A stretch of DNA of 64,000 nucleotides from Dyella sp. S184 (lineage in GTDB: Bacteria > Pseudomonadota > Gammaproteobacteria > Xanthomonadales > Rhodanobacteraceae). Numbering within the stretch: position 1 is the stretch's first letter; every line of letters starts with the position of its first letter. The stretch covers positions 556,514 through 620,513 of the forward strand of contig NZ_LMUE01000002.1 in assembly GCF_009766065.1 (NCBI RefSeq), written 5' to 3'. This document shows, in pieces, positions 1 to 64,000 of the stretch. The translations under genes and the position numbers were made by a program. The notes under the pieces were generated by a model. The model was not told the origin of the DNA. It saw only the letters and a list, made by a program, of their open reading frames with translations, and searched no databases.

Positions 1-831
1 CACCATGCTGTTGGTATCGGCGAAATAGTCGGAACGCATTCCGACGTAGGTCTTCCCTTCCACTACGGCACCCTGCTGCAGCTTGCCCAGCACCTGCACC
101 GCCTCGCGCTCCGCGCGCTCGCGATCCTGCGGCGTGCTGCGCAATACGTAATCGCCCATTACCCCATCGGGTTGCAACGGAAAGAACACGCTGGAATACA
201 TGCCCCCAGGACCGCTGTACTTGGGATCCTGTGCCAGTACATCGGCGACCACTCCTACAACCGTCCAGCCCGTGGCGTTGGTATACAAGGTCTTGCCCAG
301 CGCGCTCTGGTCTGGCCACAACCTGTTCGCATCGCTCTGCGTGACCAGCGCGACATGACCGGTGGAACTGAAGTTCTTGAAACCACTGCCTGCGTATTCA
401 TCCGCATTGAACCACCGACCTTGCAACAAGCGCAGCCCCATGGCCTGCTCGCCGTCGCTACCGATGAAATACACCGAGGTATTCACCGTGCTATTCGCAT
501 TCGGCTTGGCGACGAAGGGCGACAGTGATGGATTCTGGTCCAGCGGCATGCTGGTTGCCGCAGCTGCCGCCGTGACGCCGGCGATGCCGCGCAACGCTGC
601 AAGATTGCGTGGAATATCGCTAGCGGCGAGTTTCGGATCGGCCCCATTCACGGTGACCACCGAGATGCCTTGTTCGTCGATCGCATTCGACCAGTGGATG
701 CTGGCCACGCGCTGGCCGATCATGAAGACGGCATTGCAGAGCACTGCGCAGGCCAGTGCGATTTCCAGCACGATCAGAACGGCCGGGATGCGATGCTTGC
801 GCAGGCTGGCGAGTATCGGACGGATTTCCAT
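1..831 (-). CDS. MacB-type ABC permease, B1 subunit (C-terminus cut by window edge)
   Basis: An inner-membrane permease of the MacB/FtsX superfamily without its own ATPase domain. About 277 codons are visible from an ATG at 831, preceded by GGGGAG six bases upstream. The start MEIRPILASLRKHR and the helix LEIALACAVLCNAVF (about residues 18-36) match the other B genes of the array. The visible remainder is the large periplasmic domain. The three C-terminal helices and the coupling motif GVRRALGA lie beyond the window. It follows A1 by 11 bases and carries the LEIALAC signature of type II B subunits. Its substrate cannot be read from sequence. Confidence 0.88.
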   Translation of the reverse strand, partial: MEIRPILASLRKHRIPAVLIVLEIALACAVLCNAVFMIGQRVASIHWSNAIDEQGISVVTVNGADPKLAASDIPRNLAALRGIAGVTAAAAATSMPLDQNPSLSPFVAKPNANSTVNTSVYFIGSDGEQAMGLRLLQGRWFNADEYAGSGFKNFSSTGHVALVTQSDANRLWPDQSALGKTLYTNATGWTVVGVVADVLAQDPKYSGPGGMYSSVFFPLQPDGVMGDYVLRSTPQDRERAEREAVQVLGKLQQGAVVEGKTYVGMRSDYFADTNSMV

Positions 832-842
832 GATGACTCCCC

Positions 843-2153
843 TCAGGCGGCTTTCAGTTGCGGAGCAGGCGCGACTACGCAGGCCCGCCACGCGGGCAAC
901 AGGCCGGCGAGCAGGCTGGAAACCAGCGCGACCACGAACGTGAACAGGAACATCGACAGATCCAGATGCGCGAGGCTGGCGTATTGCGCCGGCTGGTGGC
1001 GGATGCCCCACAACCCCAGCTCGGCGAAACACAGACCCAGCACACCACCGGCGAGGCCGACGATGCCGGCCTCGACCATGAACTGCGCAAAGATCGCGCC
1101 GCGTGAGGCGCCCAGCGCACGGCGGACGCCGATCTCGCGCGAGCGGCGCAGGCACTTGGCCAACAGCAGGCCTACCGTATTCACCACGCAGATCAGCAGG
1201 AAGCCGAGTGCCAGGCCGGCCTGCAGGCGCACATCATCGGGCACCACCTGTTCATTGCGCAGCCATGACATGAGATCCCACAAGGCCACCCTGGACAGCT
1301 GGAACCGCCCCAGCGCAACCTGCTGCTGCGCGTAGTTGCCCAGGAACAGCTTGTAGGCCGGGGCCTCGTCGGCGCTGGACAACTGCACCCACAAGCCGAG
1401 CCAGATGCTTTGGGCAGTCTCCAGATGCTGCATGTCGGTATGCTCCGACCCGTACGACATGACCGTATTCGGCGTCATGCCATCGGCCCGCGCACCCTGC
1501 AAGGGCATGAATACCGCCTCGCCCTTGCCGTAATCGCGACCGCCTAGATGTACCGCGTAGAAACGCGGCTGTGGCGCCCAGGACCGCAGCACGCCGATGA
1601 TGCGGAAGTCGTGATCGTCGATGTGGATCGTACGCCCCACGCTGTTCGCGCCTCCGAACAGCTTGTCGTTGAGGAAACCCGCGATCACCACCACCTGTGC
1701 ACGGCTTTCGTCGTCCGAAGAAGCCCACCCTGCACCGTACTGGAATGGCGCGTCGAACATCGGAAAGAAGTCAGACGTGGTCAGCACCCCGTCGGCATAG
1801 AACGGTTTCCCGTCCTGCGCCTGCGGCGTCACCTTGACCTGCGACATCGCCATCACCGCCTGCCGCTCGGCCTTGCGGGCATGCAGCAGGTTCATCGCAT
1901 CGACGTAGCTCATGAGCCACGGCAACTTTTTCCCGCTGCGCGAGAAAGGCTGGTCCCTGGGATAGGGATCGAGCTGCGGATAGAACAACTGCGCACTCTT
2001 CTGCGGCAACGGATCACCCGACAGCAGCTTCAGCACGGTCAGCGTGGTGATCGTGGCGCCGATGCCCAGTGCCAGCGCGAGCACCATCAGGGTCGTCAGT
2101 ACCGGATTCCGCTTCAGGCTGCGCAATGCCAGATCGAGGTAGTAGCCAAACAT
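843..2153 (-). CDS. MacB-type ABC permease, A1 subunit
   Basis: MacB/FtsX-fold permease of 436 residues. I chose ATG 2153 (MFGYYLDLALRSL), which has GGAG seven bases upstream, over a longer reading from 2237. The layout is one N-terminal helix (about 20-42), a periplasmic domain, then three C-terminal helices. The cytoplasmic coupling motif GVRRALGASR lies near residue 345. Sequence after TM1 (GIGATITTLTV, SGDPLP) places it in type II with A2 and A4. Unlike the other intact A proteins it lacks the cysteine pair that ends in a CVW motif: the equivalent stretch reads SIWLGLW. It lies 144 bases after B2, the longest gap in the array. Confidence 0.9.
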   Translation of the reverse strand: MFGYYLDLALRSLKRNPVLTTLMVLALALGIGATITTLTVLKLLSGDPLPQKSAQLFYPQLDPYPRDQPFSRSGKKLPWLMSYVDAMNLLHARKAERQAVMAMSQVKVTPQAQDGKPFYADGVLTTSDFFPMFDAPFQYGAGWASSDDESRAQVVVIAGFLNDKLFGGANSVGRTIHIDDHDFRIIGVLRSWAPQPRFYAVHLGGRDYGKGEAVFMPLQGARADGMTPNTVMSYGSEHTDMQHLETAQSIWLGLWVQLSSADEAPAYKLFLGNYAQQQVALGRFQLSRVALWDLMSWLRNEQVVPDDVRLQAGLALGFLLICVVNTVGLLLAKCLRRSREIGVRRALGASRGAIFAQFMVEAGIVGLAGGVLGLCFAELGLWGIRHQPAQYASLAHLDLSMFLFTFVVALVSSLLAGLLPAWRACVVAPAPQLKAA

Positions 2154-2297
2154 GTTCAAGCTCCGATCATTGGATTGTGGGCAACGGACGAGCAACGAAG
2201 GTGCAAGCCTGAGCAGTTGTAGCAAAGCGCATCGCATCGCCTGTTCGACGGCATCGTTTTGGCACAGTCATTACTCATCTCTCGTTTCTCGCTCTCA

Positions 2298-3530
2298 TCA
2301 GACCGATCTAGTCGCCACTACCGGTGGCACCGCCGCCGCGCGCAGCGCCGGACCGAGTACAGCGATCTGCCCGATCAGCCACAGCAAAATGGCGCCCACC
2401 GGGAAATAGACGCCCGGAAGCCGCGGCAATTCGTAGTGGCTCATCAGGAACAGGTTGATGCCGTAGGCCAGCACCATGCCAAGCGCGATACCGAACGTGG
2501 CCAGCACGAAATTCTCGGTCTGGAAGTAGTGCAGGATGTTGCCGCGAGTGGCGCCCAGCGCACGGCGCACACCGATGGTGCGACGGCGCTGCGCCACCCA
2601 GAAGCTGGCCAGCCCGACGATGCCCAGCGCGGTGACGATCAGCAGCGCCGCGATCACGCCGACCAGCATGCCGGCCATCGCACGGTCGTCCTGGAAAAAC
2701 TTCCGGCGCACTTCGTCGAAACTGCGCTGGGTGGTCACCACAAGTTGCGGATCGGCCTTTTTCAGTGCGGCCAGTGCGGCGGCCATGACGCTCGCGCGAT
2801 CTTCCGGCCGGGTGCGGATCAGGTAGCTCTGGTCTTTGCTCGCCCCCATGCGCAGCGGCACGACCATGGTGTATTGCGCCTTGGCCTCGTCGTAGGCATT
2901 CGGTCGCACCAGGCTGTCCACCACGCCGACCACGCGCAGGCCAACGACGGGCGTGAGGTAGATGATGCGACCCAGCGGGTTCTGCCCCGGCCACAGCCGC
3001 TCGGCCAGGGTCTGGGTGATCAGGGTCACGTGCGGCAGGCTCTTGCTGTCGCCGTTGCCAAGCCCCTTCATCGCCGTCTCCACGTCGACGAAATCATCGG
3101 ACTGCAGGTCGCGCCCGGACACCAGCCGTGTACCCAGCGTCTGCACCAGGTTTTCGCCAAAGTAGGTGGTGGCGAAGAGTGTGCGCTCGGGCTGCGCCGG
3201 GTCGAGCCGGATATTGCCATTCGACGACGAGCTGCCGAACGGCACCTGGTTGGATGAGGCCACCGATAGCACGCCAGGCACTTGCCTGAGCACCGCCACA
3301 TCTTCCGCGAGGCGGGCATATGGATTGGATGGTGTCGTCACGTCGGCCACCTGGATTTGCAGCAGCTCGTGTTCGGCCACGCCACTGGGCATCTCCATGC
3401 GTTGCAGGCGCTGGCCGATCAGGAACACCGCGTTGCAGACGATGGCGCAGGTCAGCGCGATTTCCAGGATCAGCAGCCAGGACGTGAGCTTGTGCCGGCG
3501 CAGCGTGGAAAGGATCGGAAGAATGTCCAT
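2298..3530 (-). CDS. MacB-type ABC permease, B2 subunit
   Basis: MacB/FtsX-fold permease of 410 residues. ATG 3530 is preferred because GAGGTGAG sits just upstream; an in-frame GTG at 3536 is possible. TM1 contains LEIALTCAIVCNAVF (type II). A periplasmic MacB_PCD-like domain follows, then IGVRRALGATRGNILHYFQTEN at the coupling region and two further helices, ending VVATRSV. It starts 7 bases after the A2 stop, so A2 and B2 are probably translated together as a heterodimer. No ATPase motifs are present, so it should depend on the ATPase at 18144-18866. Confidence 0.9.
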   Translation of the reverse strand: MDILPILSTLRRHKLTSWLLILEIALTCAIVCNAVFLIGQRLQRMEMPSGVAEHELLQIQVADVTTPSNPYARLAEDVAVLRQVPGVLSVASSNQVPFGSSSSNGNIRLDPAQPERTLFATTYFGENLVQTLGTRLVSGRDLQSDDFVDVETAMKGLGNGDSKSLPHVTLITQTLAERLWPGQNPLGRIIYLTPVVGLRVVGVVDSLVRPNAYDEAKAQYTMVVPLRMGASKDQSYLIRTRPEDRASVMAAALAALKKADPQLVVTTQRSFDEVRRKFFQDDRAMAGMLVGVIAALLIVTALGIVGLASFWVAQRRRTIGVRRALGATRGNILHYFQTENFVLATFGIALGMVLAYGINLFLMSHYELPRLPGVYFPVGAILLWLIGQIAVLGPALRAAAVPPVVATRSV

Positions 3531-3537
3531 GCTCACC

Positions 3538-4845
3538 TCAATTGCTCTTCAGTTGCAGGGCGGGCGCGATCTGGCAGGCGCGCCAGGCGGGCAGCAGGCC
3601 GGCCAGCAGGGTGGCGCACACCGCCAGCACGAAGGTGGTGAACAGCATGCTCATGTCCAGGTGCGCCAGCGCGGCGTAATCCGAAGGCCGCTGCCGCACC
3701 AGCCACAGTCCGAACATCGCCAGCAGCAGGCCGCCGATGCCGCCGACCAGACCGACCACGCCGGATTCGATCAGCAGCTGCGCGAACAACGCGCGCCGCG
3801 ATGCACCCAGTGCACGGCGCACGCCCAACTCGGCCGAGCGGCGCATGAACTTGGCCAGCATCAACCCCACCGTATTGACCAGGCATACCAGCAGGAAGCC
3901 GAATGCCAATCCGTTCTGCAGGCGCACGTCGTCGGGTACCACCATCTGGTAGTCAAGCCACTGCATCACGTTGCGCAGGCGCACGTTGGGCGCGCGCTGG
4001 AAGCGGCCCAGCGTCTTCTGATCCTGCGAGTAGTGCACCAGAAACTCCTTGTATGCGGCTGCTTTCGCGGGGCTGTCCAGTTGCGCCCAGAACTGCAGCC
4101 ACACGCAGGAATCCGAAGGCAGGATGCTGCCGACGCCACCACCACCATTGCCCCAGCAATCGGTCGATCCGTTGCGATCCAGCCGCAGCTCCAGCATGGT
4201 CTGCAACGGCAGGAACACCTGCTCGCCATAGGCGTAGGAGCCGGTATTGAGATCATAGAAATGCGGATTCGGCTGCCAGCTGTCCAGCACGCCCACGACG
4301 CGGAAGGAGGTACCCGCCATGCGCAGCGTACGACCCACGCTATTCGCTCCGGCAAACAGCTTGTCGTTGAGCGATTTCGCAATCACCACCTCACGCGCCT
4401 TGGCCTCTCCATCCGCCTCGGTCCAGCCGCGACCATACAGAAACGGCGCGTCGAACATCGCGAAGAAATCCGCCGTGGTGTAACGCGCCTCCACGTAGAA
4501 CGGATCGAGCGAGGACTGCTCTGGCTGGAGCGGCACCGATCCGCCGCTCATCAAGGCCTGGTGATCCGCACGTCCGGCATGCAGCAGGTTCAGGCCATCG
4601 ATCAAGGTGACCTGATCCGGCGGCTCCTTGTTCGGCTGCATGCCCTTGATGTCTTGCGGATCGACCTGCGGGTAATACAGTTGCGCGCTTTTGCCGGGCA
4701 GCGGATCACCCGACAGCACGTGCAGCACGGTCAGCGTGGTCATGCTGGCGCCAATACCTAGTGCGATCGCCAGCACCATCAGGATGGTGAGCGCCTTGTT
4801 GCGCATGAGGCTGCGCAAGGCCAGATCAAGATAGTAGGCGAACAT
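3538..4845 (-). CDS. MacB-type ABC permease, A2 subunit
   Basis: A-type permease of 435 residues starting MFAYYLDLALRSL at ATG 4845; a TTG immediately before it is a weaker alternative. The type II signature GIGASMTTLTVLHVLSGDPLPGK follows TM1. The periplasmic domain contains two cysteines (in TDCWGN and DSCVW), conserved at like positions in most A subunits, which could form a disulfide. The coupling motif is LGVRRALGASR, and the protein ends LQLKSN. It is placed 47 bases after B3 and 7 before B2 in the direction of transcription. Confidence 0.9.
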   Translation of the reverse strand: MFAYYLDLALRSLMRNKALTILMVLAIALGIGASMTTLTVLHVLSGDPLPGKSAQLYYPQVDPQDIKGMQPNKEPPDQVTLIDGLNLLHAGRADHQALMSGGSVPLQPEQSSLDPFYVEARYTTADFFAMFDAPFLYGRGWTEADGEAKAREVVIAKSLNDKLFAGANSVGRTLRMAGTSFRVVGVLDSWQPNPHFYDLNTGSYAYGEQVFLPLQTMLELRLDRNGSTDCWGNGGGGVGSILPSDSCVWLQFWAQLDSPAKAAAYKEFLVHYSQDQKTLGRFQRAPNVRLRNVMQWLDYQMVVPDDVRLQNGLAFGFLLVCLVNTVGLMLAKFMRRSAELGVRRALGASRRALFAQLLIESGVVGLVGGIGGLLLAMFGLWLVRQRPSDYAALAHLDMSMLFTTFVLAVCATLLAGLLPAWRACQIAPALQLKSN

Positions 4846-4892
4846 CAATCAGTCGCTCCGTCACATGAGCCCCTTCCGGGGGCAAAAAAATG

Positions 4893-6140
4893 TCAAGCCG
4901 CGCGCGTCGCCACCACCGGCGGCACGTTGGAAGCACGTCGCGCCGGCACGAAGACCGCGGCCTGTCCGAGCGCCAGCATCGCCAGCACTGCCGCTGTCAT
5001 GTAGAACAGTGGAATGCGTGCCATCTCGTAGTGCGCCATCAGCCACAGGTTGAGCCCAACTGCGAGCAGCACACCAAGCACAACACCGATGCCGGCAATC
5101 ATCAGGTTCTCGATCTGGAAGTAATGCAGGATGTCGATGCGCCGCGCACCCAGCGCACGCCGTACGCCGATCTGCCGATGCCGCTGGCCGACCCAGAAAC
5201 TGGTCAACCCGACGATGCCTGCCGCGGTGACACCGAGCAGGATCAGGCAAACCGTACCCATCAGGATCGCCATGCCACGATCAGCGCGATAGGCCTTGGC
5301 GCGGATATCGGAGAACGACTGGATACCCCACGCATCGGGCATGATGCGCATCGGGTTGACCGCAAGCAGTGCCTTGCGTGCCTCGTGCATCACCGCCTGC
5401 TCTCGCCCCGGCCGCGTACGTATGGCGTAACTCGCGGACGTTCCATCCAGACGAACCGGCAACAACACCGAGTTGTAGGCAAACGGGTTGCCCCAGCTGG
5501 CCGTGGTTGGCGTCTGCAGCTGCTCGACGATGCCAACGATGGTCGAGGGCTTCTTTCCATCCAGATACACCGTCTTGCCGAGTGCATCGCCCTGCGGGAA
5601 GAGTTTGTCCGCCACCGGCTTGGCCACGATGATCACCGGCGAGACATCAGTGCTGCGGATGGTGTGATGCAGGATATCGCCGGCGTTGAAATCGCGACCT
5701 GCAATCAGATGCAGGCCGAGTGTAGAGCGCAGGTGCTCGTCCCCGTAGTAGTAGGCGGACTGGGCAGTCAAACCCTTGTCCTCAGGCGACAGGGAGATGT
5801 CGCTGCTCCATATGATGCCCGACAACGGCAGGCTCTCTGAGGCCGCCACTTCCTTTACATCGGGCAGGCTGCGCAGTGTGTCCAGATCCGTGCGCTGCAA
5901 CGCATCGAGCTTTTCGATGGAGGCGGCATCGTCGCCACTGGGAGCACCCACCCACGCCTGCGAGATCTTGATCAGATTGCTTTCGTCGATCCCGGTCGGA
6001 CGATTCAAACGCTCGATGCGCTGGCCGATGATGAAGACCGCATTGCAGACGATCGCCAGGGTCAGTGCGATCTGCAACACGATCAGCGACACGCCGGCCT
6101 TGTGCCGTCGCAACGCTGCCAGGATGGGATGTACGGTCAT
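4893..6140 (-). CDS. MacB-type ABC permease, B3 subunit
   Basis: B-type permease of 415 residues, start MTVHPILAALRRHKAG with GAGG eight bases upstream. TM1 carries the type I signature LQIALTLAIVCNAVF, followed by GQRIERLNRPTGIDE, which is nearly shared with B6 and B7. The periplasmic domain precedes IGVRRALGARRIDILHYFQ and two C-terminal helices; the protein ends VVATRAA. It begins 10 bases after A3, its probable partner. B3, B6 and B7 are visibly closer to one another than to B1, B2 and B4, implying duplication of whole A-B pairs. Confidence 0.9.
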   Translation of the reverse strand: MTVHPILAALRRHKAGVSLIVLQIALTLAIVCNAVFIIGQRIERLNRPTGIDESNLIKISQAWVGAPSGDDAASIEKLDALQRTDLDTLRSLPDVKEVAASESLPLSGIIWSSDISLSPEDKGLTAQSAYYYGDEHLRSTLGLHLIAGRDFNAGDILHHTIRSTDVSPVIIVAKPVADKLFPQGDALGKTVYLDGKKPSTIVGIVEQLQTPTTASWGNPFAYNSVLLPVRLDGTSASYAIRTRPGREQAVMHEARKALLAVNPMRIMPDAWGIQSFSDIRAKAYRADRGMAILMGTVCLILLGVTAAGIVGLTSFWVGQRHRQIGVRRALGARRIDILHYFQIENLMIAGIGVVLGVLLAVGLNLWLMAHYEMARIPLFYMTAAVLAMLALGQAAVFVPARRASNVPPVVATRAA

Positions 6141-6150
6141 GGCGCAATCC

Positions 6151-7473
6151 TCAATTCGATTTCAACTGCCACGCGGGCTGCACGCGCGAGGCACGAAAGG
6201 TGGGATAGATGCCGGCCAGCAAGGTGGCGACCACCGCTATCAGTACGGTGAGCAAAAGCAGAGCCGGATCGATCCGCGCCAGGCCGACAAGTCGTATGGG
6301 CAAGACCAGATCGACGCCGAGCACTCCCACGCCGGTCAGCAGCAGACCAAGCACGCCACCACCCACACCAATCACTCCAGCCTCAGTGAGAAACTGCGCA
6401 TAGATCGCGCTGCGCGATGCACCAAGCGCGCGGCGCACGCCAATCTCACCGCTGCGGCGCAGAAACTTGGCCAGCAACAGGCCCACCGTGTTCACCAGGC
6501 ATACGATCAGCAGGCCTAGTGCCACCAGCAGCGACACCTTGGTATCGCCTGGCACCACATGCATATGATCCAGATAGGCTGGCAGATTACGCAGGCGGTT
6601 GTTCGGCGACCAGGTGAAACGACCTGCCGCCTGCTGGTCGCGCGCATAGTCGTCGAGGTATTGCCGATAACGCTGCACGGCACCAGCACCATCCAGTTCG
6701 GCCATGAAGGCAATCCATACGCAATTCGAGTGCTGCAGGCCAACGAAGCCGGGTTCCGCGGGCGAATCACGGCATTCATTGACGCCACTGTTGGTCATGT
6801 TCACAGCAATCGCGCGCTGGAACGGCAGGAACACATCGGGGCCGTCGCTGCTGTAGCCACCGGTATCCATCACATCGTAAAAAATCGGCTGCGGATTCCA
6901 GTCCGCGAGGACGCCTGCCACCCGATAATCCTTGCCTTCGATATCGATCGTCCTGCCGACATTGTTGCCGCCACCGAAGACTTGCTGATTGAGCTTGTCG
7001 CTGATCACGGCAACCGCCGACTGATGCGCATCGTCGTCCGCACTCCAGCCGCTGCCGTATTGAAATGGCACATCCAGCATCGGGAAGAATTCGCCGTAGA
7101 CCCCATAGCCATTGGCCTGGACCGGACTGCGTCCCGCGCCTGCCGGAATCACCGACGGCGAAATCAGGTAGATCGCCGACTGCCGTGTGGCACGGTGGTC
7201 GCGCATCAGCGCCATCGCATCGGCGTAGTCCAGGGCATCCGGCGGCTCGCGATCGCCGCCGTGCTGCCCCGGACCCCACATATCGATCTGCGGCACGAAC
7301 AGCTTCGATGATTTCCACGGAATCGGATCGCCCGACACCGCGCGAAAGACCGAATACGTGGTCATCGACGCCGCCACGCCGAAGCCGATCGCCAGCACCA
7401 TCAGCGTGGTAAGGCCCGGACTGCGCTTCAGGCTGCGCATGGCAAGTTCAAGGTAGTAGCCGAACATATGCAT
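6151..7473 (-). CDS. MacB-type ABC permease, A3 subunit
   Basis: A-type permease of 440 residues. ATG 7473 (MHMFGYYLELAMRSL) is preferred because AGGAAG lies about seven bases upstream. Relatives start at the second methionine (7467), and the open frame extends further without support. Type I signature: GVAASMTTYSVFRAVSGDPIPWK and a VPQIDMWGP stretch almost identical to A7. The periplasmic domain holds cysteines in ECRDS and NCVW. The coupling motif is IGVRRALGASR, and the protein ends WQLKSN. It lies 80 bases after B4; that spacer contains a short 7-bp-stem hairpin (7521-7541). Confidence 0.9.
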   Translation of the reverse strand: MHMFGYYLELAMRSLKRSPGLTTLMVLAIGFGVAASMTTYSVFRAVSGDPIPWKSSKLFVPQIDMWGPGQHGGDREPPDALDYADAMALMRDHRATRQSAIYLISPSVIPAGAGRSPVQANGYGVYGEFFPMLDVPFQYGSGWSADDDAHQSAVAVISDKLNQQVFGGGNNVGRTIDIEGKDYRVAGVLADWNPQPIFYDVMDTGGYSSDGPDVFLPFQRAIAVNMTNSGVNECRDSPAEPGFVGLQHSNCVWIAFMAELDGAGAVQRYRQYLDDYARDQQAAGRFTWSPNNRLRNLPAYLDHMHVVPGDTKVSLLVALGLLIVCLVNTVGLLLAKFLRRSGEIGVRRALGASRSAIYAQFLTEAGVIGVGGGVLGLLLTGVGVLGVDLVLPIRLVGLARIDPALLLLTVLIAVVATLLAGIYPTFRASRVQPAWQLKSN

Positions 7474-7553
7474 CCGTGATCTTCCTCGCCCCTGCAAACA
7501 GGAAGTCTCCTTCCCGCAACCCTCCCCCTTCACCGGGGAGGAAATCAAAAACA

Positions 7554-8768
7554 TCAAACCGACCGCGTCGCCACCACCGGCGACACCGCCGCCGCACGCA
7601 ACGCGGGTCCGAGTACCGCCAGCTGACCCAGCCCCCACAGCACCACTGAGCCGATAGGCAGGTAGACCAGTGGCAGGCGGGGCAACTCATAGAACTTCAT
7701 CAGCACCATGTTCAACACGAACGCGAGCACCATGCCCAGCACGATGCCGAAGGTGACGATCAGGAAGTTCTCGGTCTGGAAGTAATGCAGGATGTCGCCA
7801 CGGGTGGCGCCAATCGCGCGACGGATGCCGATCTGCTTGCGTCGCTGTGCGACCCAGAAGCTGACCAGGCCGACGATGCCAAGTGCAGTAACCAGCAACA
7901 AAGCGATGATCACCCCCACCAGCATGCCAACCATGGCACGATCCTGGCGAAAGCTGTCTGTGCGCAGATCGCCGAAGGTCTTGCTGCCCTCCTCGTCGAA
8001 CACGGCATCCGGGGCGATCTTCGCAATGGTGGCGCGGGCATCGCGCAATACGCGGGATATGTCCTGCGGATCAGCGCGCAATAGATAACTGCCAGCCAGG
8101 AATTTGCCGGGGAGTGCCGGTACGAAGATCGACCAATCCTTGCTGTCTCCCTGCCAGTTGGAAGGGTCTGGCCTGACCAGATGGTCGATGACGCCGACCA
8201 CGCGGTAATGCCACTTGTCCAGCCAGAAGTCCTTGCCCAGTGGATCGGTGCCCGCCCACAGATGCTCGGCGAGTGAACGAGTGATCTGCACAGAGGCATC
8301 GGTTGGCATGAGGCCTTCGAAGGTTCGGAAATCATCCGGCTGAGGGCCACGGCCCGACGTCACGTGCAGGCCCAAGGCCTGCATGCTGCCCGGGCCGCCG
8401 ACATAGAACTCGACCACCCCGCCAAAATGCTGGCCCGCCATATCCAGCGTGATGCCCGCGGTACCCCGGCGAGCGCCAAAGGGTATGGAGTTGAGCACGC
8501 TGACCGACTGCATGCCGGGAATACTGCGCAGGCCAGTCAGCACACGCGCATTCAGATCGACCGCGTGACTGTCCTCGTAACCGGTCAACTGCACCGTTGC
8601 CAGTGCGCTTTCGTCCACGCCGCTCACAACGTGCAGCAGTGCAACCCTGTTGGCAATCAGGAAGCAGGCGTTGCATAGCACCGCACAGGCGAGCGCGATT
8701 TCCAGCGCAATCAGCATGGTGGCCAGGCGATGGCGACGCAGCGCGGCAAGAATGGGTTGAATTTGCAT
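7554..8768 (-). CDS. MacB-type ABC permease, B4 subunit
   Basis: B-type permease of 404 residues. Start MQIQPILAALRRHRLAT has GGGAG upstream. TM1 signature LEIALACAVLCNACF is type II. The periplasmic domain is followed by IGIRRAIGATRGDILHYFQTEN at the coupling site and two helices, ending VVATRSV. It begins 12 bases after A4, also type II, consistent with A4-B4 being one duplicated cassette. As in all array members there is no Walker A or B motif, so it needs an ATPase supplied in trans. Confidence 0.9.
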   Translation of the reverse strand: MQIQPILAALRRHRLATMLIALEIALACAVLCNACFLIANRVALLHVVSGVDESALATVQLTGYEDSHAVDLNARVLTGLRSIPGMQSVSVLNSIPFGARRGTAGITLDMAGQHFGGVVEFYVGGPGSMQALGLHVTSGRGPQPDDFRTFEGLMPTDASVQITRSLAEHLWAGTDPLGKDFWLDKWHYRVVGVIDHLVRPDPSNWQGDSKDWSIFVPALPGKFLAGSYLLRADPQDISRVLRDARATIAKIAPDAVFDEEGSKTFGDLRTDSFRQDRAMVGMLVGVIIALLLVTALGIVGLVSFWVAQRRKQIGIRRAIGATRGDILHYFQTENFLIVTFGIVLGMVLAFVLNMVLMKFYELPRLPLVYLPIGSVVLWGLGQLAVLGPALRAAAVSPVVATRSV

Positions 8769-8780
8769 GCTCGTACTCCC

Positions 8781-10106
8781 TTACAGCGTCTTTAACTGCA
8801 GCGCTGGCGCGATGCGACTCGCCCGCAGAGCCGGCAGTGCACCGGCCAACAGGCTGACCATGATTGCCAGCACGAACGTGGTGAAGAACATCGACGCATC
8901 CAGATACGCCATATCCGCATACACGGTGGGTTGCCGCCGTACCAGCCACAGCCCGATCAGCGTGAGTAACCACCCACCGATACCGCCGAGCAGGCCGATC
9001 AGGCCTGCTTCGACCAGACATTGAGCGAATACCGCCCTGCGGCTGGCGCCCAGCGCCCGACGCACACCAATCTCACCGCTGCGACGAAGAAATTTCGCCA
9101 GCAACAGGCCGACCGTGTTGAACAAACAGATGGCCAGAAAAGCGAATGCCAACCAGGTTTGCAGGTGCACATCACTGGGCACGACATGGTTGAGGTCCAG
9201 CCATTGCATCAGCGAGCGCAGCCGGGTGTTATCTGCATGGGTGATGCGGCCTAGTGCCTTCTGCTGTGCGGCATAACCCGCCAGGAAACTGCGGTAGTCA
9301 GCCACCTTCGCGGCGCTACCCAGTTCAACCCACAGTCTGATCCATACGCACGGCGCATTCTGCAGATGCCCAGGCGTGTCAGGCATATGCCAGCAGGTGA
9401 ATTGCCAGAAGTTGCCATCGTTGATCTCAAGGCCGCTGGTGAAGGGCGTAAACACATCCTCCGGCTTGGTATAGAAATCGTCCGTCTGGCCGTTTGCAAA
9501 GCGTCCGCCCGCCACCATGTAGAACTGCGGCGAGGGGCGCCATGGCTTCAGTACGCCGACGATACGCACGTCGGTATCGCGCAGGCGCAGCGCGCGTCCC
9601 ACACTATTCGTACCACCGAACAATTTGTTGTTGAGATCGGCCGAGATCACGGCCACTCGCGCGTGCTTCTCGTCGTCATCCGCGCTCCAGCCACTGCCGT
9701 ACTGAAATGGCACGTCGAACATCGGGAAGAAATCCGATGTGGTGGAAAGCATCATCTCCATCAGCGACGGCAAGTTCACTTCTGGCGCCTGCACCTTGAG
9801 CTTGCTATCCACGATCAGTGCCTGCCGATCCGCGCGGTGCGCACTCCATAGATCCACTGCCGAGCGATAGTCCATCACGTCCAATGGATCGGTGTGGCTG
9901 TAATCGTTGGTCGGATCCGCATCCACCTGTGGATAGAACAACGTACCGCTCTTGCCTGGCAGCGGGTCACCAGACAGCAGATGCATCACCGTCAGCGTGG
10001 TCATGCTGGCGCCGATGCCAACCGCGATGGCAAGCACCATCAGTGCCGTAAGCACCTTGTTACGCCGGAGGCTGCGCAGGGCCAGATCCATGTAATAGCC
10101 AAACAT
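8781..10106 (-). CDS. MacB-type ABC permease, A4 subunit
   Basis: A-type permease of 441 residues, MFGYYMDLALRSLRRNK, with GGGGGAAC before the ATG. It carries the type II signature GIGASMTTLTVMHLLSGDPLPGK. The periplasmic cysteines lie in FTCWH and PCVW. The coupling motif is IGVRRALGASRRAVFAQ; the end is LQLKTL. The four-helix MacB topology is clear: one helix, a domain of roughly 250 residues, three helices. It lies 33 bases after B5 and 12 before B4, within the co-directional run. Confidence 0.9.
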   Translation of the reverse strand: MFGYYMDLALRSLRRNKVLTALMVLAIAVGIGASMTTLTVMHLLSGDPLPGKSGTLFYPQVDADPTNDYSHTDPLDVMDYRSAVDLWSAHRADRQALIVDSKLKVQAPEVNLPSLMEMMLSTTSDFFPMFDVPFQYGSGWSADDDEKHARVAVISADLNNKLFGGTNSVGRALRLRDTDVRIVGVLKPWRPSPQFYMVAGGRFANGQTDDFYTKPEDVFTPFTSGLEINDGNFWQFTCWHMPDTPGHLQNAPCVWIRLWVELGSAAKVADYRSFLAGYAAQQKALGRITHADNTRLRSLMQWLDLNHVVPSDVHLQTWLAFAFLAICLFNTVGLLLAKFLRRSGEIGVRRALGASRRAVFAQCLVEAGLIGLLGGIGGWLLTLIGLWLVRRQPTVYADMAYLDASMFFTTFVLAIMVSLLAGALPALRASRIAPALQLKTL

Positions 10107-10139
10107 CGGTGTTCCCCCAGGTTTTACAGAATGAATGGA

Positions 10140-11372
10140 TCAAACCGAGCGTGTGGCTTCCACCGGTGATACGCGCGATGCGCGCATCGCTGGCGTCAGC
10201 ACCGACGCCTGGCCGAGCAGCAACAGCACGATGACGCCAATCACCACATAGCCCAGCGACAGCCGTGCCATCTCGAACTGGGTGACCATCCACAGATTGA
10301 TGCCGATCGCCAGAACCGTGCCGATGACGACGCCGATGCAGCCGATCAGCAGGTTCTCGGTGAGGAAATAGCTGAGGATGTCGCGCCGAGTCGCACCCAG
10401 TGCACGGCGGATGCCGATCTGCTTGCGCCGCTGGCCGACCCAGAAACTGGTGAGGCCAACAATGCCGGCCGCGGTGATCGCCAGCAGCACGATGCTGATG
10501 ATGCCCATCAGGATTGCCATGCCGCGATCGCTGTCATAGGCACGTTCGCGTACCTGGGCGAAGCTCAGCTCACCGTCTTTGGGATCGATAATACGCATGC
10601 GATTTTGCGCGTACAGCGCCGTGGGCACCTCGCGCATGGCGGCTGCAAGCTGGCCCGGCTTGGCACGCACGATGTAATACAAACCGTGCGGGTCGGCCAG
10701 GCGCATCGGCCACAACAGCGACTGGTAGGCATACGTCGTATCCCATGTCGAAACACCCTGCCGCTGCAACAGGTCGACAATGCCGATGATGGTGCTCGGT
10801 GCCGGACTCATCGCGTAGAGCGGCTTGCCCAGCGCCGATCCATCCGGATACAGCCGCTCGGCCAGTGCCTTGGTCACGATCACCGCAGGTGGAAAAACGT
10901 CCTCGCGCAAGCCGATCCGGCCGACCTCGTCGGCGCGGAAATTGCGTCCTGCCACCAGCTTCACGCCGAGCGTGTCGATCATATGTTCGTCGCCCAGATA
11001 AACCGACCCATCGGTGGTCGGCTGGACCTGCTCGGGCATCAACGTGATGAAGTTGTCCCAGCCGCCACCACGCAGTGGGTAGGAGTTGCTGGGCGAGGCA
11101 TCGCGCACGGCAGGCAACTGTCGCATCGCGGCCAGATCGGCCTGGATCTGCGCATCGATCTGCGGCGTCGACGACTGGGCTGCCCATTGGTTGCGGATCA
11201 CGAACAGGTTGGCTTCGTCGATGCCGGTCGGCTCGGAAAGATGGGCCATACGCTGCTGGATGATGAAAAGTGCGTTGCAGACGATCGCCAGGGTCAAGGC
11301 GATCTGCAGGGCGATCAGCACAGTGCCCGCCCGGTGGTGGCGCATGGCGGCAAGTATCGGTTTGATCTGCAT
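10140..11372 (-). CDS. MacB-type ABC permease, B5 subunit
   Basis: B-type permease of 410 residues, MQIKPILAAMRHHRAGT. TM1 LQIALTLAIVCNALF places it in type I, although its periplasmic domain has diverged furthest from the other type I B proteins. The coupling motif is IGIRRALGATRRDILSYFLTEN, and the end is VEATRSV. It begins 27 bases after A5 (also type I). The ribosome-binding site is weak, so translation may be coupled to A5. Substrate unknown. Confidence 0.9.
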   Translation of the reverse strand: MQIKPILAAMRHHRAGTVLIALQIALTLAIVCNALFIIQQRMAHLSEPTGIDEANLFVIRNQWAAQSSTPQIDAQIQADLAAMRQLPAVRDASPSNSYPLRGGGWDNFITLMPEQVQPTTDGSVYLGDEHMIDTLGVKLVAGRNFRADEVGRIGLREDVFPPAVIVTKALAERLYPDGSALGKPLYAMSPAPSTIIGIVDLLQRQGVSTWDTTYAYQSLLWPMRLADPHGLYYIVRAKPGQLAAAMREVPTALYAQNRMRIIDPKDGELSFAQVRERAYDSDRGMAILMGIISIVLLAITAAGIVGLTSFWVGQRRKQIGIRRALGATRRDILSYFLTENLLIGCIGVVIGTVLAIGINLWMVTQFEMARLSLGYVVIGVIVLLLLGQASVLTPAMRASRVSPVEATRSV

Positions 11373-11399
11373 GATCAGGGCCTGCCCAGTGTCTTCATA

Positions 11400-12710
11400 T
11401 CAGTTCGACTTCAGCTGCCAGGCTGGCTGCACCTGCGCGGCGCGCCAGGCGGGATAGAACGCCGCCGCCACGGTGGCGAGAATGGCAACCACCAAGGTCA
11501 GCCCCACCAGCGAAAGATCCAGATGCGCCAGGCGCGCGATCTCCGGCGTGAACAACAGGCCGGTGCCTGAGATACCTACGGCCGTAAGCAACAAACCCAG
11601 CACGCCGCCGGCCACGCCGACCGTGGCCGCTTCCATCAGATATTGCTTGTAGATCTCACGGCGCGATGCGCCCAGGGCGCGGCGTACGCCGATCTCCGCC
11701 GCACGGCGCATGAACTTGGCCAGCAACAGGCCGATCGTGTTGATCAGGCAGATCGCGAAAAAGCCCAGCGACACCAATAGCGAGATGCGGCTCTCCGATG
11801 GCACCACGTGCTGGAAATCGAGCCACTGCATCACATTGCGCAGACGCACGTTGGGTGGCCAGGCAAAACGTCCGGCCCGTTGCTGATCTGCGGCATAGCC
11901 TTCAAGAAACTGGCGGTAGCGTGCAACCTCCGACGCACTGTCCAGCTCCACCCACGGCGTGACCCATACACAGTTGCTGCGCAACCAGTCGTCCCAGCCG
12001 GTAGCAGTCAATTTTCCACGGCAGCTGTTGTTGCCTGCGGTATCGATCTGCAGATCCAGCGCACGCGTGAACGGTACATAGAAATCCGCGGGATCTTCGA
12101 AACCACTGCTGCCGAACAGCGCGAAAAAGCGTGGTTTGGGATCCCAATGCCGGGTTACACCGACGATGCGGTAGTCATGCCCGTCCAGGGTGATCTCACG
12201 CCCCACGCTGTTGGCACCGCCGAACAGCTTCTGGTTGAACTCCTCGCTCAGCACCGCGATCGCGGTGCGACCTTCGTCATCTGCCGTGCTCCAGCCGGAG
12301 CCGTATTGGAACGGCACCTCGAACATTGGGAAGAAATCGCCAGAGACCGCATAGCCGTTCACGGCGATCGGCAGGCTGCGGCTGCCACCAGGCAACACCG
12401 AGAGTTGCACCGGATACAGCAAGGTCTGCTGCATGGCCTGGTGTGCGTGCATCAAGGCGATTGCATCGGTATAACTAAGCGCGCTGGGTGGTTCACCCTT
12501 TTCGTTTTGTTGCGGACCCCAGTTATCGATCTGCGGCGTGTAGAGCTGCGCCGCCTTGTCCGGTATCGGATTGCCCGACACCGCACGGAATACCGACCAG
12601 GTCGTCATCGACGCGGCCACGCCCAGACCGATCGACATGACCATCAGCACGGTCAACGCCGGATTGCGGCGCAGGCTGCGAAGGCCAAGGGTCAGGTAGT
12701 AGACGAACAT
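11400..12710 (-). CDS. MacB-type ABC permease, A5 subunit
   Basis: A-type permease of 436 residues, MFVYYLTLGLRSLRRNP. It has the type I signature GVAASMTTWSVFRAVSGNPIPDK. Cysteines in NSCRGK and NCVW occupy the conserved periplasmic positions. The coupling motif is IGVRRALGASRREIYKQ, and the end is WQLKSN. It lies 32 bases after B6 and 27 before B5. The pair A5-B5 is type I but lies next to the type II pair A4-B4, so pair types are interleaved along the array rather than clustered. Confidence 0.9.
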   Translation of the reverse strand: MFVYYLTLGLRSLRRNPALTVLMVMSIGLGVAASMTTWSVFRAVSGNPIPDKAAQLYTPQIDNWGPQQNEKGEPPSALSYTDAIALMHAHQAMQQTLLYPVQLSVLPGGSRSLPIAVNGYAVSGDFFPMFEVPFQYGSGWSTADDEGRTAIAVLSEEFNQKLFGGANSVGREITLDGHDYRIVGVTRHWDPKPRFFALFGSSGFEDPADFYVPFTRALDLQIDTAGNNSCRGKLTATGWDDWLRSNCVWVTPWVELDSASEVARYRQFLEGYAADQQRAGRFAWPPNVRLRNVMQWLDFQHVVPSESRISLLVSLGFFAICLINTIGLLLAKFMRRAAEIGVRRALGASRREIYKQYLMEAATVGVAGGVLGLLLTAVGISGTGLLFTPEIARLAHLDLSLVGLTLVVAILATVAAAFYPAWRAAQVQPAWQLKSN

Positions 12711-12742
12711 CGATCAATCGCTCCCGGGCTATGTGTCAAGAA

Positions 12743-13993
12743 TCAGGCTGCACGTGTCGCCGTCACCGGCGGTACGTTGGACGCACGCCGCGCCGGCACG
12801 TACACCGCGGCCTGCCCCAATGCCAGCACCGCCAGCACGCCGACCAGCACATAGATCACCGGCATGCGGTCCATCTCGAAGCGGGTGATCAGCCACAGGT
12901 TGAGCCCGACTGCCAGCAAGATGCCGACCACAGCGCCGATGCCGGCAATCAGCAGGTTCTCAAGCTGGAAGTAATGCAGAATGTCGATCTTGCGGGCGCC
13001 CAATGCGCGCCGCACACCGATCTGCCGTTGCCGCTGACCGACCCAGAAGCTGGTCAGGCCGACGATGCCGGCGGCAGTGATGCTGAGCAGAATCAGGCAG
13101 ACCACACTCATCAGTATCGCCATCCCCAGATCGGCTCGATAGGCATCGGCACGAATATCCGTGAAAGAGCGCACGCCATGCTCTTCATCGATCACACGCA
13201 TGGGATTGACCGCATACAGCGCGGGCCCTACGGCGCGCATCGCAGCATCCAGTCGCCCTGGTTTTGCGCGCACCACGGTGCGCGAGAAATTCGCATCCTG
13301 CCGAACCGGGAACAGGGCCGAATACCAGGTGAGGCTGCTACCTTCCGTATCGACCGCGCTCTGCAGTCGCGCGACCACGCCGACTATGGTGGTCGGCGTG
13401 CTGCTGCTGTCGAGATAGATCACCTTGCCTACGGCGTTGCCCTGCGGGAACAGCTTGTCTGCGATCGGCTTGGTGATGATCGCAAGCACCGGCTCACTCT
13501 CGTCGCGCATTGGCTTGTGCTGGACATCGGCGGCGGTAAATGCACGGCCCGCGATCAGCTGCAAGCCCAGGGTCGACAGCGCCTGCTCGTCGCCATAGTA
13601 GAAATTCGAGTCGATCGTGCTCTTTTGCTGCAAGGGCTTCAGCCCGATCCCTCCGACCGAGCCGGAATGAAGCAATGGCAGCGATCGGATCGGCGCCGCC
13701 GAAGCTACGTCCGGCAGGTTGCGCAAGGCGGCCAGATCCGCTTGCTGCATGCTGTCCAGCTTTTCCAGTCCGGCCGGATCATCTGCACTGGGCGCACCCA
13801 CCCAGTGTTGGGTGATCAGGAACAGGTCGTTCTCTTCGTGCATGCCGGTGGGCTGGTTCACTCGCTCGATGCGCTGGCCGATGATGAAGATCGCATTGCA
13901 GATGATCGCCAGGGTCAGCGCGATCTGAAGCGCAATCAACACCACGCCAGCCTTGTGTTTGCGCAAGGCCGCGATGATCGGATGCACGGTCAC
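12743..13993 (-). CDS. MacB-type ABC permease, B6 subunit (A partner missing)
   Basis: B-type permease of 416 residues beginning with a GTG codon (MTVHPIIAALRKHKAG) and very similar to B7 and B3. It has the type I TM1 LQIALTLAIICNAIF and ends VTATRAA. Alone among the B genes it is not directly preceded by an A gene. Instead a 14-codon reading frame starting MFGYYL, the first six codons of an A gene, overlaps its start (13990-14034). It could pair with the A protein of another cassette or form homodimers; that is inference. Confidence 0.9.
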   Translation of the reverse strand: MTVHPIIAALRKHKAGVVLIALQIALTLAIICNAIFIIGQRIERVNQPTGMHEENDLFLITQHWVGAPSADDPAGLEKLDSMQQADLAALRNLPDVASAAPIRSLPLLHSGSVGGIGLKPLQQKSTIDSNFYYGDEQALSTLGLQLIAGRAFTAADVQHKPMRDESEPVLAIITKPIADKLFPQGNAVGKVIYLDSSSTPTTIVGVVARLQSAVDTEGSSLTWYSALFPVRQDANFSRTVVRAKPGRLDAAMRAVGPALYAVNPMRVIDEEHGVRSFTDIRADAYRADLGMAILMSVVCLILLSITAAGIVGLTSFWVGQRQRQIGVRRALGARKIDILHYFQLENLLIAGIGAVVGILLAVGLNLWLITRFEMDRMPVIYVLVGVLAVLALGQAAVYVPARRASNVPPVTATRAA

Positions 13994-14034
13994 TCTGCGC
14001 TCCCTGGAGCCTTTTTAAGGTAATAGCCGAACAT
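13990..14034 (-). pseudogene. Remnant of a deleted A-type permease gene (A6)
   Basis: Read on the minus strand, this stretch encodes MFGYYL and then eight unrelated residues before TGA. MFGYYL is the exact start of the A-type permeases A1, A3 and A4, and the nucleotides match their start region. The TGA overlaps the GTG start of B6. It sits exactly where the array pattern calls for an A gene. The likeliest reading is an internal deletion that removed all but the first 18 bases of A6, leaving a short cistron that may still couple ribosomes onto B6. A purpose-built leader peptide is the alternative. Confidence 0.65.
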
Positions 14035-14098
14035 GCACCCATTACTCCTGCACATGAAACCCACTTTCGTCAGCGACAAAAGAGAGAAGGGAAAATCA

Positions 14099-15358
14099 TC
14101 AGGCCGATCGCGTCGCCACCACCGGCGGTACGTTGGAGGCCCGGCGTGCCGGTACGAACACCGCCGCCTGCCCGATTGCCAGCATCGCCAGCACGCCGAT
14201 CACCACGTACACCAGCGGGATGCGCGTCATCTCGTAATGTGTCATCAGCCACATGTTGAGGCCCACCGCCAGCAGCACGCCGAGCGCCACGCCCACGCCG
14301 GCAATCAGCAGGTTCTCGATCTGGAAGTAATGCAGGATGTCGATCTTGCGGGCACCCAACGCGCGACGTACGCCGATCTGTCGATGGCGCTGACCGACCC
14401 AGAAACTGGTAAGGCCGACGATGCCCGCCGCCGTGACGCACAGCAGGATCAGGCAGACCACGCCCATCAGGATCGCCATGCCAACGTCGGCGCGATAAGC
14501 GCTGGTACGGATATCGGCGAATGACTTGACGCTGTCATCGGCGTCCAGCACGCGCATCGGATTGACCGCATACAGCGCTGCGGGCACCGCACTCATCGCC
14601 GCATCGCGCCGACCCGGCTTGGCGCGCACCACATAGCGTGTGAAGTTCGAATCCAGCCGGGTCGGCACCAGGGTCGAGTACCAGGCAAAGTCATTACCCC
14701 AACTTCCGGTGCTTGGGGTCTGCAGGCGTGCAACCACGCCAATGATGGTGCTCGGCGCACTGCTGCCATCCGAATAGATCACCTTGCCTACCGCACTGCC
14801 CTGCGGAAACAGCTTGTCGGCAAGCGCCTGGCTCACGATGATGACTGGACGGTCGCGCTGATCGCGGGCGCCCTGGTGCTGCACGTCTGCGGCAGTAAAC
14901 GCACGTCCGGCGACCAGGTGCAAACCCAGCGTGGGAAGCACCTGATCGTCGGTGAAGTAATACGCCGTACGCGTACCGCTCTTGTCGCCCAGTTGCTGCC
15001 CGGGCTTGATCGACACCGAACCCGTCCACGAGGAATTGAGCAGAGGCACCGAATTGCTGGGCGCCACCGAGGCGACGTCAGGCAGGTTGCGCAGCGCAGC
15101 CAGATCTTCTTTCTGCATCACATCGAGTTTTTCCACGCCGGCCGGATCGTCCGAACTGGGCGCGCCCACCCATTGCTGGGTGACCAGGAACAGATCGTTC
15201 TCATCGAGGCCAGTGGGTCGGTTCACCCGCTCGACACGCTGGCCGATGATGAACACCGCATTGCAGACGATCGCCAGGGTCAGTGCGATCTGCAGCGAGA
15301 TCAGCACCACGCCGGCCTTGTGCTTGCGCAATGCCGCAAGAATGGGATGCAAGGTCAT
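14099..15358 (-). CDS. MacB-type ABC permease, B7 subunit
   Basis: B-type permease of 419 residues. ATG 15358 (MTLHPILAALRKHKAG) has GAGG upstream and matches its paralogs; the frame stays open further upstream inside A7 without support. TM1 is LQIALTLAIVCNAVF (type I). The large periplasmic domain runs to about residue 270, the coupling motif GVRRALGARK is near residue 329, and the end is VVATRSA. It is 10 bases after A7. The sequence is close to B6 through most of its length, suggesting a recent duplication of this cassette. Confidence 0.9.
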   Translation of the reverse strand: MTLHPILAALRKHKAGVVLISLQIALTLAIVCNAVFIIGQRVERVNRPTGLDENDLFLVTQQWVGAPSSDDPAGVEKLDVMQKEDLAALRNLPDVASVAPSNSVPLLNSSWTGSVSIKPGQQLGDKSGTRTAYYFTDDQVLPTLGLHLVAGRAFTAADVQHQGARDQRDRPVIIVSQALADKLFPQGSAVGKVIYSDGSSAPSTIIGVVARLQTPSTGSWGNDFAWYSTLVPTRLDSNFTRYVVRAKPGRRDAAMSAVPAALYAVNPMRVLDADDSVKSFADIRTSAYRADVGMAILMGVVCLILLCVTAAGIVGLTSFWVGQRHRQIGVRRALGARKIDILHYFQIENLLIAGVGVALGVLLAVGLNMWLMTHYEMTRIPLVYVVIGVLAMLAIGQAAVFVPARRASNVPPVVATRSA

Positions 15359-15368
15359 GATGCGATCC

Positions 15369-16685
15369 TCAGTTCGACTTGAGCTGCCATGCGGGCTGCA
15401 CGCGTGAAGCACGGAAGGTGGGATAGAGACCGGCCAGCGTCGTCGCGATGACGGACACCAGCAGGGTCAGCATGAGCAGCGAGAAGTTGACCCGCGCCAG
15501 CGCGGCGATGTCCTTTGGCAGCACCCAGCCCACGCTGGCCACGCCGACGCCGGTCAGCAGCAGGCCAAGCGCGCCCCCGGCTAGACCGATGATGCCGGCC
15601 TCGGTCAGGAACTGCGCATAGATCGCCAGGCGCGGCGCACCCAACGCGCGACGCACGCCGATCTCGCTACTGCGACGCAGGAATTTCGCCAGCAGCAGGC
15701 CTGCGGTATTGACCAGGCATGCGAGCAGCAGACCCAGCGCCACCAGCAGCGACACCTTGGTATCACTGGGTACGACATGCTGGTTGTCCAGCCACGCCGG
15801 CAGGTCACGCAGGCGATTGTTCGGCGCCCAGCCAAAGCGGCCGGATTGCTGCATGTCATGCGCATAGCCATCAATGTACTGCTTGTAAGCCGTTACCGCC
15901 GCCGCATCGTCCAGCTCGGCCATATAGGCGATCCACACGCAGTTGGAATGCTGCAGGCCGACAAAGCCCGACTCGGCAGGCACCGCATTGCAATTGGTAT
16001 TGCCATCGTTCGGCAAGCCCACCGCGATGGCCCGCTGGAACGGCAGGAACACATCCTCGACACCGGTGGAGAACCCACCGCTGTTGACCACATCGAAGAA
16101 ACGCGGCTGCGGATTCCAGTCGTTCAACACGCCAACTACGCGATAGTCCTTGCCTTCGACGTTGACCGTCTTGCCCACGCTGTTGCTGCCGCCGAATAGC
16201 TTCTGGTTGAGCTTGCTGCTGATCACCACCACCGCAGCGCGTTGCGTATCGTCGTCGGCACTCCAGCCACTGCCGTACAGGAACGGCACGTCCAGCATCG
16301 GGAAGAACTCGCTGTACACCGCGTGGCCACTAACGTTGATCGGATGCTTGCTGGCATCCGCCGGCACCACCGACGGGGAAATCTGATACATCGCCGACTG
16401 CAGCTTGGCGCGGTGATCACGCATCAGGGTGATCGCGTCGTTGTAATCCATCGCATCCGGCGGCTCGCCGTCGCTGCCGCGTCCGTTCGGCCCCCACATG
16501 TCGATCTGCGGCACGAACAGCTGCGACGACTTCCACGGGATCGGATCGCCCGACACCGCACGGAACACTGAATAGGTAGTCATCGACGCCGCCACGCCAA
16601 AGGCAATGGTCAGCACCATCAGTGCAGTCAGTCCGGGGCTGCGCTTCAGGCTGCGCAGAGCAAGTTCAAGATAGTAGGCAAACAT
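15369..16685 (-). CDS. MacB-type ABC permease, A7 subunit (first gene of the permease array)
   Basis: A-type permease of 438 residues, MFAYYLELALRSLKRSP, with GGAGG before the ATG. It has the type I signature GVAASMTTYSVFRAVSGDPIPWK. Cysteines in TNCNAV and NCVW lie in the periplasmic domain. The coupling motif GVRRALGAPR is near residue 343 and the end is WQLKSN. It is the first permease after the TolC-type gene (62-base gap), so A7-B7 with the adaptor, ATPase and channel would already make a complete MacAB-TolC-like pump. The following pairs look like added copies. Confidence 0.9.
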   Translation of the reverse strand: MFAYYLELALRSLKRSPGLTALMVLTIAFGVAASMTTYSVFRAVSGDPIPWKSSQLFVPQIDMWGPNGRGSDGEPPDAMDYNDAITLMRDHRAKLQSAMYQISPSVVPADASKHPINVSGHAVYSEFFPMLDVPFLYGSGWSADDDTQRAAVVVISSKLNQKLFGGSNSVGKTVNVEGKDYRVVGVLNDWNPQPRFFDVVNSGGFSTGVEDVFLPFQRAIAVGLPNDGNTNCNAVPAESGFVGLQHSNCVWIAYMAELDDAAAVTAYKQYIDGYAHDMQQSGRFGWAPNNRLRDLPAWLDNQHVVPSDTKVSLLVALGLLLACLVNTAGLLLAKFLRRSSEIGVRRALGAPRLAIYAQFLTEAGIIGLAGGALGLLLTGVGVASVGWVLPKDIAALARVNFSLLMLTLLVSVIATTLAGLYPTFRASRVQPAWQLKSN

Positions 16686-16747
16686 TGATCAAGCCTCCGC
16701 GTGGGTACTGGTGTTCCGTGCGCAATGCGCGACAGGGACGGTCAGGT

Positions 16748-18097
16748 TCATTGCAGCAACCGGTTGATGTCTTCCAGGTCATGGATGTCCACGCTGCCCG
16801 CGACCTGCTTCAGCAACAGCTTGTTGAGGATGAACTGGTGACGCACAACGATGTATTCGGTCTGCACATTCGCCAGCTGCTCGATTGCGAACACCACGTT
16901 GGTGAGATTCTGCGTGCCGATCTCGTAGCCGGCGCGCATTGACGCCAGGGACTTGCGGCCTGCTTCCACTGAAGTGCGCGCCGCATCCACCTGTTCAATG
17001 CCATCCACCACCAGGTTGTAGTAGTTGTTGGCATCGCGTGCCGCCTGGCGGCGCTGGCTCTCCAACGTGCCTTGATCCTCGTCGCGCTGGGCAATCGCCT
17101 GGCGTACCTGCGACTGGGTAAGGCCGCCACTGAAGATCGGCACACTCAGGGTCAGGCCGATCGTGGTCACACCGGGGCCGTAGGAAGCGGCGCCCGGTAC
17201 TGCGCTGGACCAGCTTCCAAACTTGCCATATTGCAGTGTGGCGCTGAGCGTCGGCAGGTGGCCCGCGCGTGCCGCCGACACCCGATGCTCATCGGCCGTC
17301 ACCGTGTAATCCGCGGCAAGAATGACGGGATTGCTCTCCATCGCCGCATCCACCCAGGCCTTCGAGTCGGCCGGTGCAGGCGCCTGCATCGGCAGATCCT
17401 CACGCAGCTTCTTCAGCGTGCCGGTCGGTTTGCCGGTGATCTGTTCCAGTCCGCGCTGCGCGTCCTTCAGGGCATCCTGCGCCGTAATCCGCTCGGACTT
17501 GATATACAGGTAATAAGCTTGCGACTGGCTGACATCGGACGCCATCGCCAGGCCATTCTTGAAACGCGTGGTGGACTGGTCGAACTCCTGTTTGTACGCA
17601 TCCTCATACGAACGATAGACGTCCAGGTTGTCCTGCGCGATCAGCACATTGAAGTAGGCCGTGCAAACGCGTACGTAGAGATTCTGCAGCGCCGCACGAT
17701 AGGTCTGGTCTCCCGAATCCCTGGTAGCCCGTGCCGCCTGGAGGCTGGCGATGGCCGCCAGGTTGATGATGGGCTGGCTGAGCGTGCCGCTGAGATCACG
17801 CTCACGCGTGTTGCCGCTCGCGCCGGTATCCACGATATTGCCATTGGGCCCAGTGATGGAACCATTGCTGCCACCACCGTGGATCTCTTCCAGGCCCAGC
17901 CCGACCGACAACTGCGGCAGCAGGGCCGAGCGTGCCTGTGGCACGTTCTCGGCTACCACCAGGCGCGCAGCGTCAGCGGTACTCAGCACCGGGTCATTGG
18001 CGATGGCCTGCTGGTAGGCATCCATCAAGTCCTCGGCATGGCCTGGCAGCGGCGCCAGGACCATGCAAAGCAACAGGGGCAGCAACTTCACACGCAT
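16748..18097 (-). CDS. TolC-family outer-membrane efflux channel
   Basis: Outer-membrane factor of 449 residues that would carry substrate from the periplasm to the outside. ATG 18097 begins a clear signal peptide (MRVKLLPLLLCMVLAPLPGHA), so the much longer upstream frame is not used. Two outer-membrane-efflux repeats are recognisable, with long helical stretches rich in Q, A and E and the segment VGLGLEE. The family's usual length is 420-480. It lies 46 bases after the ATPase and 62 before A7. A channel encoded inside the operon argues for a dedicated tripartite pump. Confidence 0.9.
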   Translation of the reverse strand: MRVKLLPLLLCMVLAPLPGHAEDLMDAYQQAIANDPVLSTADAARLVVAENVPQARSALLPQLSVGLGLEEIHGGGSNGSITGPNGNIVDTGASGNTRERDLSGTLSQPIINLAAIASLQAARATRDSGDQTYRAALQNLYVRVCTAYFNVLIAQDNLDVYRSYEDAYKQEFDQSTTRFKNGLAMASDVSQSQAYYLYIKSERITAQDALKDAQRGLEQITGKPTGTLKKLREDLPMQAPAPADSKAWVDAAMESNPVILAADYTVTADEHRVSAARAGHLPTLSATLQYGKFGSWSSAVPGAASYGPGVTTIGLTLSVPIFSGGLTQSQVRQAIAQRDEDQGTLESQRRQAARDANNYYNLVVDGIEQVDAARTSVEAGRKSLASMRAGYEIGTQNLTNVVFAIEQLANVQTEYIVVRHQFILNKLLLKQVAGSVDIHDLEDINRLLQ

Positions 18098-18143
18098 GGA
18101 AGGTTCTCGCAATCGACGAAGGACTCGATGTACATGGATGGCA

Positions 18144-18866
18144 TCAGACCGAATGGGCTTCGCCGTGCAGGTGCGCAGCGGTGTGGAAGCGCGGATCTTC
18201 CGACAGATCCACCACCTGGCCATCGATGATGTGTACGTTGCGCTGCGCGCGTGCGGCCAATTCCGGGTCATGCGTGACCATCACGATGGTGGCGCCTTCG
18301 CGATGGATGTCCTCGAGCAATTCGAGCACGCTGCGTGCCATCTGCGTATCCAGGTTGCCGGTCGGTTCATCCGCCAGCAGCAGGCGCGGCGACCCGGCGA
18401 GTGCTCGTGCGATCGCCACACGCTGTTGCTGACCGCCGGACAGTTCGGCCGGATAATGCTTGGCGCGCGACGCGAGACCTACGCGCTCGAGCGAATCCAT
18501 GATTCGCTGCTTGCGCTCGGCCGCCTTCATGCCGCGGTAGCGCAGCGGCACTTCAATGTTGTCGAACACGTTGAGGTCGGGAATCAGGTTGAACGCCTGG
18601 AAGATGAAGCCGATCTTCTCGTTGCGGATCTTCGAGCGTGCGTTGTCGTTGAGGTTGCTCACCTCGATGCCGTCGAGGTGGTACTCACCACCGCTGAAGG
18701 TTTCCAGCAGGCCGGCGATGGTCAGGAAGGTGGTCTTGCCGGAACCGGACGGACCGGTGACGGCGACGAACTCGCCCTCTTTCACATCGATGTTGAAATC
18801 GCGCAACGCATAGGTCTCCACCACTTCGGTGCGGTAGACCTTGGACAGGTGGGTCATCTTCAGCAT
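18144..18866 (-). CDS. MacB/LolD-type ABC transporter ATPase
   Basis: Cytoplasmic ATP-binding subunit of 240 residues. Walker A GPSGSGKT is at 38-45, Q-loop Q90, signature LSGGQ at 142-146, Walker B LLLADEP at 162-168 and the switch histidine H199. The DEPTGNLD stretch is typical of the MacB/LolD/FtsE group. In canonical MacB this domain is fused to the permease; here it is a separate gene. It is the only ATPase in the 20-kb locus, so it presumably energises all permease pairs downstream. A C-terminal tail after about 220 contains several histidines. Confidence 0.95.
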   Translation of the reverse strand: MLKMTHLSKVYRTEVVETYALRDFNIDVKEGEFVAVTGPSGSGKTTFLTIAGLLETFSGGEYHLDGIEVSNLNDNARSKIRNEKIGFIFQAFNLIPDLNVFDNIEVPLRYRGMKAAERKQRIMDSLERVGLASRAKHYPAELSGGQQQRVAIARALAGSPRLLLADEPTGNLDTQMARSVLELLEDIHREGATIVMVTHDPELAARAQRNVHIIDGQVVDLSEDPRFHTAAHLHGEAHSV

Positions 18867-18933
18867 GGTTGTTCCTCGGTGGTGGTAGGGGTGGTTCTGA
18901 TCCTTCCTCCGGACGCGGGGGAGGGGAAAATCA

Positions 18934-20208
18934 TCAGTTGCTGATCGCGACGCGAGCCGCGTTCTTGAAGCTGTCGGTGCCGGAGATCACGATGCGGTCG
19001 CCTTCCTTCAGGCCATCGAGGATCTCCACCTTGTCGATGCTTGAGGCACCGACGCGGATCGGGGTCTTGGTGGCGATGCCGTCGCGCACCACGTAGGCAT
19101 AGCTGCCGCCGGATTCATCGACGAACGAACCGCGCTGCACAGTGAGTACGTTGTCGCGCTTGTCCAGCAGCACGCGTACCGACAGGCGCTGGTTCTGGCG
19201 CAGCTGCTTCGGTGTCTCGCCGGCAAAGCGCAGGCGTGCAGAGACTTCGCCATTCACCACTTCGGGAGAGATCGCGCTGACCAGGCCCTTCCAGGTATTG
19301 CCGTTGCCGCTGATCTCGCCGGACATGCCGATGCCCAGATCACGCGCGAAGCTTTCCGGCACCTGCATCTCGACCTGCAATGCGGACAGGTCGATCACGC
19401 TGAGCAGCTGGGCGTCTTTCGCTACCGTGGCGCGCTCGGCGATAAACAGCTGGCCGACCTGGCCGTCGACCGGTGATTTCACATTGAGGTCGTCCACCTG
19501 GCGCTGCAGGTCCTGCACCACCAGCAGCTGATTCTCGTGAGCCAGCTTCTTCGACTGGATGTTGAGATTCAGGCTGTCGTTGTTCATGCCCAGATCGGAC
19601 TTGGCATGCGCGAGCGTGATGCGCGCCTTTTCCAGCAAATCCTTGGCCTGATCGACCGCTGCTCCGGTGGCCGCGCCGGCGTCACTCGCCTTCTGCTCGC
19701 GCGACAGATTGGTTTCCGCGCTCTTCTCGTCGATCTGCGCGTTGTCGAAGGCCTTCTGCAGATCGCTGCGCTTGCTGCGCGCGTCGGCCTGCGACTGCAG
19801 ATAGTCGACCTGCATGGCATCGGCCTTGGACTGCTCCTGCGCCAGCTTGTTGCGCAGCTCGGGACTGTCGACCACGGCGAGCACTTGGCCCTTCTTCACG
19901 GTATCGCCGGCGTGCACCTGCAGCGTCACCGCGCCACCGTAGGTGGCATACAAGGTGGGGCTGACCGCCGCGACCACCTTGCCTTCGGCGGCGATGTCGC
20001 GCACGAACTGGCCACGCTCGACGGTGGCGAACGCCAGCCGTGAACTGCTGACTGAGGCGGAGGCTGAAAACAGCCGGCCAATGCCGGGCGCCAGCCATAC
20101 CAGCAAAGCCACTACGGCTATGCCGATGCCTCCCAGGATCAACCTGCGTTTGCGGTTGGGTTTGACTTCGACCATGCGGTCTTGCGCGGAAGTGTCGCGA
20201 ATCATCAT
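18934..20208 (-). CDS. Periplasmic adaptor (membrane fusion protein), MacA/HlyD type
   Basis: Adaptor of 424 residues linking the inner-membrane pump to the outer-membrane channel. One N-terminal membrane anchor lies at about 22-42, followed by a lipoyl half-motif (VHAGDTVKKGQVLAVVDS), a helical hairpin of about 120 residues, the second lipoyl half (SPVDGQVGQL) and a beta-barrel with the closing stretch GLKEGDRIVISG. ATG 20208 has AGGA five bases upstream. It is the first gene of the export operon, and the promoter should lie in the AT-rich region 20270-20330. Confidence 0.92.
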   Translation of the reverse strand: MMIRDTSAQDRMVEVKPNRKRRLILGGIGIAVVALLVWLAPGIGRLFSASASVSSSRLAFATVERGQFVRDIAAEGKVVAAVSPTLYATYGGAVTLQVHAGDTVKKGQVLAVVDSPELRNKLAQEQSKADAMQVDYLQSQADARSKRSDLQKAFDNAQIDEKSAETNLSREQKASDAGAATGAAVDQAKDLLEKARITLAHAKSDLGMNNDSLNLNIQSKKLAHENQLLVVQDLQRQVDDLNVKSPVDGQVGQLFIAERATVAKDAQLLSVIDLSALQVEMQVPESFARDLGIGMSGEISGNGNTWKGLVSAISPEVVNGEVSARLRFAGETPKQLRQNQRLSVRVLLDKRDNVLTVQRGSFVDESGGSYAYVVRDGIATKTPIRVGASSIDKVEILDGLKEGDRIVISGTDSFKNAARVAISN

Positions 20209-20332
20209 GTCGTTCCTGACCGCGGACAGCGCGGTTGCGCAGGGATCAATGCAATCCGTATGCCAGCCATGAACTATCGTAAATATCGCAACATTTTCAA
20301 TAACTTAATATTAATCATCGAGGCAAGTTGAG

Positions 20333-20368
20333 TGTCCGCGGACAATCCACGGACAAACGGACAGGACA
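20333..20368. promoter_or_regulatory. Candidate operator: CGGACA repeats between export operon and protease gene
   Basis: The palindrome TGTCCGCGGACA (20333-20344) is followed by CGGACA at 20350-20355 and 20358-20363 and by AGGACA at 20363-20368. These repeats sit between two divergent genes, beside an AT-rich stretch that could hold the adaptor-operon promoter. The spacing suggests cooperative binding by a regulator that could act on both directions. No regulator gene is adjacent, so its identity is unknown. Confidence 0.35.
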
Positions 20369-20461
20369 CCGCAGGCGGTCACGGCGGCTCGTCCGAAAAT
20401 CGCCGCATAGCAGGCGCCCTTGCCAGCCACACAGATCCGCACTTAACGTTCCGCAAGTTCA

Positions 20462-22384
20462 ATGACTGGACGCTCTATCGTGCGCACTCCATGGATCACC
20501 CGCTGCCGCTCGCTGATGCTGCTTTTGACTACCTTGCCGCTCCTGCTCGGCGGCGCGTGCAGCGCACAGGCCACGGATGCCTTCGTGGTGATTTCCGGCG
20601 GGGGCAATCCGGCCAGCAACCACTATTCGCAATATCTGCAGGCACGCGCCTACGTGACCTATCTGCGCGCGCACTATCCGCACAAGTCGATCTGGACGTT
20701 CTTTGGCGCAGGCAACCAGAGCGGGCAGCCACCTGTGCTGTTTGATGTCGAGCAGACCGGCAAGGACGAGAAAGGCCACGCCATCACCACCTGGATTGCC
20801 GGCGCGCTACCGGACAACCGGCCTGCCCGACACGATGAGATCGCACGCGCTTTCCGCGACGAGATTCTTCCAGCGGTCAAGCAAGGCGGCACGCTCTATC
20901 TGTTCGTCGGCGACCACGGCGGCCCCTCGGCAGACTCGCCCGGCGAAAGCATCATCAGCCTGTGGGGCTGGAACCGTGATCCGACCATTCCCTACGGCTG
21001 GCGTGACTACCGCTACTCGGAAACCCTTGGCGTCGCCGAACTTCGCCGCTGGCTGTCTGCGGGCCTCGGCAGCGGACGGGTGGTGTTCGTCATGAGTCAG
21101 TGCTTCTCGGGTGGCTTCCACTACCTGGGTCTGCCACGCGAAGAGGCAGCTGACCCGGCGTGGTTCGCCAAGCCGCCCGCCTGGGCCCGTCCGGCCAGCA
21201 ATCCCTCCAGGTTGCCATCCGCCGTAGGCTTCACCGCGACGGACGATCAATCCTTCGCCTCGGGCTGTACGTCCGATGTGTCGGCGGATCGGTGGGCGGG
21301 CTATGAGCGTTATATGCCGGAAAACCTGACCGGCCTGGACGTATTCACCCTCAAGCCCGGCAAGTTGCCGATGCGTGCATCGTTTTACGACGCTCACGTG
21401 CAAGCCGTACAGGTGGATCAGACGATCGACAAGCCGCGCTCGACCTCGGAACAATACCTTGCGGACTGGGCGCAGGCGATCGAGCACATGGAGCGCGCTC
21501 CAGACGTTGCCGCCATGGTCAAGCCCGCGCTGGCGCATTTCCGACAGGCGATGGACGGCGTAGCGCCGCAGATCGCCGATGCGGCGCTGCAGGCGCGTGC
21601 CGAGGAATTTCGCCACTACGCGGAACGCATGATGCAGGCCAATCCGAACCTGAAAGATCTGCTCCATGCCCCGCAGAGTGAACTCGAATCAGCGATACGA
21701 CCTCAGCCGATGCGCTCATCCAGCAGTCGTGCACGTAGATATCCCGACGACGATGCCAACGCGGAAATGAACGATCAGCTGCTGATCAGCAGTCTCTGGG
21801 GCAAGACGATCGAGCCGGCATGGCAGCACGCGCTCAGGACAGGCGAGTTGTCGAAACTGCCCGCGCCGGTGCAGGCGTACGAACGCGACCTGGCGAATTT
21901 CCGGGAAGCCGCCACAGCAGCGCAGAGCATGGGCGATGAGTCCTCGACCAACCCGGCCAGCGCGATCGATCCGGATTTGTTCGCCTACTACGAAAGCGGT
22001 TATGCCGACCCGGCGACCTTCGATCCGGCGCGGGCAAAAGTCATCGCCGGCTGGGACGACCGTCGCTATCAGGCGATCCTGGCCTGGGCGAAAAAATCCG
22101 CCGACGAAAAAGTCAAAGCCGCCGCCATCGTCGTGCTGGGTTTGATGCCAGACTCCTCATCTGATAGCAATGAAGATGAAACAGCGCCCACACAGGCTGA
22201 CAAGCAGCCACTGCCAAAACCGCTGGGACCCAGCCATGACATTGCGGCGGCGCGCCTGCTGCTGTACCGGCGGGTATTGGCGAGCTGGCAGTTTTTGCTG
22301 GAAATGAAGGACAAGCCTGCACTGGAGCAACTTGCCGCACTCATCGAACTCGAGCGCACGCCGTTGCCTGTCCCCACGCGATAA
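20462..22384 (+). CDS. Secreted caspase-fold (clan CD) cysteine protease-like protein
   Basis: A 640-residue protein with an N-terminal signal sequence (about 1-37, hydrophobic LMLLLTTLPLLLGG, likely cut after AQA). Residues 38-260 look like a caspase/legumain-type peptidase core. A beta strand leads to FVGDHGG (His152) and a second to FVMSQCFSGG (Cys214), the expected order and spacing of a clan CD His-Cys pair. The C-terminal 350 residues are mostly helical and polar and I do not recognise them. It is divergent from the export operon. Proteolytic activity is inferred from the two motifs only. Confidence 0.75.
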   Translation: MTGRSIVRTPWITRCRSLMLLLTTLPLLLGGACSAQATDAFVVISGGGNPASNHYSQYLQARAYVTYLRAHYPHKSIWTFFGAGNQSGQPPVLFDVEQTGKDEKGHAITTWIAGALPDNRPARHDEIARAFRDEILPAVKQGGTLYLFVGDHGGPSADSPGESIISLWGWNRDPTIPYGWRDYRYSETLGVAELRRWLSAGLGSGRVVFVMSQCFSGGFHYLGLPREEAADPAWFAKPPAWARPASNPSRLPSAVGFTATDDQSFASGCTSDVSADRWAGYERYMPENLTGLDVFTLKPGKLPMRASFYDAHVQAVQVDQTIDKPRSTSEQYLADWAQAIEHMERAPDVAAMVKPALAHFRQAMDGVAPQIADAALQARAEEFRHYAERMMQANPNLKDLLHAPQSELESAIRPQPMRSSSSRARRYPDDDANAEMNDQLLISSLWGKTIEPAWQHALRTGELSKLPAPVQAYERDLANFREAATAAQSMGDESSTNPASAIDPDLFAYYESGYADPATFDPARAKVIAGWDDRRYQAILAWAKKSADEKVKAAAIVVLGLMPDSSSDSNEDETAPTQADKQPLPKPLGPSHDIAAARLLLYRRVLASWQFLLEMKDKPALEQLAALIELERTPLPVPTR

Positions 22385-22452
22385 GATGCGGCATGCCGAT
22401 GGCTACTGTCTCGCCCGATCCGACGCCATGCCGGATCAGGCAGGGGCCATCA

Positions 22453-23124
22453 TCACGCGACCCCCTGCAACACGATGGCTTCGGCCTGAGTAATCCTTTT
22501 CGCTATCTGCCGTCCCAGATTTGAAATGGCCTGCGGTTGCGCTGCTTCCAGCACGCTCAAGCCAGCCAATTCACGATGACGGAAAGAAACCAGACGTGCC
22601 TCGCCCGGTTGGAAGTTGCGATAACCATGCAGTTGCATAGTCGGCGCTTTCATGTCGGCCATTTGCAGCAACGCGTCCCATGCTAGGTAGTCCGTGTCCG
22701 GCAGCAAATGCAGGCGCGCATGCAGTTGCCCTTGGTCGTCCAGACACTCCAGCCATTCGCGCGGCCCATCCTCGGTAATCGCGCTGGCCGCGCCAAGCGA
22801 CTGGGTTAGCAGCAAGGGTGCCAACTCACGATGTGCCAGCAGAACACCGCTGATGCAAGACTCCGTGGCCAGTGCGGTCGGTCGCGCGGGCACGTAAAGC
22901 ACGCAACCGAGCAAGGGCAACTGGCATACCAACCGCTCTGGCGAAATGCGCAACCACCGGCGCTGTACTGGCACAGCGCGACAGGAATGGCAGATCGGCG
23001 ACGAAGTTGAAGTGAACCAACCAAACACAGACACCTCCGAGACGTAGCCCGGCTGGCGCCCGTCAGGCGGCGCTGGCGAAAAGCAGTGGGGAAAGCACAA
23101 GCAAGGCGGACATCTATCGCGCAT
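22453..23124 (-). CDS. Uncharacterised protein downstream of hemP
   Basis: A 223-residue soluble protein that I cannot assign with certainty. ATG 23124 has AAGAGG five bases upstream. It lies 37 bases after hemP in the same direction and behind the same Fur-like site, so a role in haem or iron handling is likely by association. The C-terminal half (from about LHARLHLLPDTDYLAWDALL) appears to be the folded part. The first 35 residues are Cys/Pro-rich and could be a wrong start; a GTG at VSEVSVFGWFTS is an alternative. Confidence 0.6.
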   Translation of the reverse strand: MRDRCPPCLCFPHCFSPAPPDGRQPGYVSEVSVFGWFTSTSSPICHSCRAVPVQRRWLRISPERLVCQLPLLGCVLYVPARPTALATESCISGVLLAHRELAPLLLTQSLGAASAITEDGPREWLECLDDQGQLHARLHLLPDTDYLAWDALLQMADMKAPTMQLHGYRNFQPGEARLVSFRHRELAGLSVLEAAQPQAISNLGRQIAKRITQAEAIVLQGVA

Positions 23125-23161
23125 GCGACCTCTTTAAAGTAAGTCCGCCCGCATTGCGCGT

Positions 23162-23371
23162 TTACTTGGTCAGGATCAGCTTGTCGTTGCGGGTCAGCCG
23201 CAAGTGGTACTCGCCGCCCTGATGCTGGATCACCAGTTCGCGTGCCCCAGCCAGCAGCGCATGACTGGAGACATGCCGTGTCGCTGTGGACGCGGCTGCG
23301 GACGACGGCCGCCGTAACGCCGCCGGTGGTTGTGGAAGTGACAAGGGCAAGGAGATGGCAGGCGTCGACAT
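23162..23371 (-). CDS. hemP: Hemin uptake protein HemP
   Basis: A 69-residue protein with a Pro/Ala-rich start and the conserved HemP core ARELVIQHQGGEYHLRLTR followed by the invariant-looking end KLILTK. HemP proteins are small iron-regulated proteins next to haem-uptake genes; in some bacteria they act as activators of the haem receptor gene. A Fur-like box lies about 35 bases upstream of the start. No TonB-dependent receptor lies next to it in this window, so the usual hemP-receptor linkage is broken here. Confidence 0.85.
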   Translation of the reverse strand: MSTPAISLPLSLPQPPAALRRPSSAAASTATRHVSSHALLAGARELVIQHQGGEYHLRLTRNDKLILTK

Positions 23372-23405
23372 GGCAGATTCCGCAGGAAGTCAGTGGCAAT
23401 CAAAT

Positions 23406-23424
23406 AATAATGATTCTCATTTAA
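23406..23424. promoter_or_regulatory. Fur box upstream of hemP
   Basis: AATAATGATTCTCATTTAA matches 13 of 19 positions of the classical Fur consensus GATAATGATAATCATTATC, including the central TGAT and TCAT arms. It lies just upstream of hemP in an otherwise GC-rich region, as expected for iron-repressed expression. Confidence 0.75.
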
Positions 23425-23464
23425 CTGTCAACTGTCCCTGCGCGCACCCTCCCGCCACAACCGC

Positions 23465-24439
23465 TCAAACCGCCTCGACGACCTTCCGGATCTGCTGCGC
23501 AATCCCCGCATCCATTCGCGGCAACAGCTCAAGTGCATCGAGGTTATGTTCCAGCTGCTCGCGCCGGCTGGCGCCCAGCATCACAGTGGAAACATGCTCA
23601 TTGAGCAGGCACCAGGCAATTGCCAGCTGCGCCAGGCTGACGCCGAGCTCATCGGCGATCGGCTGCAGCGCGCGCACCTTGTCGATGCGTTCGTTGCCGT
23701 GGCCGAGCACGCTCTCGCGCAGCCACTCGTAACCCGGCTGGGTCAGCCGCGAATCGGCCGGCACGCCGTCGTTGTACTTGCCGCTCAGCAAACCGGATGC
23801 CAACGGCGACCAGATCGTGGTGCCCATGCCATAGGCGGCATACAGCGGCGCGTACTCCACCTCCACCCGTTCGCGATGCAGCAGGTTGTATTGCGGCTGC
23901 TCCATCACGGGTGCGTAGAGGTGGTTGTCCTTGGCGATCCGGTGCGCTTCGTGGATTGCTTCAGCCGGCCATTCGCTGGTGCCCCAGTACAGCACCTTGC
24001 CTTGGCGGATCAGCGTATCCATCGCCGCCACCGTTTCCTCGATTGGCGTATCAGGATCGGGGCGATGGCAAAAGTACAGGTCCAGGTAATCGACGCGCAG
24101 GCGCTGCAAGGCCTGGTGGCAGGCTTCCATCACGTGCTTGCGCGACAGCCCGCATTGGGTCGGCAGCGGGTGTTCCGCCGCGCCGAAGAACACCTTGCTG
24201 GAGACGCAAAAGCTGTCGCGCGGAAAGCGCAGGTCGGCCAGCACGTCTCCCATCACCTGTTCGGCCACGCCTTTGTTGTAGACCTCCGCGTTATCGAAGA
24301 AATTCACGCCGCGGTCGTGCGCGAGTGCAAGCAGGTCACGTGCCTGGGTTCGGCCCACCTGCTTGCCGAAGGTGACCCATGCGCCGAACGACAACGCGGA
24401 AAGCTGTAAACCGGATTTACCAAGACGGCGATAGAGCAT
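23465..24439 (-). CDS. Aldo/keto reductase (Kv-beta/AKR6-like)
   Basis: NAD(P)H-dependent oxidoreductase of 324 residues. ATG 24439 (MLYRRLGKSGLQLSAL) has AGGAG upstream; an extension to 24529 lacks support. The AKR tetrad is visible: Asp in FFDNAEVY, Tyr in AEVYNKG, Lys in SSKVFF and His in FCHRPD. The EQPQYN and WSPLASGLLSGKY segments resemble the potassium-channel beta-subunit group. Its natural substrate is unknown. It lies 86 bases after the LysR gene and may be co-transcribed with it. Confidence 0.88.
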   Translation of the reverse strand: MLYRRLGKSGLQLSALSFGAWVTFGKQVGRTQARDLLALAHDRGVNFFDNAEVYNKGVAEQVMGDVLADLRFPRDSFCVSSKVFFGAAEHPLPTQCGLSRKHVMEACHQALQRLRVDYLDLYFCHRPDPDTPIEETVAAMDTLIRQGKVLYWGTSEWPAEAIHEAHRIAKDNHLYAPVMEQPQYNLLHRERVEVEYAPLYAAYGMGTTIWSPLASGLLSGKYNDGVPADSRLTQPGYEWLRESVLGHGNERIDKVRALQPIADELGVSLAQLAIAWCLLNEHVSTVMLGASRREQLEHNLDALELLPRMDAGIAQQIRKVVEAV

Positions 24440-24525
24440 GGGGAAGACTCCTGCGGGAAAGAGGAACCGCCAGCATGCCAACGGTCGTGCGGCGTCGTCC
24501 ATCGAAATTGTGATCGGGTCGCTGC

Positions 24526-25416
24526 TCACGCTACCGCATACGTTCCAAGCGCCCGCGCAAGATAATCGAACAGCAGGCGCGTCCGGCGGCTCGCCTTGAG
24601 ATCCTCGTGCATCACGAGCCAGGTGTCGAGGTCAAACGCGAAAGCTTCCGGCAGCAGATGGACCAGACGGCGATCACGTCGGGCAATCGCGCACTGGCAC
24701 ACTCCGATGCCGTAACTGGCGCGGATCGCCGCCAGCTGCGCCAGATCGCTGTCGCTGCGAAGTGCAAAATCCTCGCGATCGAATGGCAACTTGCTCCGTA
24801 TCGCACGTAGCGCCGGCGTCTCGTGATCGAACCCGATGAGCGCGTGCTGCGACAGATCCGCCAGCGTGCGCGGCTGACCATGCGCCTTCAGGTAGCCCCG
24901 ATGCGCATGAAGGCCCACTGGAATCCGCCCGATCCGCCGTGCCACCAGCGCGCCCTGGGCTGGACGCAACATGCGTACGGCAATGTCCGCATCCTTGCGC
25001 AGCAGATCCTCGGTCTGATTGGACAGCGAAAGCTCGATCACGATACCCGGATGCTGCTGGCGAAAGTCGGCCAGCATCGGCGGTAACACCTCGGCGCCGA
25101 TCACCTCGCTGCAGGTGACCCGCACCACCCCGCGCACCTCGTGATTGCTGCCCGAGGCGGCACGGCGCAATGCGGCAGATGCCGCCGACATCGCCTGCGC
25201 GTGCGCGACCAGCTCGTGACCGAGATCGGTCGGCGTCAGCCCCTGCGGCGAGCGGGTGAACAACGCCACGCCCAGCGCCACCTCCAGTTGCCGGATGTGA
25301 CGTCCGAGACTGGGCTGGGTCATGCCCAACGCACGCGCCGCAGCAGACAGGCTGCCCTCGCGCATCACCGCGAGGAAGGATCGGTACAGCTCCCAGCCAG
25401 GTTCGTCGATACCCAT
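24526..25416 (-). CDS. LysR-family transcriptional regulator
   Basis: A 296-residue regulator. The N-terminal winged helix-turn-helix covers about 8-66 (SLSAAARALGMTQPSLGRHIRQLE) and the substrate-binding domain about 90-290. ATG 25416 (MGIDEPGWELYRSF) fits the family; the open frame to 25500 is not needed. It is divergent from the epimerase-like gene at 25510 with 93 bases between starts, the usual arrangement for a LysR regulator and its target. It may also affect the aldo/keto reductase downstream. Confidence 0.88.
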   Translation of the reverse strand: MGIDEPGWELYRSFLAVMREGSLSAAARALGMTQPSLGRHIRQLEVALGVALFTRSPQGLTPTDLGHELVAHAQAMSAASAALRRAASGSNHEVRGVVRVTCSEVIGAEVLPPMLADFRQQHPGIVIELSLSNQTEDLLRKDADIAVRMLRPAQGALVARRIGRIPVGLHAHRGYLKAHGQPRTLADLSQHALIGFDHETPALRAIRSKLPFDREDFALRSDSDLAQLAAIRASYGIGVCQCAIARRDRRLVHLLPEAFAFDLDTWLVMHEDLKASRRTRLLFDYLARALGTYAVA

Positions 25417-25509
25417 GCATTTATGTATAGCAGAAGTTCGTTCTTGGTGGATTTTCTTTCGCTCATGCCACGCCCATGCTTGAGCCATCTTCATCAGCAC
25501 GAGAACGGC

Positions 25510-26505
25510 ATGAACACATCACGCAAGGCTCTGATACTCGGCGCCACCGGCGGTGCCGGTGGCGAGATAGCCGCGGCGCTGCTGCGTCGTGGCTGGATGG
25601 TGCGCGGACTGGTTCGCGATACCGCCAGGCCACAACTGTCAGCGGATATCGAATGGCTCGCCGGTGACGCCATGAACGCCACCGACGTGGCCCGCGCAGC
25701 GCGTGGCGTCGACGTCATCGTCCACGCGGTCAATCCGCCGGGCTACCGCAACTGGAAGCAACTGGTACTGCCTATGCTCGACAACACGATCGCAGCCGCA
25801 CGGGCAGCCGGCGCGCGCATCGTGCTGCCTGGCACCGTCTACAACTACGGACCGGACGCGCTGCCGCTGCTAGGCGAAACCTCGCCGCAACAGCCGCTTA
25901 CACGCAAGGGTGCGATCCGAGTGGAGATGGAGCGTCGCCTGGAACAGGCGGCGAAAGATGGCGTGCACTCGTTGATCCTGCGCTGTGGTGACTTCTTCGG
26001 CCCACAAGCCGGCAACAACTGGTTTGCGGCGATAGTGAAGCCGGGGCAACCGGTGCGTTCGGTGAGCTATCCAGGCCAGCGCGAGCTGCCCCATGCCTGG
26101 GCCTACCTTCCCGACGTCGGCGAAACCGTGGCGCGCCTGCTGGAACGCGAGAGCGAACTGGCCGTGTTCGAGCGGTTCCACTTTGGTGGCCACTGGGTAA
26201 ATGGCAACACCATGGCCGATGCCATCCGCCGCGTCGCGGACAATCCGAAGCTACCCATGCGCGCCTTCCCGTGGTGGCTGGCGACACTCGCCGCGCCGTT
26301 CATGACGCTATTCCGCGAATTGCGTGAAATGCGCTATCTGTGGCAGCAGCCGTTGCAGCTGGACAATCGCAAGCTGGTCAAGCTGCTCGGTAGCGAGCCG
26401 CATACGGAACTGGACCCGGCCATCGAGACGACCCTGCGCGGACTGCGCTGCCTGCCTCTCTCCGATGCTCCGCACGAGGCGAAGCGGATCCATGTCGTAT
26501 CCTGA
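25510..26505 (+). CDS. NAD(P)-dependent epimerase/dehydratase-like protein (atypical SDR)
   Basis: Rossmann-fold protein of 331 residues with the nucleotide-binding motif GATGGAGGEIA at about 10-20. The segment GTVYNYGPDALP has a Tyr near the usual SDR active site but no clear YxxxK, so it is an atypical member. ATG 25510 is the first in-frame start after the LysR divergent region. The likely regulator is the adjacent LysR protein. The substrate cannot be told from sequence. Confidence 0.85.
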   Translation: MNTSRKALILGATGGAGGEIAAALLRRGWMVRGLVRDTARPQLSADIEWLAGDAMNATDVARAARGVDVIVHAVNPPGYRNWKQLVLPMLDNTIAAARAAGARIVLPGTVYNYGPDALPLLGETSPQQPLTRKGAIRVEMERRLEQAAKDGVHSLILRCGDFFGPQAGNNWFAAIVKPGQPVRSVSYPGQRELPHAWAYLPDVGETVARLLERESELAVFERFHFGGHWVNGNTMADAIRRVADNPKLPMRAFPWWLATLAAPFMTLFRELREMRYLWQQPLQLDNRKLVKLLGSEPHTELDPAIETTLRGLRCLPLSDAPHEAKRIHVVS

Positions 26506-26522
26506 TATTTTCAATCCAGCAG

Positions 26523-26602
26523 CTACCGCGCCAATGTGATCGCCGCAAAAATGCCGGCGACCACGTCACCCCCCGTTACGCCCATACCGAGAACTTTCCA
26601 CG
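26523..26602 (-). pseudogene. Possible decayed copy of the pgpA 3' end
   Basis: The minus strand encodes LGMGVTGGDVVAGIFAAITLAR then stop. This resembles the C-terminal part of the intact PgpA at 27746 (IGVMVDDVVAGVFAAVVL). A 14-base core, CCGGCGACCACGTC on the plus strand, is identical, and the flanks match partially. The two copies have the same orientation and flank the alpha/beta hydrolase gene. The match is short, so chance or a distant relative cannot be excluded. Confidence 0.45.
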
Positions 26603-26674
26603 AACTTTCGAGTCGATTCACACCGTATGCCCGGTAGCTCTCGCCAAGCTGGGCCCACCAAGGGGAGAACGATC

Positions 26675-27703
26675 TTGAACAGAAAGTCCTGGAGCGCATG
26701 TCGTGCTGCCATGTTCGCAGCATTGGCCAGTATCGTTTCGATGACTGCCGCTGGTGACGTGACGCCTCCGCAGCGCATCCCCGACAGCTACGCGCAGCCA
26801 GGCACACTGGTGAGGCTCGCCCACGGGCGCCAGCTCAATCTTCGCTGCGCCGGCAGTGGCCCGCAGACGGTGATGCTGGAGGCCGGCTCGCATACCGACT
26901 CGATCACCTGGTTCCGATTGCAACCGCTGCTAGCGGCTTCCGCCAAAGTGTGTTCATACGATCGGGCCGGTTACGGTTTCAGCAGCGCCGGCCCCCTACC
27001 ACGCGATCTCGACGCCGATGTATCCGACCTGCATAACCTCGTACACCACGCGGGCCTGAAGACGCCTCTGGTCCTGGTGGGTCACTCGCTGGGCAGCAAT
27101 ATCGCTCGCCGCTATGCCCAGCAGTATCCGGCGGACGTCAGTGGCCTGGTACTGATTGATCCGCCCGCGCAAAACATCGCCGCGTTCGCGCCCAGCTGGG
27201 CCAAGGACGAAACTGCCATGAACGCGCGGCGCTTCGATTTCATCCGTCAATGCGAGGCCAGCGCCGAGAAGCATGCTCTGACGTCACCGCCACCCGAACT
27301 CAGAAGCTGTGTGGCCGGTGGCAATCCGCTCGCCAGCGACAAGGTCAATGCCGCGACCGCTGACTACAAGTCCAAGCCGGCGTTCTGGCGCAGCTTGTTG
27401 TCCGAGCTGCAAGACAATGAGGTGGTGTTCGGCCAACCCGTATCACCCGATGAAAAGCACGGTTCGCTGCCCTTGGTCGTGCTGACCGCAGCCAACACTT
27501 ACGCCGATGCTCCCCAGGCGGTGCGCAAGTCACTGGAGGTTGCCCGCAACCTGACCCAGGCGAAGATCGTTGCCACGTCTACACGCGGTGAACGACTGTC
27601 GGTGGACAACACCTCCCACGATATCCAGTTGGACCAACCGCAGGTGGTCGCCGAGGCCGTCATCAAGGTGCTGCAGCAGACAGGGACAGCGACCACCAGA
27701 TAA
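26675..27703 (+). CDS. Exported alpha/beta hydrolase
   Basis: Hydrolase of 342 residues. The best start is TTG 26675, preceded by GGGGAG, giving a short signal-like N-terminus (MFAALASIVSMTAAGD); a longer frame starts at 26627. The nucleophile elbow is GHSLGSN, the oxyanion-region motif is EAGSHTDS and the histidine is in TSHDIQL. This matches the common single-domain alpha/beta fold used by esterases and related enzymes. It faces pgpA convergently and is flanked on the left by what looks like a fragment of pgpA. Confidence 0.82.
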   Translation: MNRKSWSACRAAMFAALASIVSMTAAGDVTPPQRIPDSYAQPGTLVRLAHGRQLNLRCAGSGPQTVMLEAGSHTDSITWFRLQPLLAASAKVCSYDRAGYGFSSAGPLPRDLDADVSDLHNLVHHAGLKTPLVLVGHSLGSNIARRYAQQYPADVSGLVLIDPPAQNIAAFAPSWAKDETAMNARRFDFIRQCEASAEKHALTSPPPELRSCVAGGNPLASDKVNAATADYKSKPAFWRSLLSELQDNEVVFGQPVSPDEKHGSLPLVVLTAANTYADAPQAVRKSLEVARNLTQAKIVATSTRGERLSVDNTSHDIQLDQPQVVAEAVIKVLQQTGTATTR

Positions 27704-27745
27704 GAGGCCAAGGACGCTACGCACATCACAAAAAGTCGATGCGCC

Positions 27746-28309
27746 TCAGTGTGTCCACGACAGGGTGAGGCCCAGCACGACAGCGGCAAAGACACCGGCG
27801 ACCACGTCGTCGACCATCACGCCTATGCCACCCTTGAGATGCCGGTCCAGCCAGCTGATCGGCCACGGTTTCCACACGTCGAACAGGCGAAACAGCACGA
27901 AGCCGGTCAGCAGCATCCACCACGCGAATCCGTTGGCCGGCAGCAGCGCGGGCAGCATCAGCGGGATCAGTGCAATCCACTGGCCGATGAATTCGTCCCA
28001 CACCAGGCTGCGGTGATCATCGACGCCGACCGCACGCCCGGCCACGTTGCACGCCCACACACCGATGGCAAAACCGAACAGCAGCACGAGCAGATAAATC
28101 GGGAGCTGCAACTCGCGCAGCAGCAGCCATGGCAGCAGCGCTGCCAAAGAGCCGAACGTGCCCTGCGCCACCGGCGTCAGCCCCGAACCGAAACCGCAGG
28201 CCAGCCAGCCCGCGGGCGTGGCCAGCAAGGCGCGACGTTGTTCAGCGCTGAGGGTCTTCTTGGCGCTCAAGCGAAATGCTCCCAACCTGATCGATCCATC
28301 TTCATCCAT
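27746..28309 (-). CDS. pgpA: Phosphatidylglycerophosphatase A
   Basis: Inner-membrane phosphatase that makes phosphatidylglycerol from its phosphate. The 187-residue frame carries the PgpA motifs GFGSGLTPVAQGTFGSL, VDDHRSLVWDEFIGQW, RLFDVWKPWP and MVDDVVAG, with four membrane helices. The usual APGT motif reads AQGT here. ATG 28309 overlaps the thiL end by 43 bases; a TTG at 28270 that overlaps the thiL stop as TTGA, with GGGAG upstream, is an equally plausible start. It is the last gene of the rib-nusB-thiL block. Confidence 0.9.
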   Translation of the reverse strand: MDEDGSIRLGAFRLSAKKTLSAEQRRALLATPAGWLACGFGSGLTPVAQGTFGSLAALLPWLLLRELQLPIYLLVLLFGFAIGVWACNVAGRAVGVDDHRSLVWDEFIGQWIALIPLMLPALLPANGFAWWMLLTGFVLFRLFDVWKPWPISWLDRHLKGGIGVMVDDVVAGVFAAVVLGLTLSWTH

Positions 28310-29235
28310 TCACTATCTGCGCCACGCACACGCACACCGGCGCCTTCCACGATGCGACCGATCCGCGTCACGCCACAGCCGAGTCGCGAGAGATCCGACT
28401 GCACATCGACCAGCCGTTGCGCCGGCACGGTAAAACACAACTCGTAATCGTCACCGCCGCTGAGTGCGAAGTGCAGCGCCGCCGCCTCATCGTGCAGGCC
28501 CAGCAACGCCGAAGAGCGTGGCAACAGCGCCGCCTCGATTTCCGCACCAACGCCACTGGCTGTGCAGATATGGCCGAGATCGGCGAGCAGGCCATCGGAA
28601 ATGTCGGCGCAGGCGCTCGCCTGTCCGCGCAACGCAGCACCAGCGGTGAGTCGCGGCACGGGCCGATTGAGCCGTTCGATCAGAAACTCGCGCAGATTGC
28701 TGCGCGGGTCGTCATCGCGCCAGGGATGCTGCAGGGCGTGCAGCCCGGCCGCAGCATCGCCCAATGTGCCAGTGACCAGCACTGCATCACCAGCGCGCGC
28801 ACCCGCACGCGTGAGTGCCTTGCCCGGCGGCACAAAGCCGTGCACGGCCACGCTGATGCAGAGGGGGCCGCGGGTGGTGTCGCCGCCGACCAGGGCAAGC
28901 CGGTGCGGCTGTGCCAGTCGGGCGAAGCCTTCGGCAAAGCCTTCGACGAAGGCGACATCGGGCGTCGGCAGCGTCAGCGCCAGCAGCGCCCAGGCCGGGC
29001 TCGCGCCCATCGCGGCCAGATCGGACAGGTTCACTGCGAGCGCTTTCCAGCCGATATCAGCCGCAGCCGTGCCATGCGGAAAATGCACGCCATCGACCAG
29101 GGTATCGATCGCCACCGCCAGCTCCTGTCCAGCAGGCACCGCGAGTACCGCAGCATCGTCGCCGATACCCAGCCGCACATCGTCGCGCGGCTGCGCCGTG
29201 TGACGGCGGATCAGTTCAATCAGATCGAATTCCAT
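28267..29235 (-). CDS. thiL: Thiamine-monophosphate kinase
   Basis: Phosphorylates thiamine monophosphate to the active diphosphate cofactor. The protein has 322 residues from ATG 29235 (MEFDLIELIRRH). Motifs: RLGIGDDAAVL near the start, VDGVHF, the NLSDLAAMGA nucleotide-binding segment, GGDTTRGP and SGGDDYELCF. A much longer open frame upstream runs through the GNAT gene in another frame and is spurious. It sits between the acetyltransferase and pgpA, in the nusB-thiL-pgpA order common in proteobacteria. Confidence 0.95.
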   Translation of the reverse strand: MEFDLIELIRRHTAQPRDDVRLGIGDDAAVLAVPAGQELAVAIDTLVDGVHFPHGTAAADIGWKALAVNLSDLAAMGASPAWALLALTLPTPDVAFVEGFAEGFARLAQPHRLALVGGDTTRGPLCISVAVHGFVPPGKALTRAGARAGDAVLVTGTLGDAAAGLHALQHPWRDDDPRSNLREFLIERLNRPVPRLTAGAALRGQASACADISDGLLADLGHICTASGVGAEIEAALLPRSSALLGLHDEAAALHFALSGGDDYELCFTVPAQRLVDVQSDLSRLGCGVTRIGRIVEGAGVRVRGADSEWMKMDRSGWEHFA

Positions 29236-29261
29236 CAACGGATCGCCCGATGAGATGCTGG

Positions 29262-29810
29262 CTAGCGCGTAAAAACGAGGGTGGGACTGTCGTGGTAGAC
29301 CGTCTGCTGCCACAGCCGAAATCCGGCTTTCTCGGCGACCCGGATCGAGGGCAGATTCTCGGGCGAGATGATGCATACCACGCGCAGCTCGGGGCGATGC
29401 GCCTGGCTCCAGGCCGTGATCGCCGCCACCGCCTCGCTCGCATAGCCGTTGCCGTGCGCCTGCGGCGCCAGCACCCAGCCGAATTCCAGCATGCCCTCCA
29501 GCGACGGCTGCATGTCGCGCTTGAAATCGGCAAAGCCGATATCGCCGATGTAACGGCCGCTGTGCTTTTCCTCGACCGCCCAGTAGCCGTAACCGAGCAG
29601 ACTCCACAGCCCGACGTACTGCAGAAGGCGCTTCCACACTTCCTCGGCCGTGAACGGGCGACCGCCGATGTACCGGACGACCTCGGGATCGGACCAGATC
29701 GCCGTACAGGCAGCATGATCTTCCGCGCGGTGTGCACGCAGCCGCAGCCGTTCGGTTTCGAGCACCGGCACCAGTCCGGCCGACGGCACTCCTGCCATGG
29801 CCGCCGTCAT
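29262..29810 (-). CDS. GNAT-family N-acetyltransferase (RimJ-like)
   Basis: A 182-residue acetyltransferase. LETERLRLRAH near the start, the acetyl-CoA-binding segment APQAHGNGYASEAV and ENLPSIRVAEKAGF near the end are typical of the RimJ/RimL group. The substrate (a protein N-terminus or a small amine) is not predictable. Its ATG overlaps the nusB stop by one base (TGATG), so the two are translationally coupled and the gene is an insertion in the usual nusB-thiL order. Confidence 0.9.
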   Translation of the reverse strand: MTAAMAGVPSAGLVPVLETERLRLRAHRAEDHAACTAIWSDPEVVRYIGGRPFTAEEVWKRLLQYVGLWSLLGYGYWAVEEKHSGRYIGDIGFADFKRDMQPSLEGMLEFGWVLAPQAHGNGYASEAVAAITAWSQAHRPELRVVCIISPENLPSIRVAEKAGFRLWQQTVYHDSPTLVFTR

Positions 29811-30256
29811 CAGCCCCGCTTCTCGACAGTACGCAACTCGGCAGCGAGCTTGTCCAGCACGCCGTTGACGTAGCTGTGGCCATGGTCGGCGCCGAAACGC
29901 TTGGTGACCTCGATCGCCTCGTTGATCACCACCCGGTACGGCACGTCCGGGCGAAACTTCAATTCATACGTGGCCAAGCGCAGTGCGGCGCGTTCGATCG
30001 GATCGATCTGCGCCACCTCACGGTCGATATGCGGGCGCAGGCACGCATCAAGTGCGTCGACGTTGGTCTCCACGCCGTGCAGCAGATCCTCGAAGTACTC
30101 GAGGTCGGCCACTTCCATGTCCTGCTCGTGACGGAACTGATCGATCACCGCATTCATGTGGCTGCCACTCATCTGCCACGCATACAGCGCCTGCAGTGCG
30201 CGGCGACGGGCGCGCGAACGCGCGGCGAGGTCGATGCCTTCCGGACGCTGGTTCAT
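29810..30256 (-). CDS. nusB: Transcription antitermination factor NusB
   Basis: An all-helical RNA-binding protein of 148 residues that, with NusE, nucleates rRNA antitermination. RRRALQALYAWQMSG at the start and YRVVINEAIEVTKRFG followed by YVNGVLDKLA near the end are diagnostic. The start overlaps the ribH stop (TGATG). A longer frame upstream is only ribH read out of frame. ribH-nusB linkage is widespread in bacteria. Confidence 0.95.
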   Translation of the reverse strand: MNQRPEGIDLAARSRARRRALQALYAWQMSGSHMNAVIDQFRHEQDMEVADLEYFEDLLHGVETNVDALDACLRPHIDREVAQIDPIERAALRLATYELKFRPDVPYRVVINEAIEVTKRFGADHGHSYVNGVLDKLAAELRTVEKRG

Positions 30257-30717
30257 CACAGCTTCCCGTACAGATTGACCATTTCCAGCGCGGCGATCGC
30301 TGCGTCGGCACCCTTGTTGCCGGCCTTGGTGCCTGAGCGCTCGATCGCCTGCTCGATGCTGTCGGTGGTCAGCACGCCAAATGCCACCGGCACGCCGGAG
30401 CTGTACGCGGCCTGGGCCAGGCCCTTGGCGCACTCGCCGGCGACATAGTCGAAGTGCGGCGTGGAACCGCGAATCACCGCGCCCAGCGCGATCACCGCGG
30501 CGTACTTGCCGGAGTTCGCCAGCTTGTGTGCGGCCAGCGCGATCTCCCACGCGCCCGGCACGCGGATCAGATCGATCGCGTCGTCCTTCACGCCATGGCG
30601 TACCAGCACATCACGTGCGCCAGCCACCAGCGGCTCGACGACGAAGCCGTTGAAACGGCCAGCAACGATGGCAAAACGGCCTTTCGGCGTGGCGAAATCG
30701 CCTTCGATGATCTTCAT
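30256..30717 (-). CDS. ribH: 6,7-dimethyl-8-ribityllumazine synthase
   Basis: Penultimate enzyme of riboflavin synthesis; condenses the ribityl uracil with the butanone phosphate made by RibB. It has 153 residues from ATG 30717 (MKIIEGDF). [42 protein letters not shown] and the active-site region [17 protein letters not shown] are all present. It is separated from ribBA by an LD-carboxypeptidase gene, an unusual interruption of the rib block. Confidence 0.95.
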
Positions 30718-30761
30718 GGATTGCAGTTCCTGTGGGCATAAGCCCATGCGGGCCAGCCATT

Positions 30762-31730
30762 TTACGGGTTTTCGAGCGGACTGGCCGGCACCGGTCGGTC
30801 GAAATGGGGATAACCAGCGAAATCCAGTCGCGCCTGGCCACCGGATACACGCAGCCGTGCCGGTACACCGAACGGCAAGGTGAACTTGTCCGGCTCGTGG
30901 CCGAACGGCAGGTTGGCGATCACCGGCACGCGCGTCAGCCGGCCGATCTGGGCAAACCCGGCGCTGAGGTCGTAACCGTTGTCATAGGTACTGGGCCGGC
31001 ACGCGCTGAAGTCGCCCAGCAGCAGGGCGCGCTGCCGATCCAGCACGCCGGACAGGTGCAGCTGGTACAGCAGCCGCTCGATCCGGTACGGCGGTTCGCC
31101 GACGTCCTCGACGAACAGGATGCCGCCGTCGATCCCGCGACCATTGATGCCGGGAAAATACGGTGTGCCAAGCAGGCTGCACAGCATCGCGAGGTTGCCG
31201 CCCCATAGTGGCCCTTCGACATCCAGCTCGGTCTCGCCACCCGTGTTCCAGCTCGCCGTGGCCTGCGGCGCGGTGACTGTTTGCCAGAAATGCTGCCAGG
31301 TGAAATTGCTGAAGGCTGTGGCACCGAAGTCCGGCCCCAGCATCGGGCCGCCGAACGTGATCAGCCCACTCCGTGCATGCAACGCCATCTGCAGCGCCGT
31401 GAAATCGCTATGACCGACCAGCACGGTATTCGTGCCGATGAGGCGCTCATGCAAGGCGGCGTAATCGATGTACTCCAGCAGCCGCGTGGCGCCGTAACCG
31501 CCGCGGATCGACAACGCAATATCCGGCAGCTGTTCACAGGTCGCCAGTGCATTGAGGTCGGCGACACGCTGTACGTCACCACCGGCGTAACGCAGCTCGG
31601 TGCGTTCGAGCACATCGAGTCCACTCACTTCACAACCGGCTACCTGCAGCCGTTCGACGCCGCGCGCCATCGCGGCGCGGTCGTGCGGGTAGCCGGATGG
31701 AGCGATCAGGCGAATGGCGATATCGGACAT
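30762..31730 (-). CDS. LD-carboxypeptidase (S66 family, LdcA-like)
   Basis: Cytoplasmic serine peptidase that trims the terminal D-alanine from muropeptide tetrapeptides during cell-wall recycling. It has 322 residues from ATG 31730; a TTG at 31742 is possible. The nucleophile Ser108 lies in VGHSDF, the glutamate in [11 protein letters not shown] and the histidine in FGHEPDK, the S66 triad. It lies between ribBA and ribH, so it would be expressed with riboflavin genes despite an unrelated role. Confidence 0.9.
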
Positions 31731-31810
31731 GGGCGTCGTCAATAATGGGAAAGCTTGAGTATGGATGGCCGTAGTGGCTTGGTCGTGGCAAGACCATGTT
31801 CGACAGGAGG

Positions 31811-32908
31811 CTACACGTACTCGACCACTTCCAGATCAAACCCGGCCAGACCCACCAGTTTGCGCGGCGTACCCAGCACGCGCAGCTTGTGCACGCCCAG
31901 GTCGGCCAGCATCTGCGCTCCGAGACCGAGTTGGCGCCATTCCTGTTGCTGCACCTCTTCCGGCGCCTGCGTGCTGGGCTGGCGATTCAACCGGGCCAGC
32001 AAGGCTTCCGACGTATCCTCGCCGGACAGCACCAGCAGCACGCCGCGATCCTCGTCAGCGATCCGGCGCAGCGCCGAGGTCACGGTGAGGCCGAGGTCAT
32101 CGCGCTTGAGGTGCAGCACGTCGGACAGCGTGTTGCGCACATGCACGCGCGACAGCACCGGCGCACCATCATTCACCTTGCCGCGCACCAGCGCGTAATG
32201 CAGGCCATGGCGGATCGCGTCGCGATAGGCGATCAGGCGGAACGGGCCGAACTCGGTTTCCACCTGTTCCTCGTGCACGCGCTGCACGGTCTTCTCGGTT
32301 TCCAGCCGATAGCGGATCAGGTCGGCGATCGAGCCGATCTTCAGGCCATGTTTCGCCGCAAAGATTTCGAGCTCAGGGCGGCGCGCCATTGAGCCATCCT
32401 CGTGCAGCACCTCGATCAGCACCGCCGCCGGCTCCAGCCCGGCCAGCGCGGCCAGATCGCAACCGGCTTCGGTGTGCCCGGCACGGGTCAGCACACCACC
32501 CGGCTGCGCGGTGAGCGGAAAGATGTGCCCGGGTTGGGACAGATCCTGCGGCTTCGCTTCAGCCTTCACCGCGACCTGGATCGTGCGTGCGCGATCGTGC
32601 GCCGAGATGCCGGTGGTGACACCCTCGGCGGCCTCGATCGAGACGGTAAAATTGGTGTGGTAAGCCGAAGTATTATCGCTGACCATCGGGCGCAGCCCCA
32701 GCTGACGCGTGCGCTGCTCGGTCAGCGTGAGGCAGACCAGTCCGCGCGCCTCGCGCACCATGAAGTTGATGTCTTCCGGCCGCACCATCTGTGCGGCCAT
32801 GATCAGATCACCCTCGTTCTCGCGATCCTCGTCGTCGAGGATCACCACCATGCGACCGGCGCGGATGTCTTCGAGAATTTCGGGAATGGTGTTGAATGGC
32901 ATGGGCAT
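31811..32908 (-). CDS. ribBA: RibBA-type protein: DHBP synthase with degenerate GTP cyclohydrolase II domain
   Basis: A 365-residue two-domain protein. The N-terminal RibB domain (about 1-205) is intact: [10 protein letters not shown] and [14 protein letters not shown] carry the metal- and substrate-binding residues for making dihydroxybutanone phosphate. The C-terminal RibA-like domain (from [15 protein letters not shown]) has lost the zinc site and catalytic motifs. Where HSECLTGD and CDCG are expected it reads [13 protein letters not shown], and the EGRGIGL segment is absent. It should make only the RibB product, so GTP cyclohydrolase II must be encoded elsewhere. Confidence 0.92.
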
Positions 32909-32927
32909 GTGGCCGGAAAAATAGTTG

Positions 32928-32992
32928 AGAGGAGTGAGGCGTGAGAGAAAGCGGAGAGCAGATTTCTGCTCTTACTCACTTCTCACTCCTCT
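32928..32992. other. Long imperfect hairpin between ribE and ribBA
   Basis: The outer arms AGAGGAGTGAGGCGTGAG (32928-32945) and CTCACTTCTCACTCCTCT (32975-32992) pair at 16 of 18 positions. Nested inside is the palindrome AGAGCAGATTTCTGCTCT (32955-32972). In the rib transcript this would form a long two-part stem between the ribE stop and the ribBA start. It could terminate, be processed, or protect the upstream mRNA. Confidence 0.6.
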
Positions 32993-33007
32993 AAATTTAC
33001 TTCTGAA

Positions 33008-33667
33008 TCAGGCAAATCCGTGCTGCTTGAGAAATGCCTCGTCCAGCCGCGGCGTCTCGCCGCTGGACAGCAGCCGTTCGATATAGCGCGCCACCACATC
33101 CACCTCGATATTCACCGCATCACCGACGCGGCGCACATGGAACGCAGTGTGCTCGACCGTATGCGGAATCAGGTTGACGCCGAAGCGATGACCCGCAACT
33201 TCGTTGACGGTGAGGCTGGTGCCGTCGATGCAGACCGAGCCCTTCGCCGCGATATAGCGTGAGATCGACGCAGGCACCTCGAACGTCCAGCGCTGCGAGC
33301 GGCCGTCCGGGGTGATCGACACCACCTTGCCGAGACCGTCGACATGACCCGACACCAGATGGCCACCGAGACGATCAGCCAGGCGCAGCGCCTTCTCCAG
33401 GTTCACCGGGTCACCAGCCTTCAGCTTGCCCAGCGAGGTCAGCGACAGCGTCTCGTTGGAGACATCCGCGCTGAAACCACGCGGCTCCAGCGTGACCGCG
33501 GTGAGGCAGACGCCGGACACGGCGATCGAATCGCCGAGTTGAACATCGGTGAGATCAAGGTCGGCCGTATCGACGGCCAGCCGCACGTCGCCGCCACTTG
33601 CACCTTTCCCGGTGCGCGGCTCGAGCCGCGCGATGCGACCAACGGACTGGATGATGCCGGTGAACAT
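33008..33667 (-). CDS. ribE: Riboflavin synthase, alpha subunit
   Basis: Final step of riboflavin synthesis, dismutating two lumazine molecules. It has 219 residues with the two lumazine-binding repeats, each with its motif: MFTGIIQSVGRI with SIAVSGVCLTAV in the first, GHLVSGHVDGLG with VCIDGTSLTVNEV in the second. ATG 33667 has GGAGG upstream, and that sequence lies in a small hairpin (33675-33688). The FMN riboswitch at about 33805-33988 precedes it, so flavin level should control translation of this gene and perhaps the whole downstream operon. Confidence 0.95.
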   Translation of the reverse strand: MFTGIIQSVGRIARLEPRTGKGASGGDVRLAVDTADLDLTDVQLGDSIAVSGVCLTAVTLEPRGFSADVSNETLSLTSLGKLKAGDPVNLEKALRLADRLGGHLVSGHVDGLGKVVSITPDGRSQRWTFEVPASISRYIAAKGSVCIDGTSLTVNEVAGHRFGVNLIPHTVEHTAFHVRRVGDAVNIEVDVVARYIERLLSSGETPRLDEAFLKQHGFA

Positions 33668-33674
33668 CAGCTCA

Positions 33675-33688
33675 CCTCCTGCAGGAGG
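33675..33688 (-). promoter_or_regulatory. Hairpin sequestering the ribE ribosome-binding site
   Basis: The perfect palindrome CCTCCTGCAGGAGG contains the Shine-Dalgarno GGAGG of ribE in its 3' half, so a CCUCC-UGCA-GGAGG hairpin can hide it. It lies between the FMN aptamer and the start codon, which suits a translation-inhibiting expression platform. Confidence 0.55.
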
Positions 33689-33804
33689 GCGATGTTCCGC
33701 ATGAACAGGATCGATTTCATGAAACGTTTCCCGCGTTGGACAACAAGCGAAAAACGCCCTAAGGCATGAGGCCGACGCGCAGCCGCGAAGCCACGCATCC
33801 GACC

Positions 33805-33988
33805 GTCTTCTCTTTATCCGGACTGTGAGGAAACTGTCGCCAGCTTCCAACCGTCGGCTCCGGCATCTGACCGGATCTGCTGACCCTTGGCTGATCCATC
33901 ATGGACCGGGCCAAGGCGCTCGCGGGCTTGTTGTAGGGGGTGAACCCTTCAACCTACCGCCGGTGGGGAGTTTCGCCCCGCCCTGAAG
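33805..33988 (-). ncRNA. FMN riboswitch (RFN element)
   Basis: On the minus strand this region carries the conserved RFN blocks in order: GGGCGGGGCGAAACTCCCC, then ACCGGCGGTAGGTT, then AAGCCCGCGAGCG, then GATCCGGT, GCCGGAGCCGACGGT and finally CAGTCCGGATAAAGAGAAG. These form the six-helix FMN-binding aptamer. It lies between ribD and ribE in their shared direction, so it should control ribE and the genes after it but not ribD unless ribD transcription reads through. Confidence 0.95.
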
Positions 33989-34100
33989 ACGCTATGTGAG
34001 TTTTTGCCGGCTGGGCCGACTAACGCAGTCTAACACCGCCACGGCACCGTCTCCTGCAGCAGCGGCGAATGCAGTGTTCGCCACCACGCACAGTCAGCGC

Positions 34101-35198
34101 TCAGAACGGGCGCAGGCGCAGGCGCCAGTCATTGCCGACCTGACGCTGCTCGACCGGGCGCAGCTGCCAGCGCTCGGCCATGTCGGTAAGCGTGGGCAGC
34201 TGCAGCAGCGAGCGCGCACGGTCGCCCAGTAGCACAGGCGCGACATAGAGCAGTAGCTCGTCAACCAAGCCGGCCATGAACAACGCGCCGCACAGGGTCG
34301 GGCCGGCTTCGACATGCACTTCGTTACAACCGCGCCCGGCCAGCAGGGCGAGTACGGCAGCAAGATCGAGCGCTTCGCCCTGCTCCGGCACAACCGCATG
34401 CTCAACCAGCTCGAAACGATGATCCGGTGCAACCTTTGCCGCATGCAGCAGCAGACTCGGCGCCGCACCGTCCAGCACGTGGCTGCCGGCTGGCGTGCGC
34501 AGCTGGCGATCCAGCACCACCCGCAGCGGCGGGGTGAATGCCTCGCCAGACGGCAAGCGCACCGTCAACCGCGGGTCGTCGGCCAATACCGTGCCGATGC
34601 CGCTGAGGATCGCTGAGCCGCGCGCGCGCCAGCGCTGCACGTCGGCGCGTGCCGCTTCGCCAGTGATCCATGTCGATGTGCCGTTCGCCAGCGCGGTGCG
34701 GCCATCCAGGCTTATCGCCAATTTCACCCGCACAAACGGACGGCTGTACTCGATCCGGCTGAAGAAACCGATATTGAGTTCACGTGAGGCTTCGCGCATA
34801 AGGCCCGAATCGACCGTGATACCGGCCGCACGCAGTTTGCCAATGCCACGTCCGTCGACCTGCGGGAACGGATCCTCCGCGGCGATCACCACGCGTGCCA
34901 CCCCCGCAGCGATCAGCGCATCCGCGCACGGCGGTGTGCGGCCGTGATGCGCGCACGGCTCCAGTGTCACGTAGGCGGTCGCGCCGTGCGCATGCGTGCC
35001 GGCCTCGCGCAGCGCGAACACTTCCGCATGCGGCTCGCCCGCGCGCTGATGCCAGCCGGTGCCGACGACATCGGCGCCATGCGCAATCACGCAGCCTACG
35101 CGCGGATTCGGTTGCGTTGTGAACAGGCCACGCTCGGCCAGCCGCAGCGCGTGCGCCATGTGTGCGTGGTCAATGGCCAAGAAGGCTGGCGCGTTCAT
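34101..35198 (-). CDS. ribD: Bifunctional riboflavin deaminase/reductase RibD
   Basis: Carries out two successive steps after GTP cyclohydrolase II. It has 365 residues. The N-terminal deaminase domain (about 1-145) has zinc motifs HAEVFAL and PCAHHGRTPPC. The C-terminal reductase domain (150-365) begins RPFVRVKLAISLDGRTA and contains VEAGPTLCGALF. Its ATG overlaps the stop of the YjbR-family gene (ATGA). It lies upstream of the FMN riboswitch and so may be regulated differently from ribE. Confidence 0.95.
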   Translation of the reverse strand: MNAPAFLAIDHAHMAHALRLAERGLFTTQPNPRVGCVIAHGADVVGTGWHQRAGEPHAEVFALREAGTHAHGATAYVTLEPCAHHGRTPPCADALIAAGVARVVIAAEDPFPQVDGRGIGKLRAAGITVDSGLMREASRELNIGFFSRIEYSRPFVRVKLAISLDGRTALANGTSTWITGEAARADVQRWRARGSAILSGIGTVLADDPRLTVRLPSGEAFTPPLRVVLDRQLRTPAGSHVLDGAAPSLLLHAAKVAPDHRFELVEHAVVPEQGEALDLAAVLALLAGRGCNEVHVEAGPTLCGALFMAGLVDELLLYVAPVLLGDRARSLLQLPTLTDMAERWQLRPVEQRQVGNDWRLRLRPF

Positions 35199-35536
35199 GT
35201 GTCGGATTCCAGCGCGATGTGAAGCTTCTTAGGTGTGACACGCCGCCATGCATCCCGCAATAACTGATTCACCCACACCTCTTCCATCCCGGCAATGCGC
35301 ACATGCGTCCAGCCATGTTTGCCCCAGCTCGGATCGGGTTCGAACAGATCGTCGGCCGACATGCGCAGCACGTCGAGTTCGTCGAGGGAAAACTTGAGAA
35401 TGACGCGATCATCGCGACGGGAAAACTGCGCGAAGATCTTGCCGCGCACACGGAACGATGGCGTGCCGAAGTGATCGACCTCCTCCGCCTGCGGCAGCTG
35501 CATGGCAAGTTCGCGGAAGCGATCCAGCGTCACCAT
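35195..35536 (-). CDS. MmcQ/YjbR-family protein
   Basis: A 113-residue protein of the YjbR-like fold. The family pattern is visible: LPQAEEVDHFGTPSFRV, KIFAQFSR, VILKFSLDE, then PSWGKHGWTHVRI and WVNQLLRDAW. Members have a CyaY-like fold and have been suggested to bind DNA, but no function is established. It ends in a four-base overlap with ribD and lies 17 bases after nrdR, so it is part of the same transcript. Confidence 0.88.
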   Translation of the reverse strand: MVTLDRFRELAMQLPQAEEVDHFGTPSFRVRGKIFAQFSRRDDRVILKFSLDELDVLRMSADDLFEPDPSWGKHGWTHVRIAGMEEVWVNQLLRDAWRRVTPKKLHIALESDT

Positions 35537-35553
35537 GCAAAGTCAGCCTACGC

Positions 35554-36063
35554 TCACTTGTCGCGCCTGCCGCCACCCAGCAGCGGCAACTGCATCTCGT
35601 CCAGCCCCGGCAGGTCGCGCTCCAGCTTCTCGATCTCCTCGCGGAAGGCGTGCACGTCCTCGAATTTGCGGTAGACCGAGGCGAAGCGCACATAGGCAAC
35701 CTGGTCGAGGTTCTTCAGCTCGCGCATCACCAGCTCGCCGAGCTGGCGCGACGATATTTCGCGTTCGCCGCTGCGACGCAGGTCGTTGATGATGGTGCGC
35801 ACCGCACTGTCGACATCATGGCTGGGCACCGGCCGCTTCTGCAGTGCGCGTTCGAAACTCACGCGCAGCTTGCGCTCGTCGAACGTCTCGCGCCGCTCGC
35901 CACTCTTGACGATCGTCGGCAGCTTCAGCTCGGCCGTCTCGAACGTGTTGAAGCGCTCGCTGCACTGCGGACACTCGCGCCGACGACGCACGGTGCTGCC
36001 ATCCTCGGTCAATCGCGAATCGATCACGCGAGTGTCTTCGTGCTGGCAGAAGGGGCAATGCAT
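35554..36063 (-). CDS. nrdR: Transcriptional repressor NrdR
   Basis: Zinc-ribbon and ATP-cone repressor of ribonucleotide reductase genes. It has 169 residues. The zinc ligands are Cys3, Cys6, Cys31 and Cys34 (MHCPFC and ECPQCSERF). The ATP-cone follows, with [15 protein letters not shown] and [17 protein letters not shown]. It starts 2 bases after the amidotransferase-like gene. The glyA-nrdR-ribD linkage is common in gammaproteobacteria. Confidence 0.95.
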
Positions 36064-36065
36064 GC

Positions 36066-36764
36066 TCAGTAAGTGTCGATCATCGTCTGCACGAAAGCAC
36101 GCACCAGCGGCGGCAATCGGCCCTGCAACGCGCCACGCTCGTGCTGGAAGAGGGTGGCGATGAAGAAGGGATGGTCATCCAGTTCGATGCCGCGTACGTC
36201 GTCGGCATCGTCCACCGCGTTGATACGCAGCGGGCCACTGGCTAGTGCCTGGCGGAAATCCGGACTCAAACCGTAGTTGCAGTGATAACCCTCGACGATC
36301 GAGGTTGCTCCATAGGCTTGCGCCAGCCGTGAACCGGCGACGAGCTGCACCGCATCGGTGACCTCGACCAGCGAGCACAACAGCGGCACGATCACCTGAC
36401 GCTGTGCCTGCGGTGCCGTTTCAGCGTGCTCGGCGTCGATCCAGCCCAGCACATTGCGTGCGTATTCGATCACCGCATGCTGGAAGCCGCCGCAGGTGCC
36501 CAGGAACGGAACGTGCCGCTCGCGTGCCACTTGGATCGCGGTGAGCGCGCCTTCCATGCTGCGATACGGGCTGGCCGGCACGCACCAGATGCCATCGAAC
36601 TCGGCCAGCGCGGCACCATCACCCACCTGCTCGGTCGACACCCAGACCGGCTCGATCTCCACACCACAGGCATCGGCCGCCATCCCCAAGGCCAGCGGGA
36701 TGGCGCGATGGGCGACCACATCATCATTGCGATCACCGATCAGTCCGATCTGCAAGGCATGCAT
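36066..36764 (-). CDS. CTP synthase C-terminal-like glutamine amidotransferase
   Basis: A free-standing class I glutamine-amidotransferase domain of 232 residues, related to the C-terminal half of CTP synthase but with no synthetase domain. The nucleophile Cys91 lies in [13 protein letters not shown]. The usual HPE motif is replaced by FQHERGAL, which still offers His and Glu. Standalone proteins of this type are known but their role is not. It lies between glyA and nrdR, with gaps of 10 and 2 bases. Confidence 0.85.
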
Positions 36765-36774
36765 GCCGGTGGGC

Positions 36775-38028
<1,254 letters not shown>

Positions 38029-38131
38029 TCGGGCCTCTGCGGGTAACAAGCGGGATGGAGCCGGAAAGTGTAGCGCCGGCGGGTGTTTGCGGCCACCGGC
38101 ACGACCCAGGGCGGCAATCTCGGTCATTATT

Positions 38132-38159
38132 GAATGACATAATTTGAAATCTGTCATTC
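38132..38159. promoter_or_regulatory. Inverted-repeat operator upstream of the aldo/keto reductase cluster
   Basis: GAATGACA (38132-38139) and TGTCATTC (38152-38159) are perfect inverted arms separated by 12 bases, in an AT-rich patch between glyA and the aldo/keto reductase gene. The arrangement suits a TetR-type dimer, and a TetR gene ends the cluster at 40176-40793, so autoregulation of the three genes is likely. Confidence 0.5.
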
Positions 38160-38213
38160 CAATTTCTAGTATGTCGACTCCCGCACCCCGGCCCACACCC
38201 CAGGACGACTTCG

Positions 38214-39218
38214 ATGAAGCACCGCACCCTTGGCCGCAACGGCCCGCGCGTTTCCGCCCTCGGCCTCGGCTGCATGGCCATGTCGGACATGTATGGCATC
38301 AGCGATCGCAATGAAAGCATCGCCACCGTGCACGCCGCATTCGACGCGGGCATCACCCTGCTCGATACCGGCGACTTCTACGGCATGGGTCACAACGAAA
38401 TGCTGCTTGGCGACGCGCTGGCCGGGCGGCCGCGCGACAGCTACCAGCTCAGCGTGAAGTTCGGCGCCCAACGCGGTCCGGACGGTGCATGGCTGGGTTA
38501 CGACGCCCGCCCCGCCGCGGCGAAGACTGCGCTGGCCTACACGCTCAAGCGCCTGCGCACTGACTACATCGACGTGTATCGCCCGGCCCGTCTCGATCCC
38601 AACGTACCGATCGAGGACACCGTCGGCGCCATCTCCGAACTGGTGCAGGCCGGTTACGTGCGACAGCTCGGCCTGTCCGAGGTGGGCGCCGCGACCATCC
38701 GCCGCGCTCATGCTGTCATGCCGGTGGCCGACCTGCAGATCGAGTACTCGCTGATCTCGCGCGGCATCGAGGACACCATCCTGCCCGCTTGCCGCGAATT
38801 GGGCATCGGCGTCACTGCCTATGGCGTTCTCTCACGCGGCCTGATCAGCGGCCACTGGTCGAAGGAACGCTCCACCCATGCCGGCGATTTCCGCACGCAC
38901 TCACCTCGCTTCCAGGGCGAGAACCTGGAACACAACCTGCAGCTGGTCGACGTGCTGCGTGGGCTGGCCGAGGCTCGTGGCGTCAGCGTGGCCCAGCTCG
39001 CGATCGCCTGGGTGCTGGCGCGCGGCGAAGACATCGTGCCGCTGGTAGGCGCGCGCAGCCGCGAACGCCTGAACGAAGCGCTGGGCGCGCTGCAGGTAAC
39101 GCTCGACACAGACGACCTCGCCGCGATCGAGCGTGCCATGCCGCCCGGCTCTGCTGCGGGCGACCGCTACGCCGCCGCACAGATGGCGATGCTCGACAGC
39201 GAGCGCGACGCGCGCTGA
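38214..39218 (+). CDS. Aldo/keto reductase
   Basis: NADPH-dependent reductase of 334 residues, close to the general AKR13-like group ([13 protein letters not shown]). Catalytic Asp and Tyr lie in [14 protein letters not shown] and Lys in LSVKFGAQ. The position of the usual catalytic His reads YRPARLDPN, so it is replaced or displaced, as in several AKR groups that use Arg or other residues there. It is the first gene of a three-gene cluster ending in a TetR regulator. Confidence 0.88.
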
Positions 39219-39258
39219 AGCACGCCTACCCTTTCCGTCACCACCCGAGGAACATCAC

Positions 39259-40179
39259 ATGCACGTCATGGCATCACAAGACATGTACGCAATCATGGGC
39301 ATCAGCGGCCAGGTCGGCAGCGCCGTCGCCAGGCACCTGCTGGACCGCGGCCAGCACGTCCGCGCGATCGTGCGCGACAGGGCGAAGGCGGCGGCTTGGG
39401 AAGCACAGGGCGCTGAAGTTGCCATTGCCGACTGGTCCGATGCGGGCGCACTGGCTGCTGCATTCAGTAACGTCGGCGGCGTGTTTGCCATGCTGCCGGC
39501 CAACTTCGCGCCCAGCCCCGATTTCGCCGAGTCGCGCGCCCTGCTGCAAACACTGACCACCGCCTTGCGCCGGGCGCAACCGCCCAAGATCGTCGCACTG
39601 TCTTCGGTCGGCGCCCAGCACCCGCGTGATCTTGGCCTTATTACCCAACTGCACCTGCTGGAGGAGGCACTCGACGCGCTGCCCATGCCACACGCGCATG
39701 TGCGCGCCGCGTGGTTCATGGAAAACCTGCGCTGGGACGTGGCACTGGCGCAGCGCGAGGGACGCCTCGTCAGCTGCCTGCACCCGCTCGATCGCGCGAT
39801 ACCAATGGTCGCCACCGACGACATCGGCCGCACCATCGCAACCACGCTCATCGAGACATGGCGTGGTCGTCGGGTGATCGAGCTGGAAGGCCCGCGGCGT
39901 TACAGCCCGCTCGACATGGCACAGGCGCTGGCCGCGGTGTTCGAGCGTGATGTCGAGGCGACCGCGTTGCCGCGCGCGCAATGGGCGGCGCGCTTCGAGG
40001 CCGAAGGCATGCCGGCCGGTCGTACGGGTCCGCGCATCGCCATGCTGGATGGCTTCAACAGTGGCTGGATCGGCTTCGAAGGCGGCGCGGTGGAGCACAA
40101 GCACGGCCATATCCCGCTGGGCTACGTGGTCGACGAACTCGTCAACGCCAGCCGCGGCGTGGTTGAATCCGTGGCATGA
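39259..40179 (+). CDS. NmrA-like/NAD(P)-binding family protein
   Basis: Rossmann-fold protein of 306 residues. ATG 39259 has CGAGGA upstream; a second methionine lies at 39268. The nucleotide-binding motif is MGISGQVGSAVARHLL. The rest resembles NmrA-like quinone-oxidoreductase or redox-sensor proteins (GVFAMLPANF, VALSSVGAQH, RAAWFMENL). It follows the aldo/keto reductase by 40 bases and overlaps the TetR start by four, so the three genes form an operon, possibly for an electrophile or quinone response. Confidence 0.85.
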   Translation: MHVMASQDMYAIMGISGQVGSAVARHLLDRGQHVRAIVRDRAKAAAWEAQGAEVAIADWSDAGALAAAFSNVGGVFAMLPANFAPSPDFAESRALLQTLTTALRRAQPPKIVALSSVGAQHPRDLGLITQLHLLEEALDALPMPHAHVRAAWFMENLRWDVALAQREGRLVSCLHPLDRAIPMVATDDIGRTIATTLIETWRGRRVIELEGPRRYSPLDMAQALAAVFERDVEATALPRAQWAARFEAEGMPAGRTGPRIAMLDGFNSGWIGFEGGAVEHKHGHIPLGYVVDELVNASRGVVESVA

Positions 40180-40793
40180 ACGACTCCGCACTGACCCCTG
40201 AACGCATTCTCGCCGCCGCCGAGGATGTGTTGCGCCGCTACGGCCCTGGCAAGGCCACCGTGGTCGACGTAGCGCAGGCATTGGGGGTCAGCCACGGCAG
40301 CGTATACCGCCATTTCGCCAGCAAGGTCGCGTTGCGCGATGCCGTGTTGCGCGGATGGCTGGAGCGGGTCACCGCGCCGTTGCAGGCGATCGCCACCAGC
40401 CGCGCGGCCGCGCCTGCGCGACTGCGCCAGTGGCTGGGCGCGCTGCGCGAGATCAAGCGCGACAAGGTGCTGGGCGACCCCGAATTATTTGCCACTTACG
40501 GTGCGCTGGCCGCCGATGCGCGCGAGGTCATTGGCGAGCACGTCGAACACCTCCAGCAGCAGATCACCTCGATCATCGCCGCGGGCGTAGCCAGCGGCGA
40601 CTTTCGCAAGGTCGATGCCAGGGCTACCGCGTTGGCGATCTTCGACGCCACCTCGCGCTTCCACTATCCCGGCATGGCCCACCTGTGGAGCGGCCCAGGC
40701 GAGGACGCAGCATTCGCGCAACTGCTCGATCTGCTGCTGGCAGGCCTGGCCCTGGCGCCAGCGCCAGCCAAGCGTCGCAAACCGACTGCCTGA
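40176..40793 (+). CDS. TetR-family transcriptional regulator
   Basis: A 205-residue repressor. The N-terminal helix-turn-helix lies at about 7-55 (ILAAAEDVLRRYGPGKATVVDVA, LGVSHGSVYRHFASK), followed by an all-helical ligand domain. Its ATG overlaps the NmrA-like stop (ATGA). The inverted repeat at 38132-38159 is a likely binding site, which would make this a self-regulating ligand-induced operon. Ligand unknown. Confidence 0.9.
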   Translation: MNDSALTPERILAAAEDVLRRYGPGKATVVDVAQALGVSHGSVYRHFASKVALRDAVLRGWLERVTAPLQAIATSRAAAPARLRQWLGALREIKRDKVLGDPELFATYGALAADAREVIGEHVEHLQQQITSIIAAGVASGDFRKVDARATALAIFDATSRFHYPGMAHLWSGPGEDAAFAQLLDLLLAGLALAPAPAKRRKPTA

Positions 40794-40877
40794 GTTTCGA
40801 CGCAGTCGCTATGATGCCGGCTCTATGCGGCCGTCCAACGGGTGGCTGACGCGATCCATCTTCGAGGAGGTGACCGC

Positions 40878-41957
40878 ATGACGCTGGCTAATTCGCGCCC
40901 CACCCGCCGTCGCTGGCGCTGGCTCGCACTGCCCCTGCTTCTCCTGCCCTTTGCCCTCCTCGCCGGAACCGTCCCCGGCGTCGGGTTCCAGTCAATCCAC
41001 ATCCACGATCCGGTCGGCGGCGGCTCGATGCCCGGCTACGTGTTCTATCCATCGACCCAGGCTACAGGCACGACGGACGTCGGCCCCTACCACGTCGCCG
41101 CCAGCCGCGGCGCGCCGGCCATTCCCGGCGCCAAGCCATTGGTGGTGATTTCGCATGGCAATGGCGGTTCCGATCTGGGCCACCACGACCTGGCGACTTA
41201 CCTGGCGAGCCATGGCTTCGTCGTCGCCACGCTCGAACATCCCAAAGACAATTTCCACGACACCAGCGGCGTCGGGCATGCCTCGGTCCTGGTCGGCCGG
41301 CCGATCCAGGTGAAGGCCACGATCAGTACCCTGCTGGCGGACCCACGCTGGAAAAGCCTGATCGACGCGAACCGCATCGGCGTCGCCGGCTTCTCGGCGG
41401 GCGGCTACACAAGCCTGCTGGTGGTGGGTGGGGTGCCGCAGTTCCAGCGCGTCCTCGACTACTGCCATCGCCATCCGGACGACCGGGACAACTGCGGCAA
41501 CCTGAAGCAGCTCACCGCCGAGGCCACCAGCCACGGCCAGACCATCGAGCAGTATGCGGCGGCGCTGCAGCACAGCCTGAGCCGCTGGGGAAATACCGCC
41601 GACCCGCGCGTCAAGGCGGCCTTCGTGATGGCACCGCTGGGCCTGGTCTTCGACCGGGCCGGCGCTGCGACCATCGACCGGCCGGTGTTCCTTTACTACG
41701 GACAGGACGACCACGTACTCCCACCGCCGGAAAATGCCGCGCACCTGCGCCCGCTGATCCCCGCGCTGGTGGGCGTCAGGGTCGTACCGAAGGCGGATCA
41801 TTGGGTATTCCTCAGCCCGTGTTCGCCCGAGCTGACGAAAGGCGCACCGGTCATCTGCAGCGACCCTCCCGGCGTCGACCGCGTGGCAGTGCATGCGCAG
41901 ATCCAGGCCGATGCGCTGGCATTTTTCCGCAAGACGCTGGACGTGCAGACGCCTTGA
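40878..41957 (+). CDS. Exported alpha/beta hydrolase (dienelactone/PAF-acetylhydrolase-like)
   Basis: A 359-residue hydrolase. ATG 40878 has a strong GGAGGTGA upstream. The N-terminal helix (about 10-28, WLALPLLLLPFALLAG) is a signal or anchor. The fold carries ISHGNGGSDLGHHD (oxyanion region), nucleophile GFSAGGYTS, acid GQDDHVLP and histidine ADHWVFLSPC. Cys residues in YCHRHPDDRDNCGN suggest a disulfide, in keeping with periplasmic location. Likely an esterase or lipase-like enzyme; substrate unknown. Confidence 0.85.
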   Translation: MTLANSRPTRRRWRWLALPLLLLPFALLAGTVPGVGFQSIHIHDPVGGGSMPGYVFYPSTQATGTTDVGPYHVAASRGAPAIPGAKPLVVISHGNGGSDLGHHDLATYLASHGFVVATLEHPKDNFHDTSGVGHASVLVGRPIQVKATISTLLADPRWKSLIDANRIGVAGFSAGGYTSLLVVGGVPQFQRVLDYCHRHPDDRDNCGNLKQLTAEATSHGQTIEQYAAALQHSLSRWGNTADPRVKAAFVMAPLGLVFDRAGAATIDRPVFLYYGQDDHVLPPPENAAHLRPLIPALVGVRVVPKADHWVFLSPCSPELTKGAPVICSDPPGVDRVAVHAQIQADALAFFRKTLDVQTP

Positions 41958-41997
41958 GCGAAAGCCATGCCCGCGGCATACGGCGAGCCGCAGGAAA

Positions 41998-42879
41998 TTA
42001 ACCGGCGCCGGAAGGCGGCTCGAGGCCGGATCGGCGACGCCCCGCCACAGCATGGACCAGGGCATAGCTCACGATCATCAGCAGCAACCAGGCACCGAGC
42101 TTGGACGGCGGCACCATGCTCCAGCCGTTACGCTGCGACGGGTAGCGCCAGGCCGCCGAAAAAGTACCCACGTTTTCGGCGATCCAGATGAACGCTGCCA
42201 CCAGCACGAATCCGAGCAGCAAGGGCATGCGCCGGTGCGCCTGGCGGATGCGGAAATGGATCCAGGTACGTCCGAACAGCAGCAGCACGGCGGCGAACAA
42301 CAAAGGCCGCGCATCGGGCAAGAAATGATGAGTGAAAAAATTCGCATAGATCGCCGCGGCCAGTCCCAACGTCGCCACGGAAGAAGGGTGTCGGGTGAAG
42401 CGGAAGTCGAACAACCGCCAGGCACGCGCGATATAGCTGCCCACCGAGGCATACATGAAGCCGCTGAACAACGGCACGCCGCCAATGCGCAGCAATGATG
42501 GCTCCGGATAGATCCACGAGCCCATCGACGTCTTGAATACTTCCATCGCAGTGCCGACCAGATGGAATAGCAGGATCACCCCAGCTTCTTCGCGGCTTTC
42601 CAGCCGGGCGGCGATCAACATGATCTGGATCGCCAACGCCGCCAGCGTCAGGAAGTCGTAGCGGGCCAGCACGACCCCGCTTGGATAAAACATCCAGGTA
42701 AGCCACAGCAGACCCACCATGCAGCCACCGAACAGGCAAGCGGAGGCCTGCTTCGCGCCGAAACAGATGAGCTCGTGCAATGCCACGGCATGACCGCCAC
42801 GCAAGCGGGTCCAGGCCGCGGCGCGATCATCCAGTTGCCGGATGATGCCGGGCCAGGTCAGAGGGCTGAAGAATTCCAT
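41998..42879 (-). CDS. DUF817 family membrane protein
   Basis: An integral membrane protein of 293 residues with about eight hydrophobic helices. ATG 42879 (MEFFSPLTW) is chosen; the frame upstream to 42957 lacks support. Motifs shared by the family include ELICFGAKQASACLFGG, TAMEVFKTSMGSWIYPE, FSGFMYASVGSYIARAWRLF and NGWSMVPPSKLGAW. No function is established. It is convergent with the hydrolase and divergent from ettA. Confidence 0.85.
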   Translation of the reverse strand: MEFFSPLTWPGIIRQLDDRAAAWTRLRGGHAVALHELICFGAKQASACLFGGCMVGLLWLTWMFYPSGVVLARYDFLTLAALAIQIMLIAARLESREEAGVILLFHLVGTAMEVFKTSMGSWIYPEPSLLRIGGVPLFSGFMYASVGSYIARAWRLFDFRFTRHPSSVATLGLAAAIYANFFTHHFLPDARPLLFAAVLLLFGRTWIHFRIRQAHRRMPLLLGFVLVAAFIWIAENVGTFSAAWRYPSQRNGWSMVPPSKLGAWLLLMIVSYALVHAVAGRRRSGLEPPSGAG

Positions 42880-43103
42880 TGTCCGGCTCCATGCATATGG
42901 CATGGGCACTCTGGCGGCTGTGGCTGACCAACCGCGAGCCAAAAGTGGCGAACCCATGACGATCGGCTCGCAATGATGCGACCAGGCGTCCGAAAGCCGT
43001 CACCGGGGCTCGGCCTTAACCCGCTATAATGCTGGGTTTGATACCCACGCCCTGCGCGTCGCCCGTCCACCCGGGCCGGCCACGCGCATGCCACGGAGCC
43101 AGC

Positions 43104-44765
<1,662 letters not shown>

Positions 44766-44779
44766 GGCAACCCAAGACC

Positions 44780-44892
44780 GTCATTCCGGCGCAGGCCGGA
44801 ATCCAGTCAGACAAATCGTGCGAAGCACACCTTGGCGGTGTCGTTTATCTCGGGCGATACGGTCACTGGATTCCGGCCTGCGCCGGAATGAC
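44780..44892. repeat. 28-bp perfect inverted repeat between ettA and pyrF
   Basis: The arms 44780-44807 and 44865-44892 are exact inverted copies of each other, each built around CCGGCGCAGGCCGG, separated by 57 bases. Each arm is itself a partial hairpin of the GTCATTCCGG type seen as intergenic repeats in xanthomonads and relatives. A related but imperfect element lies near 62581-62604. It could end ettA transcription or be a mobile REP-like unit. Confidence 0.75.
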
Positions 44893-44913
44893 GAACAAAT
44901 ACCGGAGACGACG

Positions 44914-45726
44914 ATGCACTTCATGCAGTCACTGCAACAGGCTTGGACCCGCAATGATTCTCTGGTCTGCGTCGGCCTCGATCCGGAACCATCGAAGTTT
45001 CCCGCCCATCTGCGCGGCAACCCGGATGTGGTCTTCGAATTCTGCAGCGCCATTGTCGATGCCACTGCCGACCTGGTCTGCACGTACAAGCCGCAGATCG
45101 CCCACTTCGCCGCGCTGCGTGCGGAAGATGCGCTTGAGCGGTTGATCGCGCATATCCACGACAAGCATCCGGGCGTACCGGTGATCCTCGACGCCAAGCG
45201 CGGCGACATCGGCAGCACCGCACAGCATTACGTCAGCGAAGCGTTCGACCGCTATCAGGCCGATGCGGTCACGTTGAACCCGTATCTCGGTCGCGACTCG
45301 GTGCAGCCGTTCCTCGATCGCGCCGACAAAGGCGTGATTCTGCTGTGCCACACCTCCAATCCGGGCGCCGCCGATCTGCAGGATCTGGATGTGGGCGGGA
45401 AACCGCTCTATCAGCGCGTGGCGCAGATCATCGCGCGCGACTGGAATACAAACGGCAATTGCGCGCTGGTCACTGGCGCGACCTGGCCGGAACAGCTCGG
45501 CGAAGTACGCGCGCTGGTCGGTAACATGCCGCTGCTGGTGCCCGGCATCGGTGCGCAGGGCGGCGACGTGGAAGCGGTGGTGCGCAACGGTCGCAGCGCC
45601 GATGGCCGTGGCCTGCTTATCAGTTCGTCACGCGCGATCCTCTACGCCGGCATTGGCGAGGATTACGCGCAGGCTGCACGTGTCGCGACGCAGGAACTGC
45701 GCGACACGATCAATCGTTATCGCTGA
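44914..45726 (+). CDS. pyrF: Orotidine-5'-phosphate decarboxylase (type 2)
   Basis: Last step of UMP synthesis. It has 270 residues, the length of the type 2 subfamily. ATG 44914 ([11 protein letters not shown]) has GGAG about eight bases upstream. The active-site motif [11 protein letters not shown] is intact, followed by [14 protein letters not shown] and [11 protein letters not shown]. The gene starts just after the 28-bp inverted repeat. Its last 50 codons recur as a damaged copy at 46777-46935, after the next gene. Confidence 0.95.
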
Positions 45727-45796
45727 TAGTTGCCCGCTTTACTCGCCAAACCACTCGCGACATAGTCGATCTCCAGAGCCTCTCTGAGGGCGACGC

Positions 45797-46771
45797 ATGC
45801 GCACCCCGATCAAAAACGACCGTCGCATCGATCACGCGCGTCGCCGCCTGTTGCAGGCGGCTGGCCTGTCGCTGGCAGCGATGGCCTGCCCTTTCCCACT
45901 GTTCGCACGCGATGGCGCACCCGCATCGCGCTCCCGCCTGATCCTGCTCGGCACTGCCGGCGGCCCGACGCCCAAGGCGGATCGTTCCGCGCCAGCAAAT
46001 GCCATCGTGATCGATGGCATGATCTACGTGATCGACTGCGGCAACGGCGTGGCGCGACAGATGGTGAAGGCCGGGCTCGATCTCGGCGCGATCCGCAACG
46101 TGTTCATCACGCACCAGCATTCCGATCACAACGCCGACTACGGCAACCTGTTGCTGCTGGCCTGGGCTGGGCCGCTGCACACCCGGGTCGATACGTGGGG
46201 ACCACCGCCACTCAAAGAGATGACCCGGCTGTTCCTGGAAATGAACGACTACGACATCCGCATTCGAATGGCCGACGAGGGTCGGCCAGCGCTGGCGCCG
46301 TTGATCGTGCCGCACGAACTGACTGCACCTGGCGTCGTGATGCAGGACGCGCGGGTAAAGGTCACCGCCGCCTTGGTGCAGCACCCACCGGTATCACCTG
46401 CGTTCGCCTATCGCTTCGATTGCCCCGACCGCTCCATCGTGTTCTCCGGCGACACGCGACCCTCCGAAAACCTGGTGGCGCTCGCGCACGGCGCCGACGT
46501 GCTGGTGCACGAGGTGATGTACCTGCCGGCACTGGACAAGCTGATCGCCACCGAGCCGAACGCCAAACGCCTGCGCGAACACCTGCTGGCCAGCCACACC
46601 ACCACCGATCAGGTGGGGCGAATCGCCACCGAGGCCGGTGTGAAGACGCTGGTGCTTTCGCACTTCGTCCCCGGCGGTTACCCGCCGATTCCAGATGAAG
46701 TGTGGCGCGATGCAGTGGCGCCGCACTTCAAGGGGCATCTGATCGTGGGGCACGACCTGCTGGAAATCTGA
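45797..46771 (+). CDS. Tat-exported metallo-beta-lactamase-fold hydrolase
   Basis: A 324-residue protein. The N-terminus has a Tat-type signal (RRRLLQAAGLSLAAM) with a likely cut after FARDG or nearby. The metal-binding motif THQHSDH is at 105-111, with further ligands in VFSGDTR and LSHFVPGG. The domain resembles RNase Z-like or arylsulfatase-like MBL proteins, but export rules out tRNA processing. It lies 70 bases after pyrF and is followed at once by a fragment of the pyrF end, suggesting it entered together with a duplication. Confidence 0.87.
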   Translation: MRTPIKNDRRIDHARRRLLQAAGLSLAAMACPFPLFARDGAPASRSRLILLGTAGGPTPKADRSAPANAIVIDGMIYVIDCGNGVARQMVKAGLDLGAIRNVFITHQHSDHNADYGNLLLLAWAGPLHTRVDTWGPPPLKEMTRLFLEMNDYDIRIRMADEGRPALAPLIVPHELTAPGVVMQDARVKVTAALVQHPPVSPAFAYRFDCPDRSIVFSGDTRPSENLVALAHGADVLVHEVMYLPALDKLIATEPNAKRLREHLLASHTTTDQVGRIATEAGVKTLVLSHFVPGGYPPIPDEVWRDAVAPHFKGHLIVGHDLLEI

Positions 46772-46776
46772 AGTAA

Positions 46777-46935
46777 GTGGTGCGCAGCGGCCGCACCAGC
46801 AGCGGCAACGGCCTGTTGATCAGTTCCTCACGCGCGACTCTCTATGCCGGCAACGGCGAGGAGTTCGTCGCTACGGCTCGCGTCGCCACACAGCAATTGC
46901 GCGACACGATCAATCGTCGGTACCGGCGCGGCTGA
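46777..46935 (+). pseudogene. Duplicated remnant of the pyrF 3' end
   Basis: This 53-codon open stretch encodes [20 protein letters not shown] and onward to QQLRDTINRRY before stop. It is clearly a copy of the PyrF C-terminus ([20 protein letters not shown] ... [11 protein letters not shown]). It has no start region or catalytic part, begins 6 bases after the MBL stop, and has the same orientation as pyrF. Several substitutions show that it is no longer maintained. Confidence 0.85.
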
Positions 46936-46968
46936 ACGCATTGCGCGCCAGCCAGCACAAGATTTCGA

Positions 46969-47229
46969 TTATCCGGCCGCCGCGGTTTTGGCCGCCTGCA
47001 GCATCTTCGCCTTCAGATCCATCGAATCGGCCGCATCCAGCAGCGCACGCGCAAAGCTGCGCACCTCGGCCGGGCGCAAAGCGTACCAGTTACCGGTCTT
47101 GCTGGTTTCAGGCACATTGCGACCCGAACGGGACACGCAATGCGGCCGGAAAATCACCATGCCGGTGAGCGATTCCGAGCTGATATCCGCGGAAACAATC
47201 TGCATGTGCGTTTCGTCTTCTTTCTTCAC
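46969..47229 (-). CDS. Small conserved-looking hypothetical protein
   Basis: An 86-residue soluble protein I do not recognise. The GTG start at 47229 has GAGAGG four bases upstream, better than the internal ATG (MQIVSADIS). The sequence has a compact domain-like pattern (GMVIFRPHCVSRSGRNVPET, then GNWYALRPAEVRSFARALLDAAD) and codon use similar to its neighbours, so it is probably real. It is convergent with the pyrF remnant and lies behind the acyltransferase gene. Confidence 0.6.
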   Translation of the reverse strand: MKKEDETHMQIVSADISSESLTGMVIFRPHCVSRSGRNVPETSKTGNWYALRPAEVRSFARALLDAADSMDLKAKMLQAAKTAAAG

Positions 47230-47335
47230 CGAACCTCTCCCGGCGGATATCCGCCTGCCTGCAGCTTACGCTACCGAGAGTTCAACGGTTGTTGCGCGTA
47301 TCGCCGCCGCCCGCGAGTTGTCGGATGCGGCACAC

Positions 47336-48532
47336 TCAGCCAGTCGCGGAGATGGCCGTCGCGTCGCTGCGTGCCGGCGTTATCAGCCGCCCGCGCAACC
47401 AGCGCTCGCACGGCACCGATAGCCAGCGCTCCACCGCCGCACCCAGCAGCCAGCACAGTGGCAACGTCAGCAGATACCACAGAAAGCCATACCGGTACTC
47501 CGCACCGCTGAGCCTGAACAGCCACACCACCGGCGTCACCACAAACATGTGCGTGAGATAGATCTCATAGCTGAGCCGTCCCCACGATCGCAGCCAGTCC
47601 AGCGCCCGCCATGGATGCCAGTCTCCGCGGCGCCGACGTTGCTCGCAGGCCAGCAACAGACACAGCGCAGAGAGCGCCAACAGCAGCATGTAGCCGTCGC
47701 GCAGCAGGTGCCACATCACCGCGCCGTCGATCGTCGCCGCCACCAGACCGATTGCACCAAGCCACCCCAGCAAGATGATCGTGCGTGATGCCAGCGTGCG
47801 CGTGCGCGATGCCAGCAACGCACCAAGCACGCCGATCGCAATCGCCGACATGCCAGGCAGATAGGCCTTTTCCTGCCAGATCTCGTTGCCGCGCAAGGCG
47901 GCGTGCGTCCATGGCATCGACAGCGCGAGCAAGGCCAGCAGAGGTATCAACACCCAGCGCCGGCGCGTCAGCAGACAAACCAGCGGAAAGCCGATGTAGA
48001 ACACTTCCTCGATCGATAGCGACCACAGCACGTCCCAGTTGCCTGGCAGGTAGCCGGTATGCCCTTCATACCAGTTCAGATGCAGACCGATGACAGCCCA
48101 GATGGCACCTGGCAAAGATTGGCCGGGGCGACTGATCGTGTAATCCGGTACTCCCAGCAGATGCAATACGGCGAGTACGGCAACCAGCACCAGCAGGCAG
48201 GGCACGATGCGGGCGAAGCGACGCGCATAGAACGCACGCAAGTCGATCCGCTCCAGTCCACCCCAGCGTTGCAGCGCATTGCCGGCAATCAGGAAACCGG
48301 AGATGACGAAGAACACGAAAACGGCCTCGTAGCCGTTGTAGTTCAGCCGGCTCAGAAACCACGTCGGCAGAACATCGGCCAGCGCGGTCTTCTTCAGCGG
48401 AATGCGCAGGCCGAGATGATTGAGGATGACGAAGAGAATGGACAGGCCACGCAGCAGGTCGATGCCGGGATTGCGAGGCGCCAGGCCAGCCGTTCCGGCG
48501 TCCGTTCCAGTCATAGCCGTCATCCGCCCCAT
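47336..48532 (-). CDS. Acyltransferase 3 family membrane protein (OafA/YrhL-like)
   Basis: A 398-residue inner-membrane acyltransferase with about ten helices. The family signature is NPGIDLLRGLSILFVILNHLG at the start, with FVFFVISGFLIAG, RRFARIVPCL and SLSIEEVFYIGFPLV. Such enzymes add acetyl or other acyl groups to surface sugars or peptidoglycan. Starts at 48532, 48523 or 48514 are possible. It is divergent from uppP and has no sugar-synthesis neighbours to reveal its substrate. Confidence 0.88.
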   Translation of the reverse strand: MGRMTAMTGTDAGTAGLAPRNPGIDLLRGLSILFVILNHLGLRIPLKKTALADVLPTWFLSRLNYNGYEAVFVFFVISGFLIAGNALQRWGGLERIDLRAFYARRFARIVPCLLVLVAVLAVLHLLGVPDYTISRPGQSLPGAIWAVIGLHLNWYEGHTGYLPGNWDVLWSLSIEEVFYIGFPLVCLLTRRRWVLIPLLALLALSMPWTHAALRGNEIWQEKAYLPGMSAIAIGVLGALLASRTRTLASRTIILLGWLGAIGLVAATIDGAVMWHLLRDGYMLLLALSALCLLLACEQRRRRGDWHPWRALDWLRSWGRLSYEIYLTHMFVVTPVVWLFRLSGAEYRYGFLWYLLTLPLCWLLGAAVERWLSVPCERWLRGRLITPARSDATAISATG

Positions 48533-48664
48533 GTAATCACCATCCCTCGCCGTGAATCGCGATAATGGTTGGAGTGCCGCGTGCCAGGCAAGCGGCTTGG
48601 CAACGTAATGGTGCGGTCAGCACGGCACCGTCATACTTGTTTCCCCCTACGAAAGGATCGACGC

Positions 48665-49495
48665 GTGAGCCTTTGGTTTTTGATCTTCCTGAGCGTGCTG
48701 CAGGGTGTCACCGAACTCTTTCCGGTCAGCAGCCTCGGCCATACCCTGCTGGTTCCCGCCTTGTTCGGCATGCATATCGACAAGCATGCGCCGCAACTGC
48801 TGCCGTTCCTCGTCGCACTGCATTTGGGGACCGCCCTCGCGCTGCTGTGGTATTTCCGCACGCGCTGGGTTGCGTTGATCCGTGGTTTCTTCGGCTCACT
48901 CAGCGGGCGCCGCAACGATGATGGCCACATGATGTGGGCGCTCCTCATCGGCACGATTCCGGCAGGCCTGGTCGGCCTGCTGCTGGAGAAACGACTCGAG
49001 CGCCTGTTCCATGACCTGCGCATCGTTGCGATCGCGCTGATCGTCAATGGCGTACTGCTGTGGCTCGGCGACCGGTTGCAGCGCTCGCGTGTCCATCGCG
49101 CCCCGGAAAAGCTCACCTTCCGACAGGCGTTCCTGGTCGGACTGGCGCAGATCGGCGCATTGATTCCAGGCTTTTCGCGTAGCGGTCTGACCATGATTGC
49201 AGGCAATGCCGCCGGGCTCACGACAGAAAAGGCCGCCGAATTTTCGTTCCTGCTCGGTACGCCGATCATCCTCGCTGCCGGCCTGCTCGAGGTGCCCAAG
49301 CTCTTCCATGCTCCGGACCAGCTCGCCGACGCACTCCTGGGTGGCGTGCTGACGATGATCGCCGCATGGCTGAGCATCCGTTTCCTGATGCACTACTTCG
49401 AAGGGTGTGGCCGGCTGGCGTCGTTCGGGGTCTACTGTGTTGTCGCGGGCGCAGCCTTTCTCGGCTGGTTCATGCTGCATCCACAGCCGGTTTGA
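48665..49495 (+). CDS. uppP: Undecaprenyl-diphosphatase UppP (BacA family)
   Basis: Recycles the lipid carrier for peptidoglycan and O-antigen synthesis. It has 276 residues and about eight helices. The start is GTG 48665 with AAAGGA upstream; the frame extends to 48569 without support. The catalytic motifs are [15 protein letters not shown] near the N-terminus and [13 protein letters not shown] in the second half. BacA-type enzymes also give basal bacitracin resistance. Confidence 0.93.
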
Positions 49496-49519
49496 GTGTG
49501 GCCAGCGCTCAGAGCGGCA

Positions 49520-50059
49520 TCATTCATCCGCACCTATGTCCTGCCCCGGAAACAGCACCTCGGTGTAGCCGAACTTGCTGAAGTCGGTAATGCGCGTGGG
49601 ATAGAGCCGGCCGATCAGGTGATCGCATTCATGCTGTACCACGCGGGCATGGAAGCCCTCGGCCGTGCGATCGATACGCGCACCATGCGGGTCGACGCCC
49701 TCGTAGCGGATCAGCGAGTAGCGGCTCACCGCACCGCGCAGGCCAGGTACCGAGAGGCAGCCCTCCCAGCCTTCCTCCATGTCCTGCGACAGTGGCGTGA
49801 TCACCGGGTTGAGCAGGATCGTGCGCGGCACCGCAGGTGCATCGGGGTAACGCTCGTTGCTGTCGAAGCCGAAGATCACCAGCTGCAGGTCGATGCCGAT
49901 CTGCGGTGCGGCGAGGCCGACGCCATCGGCGGCGTGCATGGTGTCGAACATGTCCGCGATCAGCGCGTCGAGTTCCATGCTACCCAGCATCGCGTCAGGT
50001 ACCGGTGGGGCAATGCGCAGCAGGCGCGGGTCGCCCATTTTCAGGATGTCGCGGATCAT
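49520..50059 (-). CDS. def: Peptide deformylase
   Basis: Removes the formyl group from new proteins. It has 179 residues from ATG 50059 with GAGG upstream. All three motifs are present: GVGLAAPQ at 46-53, EGCLS with Cys101, and HECDH with His143, Glu144 and His147, which bind the metal. It is not next to fmt, the usual partner, so it is probably an additional or relocated copy. It is convergent with uppP. Confidence 0.94.
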
Positions 50060-50185
50060 GCAAACCTCACAATCAGATAGCGTCCACCCACTGATTGTGG
50101 CTTTCGCAGCGTGAATACAAGCCCATGCATGCATTCCCATCGCTCCGGCATGGGCGGAATGATGGGAATGGCAACGATCCGGCGA

Positions 50186-50459
50186 TCAGCCGCCGAACAC
50201 TTTCTTCAGCAGATCGTTGCTGCGCGGGGGGATTGTGGCGGATCGACTGCTCCTCTTCACCGATCATGGTGAACAGGCCATCCAGCGTCTTGCCGGTCAC
50301 GTAGTTGTCCAGATCGATCGGGCTGCCGCCGCTACTCGACTTGTGCCCACCACCGAGTGTACCCAGTGCGCTCAACTGTCCACCACCAGCGGCCATCACC
50401 GGTAACGTGACAACAACGAGGATGAGGCCAAGCAGGCCGTGACGAACGGCAACACGCAC
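50186..50459 (-). pseudogene. Broken DUF4197-family gene (internal deletion plus frameshift)
   Basis: From a GTG at 50459 (AGGAG upstream) the frame encodes a signal peptide (LLGLILVVVTLPVMA) and a Gly/Ser-rich start, then jumps to the family's C-terminal end DLDNYVTGKTLDGLFTMIGEEE. The central 150 or so residues usual for DUF4197 are missing. A run of six G (plus strand 50226-50231) then shifts the frame; one base fewer restores the expected tail NDLLKKVFGG and the stop at 50186. Two lesions make this a pseudogene. Confidence 0.7.
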
Positions 50460-50586
50460 GACGAACTCCTGTATGCCGATGGTTACCCGAGTGTACGCGG
50501 GCAACATGCCGCCAGCATGTCCCCAGGCCAGCGGCTGGTACCGCAGCCCCGCTGGCTTTGCTACACGATGCGGGTCAACCGTCGGG

Positions 50587-51168
50587 CTAACCGGCGGCAG
50601 TCGGCGCCCCGATCGGCAACACCGTGCGCTTGTGCGCCTCGTTGATGACTTCCGCTGCAGACAGGTAGAACGCCAGTACCGCAGTAATCAGGCCACCGTA
50701 GCCACCGGCGACATGCAGCGCGCTCATGCCGGTCCATTCGCCGGCCGCCAGCAGGAAGAAGGTGATCCACAGAGCCAGGAACACAAGCTGCAGGGCTCGC
50801 GCGGCGGGAAATGTGGCCACCCACATGTAGAGCGTGAATACGCCCCACATGAAGAGGTACCAGCCAACGAAGGCGCCCGGAACCTTGTCGTGCAAAAACA
50901 GCACGAACAACGCAAACGACCACCAGAACGCGCCGTAGCTGAGGAAGGCGGTGGAACCAAAGGTATTGCCGCGTGGCAGCTCCATCACTCCGGCAATCAT
51001 CTGCACCGTGCCGCCATAGGCCAGCGCGACGGCCAGCACCATGTTCATGGCATCGCCGGTGAACCAGCCAGCGTTGATCATGCTGAGCAGCCATGTGGTC
51101 AGCGCGAAGCCGGCCAGGCCCAGCGGCGCCGGATTGGCGAATGTCGGTTGCGTGCCTGTATTGCTCAT
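50587..51168 (-). CDS. satP: Acetate/succinate transporter SatP (YaaH/GPR1 family)
   Basis: Six-helix inner-membrane carrier of 193 residues for acetate uptake. ATG 51168 has GGGAGA upstream. The family motif NPAPLGLAGFALTT is at the start, followed by FGSTAFLSYGAFWWSFA. It lies 67 bases after the porin gene and divergent from acs, so the porin, this carrier and acetyl-CoA synthetase form an uptake-and-activation set. Confidence 0.92.
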   Translation of the reverse strand: MSNTGTQPTFANPAPLGLAGFALTTWLLSMINAGWFTGDAMNMVLAVALAYGGTVQMIAGVMELPRGNTFGSTAFLSYGAFWWSFALFVLFLHDKVPGAFVGWYLFMWGVFTLYMWVATFPAARALQLVFLALWITFFLLAAGEWTGMSALHVAGGYGGLITAVLAFYLSAAEVINEAHKRTVLPIGAPTAAG

Positions 51169-51235
51169 GCGTCGTCTCCCCAGTGGATGGATCAGAACAA
51201 GCACCTGGCCATTAGCCAGGCGCTTGCCGTCGAAC

Positions 51236-52660
51236 TCAGAAGTGATACAGCGCGCTGACGCTGACCTGGTTGCCTTCGGTCATGATGCGGTTGTTGCCAT
51301 TGGTCGTGGAATCGAGCTTGCCGTACAGCCACTCCACACCGAGCTCGTAGGCGCCGCTGGCGTAGTCCACATTCACCGCCGTCTGGCGGTTCTCGAGCAG
51401 GCCGGTCGCGCCGTTACCCATCCAGCGGATCACGTCGCTCGTGTTGGGCTTGCTCATGCCGTAGAACGCGTTGGCGCTCCAATTCGGCGTGAAGTTGTAG
51501 CCCGCCTGCACATAGCCGCCGGTGTCCTTGATGTCACCGAACTGCGACAGGTCGCCAAAGATCTCGCCAAGGCCCCTGCCCGAATAGGCCGAGGCCCTGA
51601 ACACCCAGGGGCCGGGCTTCCAGCTGCCGCCGACCTCGTAACCCACGCTCTTCACCTGGGACTGGATCGGTGCCGCCGCGGTATTGCCCACGCCGCGCAG
51701 GTCGACCTGGCTGTAATGCGCCACGGCATAGGCGAGCCAATTCTTGTCCTGCACGTGCAGCCGCGCCTCGATCTGCGGGCGGAAACCGACGTTGCCGGCC
51801 GTCAGGTAATTGGTGTTGTTCACGGCACCATCCGGGCCGTTCCACGAACCCTCGAATGCGCCCAGGTCCAGCCGCCAGATCGGGCCCGACGAACCGTGGT
51901 TGAGCTCCTGCATCCAGATCACGCCAGGGAAGCGCCAGCCGACCACGCCAGTGCCGTAGCCCAGCGGGAACGCGATATGCGCAAGCGATGGCGCCAGATT
52001 GTCCAGCGGGAACATCAGATCCCACTGCTGGCCGACCTGTACCGTGCTGCCGGTTTCGGGATTGCTGAAATCCATGTAGGCCTGGCGCAGGCGCGGTATC
52101 GGTTGCTGCTGGCTATAGGCACCGGTGCCGTTATTGCCGCCGAAGAAATCCATCTCGATGCGGCCGCCGCCGACCCAGTCGCCGGCGAACTTGGCGCCGC
52201 TGAAATCAAGCCAGAAGCGCGTGTTGCGCACATCGACGCCGCTGAGCGAACCGTTGGCACCACCTGCCGCCGGATATTCGGCATTCTGGCCGTTGCCGTA
52301 GGTGAAGCTCTTGCTCTGGCTGAAGGCGGTGGCATCGATGAATCCGTGCAAGGCCACCGATATGCCGGGTGCGCTGGTGAAGGTCGGGGCAGCTTGCGTG
52401 GCTGCAGGCGCGGCCGCCACATTCTGCGCAGACGCGGCCGGGGCTGCTGCCGGCTGCGCGGACGCGGCTTTCTGTGCCTGGATCATGCCCTTGAGCTCGG
52501 CCACTTCCTGTTCCAGCTGATCCACGCGCTGTTCGAGCTGCTGCTGGCTCTCGCCGGCGCTGGTCGTTGTCTGCGCCTGCGCCGCCAGCGGCAAACCCAG
52601 GGCACACGCTATGCTGAGCGCGAGCAGTTTGCCGCAGCGTCGGTTGCTTGACGTAGTCAT
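51236..52660 (-). CDS. Outer-membrane porin with N-terminal coiled coil
   Basis: A 474-residue protein with signal peptide (cut after AQA, about residue 29), then a coiled coil (ESQQQLEQRVDQLEQEVAELKGMI), an Ala/Pro-rich linker and a beta-barrel that ends in SALYHF with the terminal aromatic typical of outer-membrane proteins. The coiled coil recalls porins that anchor to or span the periplasm. It shares a promoter region with acs and precedes satP, so it likely admits acetate or small acids. Confidence 0.88.
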   Translation of the reverse strand: MTTSSNRRCGKLLALSIACALGLPLAAQAQTTTSAGESQQQLEQRVDQLEQEVAELKGMIQAQKAASAQPAAAPAASAQNVAAAPAATQAAPTFTSAPGISVALHGFIDATAFSQSKSFTYGNGQNAEYPAAGGANGSLSGVDVRNTRFWLDFSGAKFAGDWVGGGRIEMDFFGGNNGTGAYSQQQPIPRLRQAYMDFSNPETGSTVQVGQQWDLMFPLDNLAPSLAHIAFPLGYGTGVVGWRFPGVIWMQELNHGSSGPIWRLDLGAFEGSWNGPDGAVNNTNYLTAGNVGFRPQIEARLHVQDKNWLAYAVAHYSQVDLRGVGNTAAAPIQSQVKSVGYEVGGSWKPGPWVFRASAYSGRGLGEIFGDLSQFGDIKDTGGYVQAGYNFTPNWSANAFYGMSKPNTSDVIRWMGNGATGLLENRQTAVNVDYASGAYELGVEWLYGKLDSTTNGNNRIMTEGNQVSVSALYHF

Positions 52661-52722
52661 GTCTGCCTCTCCCCAGGGTCAATGATCGACTGGAGCATGG
52701 CCATGCCGCGTGGCGGCGCCTA

Positions 52723-52747
52723 TTGGCCAATGGTCGAAACTCGACCA
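52723..52747. promoter_or_regulatory. Candidate CrbR operator between porin-satP and acs
   Basis: TTGGCCAA (52723-52730) abuts the inverted repeat TGGTCGA-aac-TCGACCA (52731-52747). The 12-mer TTCGACCATTGG on the minus strand (52727-52738) recurs with one mismatch upstream of cstA. The location between two divergent acetate-use operons fits a shared activator, most likely CrbR. Confidence 0.4.
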
Positions 52748-52856
52748 AAGTCGAAGCAGGCTCCGTCAGGCAACCGCTTACACTCAAATATCTGATACCA
52801 GCGTACCCGCGCGCGGCGACCCGCTTCGCATCACTGACTTCCGCAGGAGACATGCA

Positions 52857-54797
52857 ATGTCCAAGCTCTACCCGGTCAACCCCGCGTTCGCCGCCAAGGC
52901 ACGCCTCCGCAAGGCCGACTACGAGCGCCTGTATGCCGAATCGGTGCAGGACCCGGACGACTTCTGGGGTCGCGTCGGCCAGCGGCTGGACTGGCTCAAG
53001 GCACCGACGAAGATCAAGGACGTCTCGTTCGATCCAAAGAATTTGCATATTCGCTGGTACGAGGACGGCCAGCTCAACGTGTCAGCGAACTGCCTCGACC
53101 GCCACCTCGCCGAACGTGGCGACAAGACCGCGATCATCTTCGAGGGCGACGATCCGAACGACTCGCGCCGCATCAGCTATCGCGAACTGCATGCGGAAGT
53201 GTGCAAGTTCGCCAACACGCTCAGGCACCTCGGCGTGGCCAAGGGCGACCGCGTGGCGATCTACCTGCCGATGATTCCCGAGGCAGCGGTGGCGATGCTG
53301 GCCTGCGCACGCATCGGTGCTGTGCATTCGGTGGTGTTCGGCGGCTTCTCGCCCGATTCGCTGGCCGGGCGCATCGCCGATTCGGCCTGCAAGCTGGTGG
53401 TGACCGCCGACGAAGGCGTGCGCGGCGGCAAGCGCATCGCGCTGAAGGCGAACGTGGACGCGGCGCTGGAACGCCCCGGCACCAACAGCGTGGAAACCGT
53501 GGTGGTGGTACGTCGCACCGGCGCCGCGGTGCCGATGCAGTCCCCGCGCGACCGTTACTGGCATCACCTGATGGACGGCCAGTCGGCCGACTGCCCGGCC
53601 GAGCCGATGGAGGCGGAGCACCCGTTGTTCATCCTGTATACCTCCGGCTCCACCGGCAAGCCGAAGGGCGTACTGCACACCTCGGGCGGTTATCTGGTCT
53701 ACGCCAGCTATACGCACGAGCTGGTGTTCGACCTGCGCGAGGACGATGTCTACTGGTGTACTGCCGACGTGGGCTGGGTCACCGGCCACAGCTACGTGGT
53801 GTACGGCCCACTGGCGAACGGCGCCACCACCGTGATGTTCGATGGCGTACCGAACTACCCGGATTACAGCCGCTTCTGGCAGGTGGTGGACAAGCACAAG
53901 GTAAGCCTGTTCTACACCGCGCCCACCGCGATCCGCGCGCTGATGCGTGAGGGCGAGGCGCCGGTAAAGAAGACCTCGCGCGCGTCGCTGCGTCTGCTCG
54001 GCTCGGTCGGCGAGCCGATCAACCCGGAAGCATGGGAGTGGTATTACCGCGTGATCGGCGACGAGCGCTGCCCGATTGTCGATACGTGGTGGCAGACCGA
54101 GACCGGTGGCATCCTGATCACGCCGCTGGCCGGCGCGATCGACACCAAGCCCGGCTCCGCCACGTTGCCGTTCTTCGGCGTCAAGCCCGCGATCGTCGAT
54201 GCGAACGGCGAGGTGCTGCAGGGCGCCGCCGAGGGCAACCTGCTGATCACCGATTCCTGGCCGGGCCAGATGCGCACGGTGTATGGCGATCACCAGCGCT
54301 TCATCGAGACCTATTTCAGCGCCTATCCGGGCAACTACTTCACCGGCGATGGTGCACGTCGCGATGAGGATGGCTATTACTGGATCACCGGCCGCGTCGA
54401 TGACGTGATCAACGTCAGCGGCCATCGCCTCGGCACGGCCGAAGTGGAGAGCGCACTGGTGTCGCATCCGAAGGTGGCCGAGGCGGCGGTGGTCGGTGCT
54501 CCGCATGACATCAAGGGCCAGGGCATCTACGCATTCGTCACCCTGATTGCCGGCGAACAAGGCAGCGACGAATTGCGCAAGGAACTGATCGCCTGGGTGC
54601 GCAAGGAAATCGGTCCGATCGCCTCACCGGATTATCTGCAGTGGGCACCCGGCCTGCCGAAGACGCGTTCCGGAAAAATCATGCGCCGTATCCTGCGCAA
54701 GATCGGCGAGAACCTGCCCGACCAGCTTGGCGACATCTCCACACTGGCTGACCCGGGGGTGGTGAAGAGTCTGGTCGACGAGCGACTGATCAAGTAA
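52857..54797 (+). CDS. acs: Acetyl-CoA synthetase
   Basis: Activates acetate to acetyl-CoA through acetyl-AMP. It has 646 residues from ATG 52857, with AGGAG upstream. Motifs: [13 protein letters not shown] (AMP binding), [43 protein letters not shown], and the catalytic, acetylation-prone Lys607 in TRSGKIMRR. It is divergent from the porin-satP pair and upstream of crbR, its probable regulator. A strong hairpin (54808-54848) follows. Confidence 0.97.
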
Positions 54798-54807
54798 CGC
54801 AGCCCTG

Positions 54808-54848
54808 CCAGTCCTGCTTGCAGCCCCTTCCTCTGCAGGCAGGACTGG
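54808..54848 (+). terminator. Strong hairpin after acs
   Basis: CCAGTCCTGCTTGCAG (54808-54823) pairs along 16 positions with CTGCAGGCAGGACTGG (54833-54848), one of them a U-G pair, around a 9-base loop. It starts 11 bases after the acs stop. There is no run of T after it, so it may be a partial terminator or an mRNA-stability element. Confidence 0.5.
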
Positions 54849-54870
54849 ATCAGGGTTGCACCTGGTCTTG

Positions 54871-54915
54871 CTTGATGTAACAAGGCTCGATGTAGCAAGG
54901 CTCGATGTAGCATGG
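54871..54915 (+). repeat. Three tandem 15-bp repeats running into the crbR start
   Basis: CTTGATGTAACAAGG, CTCGATGTAGCAAGG and CTCGATGTAGCATGG follow one another without gaps. The third contains the ATG at 54912, one of the two possible crbR starts, and the AAGG of the unit may serve as its ribosome-binding site. Copy-number change would alter the leader by 15 bases at a time. Confidence 0.8.
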
Positions 54916-54923
54916 ATGTCCTG

Positions 54924-55607
54924 ATGTCCGATGTACTGATCGCCGATGACCACCCGCTGTTCCGCGATGCCCTGCAGCGCGCGGTACTCAACGCGATGCC
55001 GTCGGCGAAGGTGCACAGTGCGGACAGCGTGTTTAGCTTGCTGACGTTGATCGAGCAGTATCCCGACGCCGACCTGCTGCTGCTCGACCTGCACATGCCC
55101 GGCGCGCGCGGCTATTCCGCGCTGGCGCATATCCGCGGCCAGTACCCGGGGCTGCCCACCATCGTCGTCTCCGGTCATGAGGAAGCACGGGTGGCGCGCC
55201 GCGCACTCGCGCACGGCGCCGCGGCCTACATTCCCAAATCCACCCCGGGCGAGGACATCGTGCGCGCGATCCGCGCCGTGCTCGACGGCGACGTGTGGTT
55301 GCCGCACCAACTGCTCGGTGGCAACACCGAACTGAAACCCGACGAAGCCGACGTCGCCGCCCGCATCGCCGCGCTTACCCCGCAGCAGTTCCGCGTACTC
55401 ACCATGCTCGCCGAAGGCCAGCTCAACAAGCAGATCGCCTACGACCTCGGCGTCTCCGAAGCGACAGTCAAAGCACACATGACCGCGATCATGCGCAAGC
55501 TCGGCGTCAACAACCGTACCCAGGTAGCACTCGCTGCCAGCCAGCTCGCGCTGGAACCGGGCAAGATGCAGCCGTTGCCAATGGATGACGAGAGCGTCGA
55601 CAGCTGA
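54924..55607 (+). CDS. crbR: LuxR-type response regulator CrbR
   Basis: A 227-residue response regulator. The receiver domain (1-120) has acidic residues in LIADDHP, phospho-acceptor Asp55 in LLLLDLHMPG and the conserved Lys in AYIPKST. The LuxR helix-turn-helix is at about 150-210 (LTPQQFRVLTMLAEGQLNKQIA, VSEATVKAHMTAIMRKLGV). ATG 54924 fits relatives; ATG 54912 adds four residues. Position after acs and near a CrbS-type kinase identifies it as the acetate-switch regulator. Confidence 0.88.
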   Translation: MSDVLIADDHPLFRDALQRAVLNAMPSAKVHSADSVFSLLTLIEQYPDADLLLLDLHMPGARGYSALAHIRGQYPGLPTIVVSGHEEARVARRALAHGAAAYIPKSTPGEDIVRAIRAVLDGDVWLPHQLLGGNTELKPDEADVAARIAALTPQQFRVLTMLAEGQLNKQIAYDLGVSEATVKAHMTAIMRKLGVNNRTQVALAASQLALEPGKMQPLPMDDESVDS

Positions 55608-55805
55608 GTGCGCTGTTTGCGTTTTGGCGCGATGCCGACCTCGCTGCCGAATGAGGTATCGCGCGCAACATGACGCGCGTCGCACTACTTCGCGCAGGAC
55701 CGATATCTGGTAAGCACAAAATTTCCATGCTTGACGACCTGCGGCCTGAGCCTGAACATCCAATGCTATTCCCGGATTCGGGGTCTTCTAGGTGGCGGGG
55801 ACTTA

Positions 55806-56399
55806 ATGAAAGCTTTCGTTTCCGTGAGTTTTGTACTGCTGTGCGCCTCTGTCTTAGCAGCGCCTGTCGCGAAGTTAGATTCGCTTCTAGTTTATGGCGA
55901 AGGGTTTATGTTTTCGGTCAAGGAGCCTGCTGGTTGGGTAGCAGATACCCAGCATGCAGCTGCTTATCAGGCAAATGTGCTCGTGTATGAAAAATCGAGT
56001 ACTTGGAAACAATCCGATTCGCTTATTCGCGTTCGTATTACGGATAAAGTGGATGAACACGTAGAGAGTGATCTAGCCGCAGACATGGACGGATACAAGA
56101 AAGATTACCCGAACGTTCAATTCAAAAATTTCGTCGCGTCAAATCCAAAATATCGCACCTATCCAAAGTTGTTCTTCGTTCCCAACCAGTTCTATGAGTA
56201 TGTTACGTACGTTAATCCTGGCCCAAGCTCTCCCCTGATGTTTTCAGTGGCCATGAGCACACATACAAACGAGGCAACCAAAGAGCAACTTACAGCTTTC
56301 GACAATGTTGTTTCGTCGCTGATCATGCTTAAAAAACCCCAACAAGGCGCTCCAGCCGAGCGACCGCTTCTAAATCTGGCGGCTGATCTTCGGCGTTAG
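55806..56399 (+). CDS. AT-rich orphan secreted protein
   Basis: A 197-residue protein I do not recognise. ATG 55806 begins a clean signal peptide (MKAFVSVSFVLLCASVLA, cut before APVAKLD). The mature part is soluble and rich in Lys, Tyr, Asn and Phe, unlike the Ala/Arg-rich proteins around it. Two 60-base stretches I counted are 47-48% G+C, against 72% in one counted from crbS. It overlaps the crbS stop by four bases in convergent orientation. Composition suggests recent acquisition. Confidence 0.75.
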   Translation: MKAFVSVSFVLLCASVLAAPVAKLDSLLVYGEGFMFSVKEPAGWVADTQHAAAYQANVLVYEKSSTWKQSDSLIRVRITDKVDEHVESDLAADMDGYKKDYPNVQFKNFVASNPKYRTYPKLFFVPNQFYEYVTYVNPGPSSPLMFSVAMSTHTNEATKEQLTAFDNVVSSLIMLKKPQQGAPAERPLLNLAADLRR

Positions 56400-59300
56400 C
56401 CGCTAGCACTCTTGTCCCCCTGCTTGCGCAACAGCGAAGTAAGCAGCGCACGCAATGCAGCGGGCTTGACCGGCTTGTGCAGCAACGGATAACCCAACGC
56501 ACGAGCACGCTGTTTCAAATCGTCGCTGCCATCGGCGGTGATCATCGCGGCGGGCGGCAGTTGCGGGAACAGCACGCCTAGTTGCTGCAGTGCCTGCAGG
56601 CCATCGATGTCATCGGCGAGGTGGTAGTCGGCCAGGATCAGGTCGACCGGGCCGTGGCGCAGTTCGGCTTCGGCCTGCACCACGTCGATGGCGGTGCGGC
56701 AGTCCACGCCCCAGCGCTGCAAGAGTGCGCGCATGCCGTCGAGGATCGCTGCATCGTCGTCCAGGCAGAGCACGGTGAGCGGCAGCCGTTCGAGCGAACC
56801 GGCACTCTGCGATGCCCGCATCGGGCGCGGTTCGGCCATGCCACGCGGCGCGCTGATCGCGAAACAACTGCCGTGCTGTTCGCGCGAATGCAGGCTGAGC
56901 GGGTGCTCCAGGATGTTGGCGATGCGGTCGCAGATCGACAGGCCCAGGCCCAGGCCTTTCTCGCCCCACGGCGACGGTCGTTCCAGCCGCTGGAACTCGC
57001 CGAAGATGCGCGCCTGCTGCTCGGCCGCGATGCCGGGGCCGCTGTCCCACACTTCGATGCGCACCTGCGTCCCGTCGCGGCGTGCACCCAGCAGCACGCC
57101 ACCGGTGCGGGTGTAGCGCAGCGCATTGGAAAGGAAGTTCTGCAGCACGCGGCGCAGCAATTGCGGATCGCTGGTTACGGCCAGCCGGGTCGGCACCACG
57201 CGAAGGCACAGGCCACGCTGTTCGGCCACCACTACAAACTGCGCCTTCAGCGAATCGAACAGATCGGCCAGCGCGAACTGGGTGATGTCCGGACGATAGC
57301 TGCCGGTATCCAGACGCGAGGTATCGAGCAGCGTGTCGAGCAGATCCTCGGCTGCACGGAACGAGGCGTCGATGCGCTCTGCCAGCTGGCCGGCTTCGAC
57401 ATCCAGCCCCGGATGATGGCGCAGCGCGGAGGTGAACAGCCGCGCCGCGTTCAGTGGCTGCAGCAGGTCGTGACTGGCGGCGGCGAGGAAGCGCGTCTTG
57501 GACACATTCGCCGTTTCGGCGATACGCCGGGCCTGTGCGGTGGCGGCCAACGCCTCGCTGAGTTCGGCCGTGCGCTGGTCGACGCGTTGCTCCAGCGTCT
57601 CGTTCACTTCGATCAGCGCGCGCTCGGCACGCTTGTACGCGGTGACATCCGAATAGGTGGTGACGTAACCGCCGCCGGGCAATGCGCTGCCACGCATCTC
57701 GATGGTGCTGCCATCCGGGCGGATGCGCTGGAACAGATGCGCCGAGCCGGCGCGCATGTGGCCGATGCGCTTGGCCACGTGCCCCTCCACCTCGCCCGGC
57801 CCGCATTCGCCATGCTCGGCATTCCAGCGGATCAGGTCGGCCACCAGCACGCCGACGTAGACCATGCCGTCGGGGTAATCGAACAGCTCCAGGTAGCGTC
57901 GGTTCCACGCCACCAGGCGCATCTGCGCGTCGACCACGCTGATGCCCTGCGACACGTTCTCCAGCGTGGTGGAGAGCAACTCGCGGTTGAAGCGCAGTTC
58001 CTGCGATGCCTCGTCCATCAGCGCCATCGACTCGGCGATATCGAGTCCGGAGCCGGATAGCACCCCCATCAGGAGGTGCCGCGCGCTGGCAGCACCGACT
58101 GCGCCGGCGAGCAGACGTTCGGTGTGCCTGACCAGCGCACGGTCGGCGGATTCGCCCGGCTGCAGCGGCCTGTCGCGAAGTTTGGCGTAATCATCGAACG
58201 CGCGCTGGGTACTGCGTGCGCCGACGATGCGCTCGGCGATCATGCGCAGGTCCGCGACCGCCACGCGGCCGCGCCAGTCACCCACGTCGCGGCTGTTCGT
58301 GGCGAATGGGGCGATGAACATCGCCGCGTGCAGGCGCTCCTCCAGGCTTGGCCGCCAGCGCAGCGAGATGAACACCAGGCAGCCCACGTTGATCAGCAGC
58401 GACCAGATTGCGCTGTGCAACACAGGATCCCCGCCATCGCCATGGAACAGCGCCTGCGGGCGCAGCCATGCCAACCCCAGCGGACCGCTGTGTAACCAGG
58501 GCGCCGTGTGATCCACGGCGGGCAGCAGCAAGGTATAGACCCACACCAGGAAGCCGGCACCGAGGCCGATCGCCACGCCACGTCGGCTGGCGCCACGCCA
58601 GTACAGCGCCGCTACGATCGCCGGCGCAAACTGCGCCACCGCAACCAGCGAGAGCAGGCCGGTAGCTGCCAGATTCTCCACGTCGGCGGCCGCACGGTAG
58701 TAGGCGTATGCGATCAACGCCAACACCACGATCGCGCAACGACGCACGTACAGCACCACCTGCGAAAGATCGCTGCGCTGCTCCAGCCGCAGGCGGCGGA
58801 TGCGCAGCAAGGCCGGCATCACCAGGTCGTTGCTGATCATGATCGACAACGCCACGGCCGACATGATCACCATACCGGTGGCTGCCGAAAAACCGCCGAT
58901 GTAGGCCAGCAGCGCGACAGCGTGGTTGCCGAGTGCCAGCGGCAGGTTCAGCACCCATGCGTCCGCCGCGCCATCGCGTACCGATGGAAACAACGCGCCG
59001 GCCGCCACGATCGGCAATACCGCCAGACTGACGATTACCATGTAGGTCGGAATCATCCAGCGCGCATGCCGCAGATCGTTCGCGTCCTCGCATTCCACCA
59101 CGCCGATCTGGAACTGCCGCGGCAGGCAGAACATCGCGCAGAAACCGAGCAGTGTCTGCGCAATGAAACCGGGCGCCAGTACATCGCCGGTGTGTTCGAC
59201 CGGCAATTGCAGGCTGGTGATCAAGCCCGGTCCATGCCACCACGCGTACGCCGCCAGCGCCACGAAGGCGAGCAGCTTGATCAGCGATTCGAGCGCGAGC

Positions 59301-59908
59301 GCCAGCATCAGGCCATGATGATGCTCGCTGGCATCGATGCTGCGTGTACCGAACAGGATCGCAAACAACGCCAGCAGCAGCGCACACCACAATGCCGTGT
59401 CGCTGCCGGGCGACATCGGTGCCGACGCGGCAACGCCGCGCAGCACGTCGTACGACATCGCCACCGCCTTGAACTGCAGCGCGAGGTACGGCACCACGGC
59501 GGTGACCGCGATCACCGCCACCAATGCGGCCAGACCGTGCGACTTACCGAAGCGCGCACCGATGAAATCGGCGATCGAGGTGATGTTGCGCTGGCCGCCC
59601 ACCCGCACCAGTCGTTGCAGCAGGCCGAAGCCGAACACAAACAGCAGCAACGGGCCCAGATAGATCGGCAGATAAGACAACCCGGACCGCGCCGCGGTAC
59701 CGACCGCGCCATAGAACGTCCACGACGAGCAGTACACCGCCAGCGCCAGCGCATACACGATCGGTCGCAGTCGCGGCTGGCGCGGATACAGCGGCCGCCG
59801 GTCACCGGCCCAGGCCACGAGGAACAGCAGGCCTACGTAGAGCAACGAGACGAGCAGCAACAGCCAGCCGGCGATCAAACGAATTCTCCCGTGGCGGTGG
59901 TTCCGCAT
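56396..59908 (-). CDS. crbS: Hybrid sensor histidine kinase CrbS with solute-symporter domain
   Basis: An 1170-residue kinase. Residues 1-500 form a sodium/solute-symporter-like domain with about 13 helices. A PAS domain lies at about 645-755 (NVSQGISVVDAQMRLVAWNRRY), the phospho-accepting His813 in AAASHDLLQPLNAARLF, ATP-binding motifs in NFLSNALRYT, DSGPGIA and GLGLGLSIC, and a C-terminal receiver with Asp1094 in LILADYHLADD. This is the architecture of CrbS/MxtR kinases, which control acs with CrbR. It is convergent with the orphan and divergent from cstA. Confidence 0.93.
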   Translation of the reverse strand: MRNHRHGRIRLIAGWLLLLVSLLYVGLLFLVAWAGDRRPLYPRQPRLRPIVYALALAVYCSSWTFYGAVGTAARSGLSYLPIYLGPLLLFVFGFGLLQRLVRVGGQRNITSIADFIGARFGKSHGLAALVAVIAVTAVVPYLALQFKAVAMSYDVLRGVAASAPMSPGSDTALWCALLLALFAILFGTRSIDASEHHHGLMLALALESLIKLLAFVALAAYAWWHGPGLITSLQLPVEHTGDVLAPGFIAQTLLGFCAMFCLPRQFQIGVVECEDANDLRHARWMIPTYMVIVSLAVLPIVAAGALFPSVRDGAADAWVLNLPLALGNHAVALLAYIGGFSAATGMVIMSAVALSIMISNDLVMPALLRIRRLRLEQRSDLSQVVLYVRRCAIVVLALIAYAYYRAAADVENLAATGLLSLVAVAQFAPAIVAALYWRGASRRGVAIGLGAGFLVWVYTLLLPAVDHTAPWLHSGPLGLAWLRPQALFHGDGGDPVLHSAIWSLLINVGCLVFISLRWRPSLEERLHAAMFIAPFATNSRDVGDWRGRVAVADLRMIAERIVGARSTQRAFDDYAKLRDRPLQPGESADRALVRHTERLLAGAVGAASARHLLMGVLSGSGLDIAESMALMDEASQELRFNRELLSTTLENVSQGISVVDAQMRLVAWNRRYLELFDYPDGMVYVGVLVADLIRWNAEHGECGPGEVEGHVAKRIGHMRAGSAHLFQRIRPDGSTIEMRGSALPGGGYVTTYSDVTAYKRAERALIEVNETLEQRVDQRTAELSEALAATAQARRIAETANVSKTRFLAAASHDLLQPLNAARLFTSALRHHPGLDVEAGQLAERIDASFRAAEDLLDTLLDTSRLDTGSYRPDITQFALADLFDSLKAQFVVVAEQRGLCLRVVPTRLAVTSDPQLLRRVLQNFLSNALRYTRTGGVLLGARRDGTQVRIEVWDSGPGIAAEQQARIFGEFQRLERPSPWGEKGLGLGLSICDRIANILEHPLSLHSREQHGSCFAISAPRGMAEPRPMRASQSAGSLERLPLTVLCLDDDAAILDGMRALLQRWGVDCRTAIDVVQAEAELRHGPVDLILADYHLADDIDGLQALQQLGVLFPQLPPAAMITADGSDDLKQRARALGYPLLHKPVKPAALRALLTSLLRKQGDKSASG

Positions 59909-60122
59909 CCCGGCGGCTTGTGCGCGGAGCTACCCGTCCGGCAGCCCGCACCCACGCAGACGAGCGACGGCCGGATCCGTCGAAAGTAGCAGAGCTCCCG
60001 CGGGATGACGAGGTTCGTATCCGGCGTCTGGAATATCGCAATGACCAGGGGCGCAAGGCATTACAGGCATTTGAGGTGTTTGCGCCATGACGCGCTGCGG
60101 CGTCAGGTGCGGTCCAGGGGCA

Positions 60123-60134
60123 TTCGACCAATGG
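60123..60134. promoter_or_regulatory. Candidate CrbR box upstream of cstA
   Basis: TTCGACCAATGG differs at one position from TTCGACCATTGG in the acs-porin intergenic region. It lies 71 bases before the cstA start and between cstA and crbS, so it could act on either. Only two copies were noticed. Confidence 0.35.
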
Positions 60135-60204
60135 CTAATCCCCATGGCATTGACCCCGATCGGCGCCGGGGAGACTCTTGCAGGGACAGCCGGAGAGTTT
60201 CCAC

Positions 60205-62277
60205 ATGCACAGTGCAGCAATCAAACCCAGTCCAGCGGCCCGGATCATGTGGGTCGCCATCGCGATCGTGGGCGCGTTCTGCCTCGGCGTGGTGGCTCTG
60301 CGCCGCGGCGAGCCGATCAATGCGATCTGGCTGGTCGCCGCGTCGATCTCGATCTTCGTGATCGGCTACCGTTTCTACGGCAAGTTCATCGAACACGCCG
60401 TGCTGCAGATGGATCCGAGCCGCGCGACTCCAGCCGTGTTGCGCAACGACGGCCTCGACTACGTGCCCACCGACAAGTGGGTGGTGTTTGGCCATCACTT
60501 CGCCGCGATCGCCGGCGCCGGCCCCTTGGTGGGGCCGGTGCTGGCCGCGCAGATGGGCTACCTGCCTGGCACGCTGTGGATCCTGTTCGGTGTGGTATTC
60601 GCTGGCGCGGTGCAGGATTTCATGATCCTGGGACTCTCGCTGCGCCGCGATGCTCGCTCGCTCGGTCACATGCTGCGCGAGGAACTGGGGCCGGTCGCCG
60701 GTGTGGTAGCGATGTTCGGCGTACTCGTATTGATGATGATCGTGCTGGCGGTGCTGGCGCTGGTGGTGGTCAAGGCGCTCACGCACAGCCCGTGGGGCAC
60801 CTTCACAGTGGCCGCCACGATCCCGATCGCGCTGCTGATGGGCGTGTACCTGCGCTGGTTTCGCCCAGGCCGGATTATGGAAGTGTCGATCATCGGCCTG
60901 GTGCTGCTGCTGGCCTCGATCTGGTTCGGCAAGACCGTGGCCGACTCGGCCACGCTGGCGCCGCTGTTCGACTTCGACGCGAAGGCGCTGGCGTGGCTGC
61001 TGATCGCCTACGGCTTCTGCGCCTCGGTACTGCCGGTATGGCTGCTGCTGGCACCGCGCGATTACCTGTCCACCTTCCTCAAGATCGGCACCATCGCGCT
61101 GCTGGCGCTGGCGATCTTCCTCTCCGCACCGACCCTGCAGATGCCGGCGGTAACCAAGTTCATCGACGGTACCGGCCCGGTGTTCCAAGGGGGCCTGTTC
61201 CCGTTCCTGTTCATCACCATCGCCTGCGGCGCGGTATCGGGCTGGCATTCGATCATCGCCTCCGGCACCACACCCAAGCTGCTCGCCAACGAAGGTCAGG
61301 CACGCCTGGTCGGCTACGGCGGCATGCTGATGGAAGCGTTCGTGGCGATCATGGCGTTGATCGCTGCCTCCTCGCTGCACCCGGGCGTGTACTTCGCGAT
61401 GAATTCACCGGCCGCCATCGTCGGCAGCACCGTTCAGGATGCCGCCACCACGATCAGCCAATGGGGCTTCGTGGTGACCCCGGATGAGTTGCTGCGGACC
61501 GCGAAGAACATCGGCGAATCCAGCATCCTCGGCCGCGCCGGCGGCGCCCCGACCCTGGCCGTGGGCATGGCGCAGTTGCTGCACAACATCATCCCAGGCG
61601 GCAGCATGATGGCGTTCTGGTACCACTACGCGATCCTGTTCGAAGCGCTGTTCATCCTCACCACGGTCGATGCCGGCACCCGCGTCGGCCGCTTCATGAT
61701 CCAGGAGATCGCCGGGCTGATTCACAAGCCGCTGCAGGCCACCGAATCGTGGACCGGCAACCTGCTTGCCACTGCGATCTGCGTGGGCCTATGGGGCTAT
61801 TTCCTCTATCAGGGCGCGGTCGATCCGCTCGGCGGCATCAATACACTGTGGCCGCTGTTCGGCATCGCCAACCAGATGCTCGCCGCGATCGCGCTGATGC
61901 TATGCACCGTGGTGGTGGTGAAGCTGAAACGCGAGCGCTACGTGCTGGTGCCGGGCATCCCGGCGATCTGGCTGATCGTGTGCACGCTCACCGCCGGCTG
62001 GGAGAAACTCAGCGGCCCGATCAGCTTCACTGCCGCCGCCAACAAGTACTCGACGGCGATGCAGCAGGGCCAGTTGCTGGCACCGGCCAAGACGCCAGCC
62101 GCGATGCAGCAGATCGTCACCAACAACTATGTCGACATGACACTTACCGGGCTGTTCATGCTGCTGATCGTGGCTATGCTTGGCTTCTCGCTGCGCGCGC
62201 TGATCCGCGCATGGCAGACCAATCACCCGACTGCGCACGAAGAACCTTACGTGGCACTCAGCAGCGTCGCCAGTTGA
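60205..62277 (+). CDS. cstA: Carbon-starvation/pyruvate transporter CstA
   Basis: Inner-membrane carrier of 690 residues with about 16 helices, importing pyruvate and possibly peptides under carbon limitation. ATG 60205 has GGAGAG upstream. Family hallmarks: GYRFYGKFIEHAVLQMD, HHFAAIAGAGPLVGPVLAAQMG, TIACGAVSGWHSIIASGTTPK and LWPLFGIANQMLAAIAL. It is followed 10 bases later by its usual small partner YbdD. Location beside CrbS and the shared 12-bp motif suggest co-control with acetate genes. Confidence 0.94.
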   Translation: MHSAAIKPSPAARIMWVAIAIVGAFCLGVVALRRGEPINAIWLVAASISIFVIGYRFYGKFIEHAVLQMDPSRATPAVLRNDGLDYVPTDKWVVFGHHFAAIAGAGPLVGPVLAAQMGYLPGTLWILFGVVFAGAVQDFMILGLSLRRDARSLGHMLREELGPVAGVVAMFGVLVLMMIVLAVLALVVVKALTHSPWGTFTVAATIPIALLMGVYLRWFRPGRIMEVSIIGLVLLLASIWFGKTVADSATLAPLFDFDAKALAWLLIAYGFCASVLPVWLLLAPRDYLSTFLKIGTIALLALAIFLSAPTLQMPAVTKFIDGTGPVFQGGLFPFLFITIACGAVSGWHSIIASGTTPKLLANEGQARLVGYGGMLMEAFVAIMALIAASSLHPGVYFAMNSPAAIVGSTVQDAATTISQWGFVVTPDELLRTAKNIGESSILGRAGGAPTLAVGMAQLLHNIIPGGSMMAFWYHYAILFEALFILTTVDAGTRVGRFMIQEIAGLIHKPLQATESWTGNLLATAICVGLWGYFLYQGAVDPLGGINTLWPLFGIANQMLAAIALMLCTVVVVKLKRERYVLVPGIPAIWLIVCTLTAGWEKLSGPISFTAAANKYSTAMQQGQLLAPAKTPAAMQQIVTNNYVDMTLTGLFMLLIVAMLGFSLRALIRAWQTNHPTAHEEPYVALSSVAS

Positions 62278-62287
62278 GGACACCGTC

Positions 62288-62491
62288 ATGAACAGGTCGA
62301 TGCAAATGCTTGAATCGGGCTGGAAGTGGGCGGTACAAACCGCCCGCCTCTGCTGCGGCGTGCCCGATTACGAAGTCTACGTGAAGCACCTGCGCGAACA
62401 TCATCCGGAACGCGAGATACCCAGTTACAAGGAGTTCTTCCGCGAACGACAGGTGGCGCGCTACAAGGGGACTGGCGGGCGCTGCTGCTAA
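62288..62491 (+). CDS. YbdD/YjiX family protein (DUF466)
   Basis: A 67-residue protein of the family that nearly always follows cstA-type genes. The conserved pattern PDYEVYVKHLREHHPE, then YKEFFRERQVARYKG and the closing RCC are present. It is thought to accompany the transporter, but its exact role is unknown. It is translated right after cstA (10-base gap) and followed by a terminator-like hairpin. Confidence 0.9.
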   Translation: MNRSMQMLESGWKWAVQTARLCCGVPDYEVYVKHLREHHPEREIPSYKEFFRERQVARYKGTGGRCC

Positions 62492-62603
62492 AAGCGGCAC
62501 TCTGCCGTCGTCCCGCGAAAGCCAGGCTCCACTTTGCTGTCGCGAAGGGAAAATGGACGACCGCCACGCTGTTGATGATGCGATCCCGGCGTTCGCCGGA
62601 ATG

Positions 62604-62645
62604 ACGACGAGGTAATTTCAGGCGCCTTCGTCGTGATGCTTTTTT
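62604..62645 (+). terminator. Intrinsic terminator after cstA-ybdD
   Basis: ACGACGAGG (62604-62612) pairs with CCTTCGTCGT (62625-62634) with one bulged base, and a run of six T follows at 62640-62645. It lies 113 bases after the ybdD stop and before the convergent Mur-ligase gene. Confidence 0.55.
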
Positions 62646-62690
62646 CTTCAAATCTTCGCGACCGAAGCCGCCCCACAAGATGGCATGCGG

Positions 62691-64000
62691 TCACGGCAAC
62701 GGCATGCCTGCGCGCCAGTCTGTCAATTGCAAACCATCCAGCAGCGCGACCACGGCCTGCCGTGCCTGTGCGCCATGTGTAGGCAGCACCAGCACATCGC
62801 CGTCATGCGCCCAGTTGAGCAGGCCGCGTACGGCATCGAGTTCGTCGAGACATTCGATCAGCGCATCCGCTGGTACGCTCTTGCGCAGCAGTTCGTCGCG
62901 CAGGATGTCGGCAACCTCACCCGACGCGCGACCGCGCATGAAGCCTTCGATATCCTTCAGCACCACGCGCCGGGGATGAAAGGCGGCAGCCACCATCGCC
63001 AGCTCGCGGATATCGGCGTCCTCGCGGTTGCCGGCCTGTCCCAGTACCAGACCAAGGCGCGCCGCACCCAGGGTTTGCGTTGCTACCTGCAGCAACCCGC
63101 GCAGCCCTTCCGGGTTATGCGCGTAATCGACGAATACCTGCATCGAGCCGTATCGCCAATGTTGCAGACGACCCGGGTTGTCGGCGTGTGCCTCACCGAA
63201 GCGTGCCAGCACGGCGGCAATGGTCGCAGCCGGGATGCCCAGTTCAGCAGCAGCCAGCGTGGCCGCCGCGATATTCGAGATGTTGTAACCGGCGCTCCCG
63301 GCGAAGCTCAGCGGCATCTGCACAATCGAACCGAGATCGTGATGGCTGCCTTGATGGAACAGGCGCAAATAACCCTCACGCACACCGCACGTACTGCCAC
63401 CTTGCTCGCGTCGCGCGCGCAGCAACGGATGCGCGTCGTCGAGCGCGAACCAGGCAAGTGGAACCGGTAGCCCATCGGCCTGCCTGACCAGCACCCCATC
63501 ATCGGCATTCAGCACCAAGGTGCCATCGGTGCCGAGTACGCGCGAGACAGTGAGCTTGACCTTAGCCAGGCCATCCAGATCGTGGATGCCATATTCGCCG
63601 AAATGATCGTCGCTGACATTGGTGACCACGGCTACGTTCGCACGCTGCACCGCGATGCCACGACGCAACATGCCACCGCGCGCAGTTTCCAGCACCGCCG
63701 CCTCGACCTGCGGTTGCCGCAGGACGACGCGTGCACCGGCAGGACCGGAGAAGTCACCGGCGTCGATTGTATGGCCGTCAACAAACACGCCATCGGTACA
63801 GCTGTGTCCGGTATGCCAGCCGTGTGCATGTGCCATCGCGGCGAGCAGGCGCACGGTAGTGGTCTTGCCATTGGAGCCGGTCACCAGGGCGACGGGGATG
63901 TCGTGCAACGACGACCAATCCACCGCGTCAGCTGCAGGCAGTTGCGACAATGGCCAGGCGCATGCACCCGTGCCCTCGCCGATCGACAACGCATCCTCGT
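62691..64000 (-). CDS. Mur-ligase-family protein like the C-terminal half of cyanophycin synthetase (5' end possibly outside window)
   Basis: An ATP-dependent amide ligase domain. The P-loop is in VTGSNGKTTTVRLLA, followed by TDGVFVDG, VLETARGGMLRRG, VVTNVSDDHFGEYGI and VFVDYAHNPEG. These match the Mur-ligase half of cyanophycin synthetase rather than MurC-F. The frame is still open at the window edge; a TTG at 63989 is the only internal candidate near the edge. The cyanophycin ATP-grasp half is not visible and may be upstream as a separate gene. It could ligate amino acids to a peptide or peptidoglycan precursor. Confidence 0.82.
   Translation of the reverse strand, partial: EDALSIGEGTGACAWPLSQLPAADAVDWSSLHDIPVALVTGSNGKTTTVRLLAAMAHAHGWHTGHSCTDGVFVDGHTIDAGDFSGPAGARVVLRQPQVEAAVLETARGGMLRRGIAVQRANVAVVTNVSDDHFGEYGIHDLDGLAKVKLTVSRVLGTDGTLVLNADDGVLVRQADGLPVPLAWFALDDAHPLLRARREQGGSTCGVREGYLRLFHQGSHHDLGSIVQMPLSFAGSAGYNISNIAAATLAAAELGIPAATIAAVLARFGEAHADNPGRLQHWRYGSMQVFVDYAHNPEGLRGLLQVATQTLGAARLGLVLGQAGNREDADIRELAMVAAAFHPRRVVLKDIEGFMRGRASGEVADILRDELLRKSVPADALIECLDELDAVRGLLNWAHDGDVLVLPTHGAQARQAVVALLDGLQLTDWRAGMPLP

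Follow-up and report, generated by a model that had tools for sequence, protein, structure and literature searches.

The window analysed here, a 64,000-nucleotide stretch of the Dyella sp. S184 genome, carries a long run of permease genes in which A and B types are paired. It raises the question of whether A and B partners have been inherited together and whether the interfaces between them have coevolved.

Layout of the proposed export operon

The operon runs in the order adaptor, ATPase, TolC, and then six A and seven B permease genes, with the following features.

18934..20208, minus strand: periplasmic adaptor (HlyD/MacA type), operon gene 1; Pfam HlyD_D23/HlyD_3 and NCBIfam RND_mfp above cut-off, with a DarC match too
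18144..18866, minus strand: ABC ATPase (MacB/LolD/DarD type); ABC_tran; top NCBIfam model DarD, below its cut-off
16748..18097, minus strand: TolC-type outer membrane channel, start set at MRVKLLPLL; TIGR01844, 300 bits, above cut-off
15369..16685, minus strand: A7, type I A permease; MacB_PCD and FtsX; ADOP positions 6-401
14099..15358, minus strand: B7, type I B permease; MacB_PCD and FtsX; ADOP positions 411-802
13990..14034, minus strand: A6 remnant, 14-codon ORF MFGYYLKKAPGSAE; its stop overlaps the B6 start codon; resembles A gene starts
12743..13993, minus strand: B6, type I B permease, orphan; B7 and B6 have no A gene between them
11400..12710, minus strand: A5, type I A permease; type I A motifs in translation
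10140..11372, minus strand: B5, type I B permease; type I B motif in translation
8781..10106, minus strand: A4, type II A permease; type II A motifs and domain matches
7554..8768, minus strand: B4, type II B permease; type II B motif and domain matches
6151..7467, minus strand: A3, type I A permease; type I A motifs in translation
4893..6140, minus strand: B3, type I B permease; type I B motif in translation
3538..4845, minus strand: A2, type II A permease; type II A motifs in translation
2298..3530, minus strand: B2, type II B permease; type II B motif in translation
843..2153, minus strand: A1, type II A permease; type II A motifs and domain matches
1..831, minus strand: B1, incomplete type II B permease; continues past the window edge, ending in a 10-N gap of the assembly

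Adaptor, ATPase, permeases, and outer membrane channel are all encoded together, as in a tripartite exporter gene set. We interpret the locus, with a probability of roughly 80%, as a tripartite MacB-family (type VII ABC) export operon in which a shared base is followed by an array of pair-inherited, bicistronic A-B cassettes of two old types. The adaptor is a single copy in the genome at E<=1e-10, and the second-best ATPase of the genome shares 47% identity with the operon ATPase. The permeases have the MacB-type layout, with a periplasmic MacB_PCD domain between TM1 and a C-terminal FtsX domain. Both domains scored above the Pfam cut-offs in all but one of the six A and B proteins tested, the exception being B4, whose PCD match fell short (20.6 vs 27 bits). 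Hydrophobic segments of the permeases are consistent with TM1 and TM2-4 of the MacB type, which has four helices and a periplasmic stalk. An AlphaFold model of A7, built from 6 sequences, was poor (pLDDT 50). The gap that cuts B1 corresponds to N at positions 9991-10000 of the window's locus (L009), and over 252-268 aa B1 shares 91-93% identity with its L020 and L021 orthologs.

Two cassette types inherited as pairs

The translations bear out the motifs by which the original prediction had sorted the permeases. GVAASMTT and SG[DN]PIP are present in A7, A5, and A3 (type I), and GIGA[ST][MI]TT and SGDPLP in A4, A2, and A1 (type II); LQIALTLAI is found in B7, B6, B5, and B3, and LEIAL[AT]CA in B4, B2, and B1. 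The B gene after each of the six window A genes is indeed of the same type as that A, a match that has a chance probability of 1/20 for the six window pairs alone. The proposed order of I, I, I, II, I, II, II is correct for the motif types but describes seven pairs, as the orphan B6, which has no A6, was counted as one. Similarly, the interval 843-16685 holds the other listed permease genes but leaves B1 (~1-831) outside. The LQ/LE difference distinguishes the types in the window, but 16 of ~156 pairs with type II motifs in relatives have Q, and we rejected it as a strict marker. A Leu/Cys position of the same helix separates the types in relatives, and fixed type-separating residues occur in A (Y421/L, S312/Q, W286/R, Y100/A) and in B (A311/L, W63/G). 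By sequence, the cassettes belong to two old types, whose split predates divergence of the sampled relatives.

Pair inheritance was examined in 78 related loci. Their 317 full A-B pairs come from members of the Rhodanobacteraceae and from related metagenome bins, and for these pairs the A tree mirrors the B tree, as the original prediction expected (r=0.91; permutations reached at most 0.02). No pair is cross-typed (0/317), and of the 37 pairs that could be assigned with confidence, 36 have A and B from the same window slot even though slot order varies between strains. Whole-pair inheritance is well supported at the sequence level because of these three results. The whole-pair duplication that had been proposed is strongly upheld by the mirrored trees, by pairs that stay intact despite slot reordering, and by an A remnant before orphan B6. 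Adjacencies follow the same pattern, with 334 A-B and 277 B-A vs 4 B-B and 3 A-A. The N-terminal halves of A and B agree at r=0.93, equal to the agreement between the N- and C-terminal halves of A (0.93). The C-terminal half of B agrees less with the other parts (r=0.73-0.83), which may reflect old recombination inside B or, alternatively, low information.

Within the genome, paralog identities of A and B rank alike: 0.75/0.70 (A/B) for the A3-1497k pair, 0.73/0.66 for A3-A7, and 0.71/0.59 for A1-358k. Third-position identity between the genome's paralogs is low (medians 0.42-0.44, at most ~0.6), and the duplications are therefore old. Gene conversion among paralogs was rejected, as same-genome paralogs are no more alike than those of different genomes. 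Array size ranges from 5 to 9 A genes in the ten genomes counted. No homologs of the operon ATPase, adaptor, or TolC were found in the ~7-8 kb flanks of six dispersed pairs.

Interleaving of the two types, which the original prediction took as the arrangement, turned out to be exceptional. Among 67 arrays with both types, 60 run as a type I block and then a type II block (11.4 expected by chance), and the window is one of the 7 exceptions. The L027 ortholog of A3 sits inside the type I block.

Orphan B6 and the extent of partner exchange

B6 is, judging from the sequence upstream of it, the survivor of a whole A6-B6 pair whose A was deleted, because a 14-codon A remnant directly precedes it. 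Compared with A gene starts, the 33 nt after the remnant ATG show a mean of 19.7 matching positions; a background of 513 ATG windows gives a mean of 8.5 and a maximum of 15.1. The leader upstream of the remnant resembles that of an L027 A gene (local score 21 vs a shuffle maximum of 15). Orthologs of B6 in L020 and L021 are also orphans and are preceded by the same remnant. B7 is the closest paralog of B6 in the genome (71% identity), as would be expected if B6 had arisen by duplication of B7 alone with no loss of A6. This origin is very improbable given an in-frame A start directly 5' of B6 in three strains that exceeds all 513 background windows and a leader that matches one of an A gene, and we rejected B-only duplication on the basis of the A6 remnant.

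The strict matching of partners that had been claimed fails within type I. Strain MP7CTX1 has a B7/B6 chimera after its A7 ortholog, and B6 lacks its A in three strains. The accompanying claim that subunits do not mix freely holds between types, but within type I there is one partner change, the chimera, which keeps the B7 N-terminus next to A7. It is the only partner change found. Subunits might instead mix freely in the cell, genome adjacency reflecting gene duplication only and being silent on actual partners. All A proteins share one coupling-helix motif, all B proteins share another, and a single ATPase is encoded for all of them. Moreover, B6 is retained under purifying selection (dN/dS 0.14-0.16) without its A, and the L027 A7 ortholog adjoins a mostly B6-like B. 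Against this, B-B junctions occur only in L020, L021, L086, and the window. Single subunits are rarely lost in the long term, which suggests that a pair usually requires both its members, and we consider free mixing unlikely.

Coevolved heterodimer interfaces, the remaining part of the original prediction, were not demonstrated: bicistronic duplication would by itself be expected to give mirrored trees, and no interface-like coupling was seen. Mean-field analysis of the 317 paired rows (~220 effective sequences, giving low power) recovered intra-protein signal and no interface-like A-B signal. Among the top 100 inter-protein couplings, 38 were PCD-PCD vs 43.9 expected, and the mean inter-protein coupling score was 0.86 vs 0.77 in a swapped-relatives null. 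Selection could still keep the types apart if cross-type A-B heterodimers failed to assemble or work and interfaces had coevolved within each type. The absence of cross-typed pairs despite I-II junctions in 67 arrays would fit such selection, as would the confinement of the sole partner change to type I, with the B7 N-terminus kept beside A7. Type-diagnostic residues are also weakly enriched in TM1/TM2 (28/113) relative to TM3/TM4 (14/107; p=0.04, with approximate helix bounds), and TM1 and TM2 make up the four-helix bundle of the MacB dimer (PMC5985334). However, coevolution cannot be shown from a single ancient split, the same pattern would follow from joint inheritance, and the inter-protein coupling carries no interface-like signal. 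To explain why the types do not mix, joint inheritance in two blocks suffices; incompatibility of cross-type heterodimers is a possible cause, and the selective explanation as a whole is less likely than not.

Proposed exporter and known systems

In the export operon that we propose, one adaptor, one ATPase, and one TolC are followed by an array of bicistronic cassettes. By sequence, inheritance, reordering, relocation outside the array, and loss have all affected these cassettes as whole pairs, A and B having one history. Each A-B pair would fold as a MacB-type heterodimer, dock on the ATPase dimer and adaptor/TolC that all pairs share, and push substrates out of the periplasm. Because divergence is greatest in the periplasmic domains, different cassettes probably handle different substrates. 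B6 may now partner a type I A, with its neighbour A7 as the likeliest candidate. We infer that one ATPase serves many heterodimers from gene content, in a genome with other ATPases that are up to 47% identical. A more elaborate version appears doubtful: a modular exporter in which one ATPase/adaptor/TolC base serves about a dozen interchangeable heterodimeric cassettes, arrayed and dispersed, of two mutually incompatible types in fixed block order, with re-partnering within a type (A7 with B7 or B6), the resulting exporters differing in substrate and possibly including the plant-immunity function of dssA.

One study describes dssA as an ABC transporter permease in a 17-gene operon, with orthologues largely conserved in Xanthomonadales, and reports that Rhodanobacter R179 needs it to suppress the inhibition of Arabidopsis root growth that flg22 triggers (PMC11928319). 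That the window operon is the one containing dssA is a lead with about even odds, compatible with the exporter proposed here. Adaptor, ATPase, TolC, and seven pairs would make 17 genes, as in the dssA operon (PMC11928319), and strain C03 has exactly seven A genes behind adaptor, ATPase, and TolC. However, strains differ in array size (5 to 9 A genes), the match is one of count and gene type only, and the main text of that study gives no accession or gene list (PMC11928319). If the lead is true, a root commensal needs the same array to quiet plant immunity, and one could ask directly which pair is responsible. We found no description of split, tandemly arrayed MacB-type permeases with a common ATPase in the literature searched. 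With natural A-B pairs numbering in the hundreds, one A deletion, and one B chimera, the arrays lend themselves to testing which helices determine heterodimer specificity.

Among known families, ADOP (TIGR03434) also occurs as tandem copies, and A corresponds to its first half (6-401) and B to its second (411-802). The halves form one polypeptide in ADOP, whereas here they are separate ORFs with a stop between, and the highest-scoring joint A-B match of the genome reaches 361 bits, below the curated cut-off of 622.3. ADOP permeases are typically orphans, with no ATPase gene nearby; the window array has its own ATPase, adaptor, and TolC, while the six dispersed pairs have no ATPase nearby. Fused ADOP-type permeases do stand behind an adaptor and ATPase in relatives of the window's genus (L103, L105) and order (L104, L106). 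A literature search for ADOP returned an unrelated taxonomic match only.

Relatives of the permeases with solved structures are MacB, LolF, and LolC/E. LolCDE likewise combines a separate ATPase with two different permease subunits as a heterodimer, but its specific permease models match the window proteins weakly, and the window operon differs in having an adaptor, TolC, and a permease array. The darobactin exporter DarBCD also has a separate ATPase; DarD is the top NCBIfam match of the operon ATPase and DarC matches the adaptor, although both scores fall below the equivalog cut-offs (258.7 vs 375 and 87.5 vs 450 bits, respectively), and the DarB model (777 positions) describes a single long permease, unlike the split A and B. 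LitOPAI of Legionella similarly pairs a MacB-like permease with a separate ATPase, adaptor, and outer membrane channel, with a single permease gene in place of an array of pairs (PMC11559062). MacAB-TolC, a type VII ABC exporter, provides the closest solved structures and shares MacB_PCD and FtsX domains, adaptor, and TolC with the window system, in which the ATPase is a separate protein and the permeases are probably heterodimeric. MacAB-TolC has one permease per ATPase, whereas here there are 6-7 permease pairs per ATPase.

The array and its genomic setting

The permease genes are part of one export operon on a 4.2-Mb genome that is most closely matched by Rhodanobacter sp. C03, C01, and C05 (A7 identity 96, 95, and 94%). 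In transcription order, the operon reads:

Minus strand: periplasmic adaptor, ABC ATPase, TolC-type channel, A7 B7 B6 A5 B5 A4 B4 A3 B3 A2 B2 A1 B1

The intergenic distances are short, which would fit a single transcript. When aligned to the ADOP (fused permease) profile, each A protein tested spans positions 6–401 and each B protein tested 410–802; MacB_PCD and FtsX domains were detected in the tested A and B proteins, with the PCD of B4 under the cut-off. B1 leaves the window and stops at a 10-N assembly gap. Beside the cut B1 (8815–10000 of region L009), two 10-N gaps, a globin-like fragment, and an IS30-type transposase were noted by eye, and the B gene of the pair at C14:358k (region L012) is likewise cut by N. 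Two other features of the window were recorded:

20462–22384, plus strand: ORF divergent from the adaptor gene, by eye caspase/C13-type peptidase-like, with a signal peptide
33801–33994, minus strand: FMN riboswitch (RF00050, 78.3 bits)

Six further A-B pairs lie elsewhere in the genome. No homologs of the operon ATPase, adaptor, or TolC were found in the ~7–8 kb flanks of these dispersed pairs, and the genome as a whole has a single close adaptor and a single close ATPase; its next-best ATPase is 47% identical. By eye, ORFs beside dispersed pairs resemble an M56/BlaR1 peptidase (L097, 9911–11956), a DUF885-type peptidase with an NtrC-type regulator and kinase (L099, 2033–6875), and response regulators (L102, 5186–13373).

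Matching of A and B partners

The motifs from which the original prediction defined two permease types (type I: A7, A5, A3 and B7, B6, B5, B3; type II: A4, A2, A1 and B4, B2, B1) were all found in the translations. The proposed seven-step order of pairs was wrong, since the array has seven B genes but only six A genes and B6, which has no A, had been counted; B1 falls outside the interval assigned to the array. Because six pairs of two types would match completely in 1 of 20 random assignments, the comparison had to be extended beyond the window. Bacterial genomes searched with A7 yielded 78 loci, nearly all from Rhodanobacteraceae (Rhodanobacter, Dyella, Frateuria, Fulvimonas), the remainder being metagenome bins, some of which carry other taxon labels. 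With one redundant locus dropped, these loci and the window's genome contain 334 adjacent A-B pairs, of which 317 are full length. Neighboring genes alternate almost perfectly (A-B 334, B-A 277, B-B 4, A-A 3).

Two relatives showed irregularities. Rhodanobacter sp. C06 (L038, L040; NZ_MUNP01000077.1) carries the permease operon in two head-to-head copies with profile scores identical gene by gene; the arrangement is either an inverted duplication or an artefact of the assembly. In strain B04, an in-frame stop (L023, 11003–11005), reflecting either a pseudogene or a sequencing error, interrupts the A7 ortholog; B7 is intact.

As predicted, A was always paired with a B of its own type (0/317 cross-typed). 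The LQ/LE part of the helix 1 marker in B (LQIALTLAI or LEIAL[AT]CA) varies, with 16 exceptions; a Leu/Cys position in that helix distinguishes the two types in all but one pair, the A of which is otherwise type I. Several residues fixed differently between types are spread through both proteins.

The expected mirrored topology was also recovered. The patristic distances of the two trees are correlated (r=0.91, 317 pairs); none of 200 permutations gave a coefficient above 0.02. The eight nearest neighbors of each pair overlap by a mean of 5.5 between trees versus 0.2 when permuted. A branches in conflict with a B branch were absent at support of at least 0.99 and numbered 25/169 at 0.90. For comparison, each protein was split into halves: the N-terminal halves of A and B agree (r=0.93) exactly as do the two halves of A, so A and B are as congruent as two parts of a single protein. 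The C-terminal half of B, across all loci, agrees less well with the other parts (r 0.73–0.83 versus 0.88–0.93 among the others), whether from little information or old recombination. Tests for gene conversion between paralogs detected none.

Mirrored trees do not demonstrate the coevolved interfaces that had been proposed, because joint duplication predicts them too. Mean-field coupling analysis of the 317 paired rows (about 220 effective) recovered a helix-hairpin pattern inside B and showed no excess of couplings between the two proteins at the expected interface. Scores of true pairs were only slightly above those with B swapped between close relatives. Type-diagnostic residues are weakly enriched in TM1/TM2 (28/113) versus TM3/TM4 (14/107; p=0.04, with approximate helix bounds set after looking).

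All type I pairs precede all type II pairs in 60/67 arrays having both types (11.4 expected), the window array being one of seven exceptions. In strain MP7CTX1, the A3-B3 ortholog lies directly after A7, within the type I block, and the interleaving in the window therefore probably arose by relocation of a whole pair. Using the slots of the window's genome as reference, we could confidently assign 37 pairs from close relatives on both sides; A and B came from the same slot in 36, despite differing slot order (for example, the window and C03 begin with A7-A5, C01 and C05 with A5-A7). The 358-kb pair, outside the array here, is inside it in L022, a related locus (94% identity).

The orphan B6 and a change of partner

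A 14-codon ORF, MFGYYLKKAPGSAE, lies between B7 and B6, its stop overlapping the B6 start. None of 513 background windows resembles A gene starts as closely as this ORF does, and equivalents precede the orphan B6 in C01 and C05. An A6-B6 pair therefore once existed whole and lost A6 by internal deletion. The B6 frame is open, with 92–93% identity between strains and dN/dS of 0.14–0.16, near that of B7 (0.10–0.13), so B6 is still in use.

MP7CTX1 has a single B after its A7 ortholog, and this B clusters with B6 (support 100). Over its first 99 residues, all seven informative sites are B7-like, and the remainder is mostly B6-like (10 versus 33; p=0.0002), which fits a deletion that fused B7 and B6. 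Part of this chimeric signal could instead reflect ancestral states, since the three orphan B6 genes have later changes of their own in common. Under either reading, A7 of MP7CTX1 adjoins a B with a B6-like periplasmic domain. The strict one-to-one matching originally predicted is thus broken within type I, and only there.

Likely function and related exporters

Judged by its parts, the operon most likely encodes a tripartite exporter of the MacB family in which the ATPase is a separate protein and the permeases are heterodimers. The prediction of a heterodimer for each A-B pair rests on the match to the two halves of the fused permease and on the precedent of LolCE (PMC5985334). Gene content suggests that all pairs share one ATPase and one adaptor, and the strongly diverged periplasmic domains suggest that the pairs differ in substrate.

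Rhodanobacter R179 requires dssA, an ABC permease gene in a 17-gene operon, to suppress the root growth inhibition that flg22 triggers in Arabidopsis (PMC11928319). An operon of adaptor, ATPase, TolC, and seven pairs would likewise have 17 genes, and C03 has precisely that number by A count. This match in gene number is a lead rather than an identification, since no accession is given in the text of PMC11928319 and the A genes per array range from 5 to 9 across the ten genomes checked. In the window's genus and order, operons of similar plan (L103–L106) have an adaptor and ATPase followed by fused permeases in tandem, and the split arrays thus represent one variant of a wider design.
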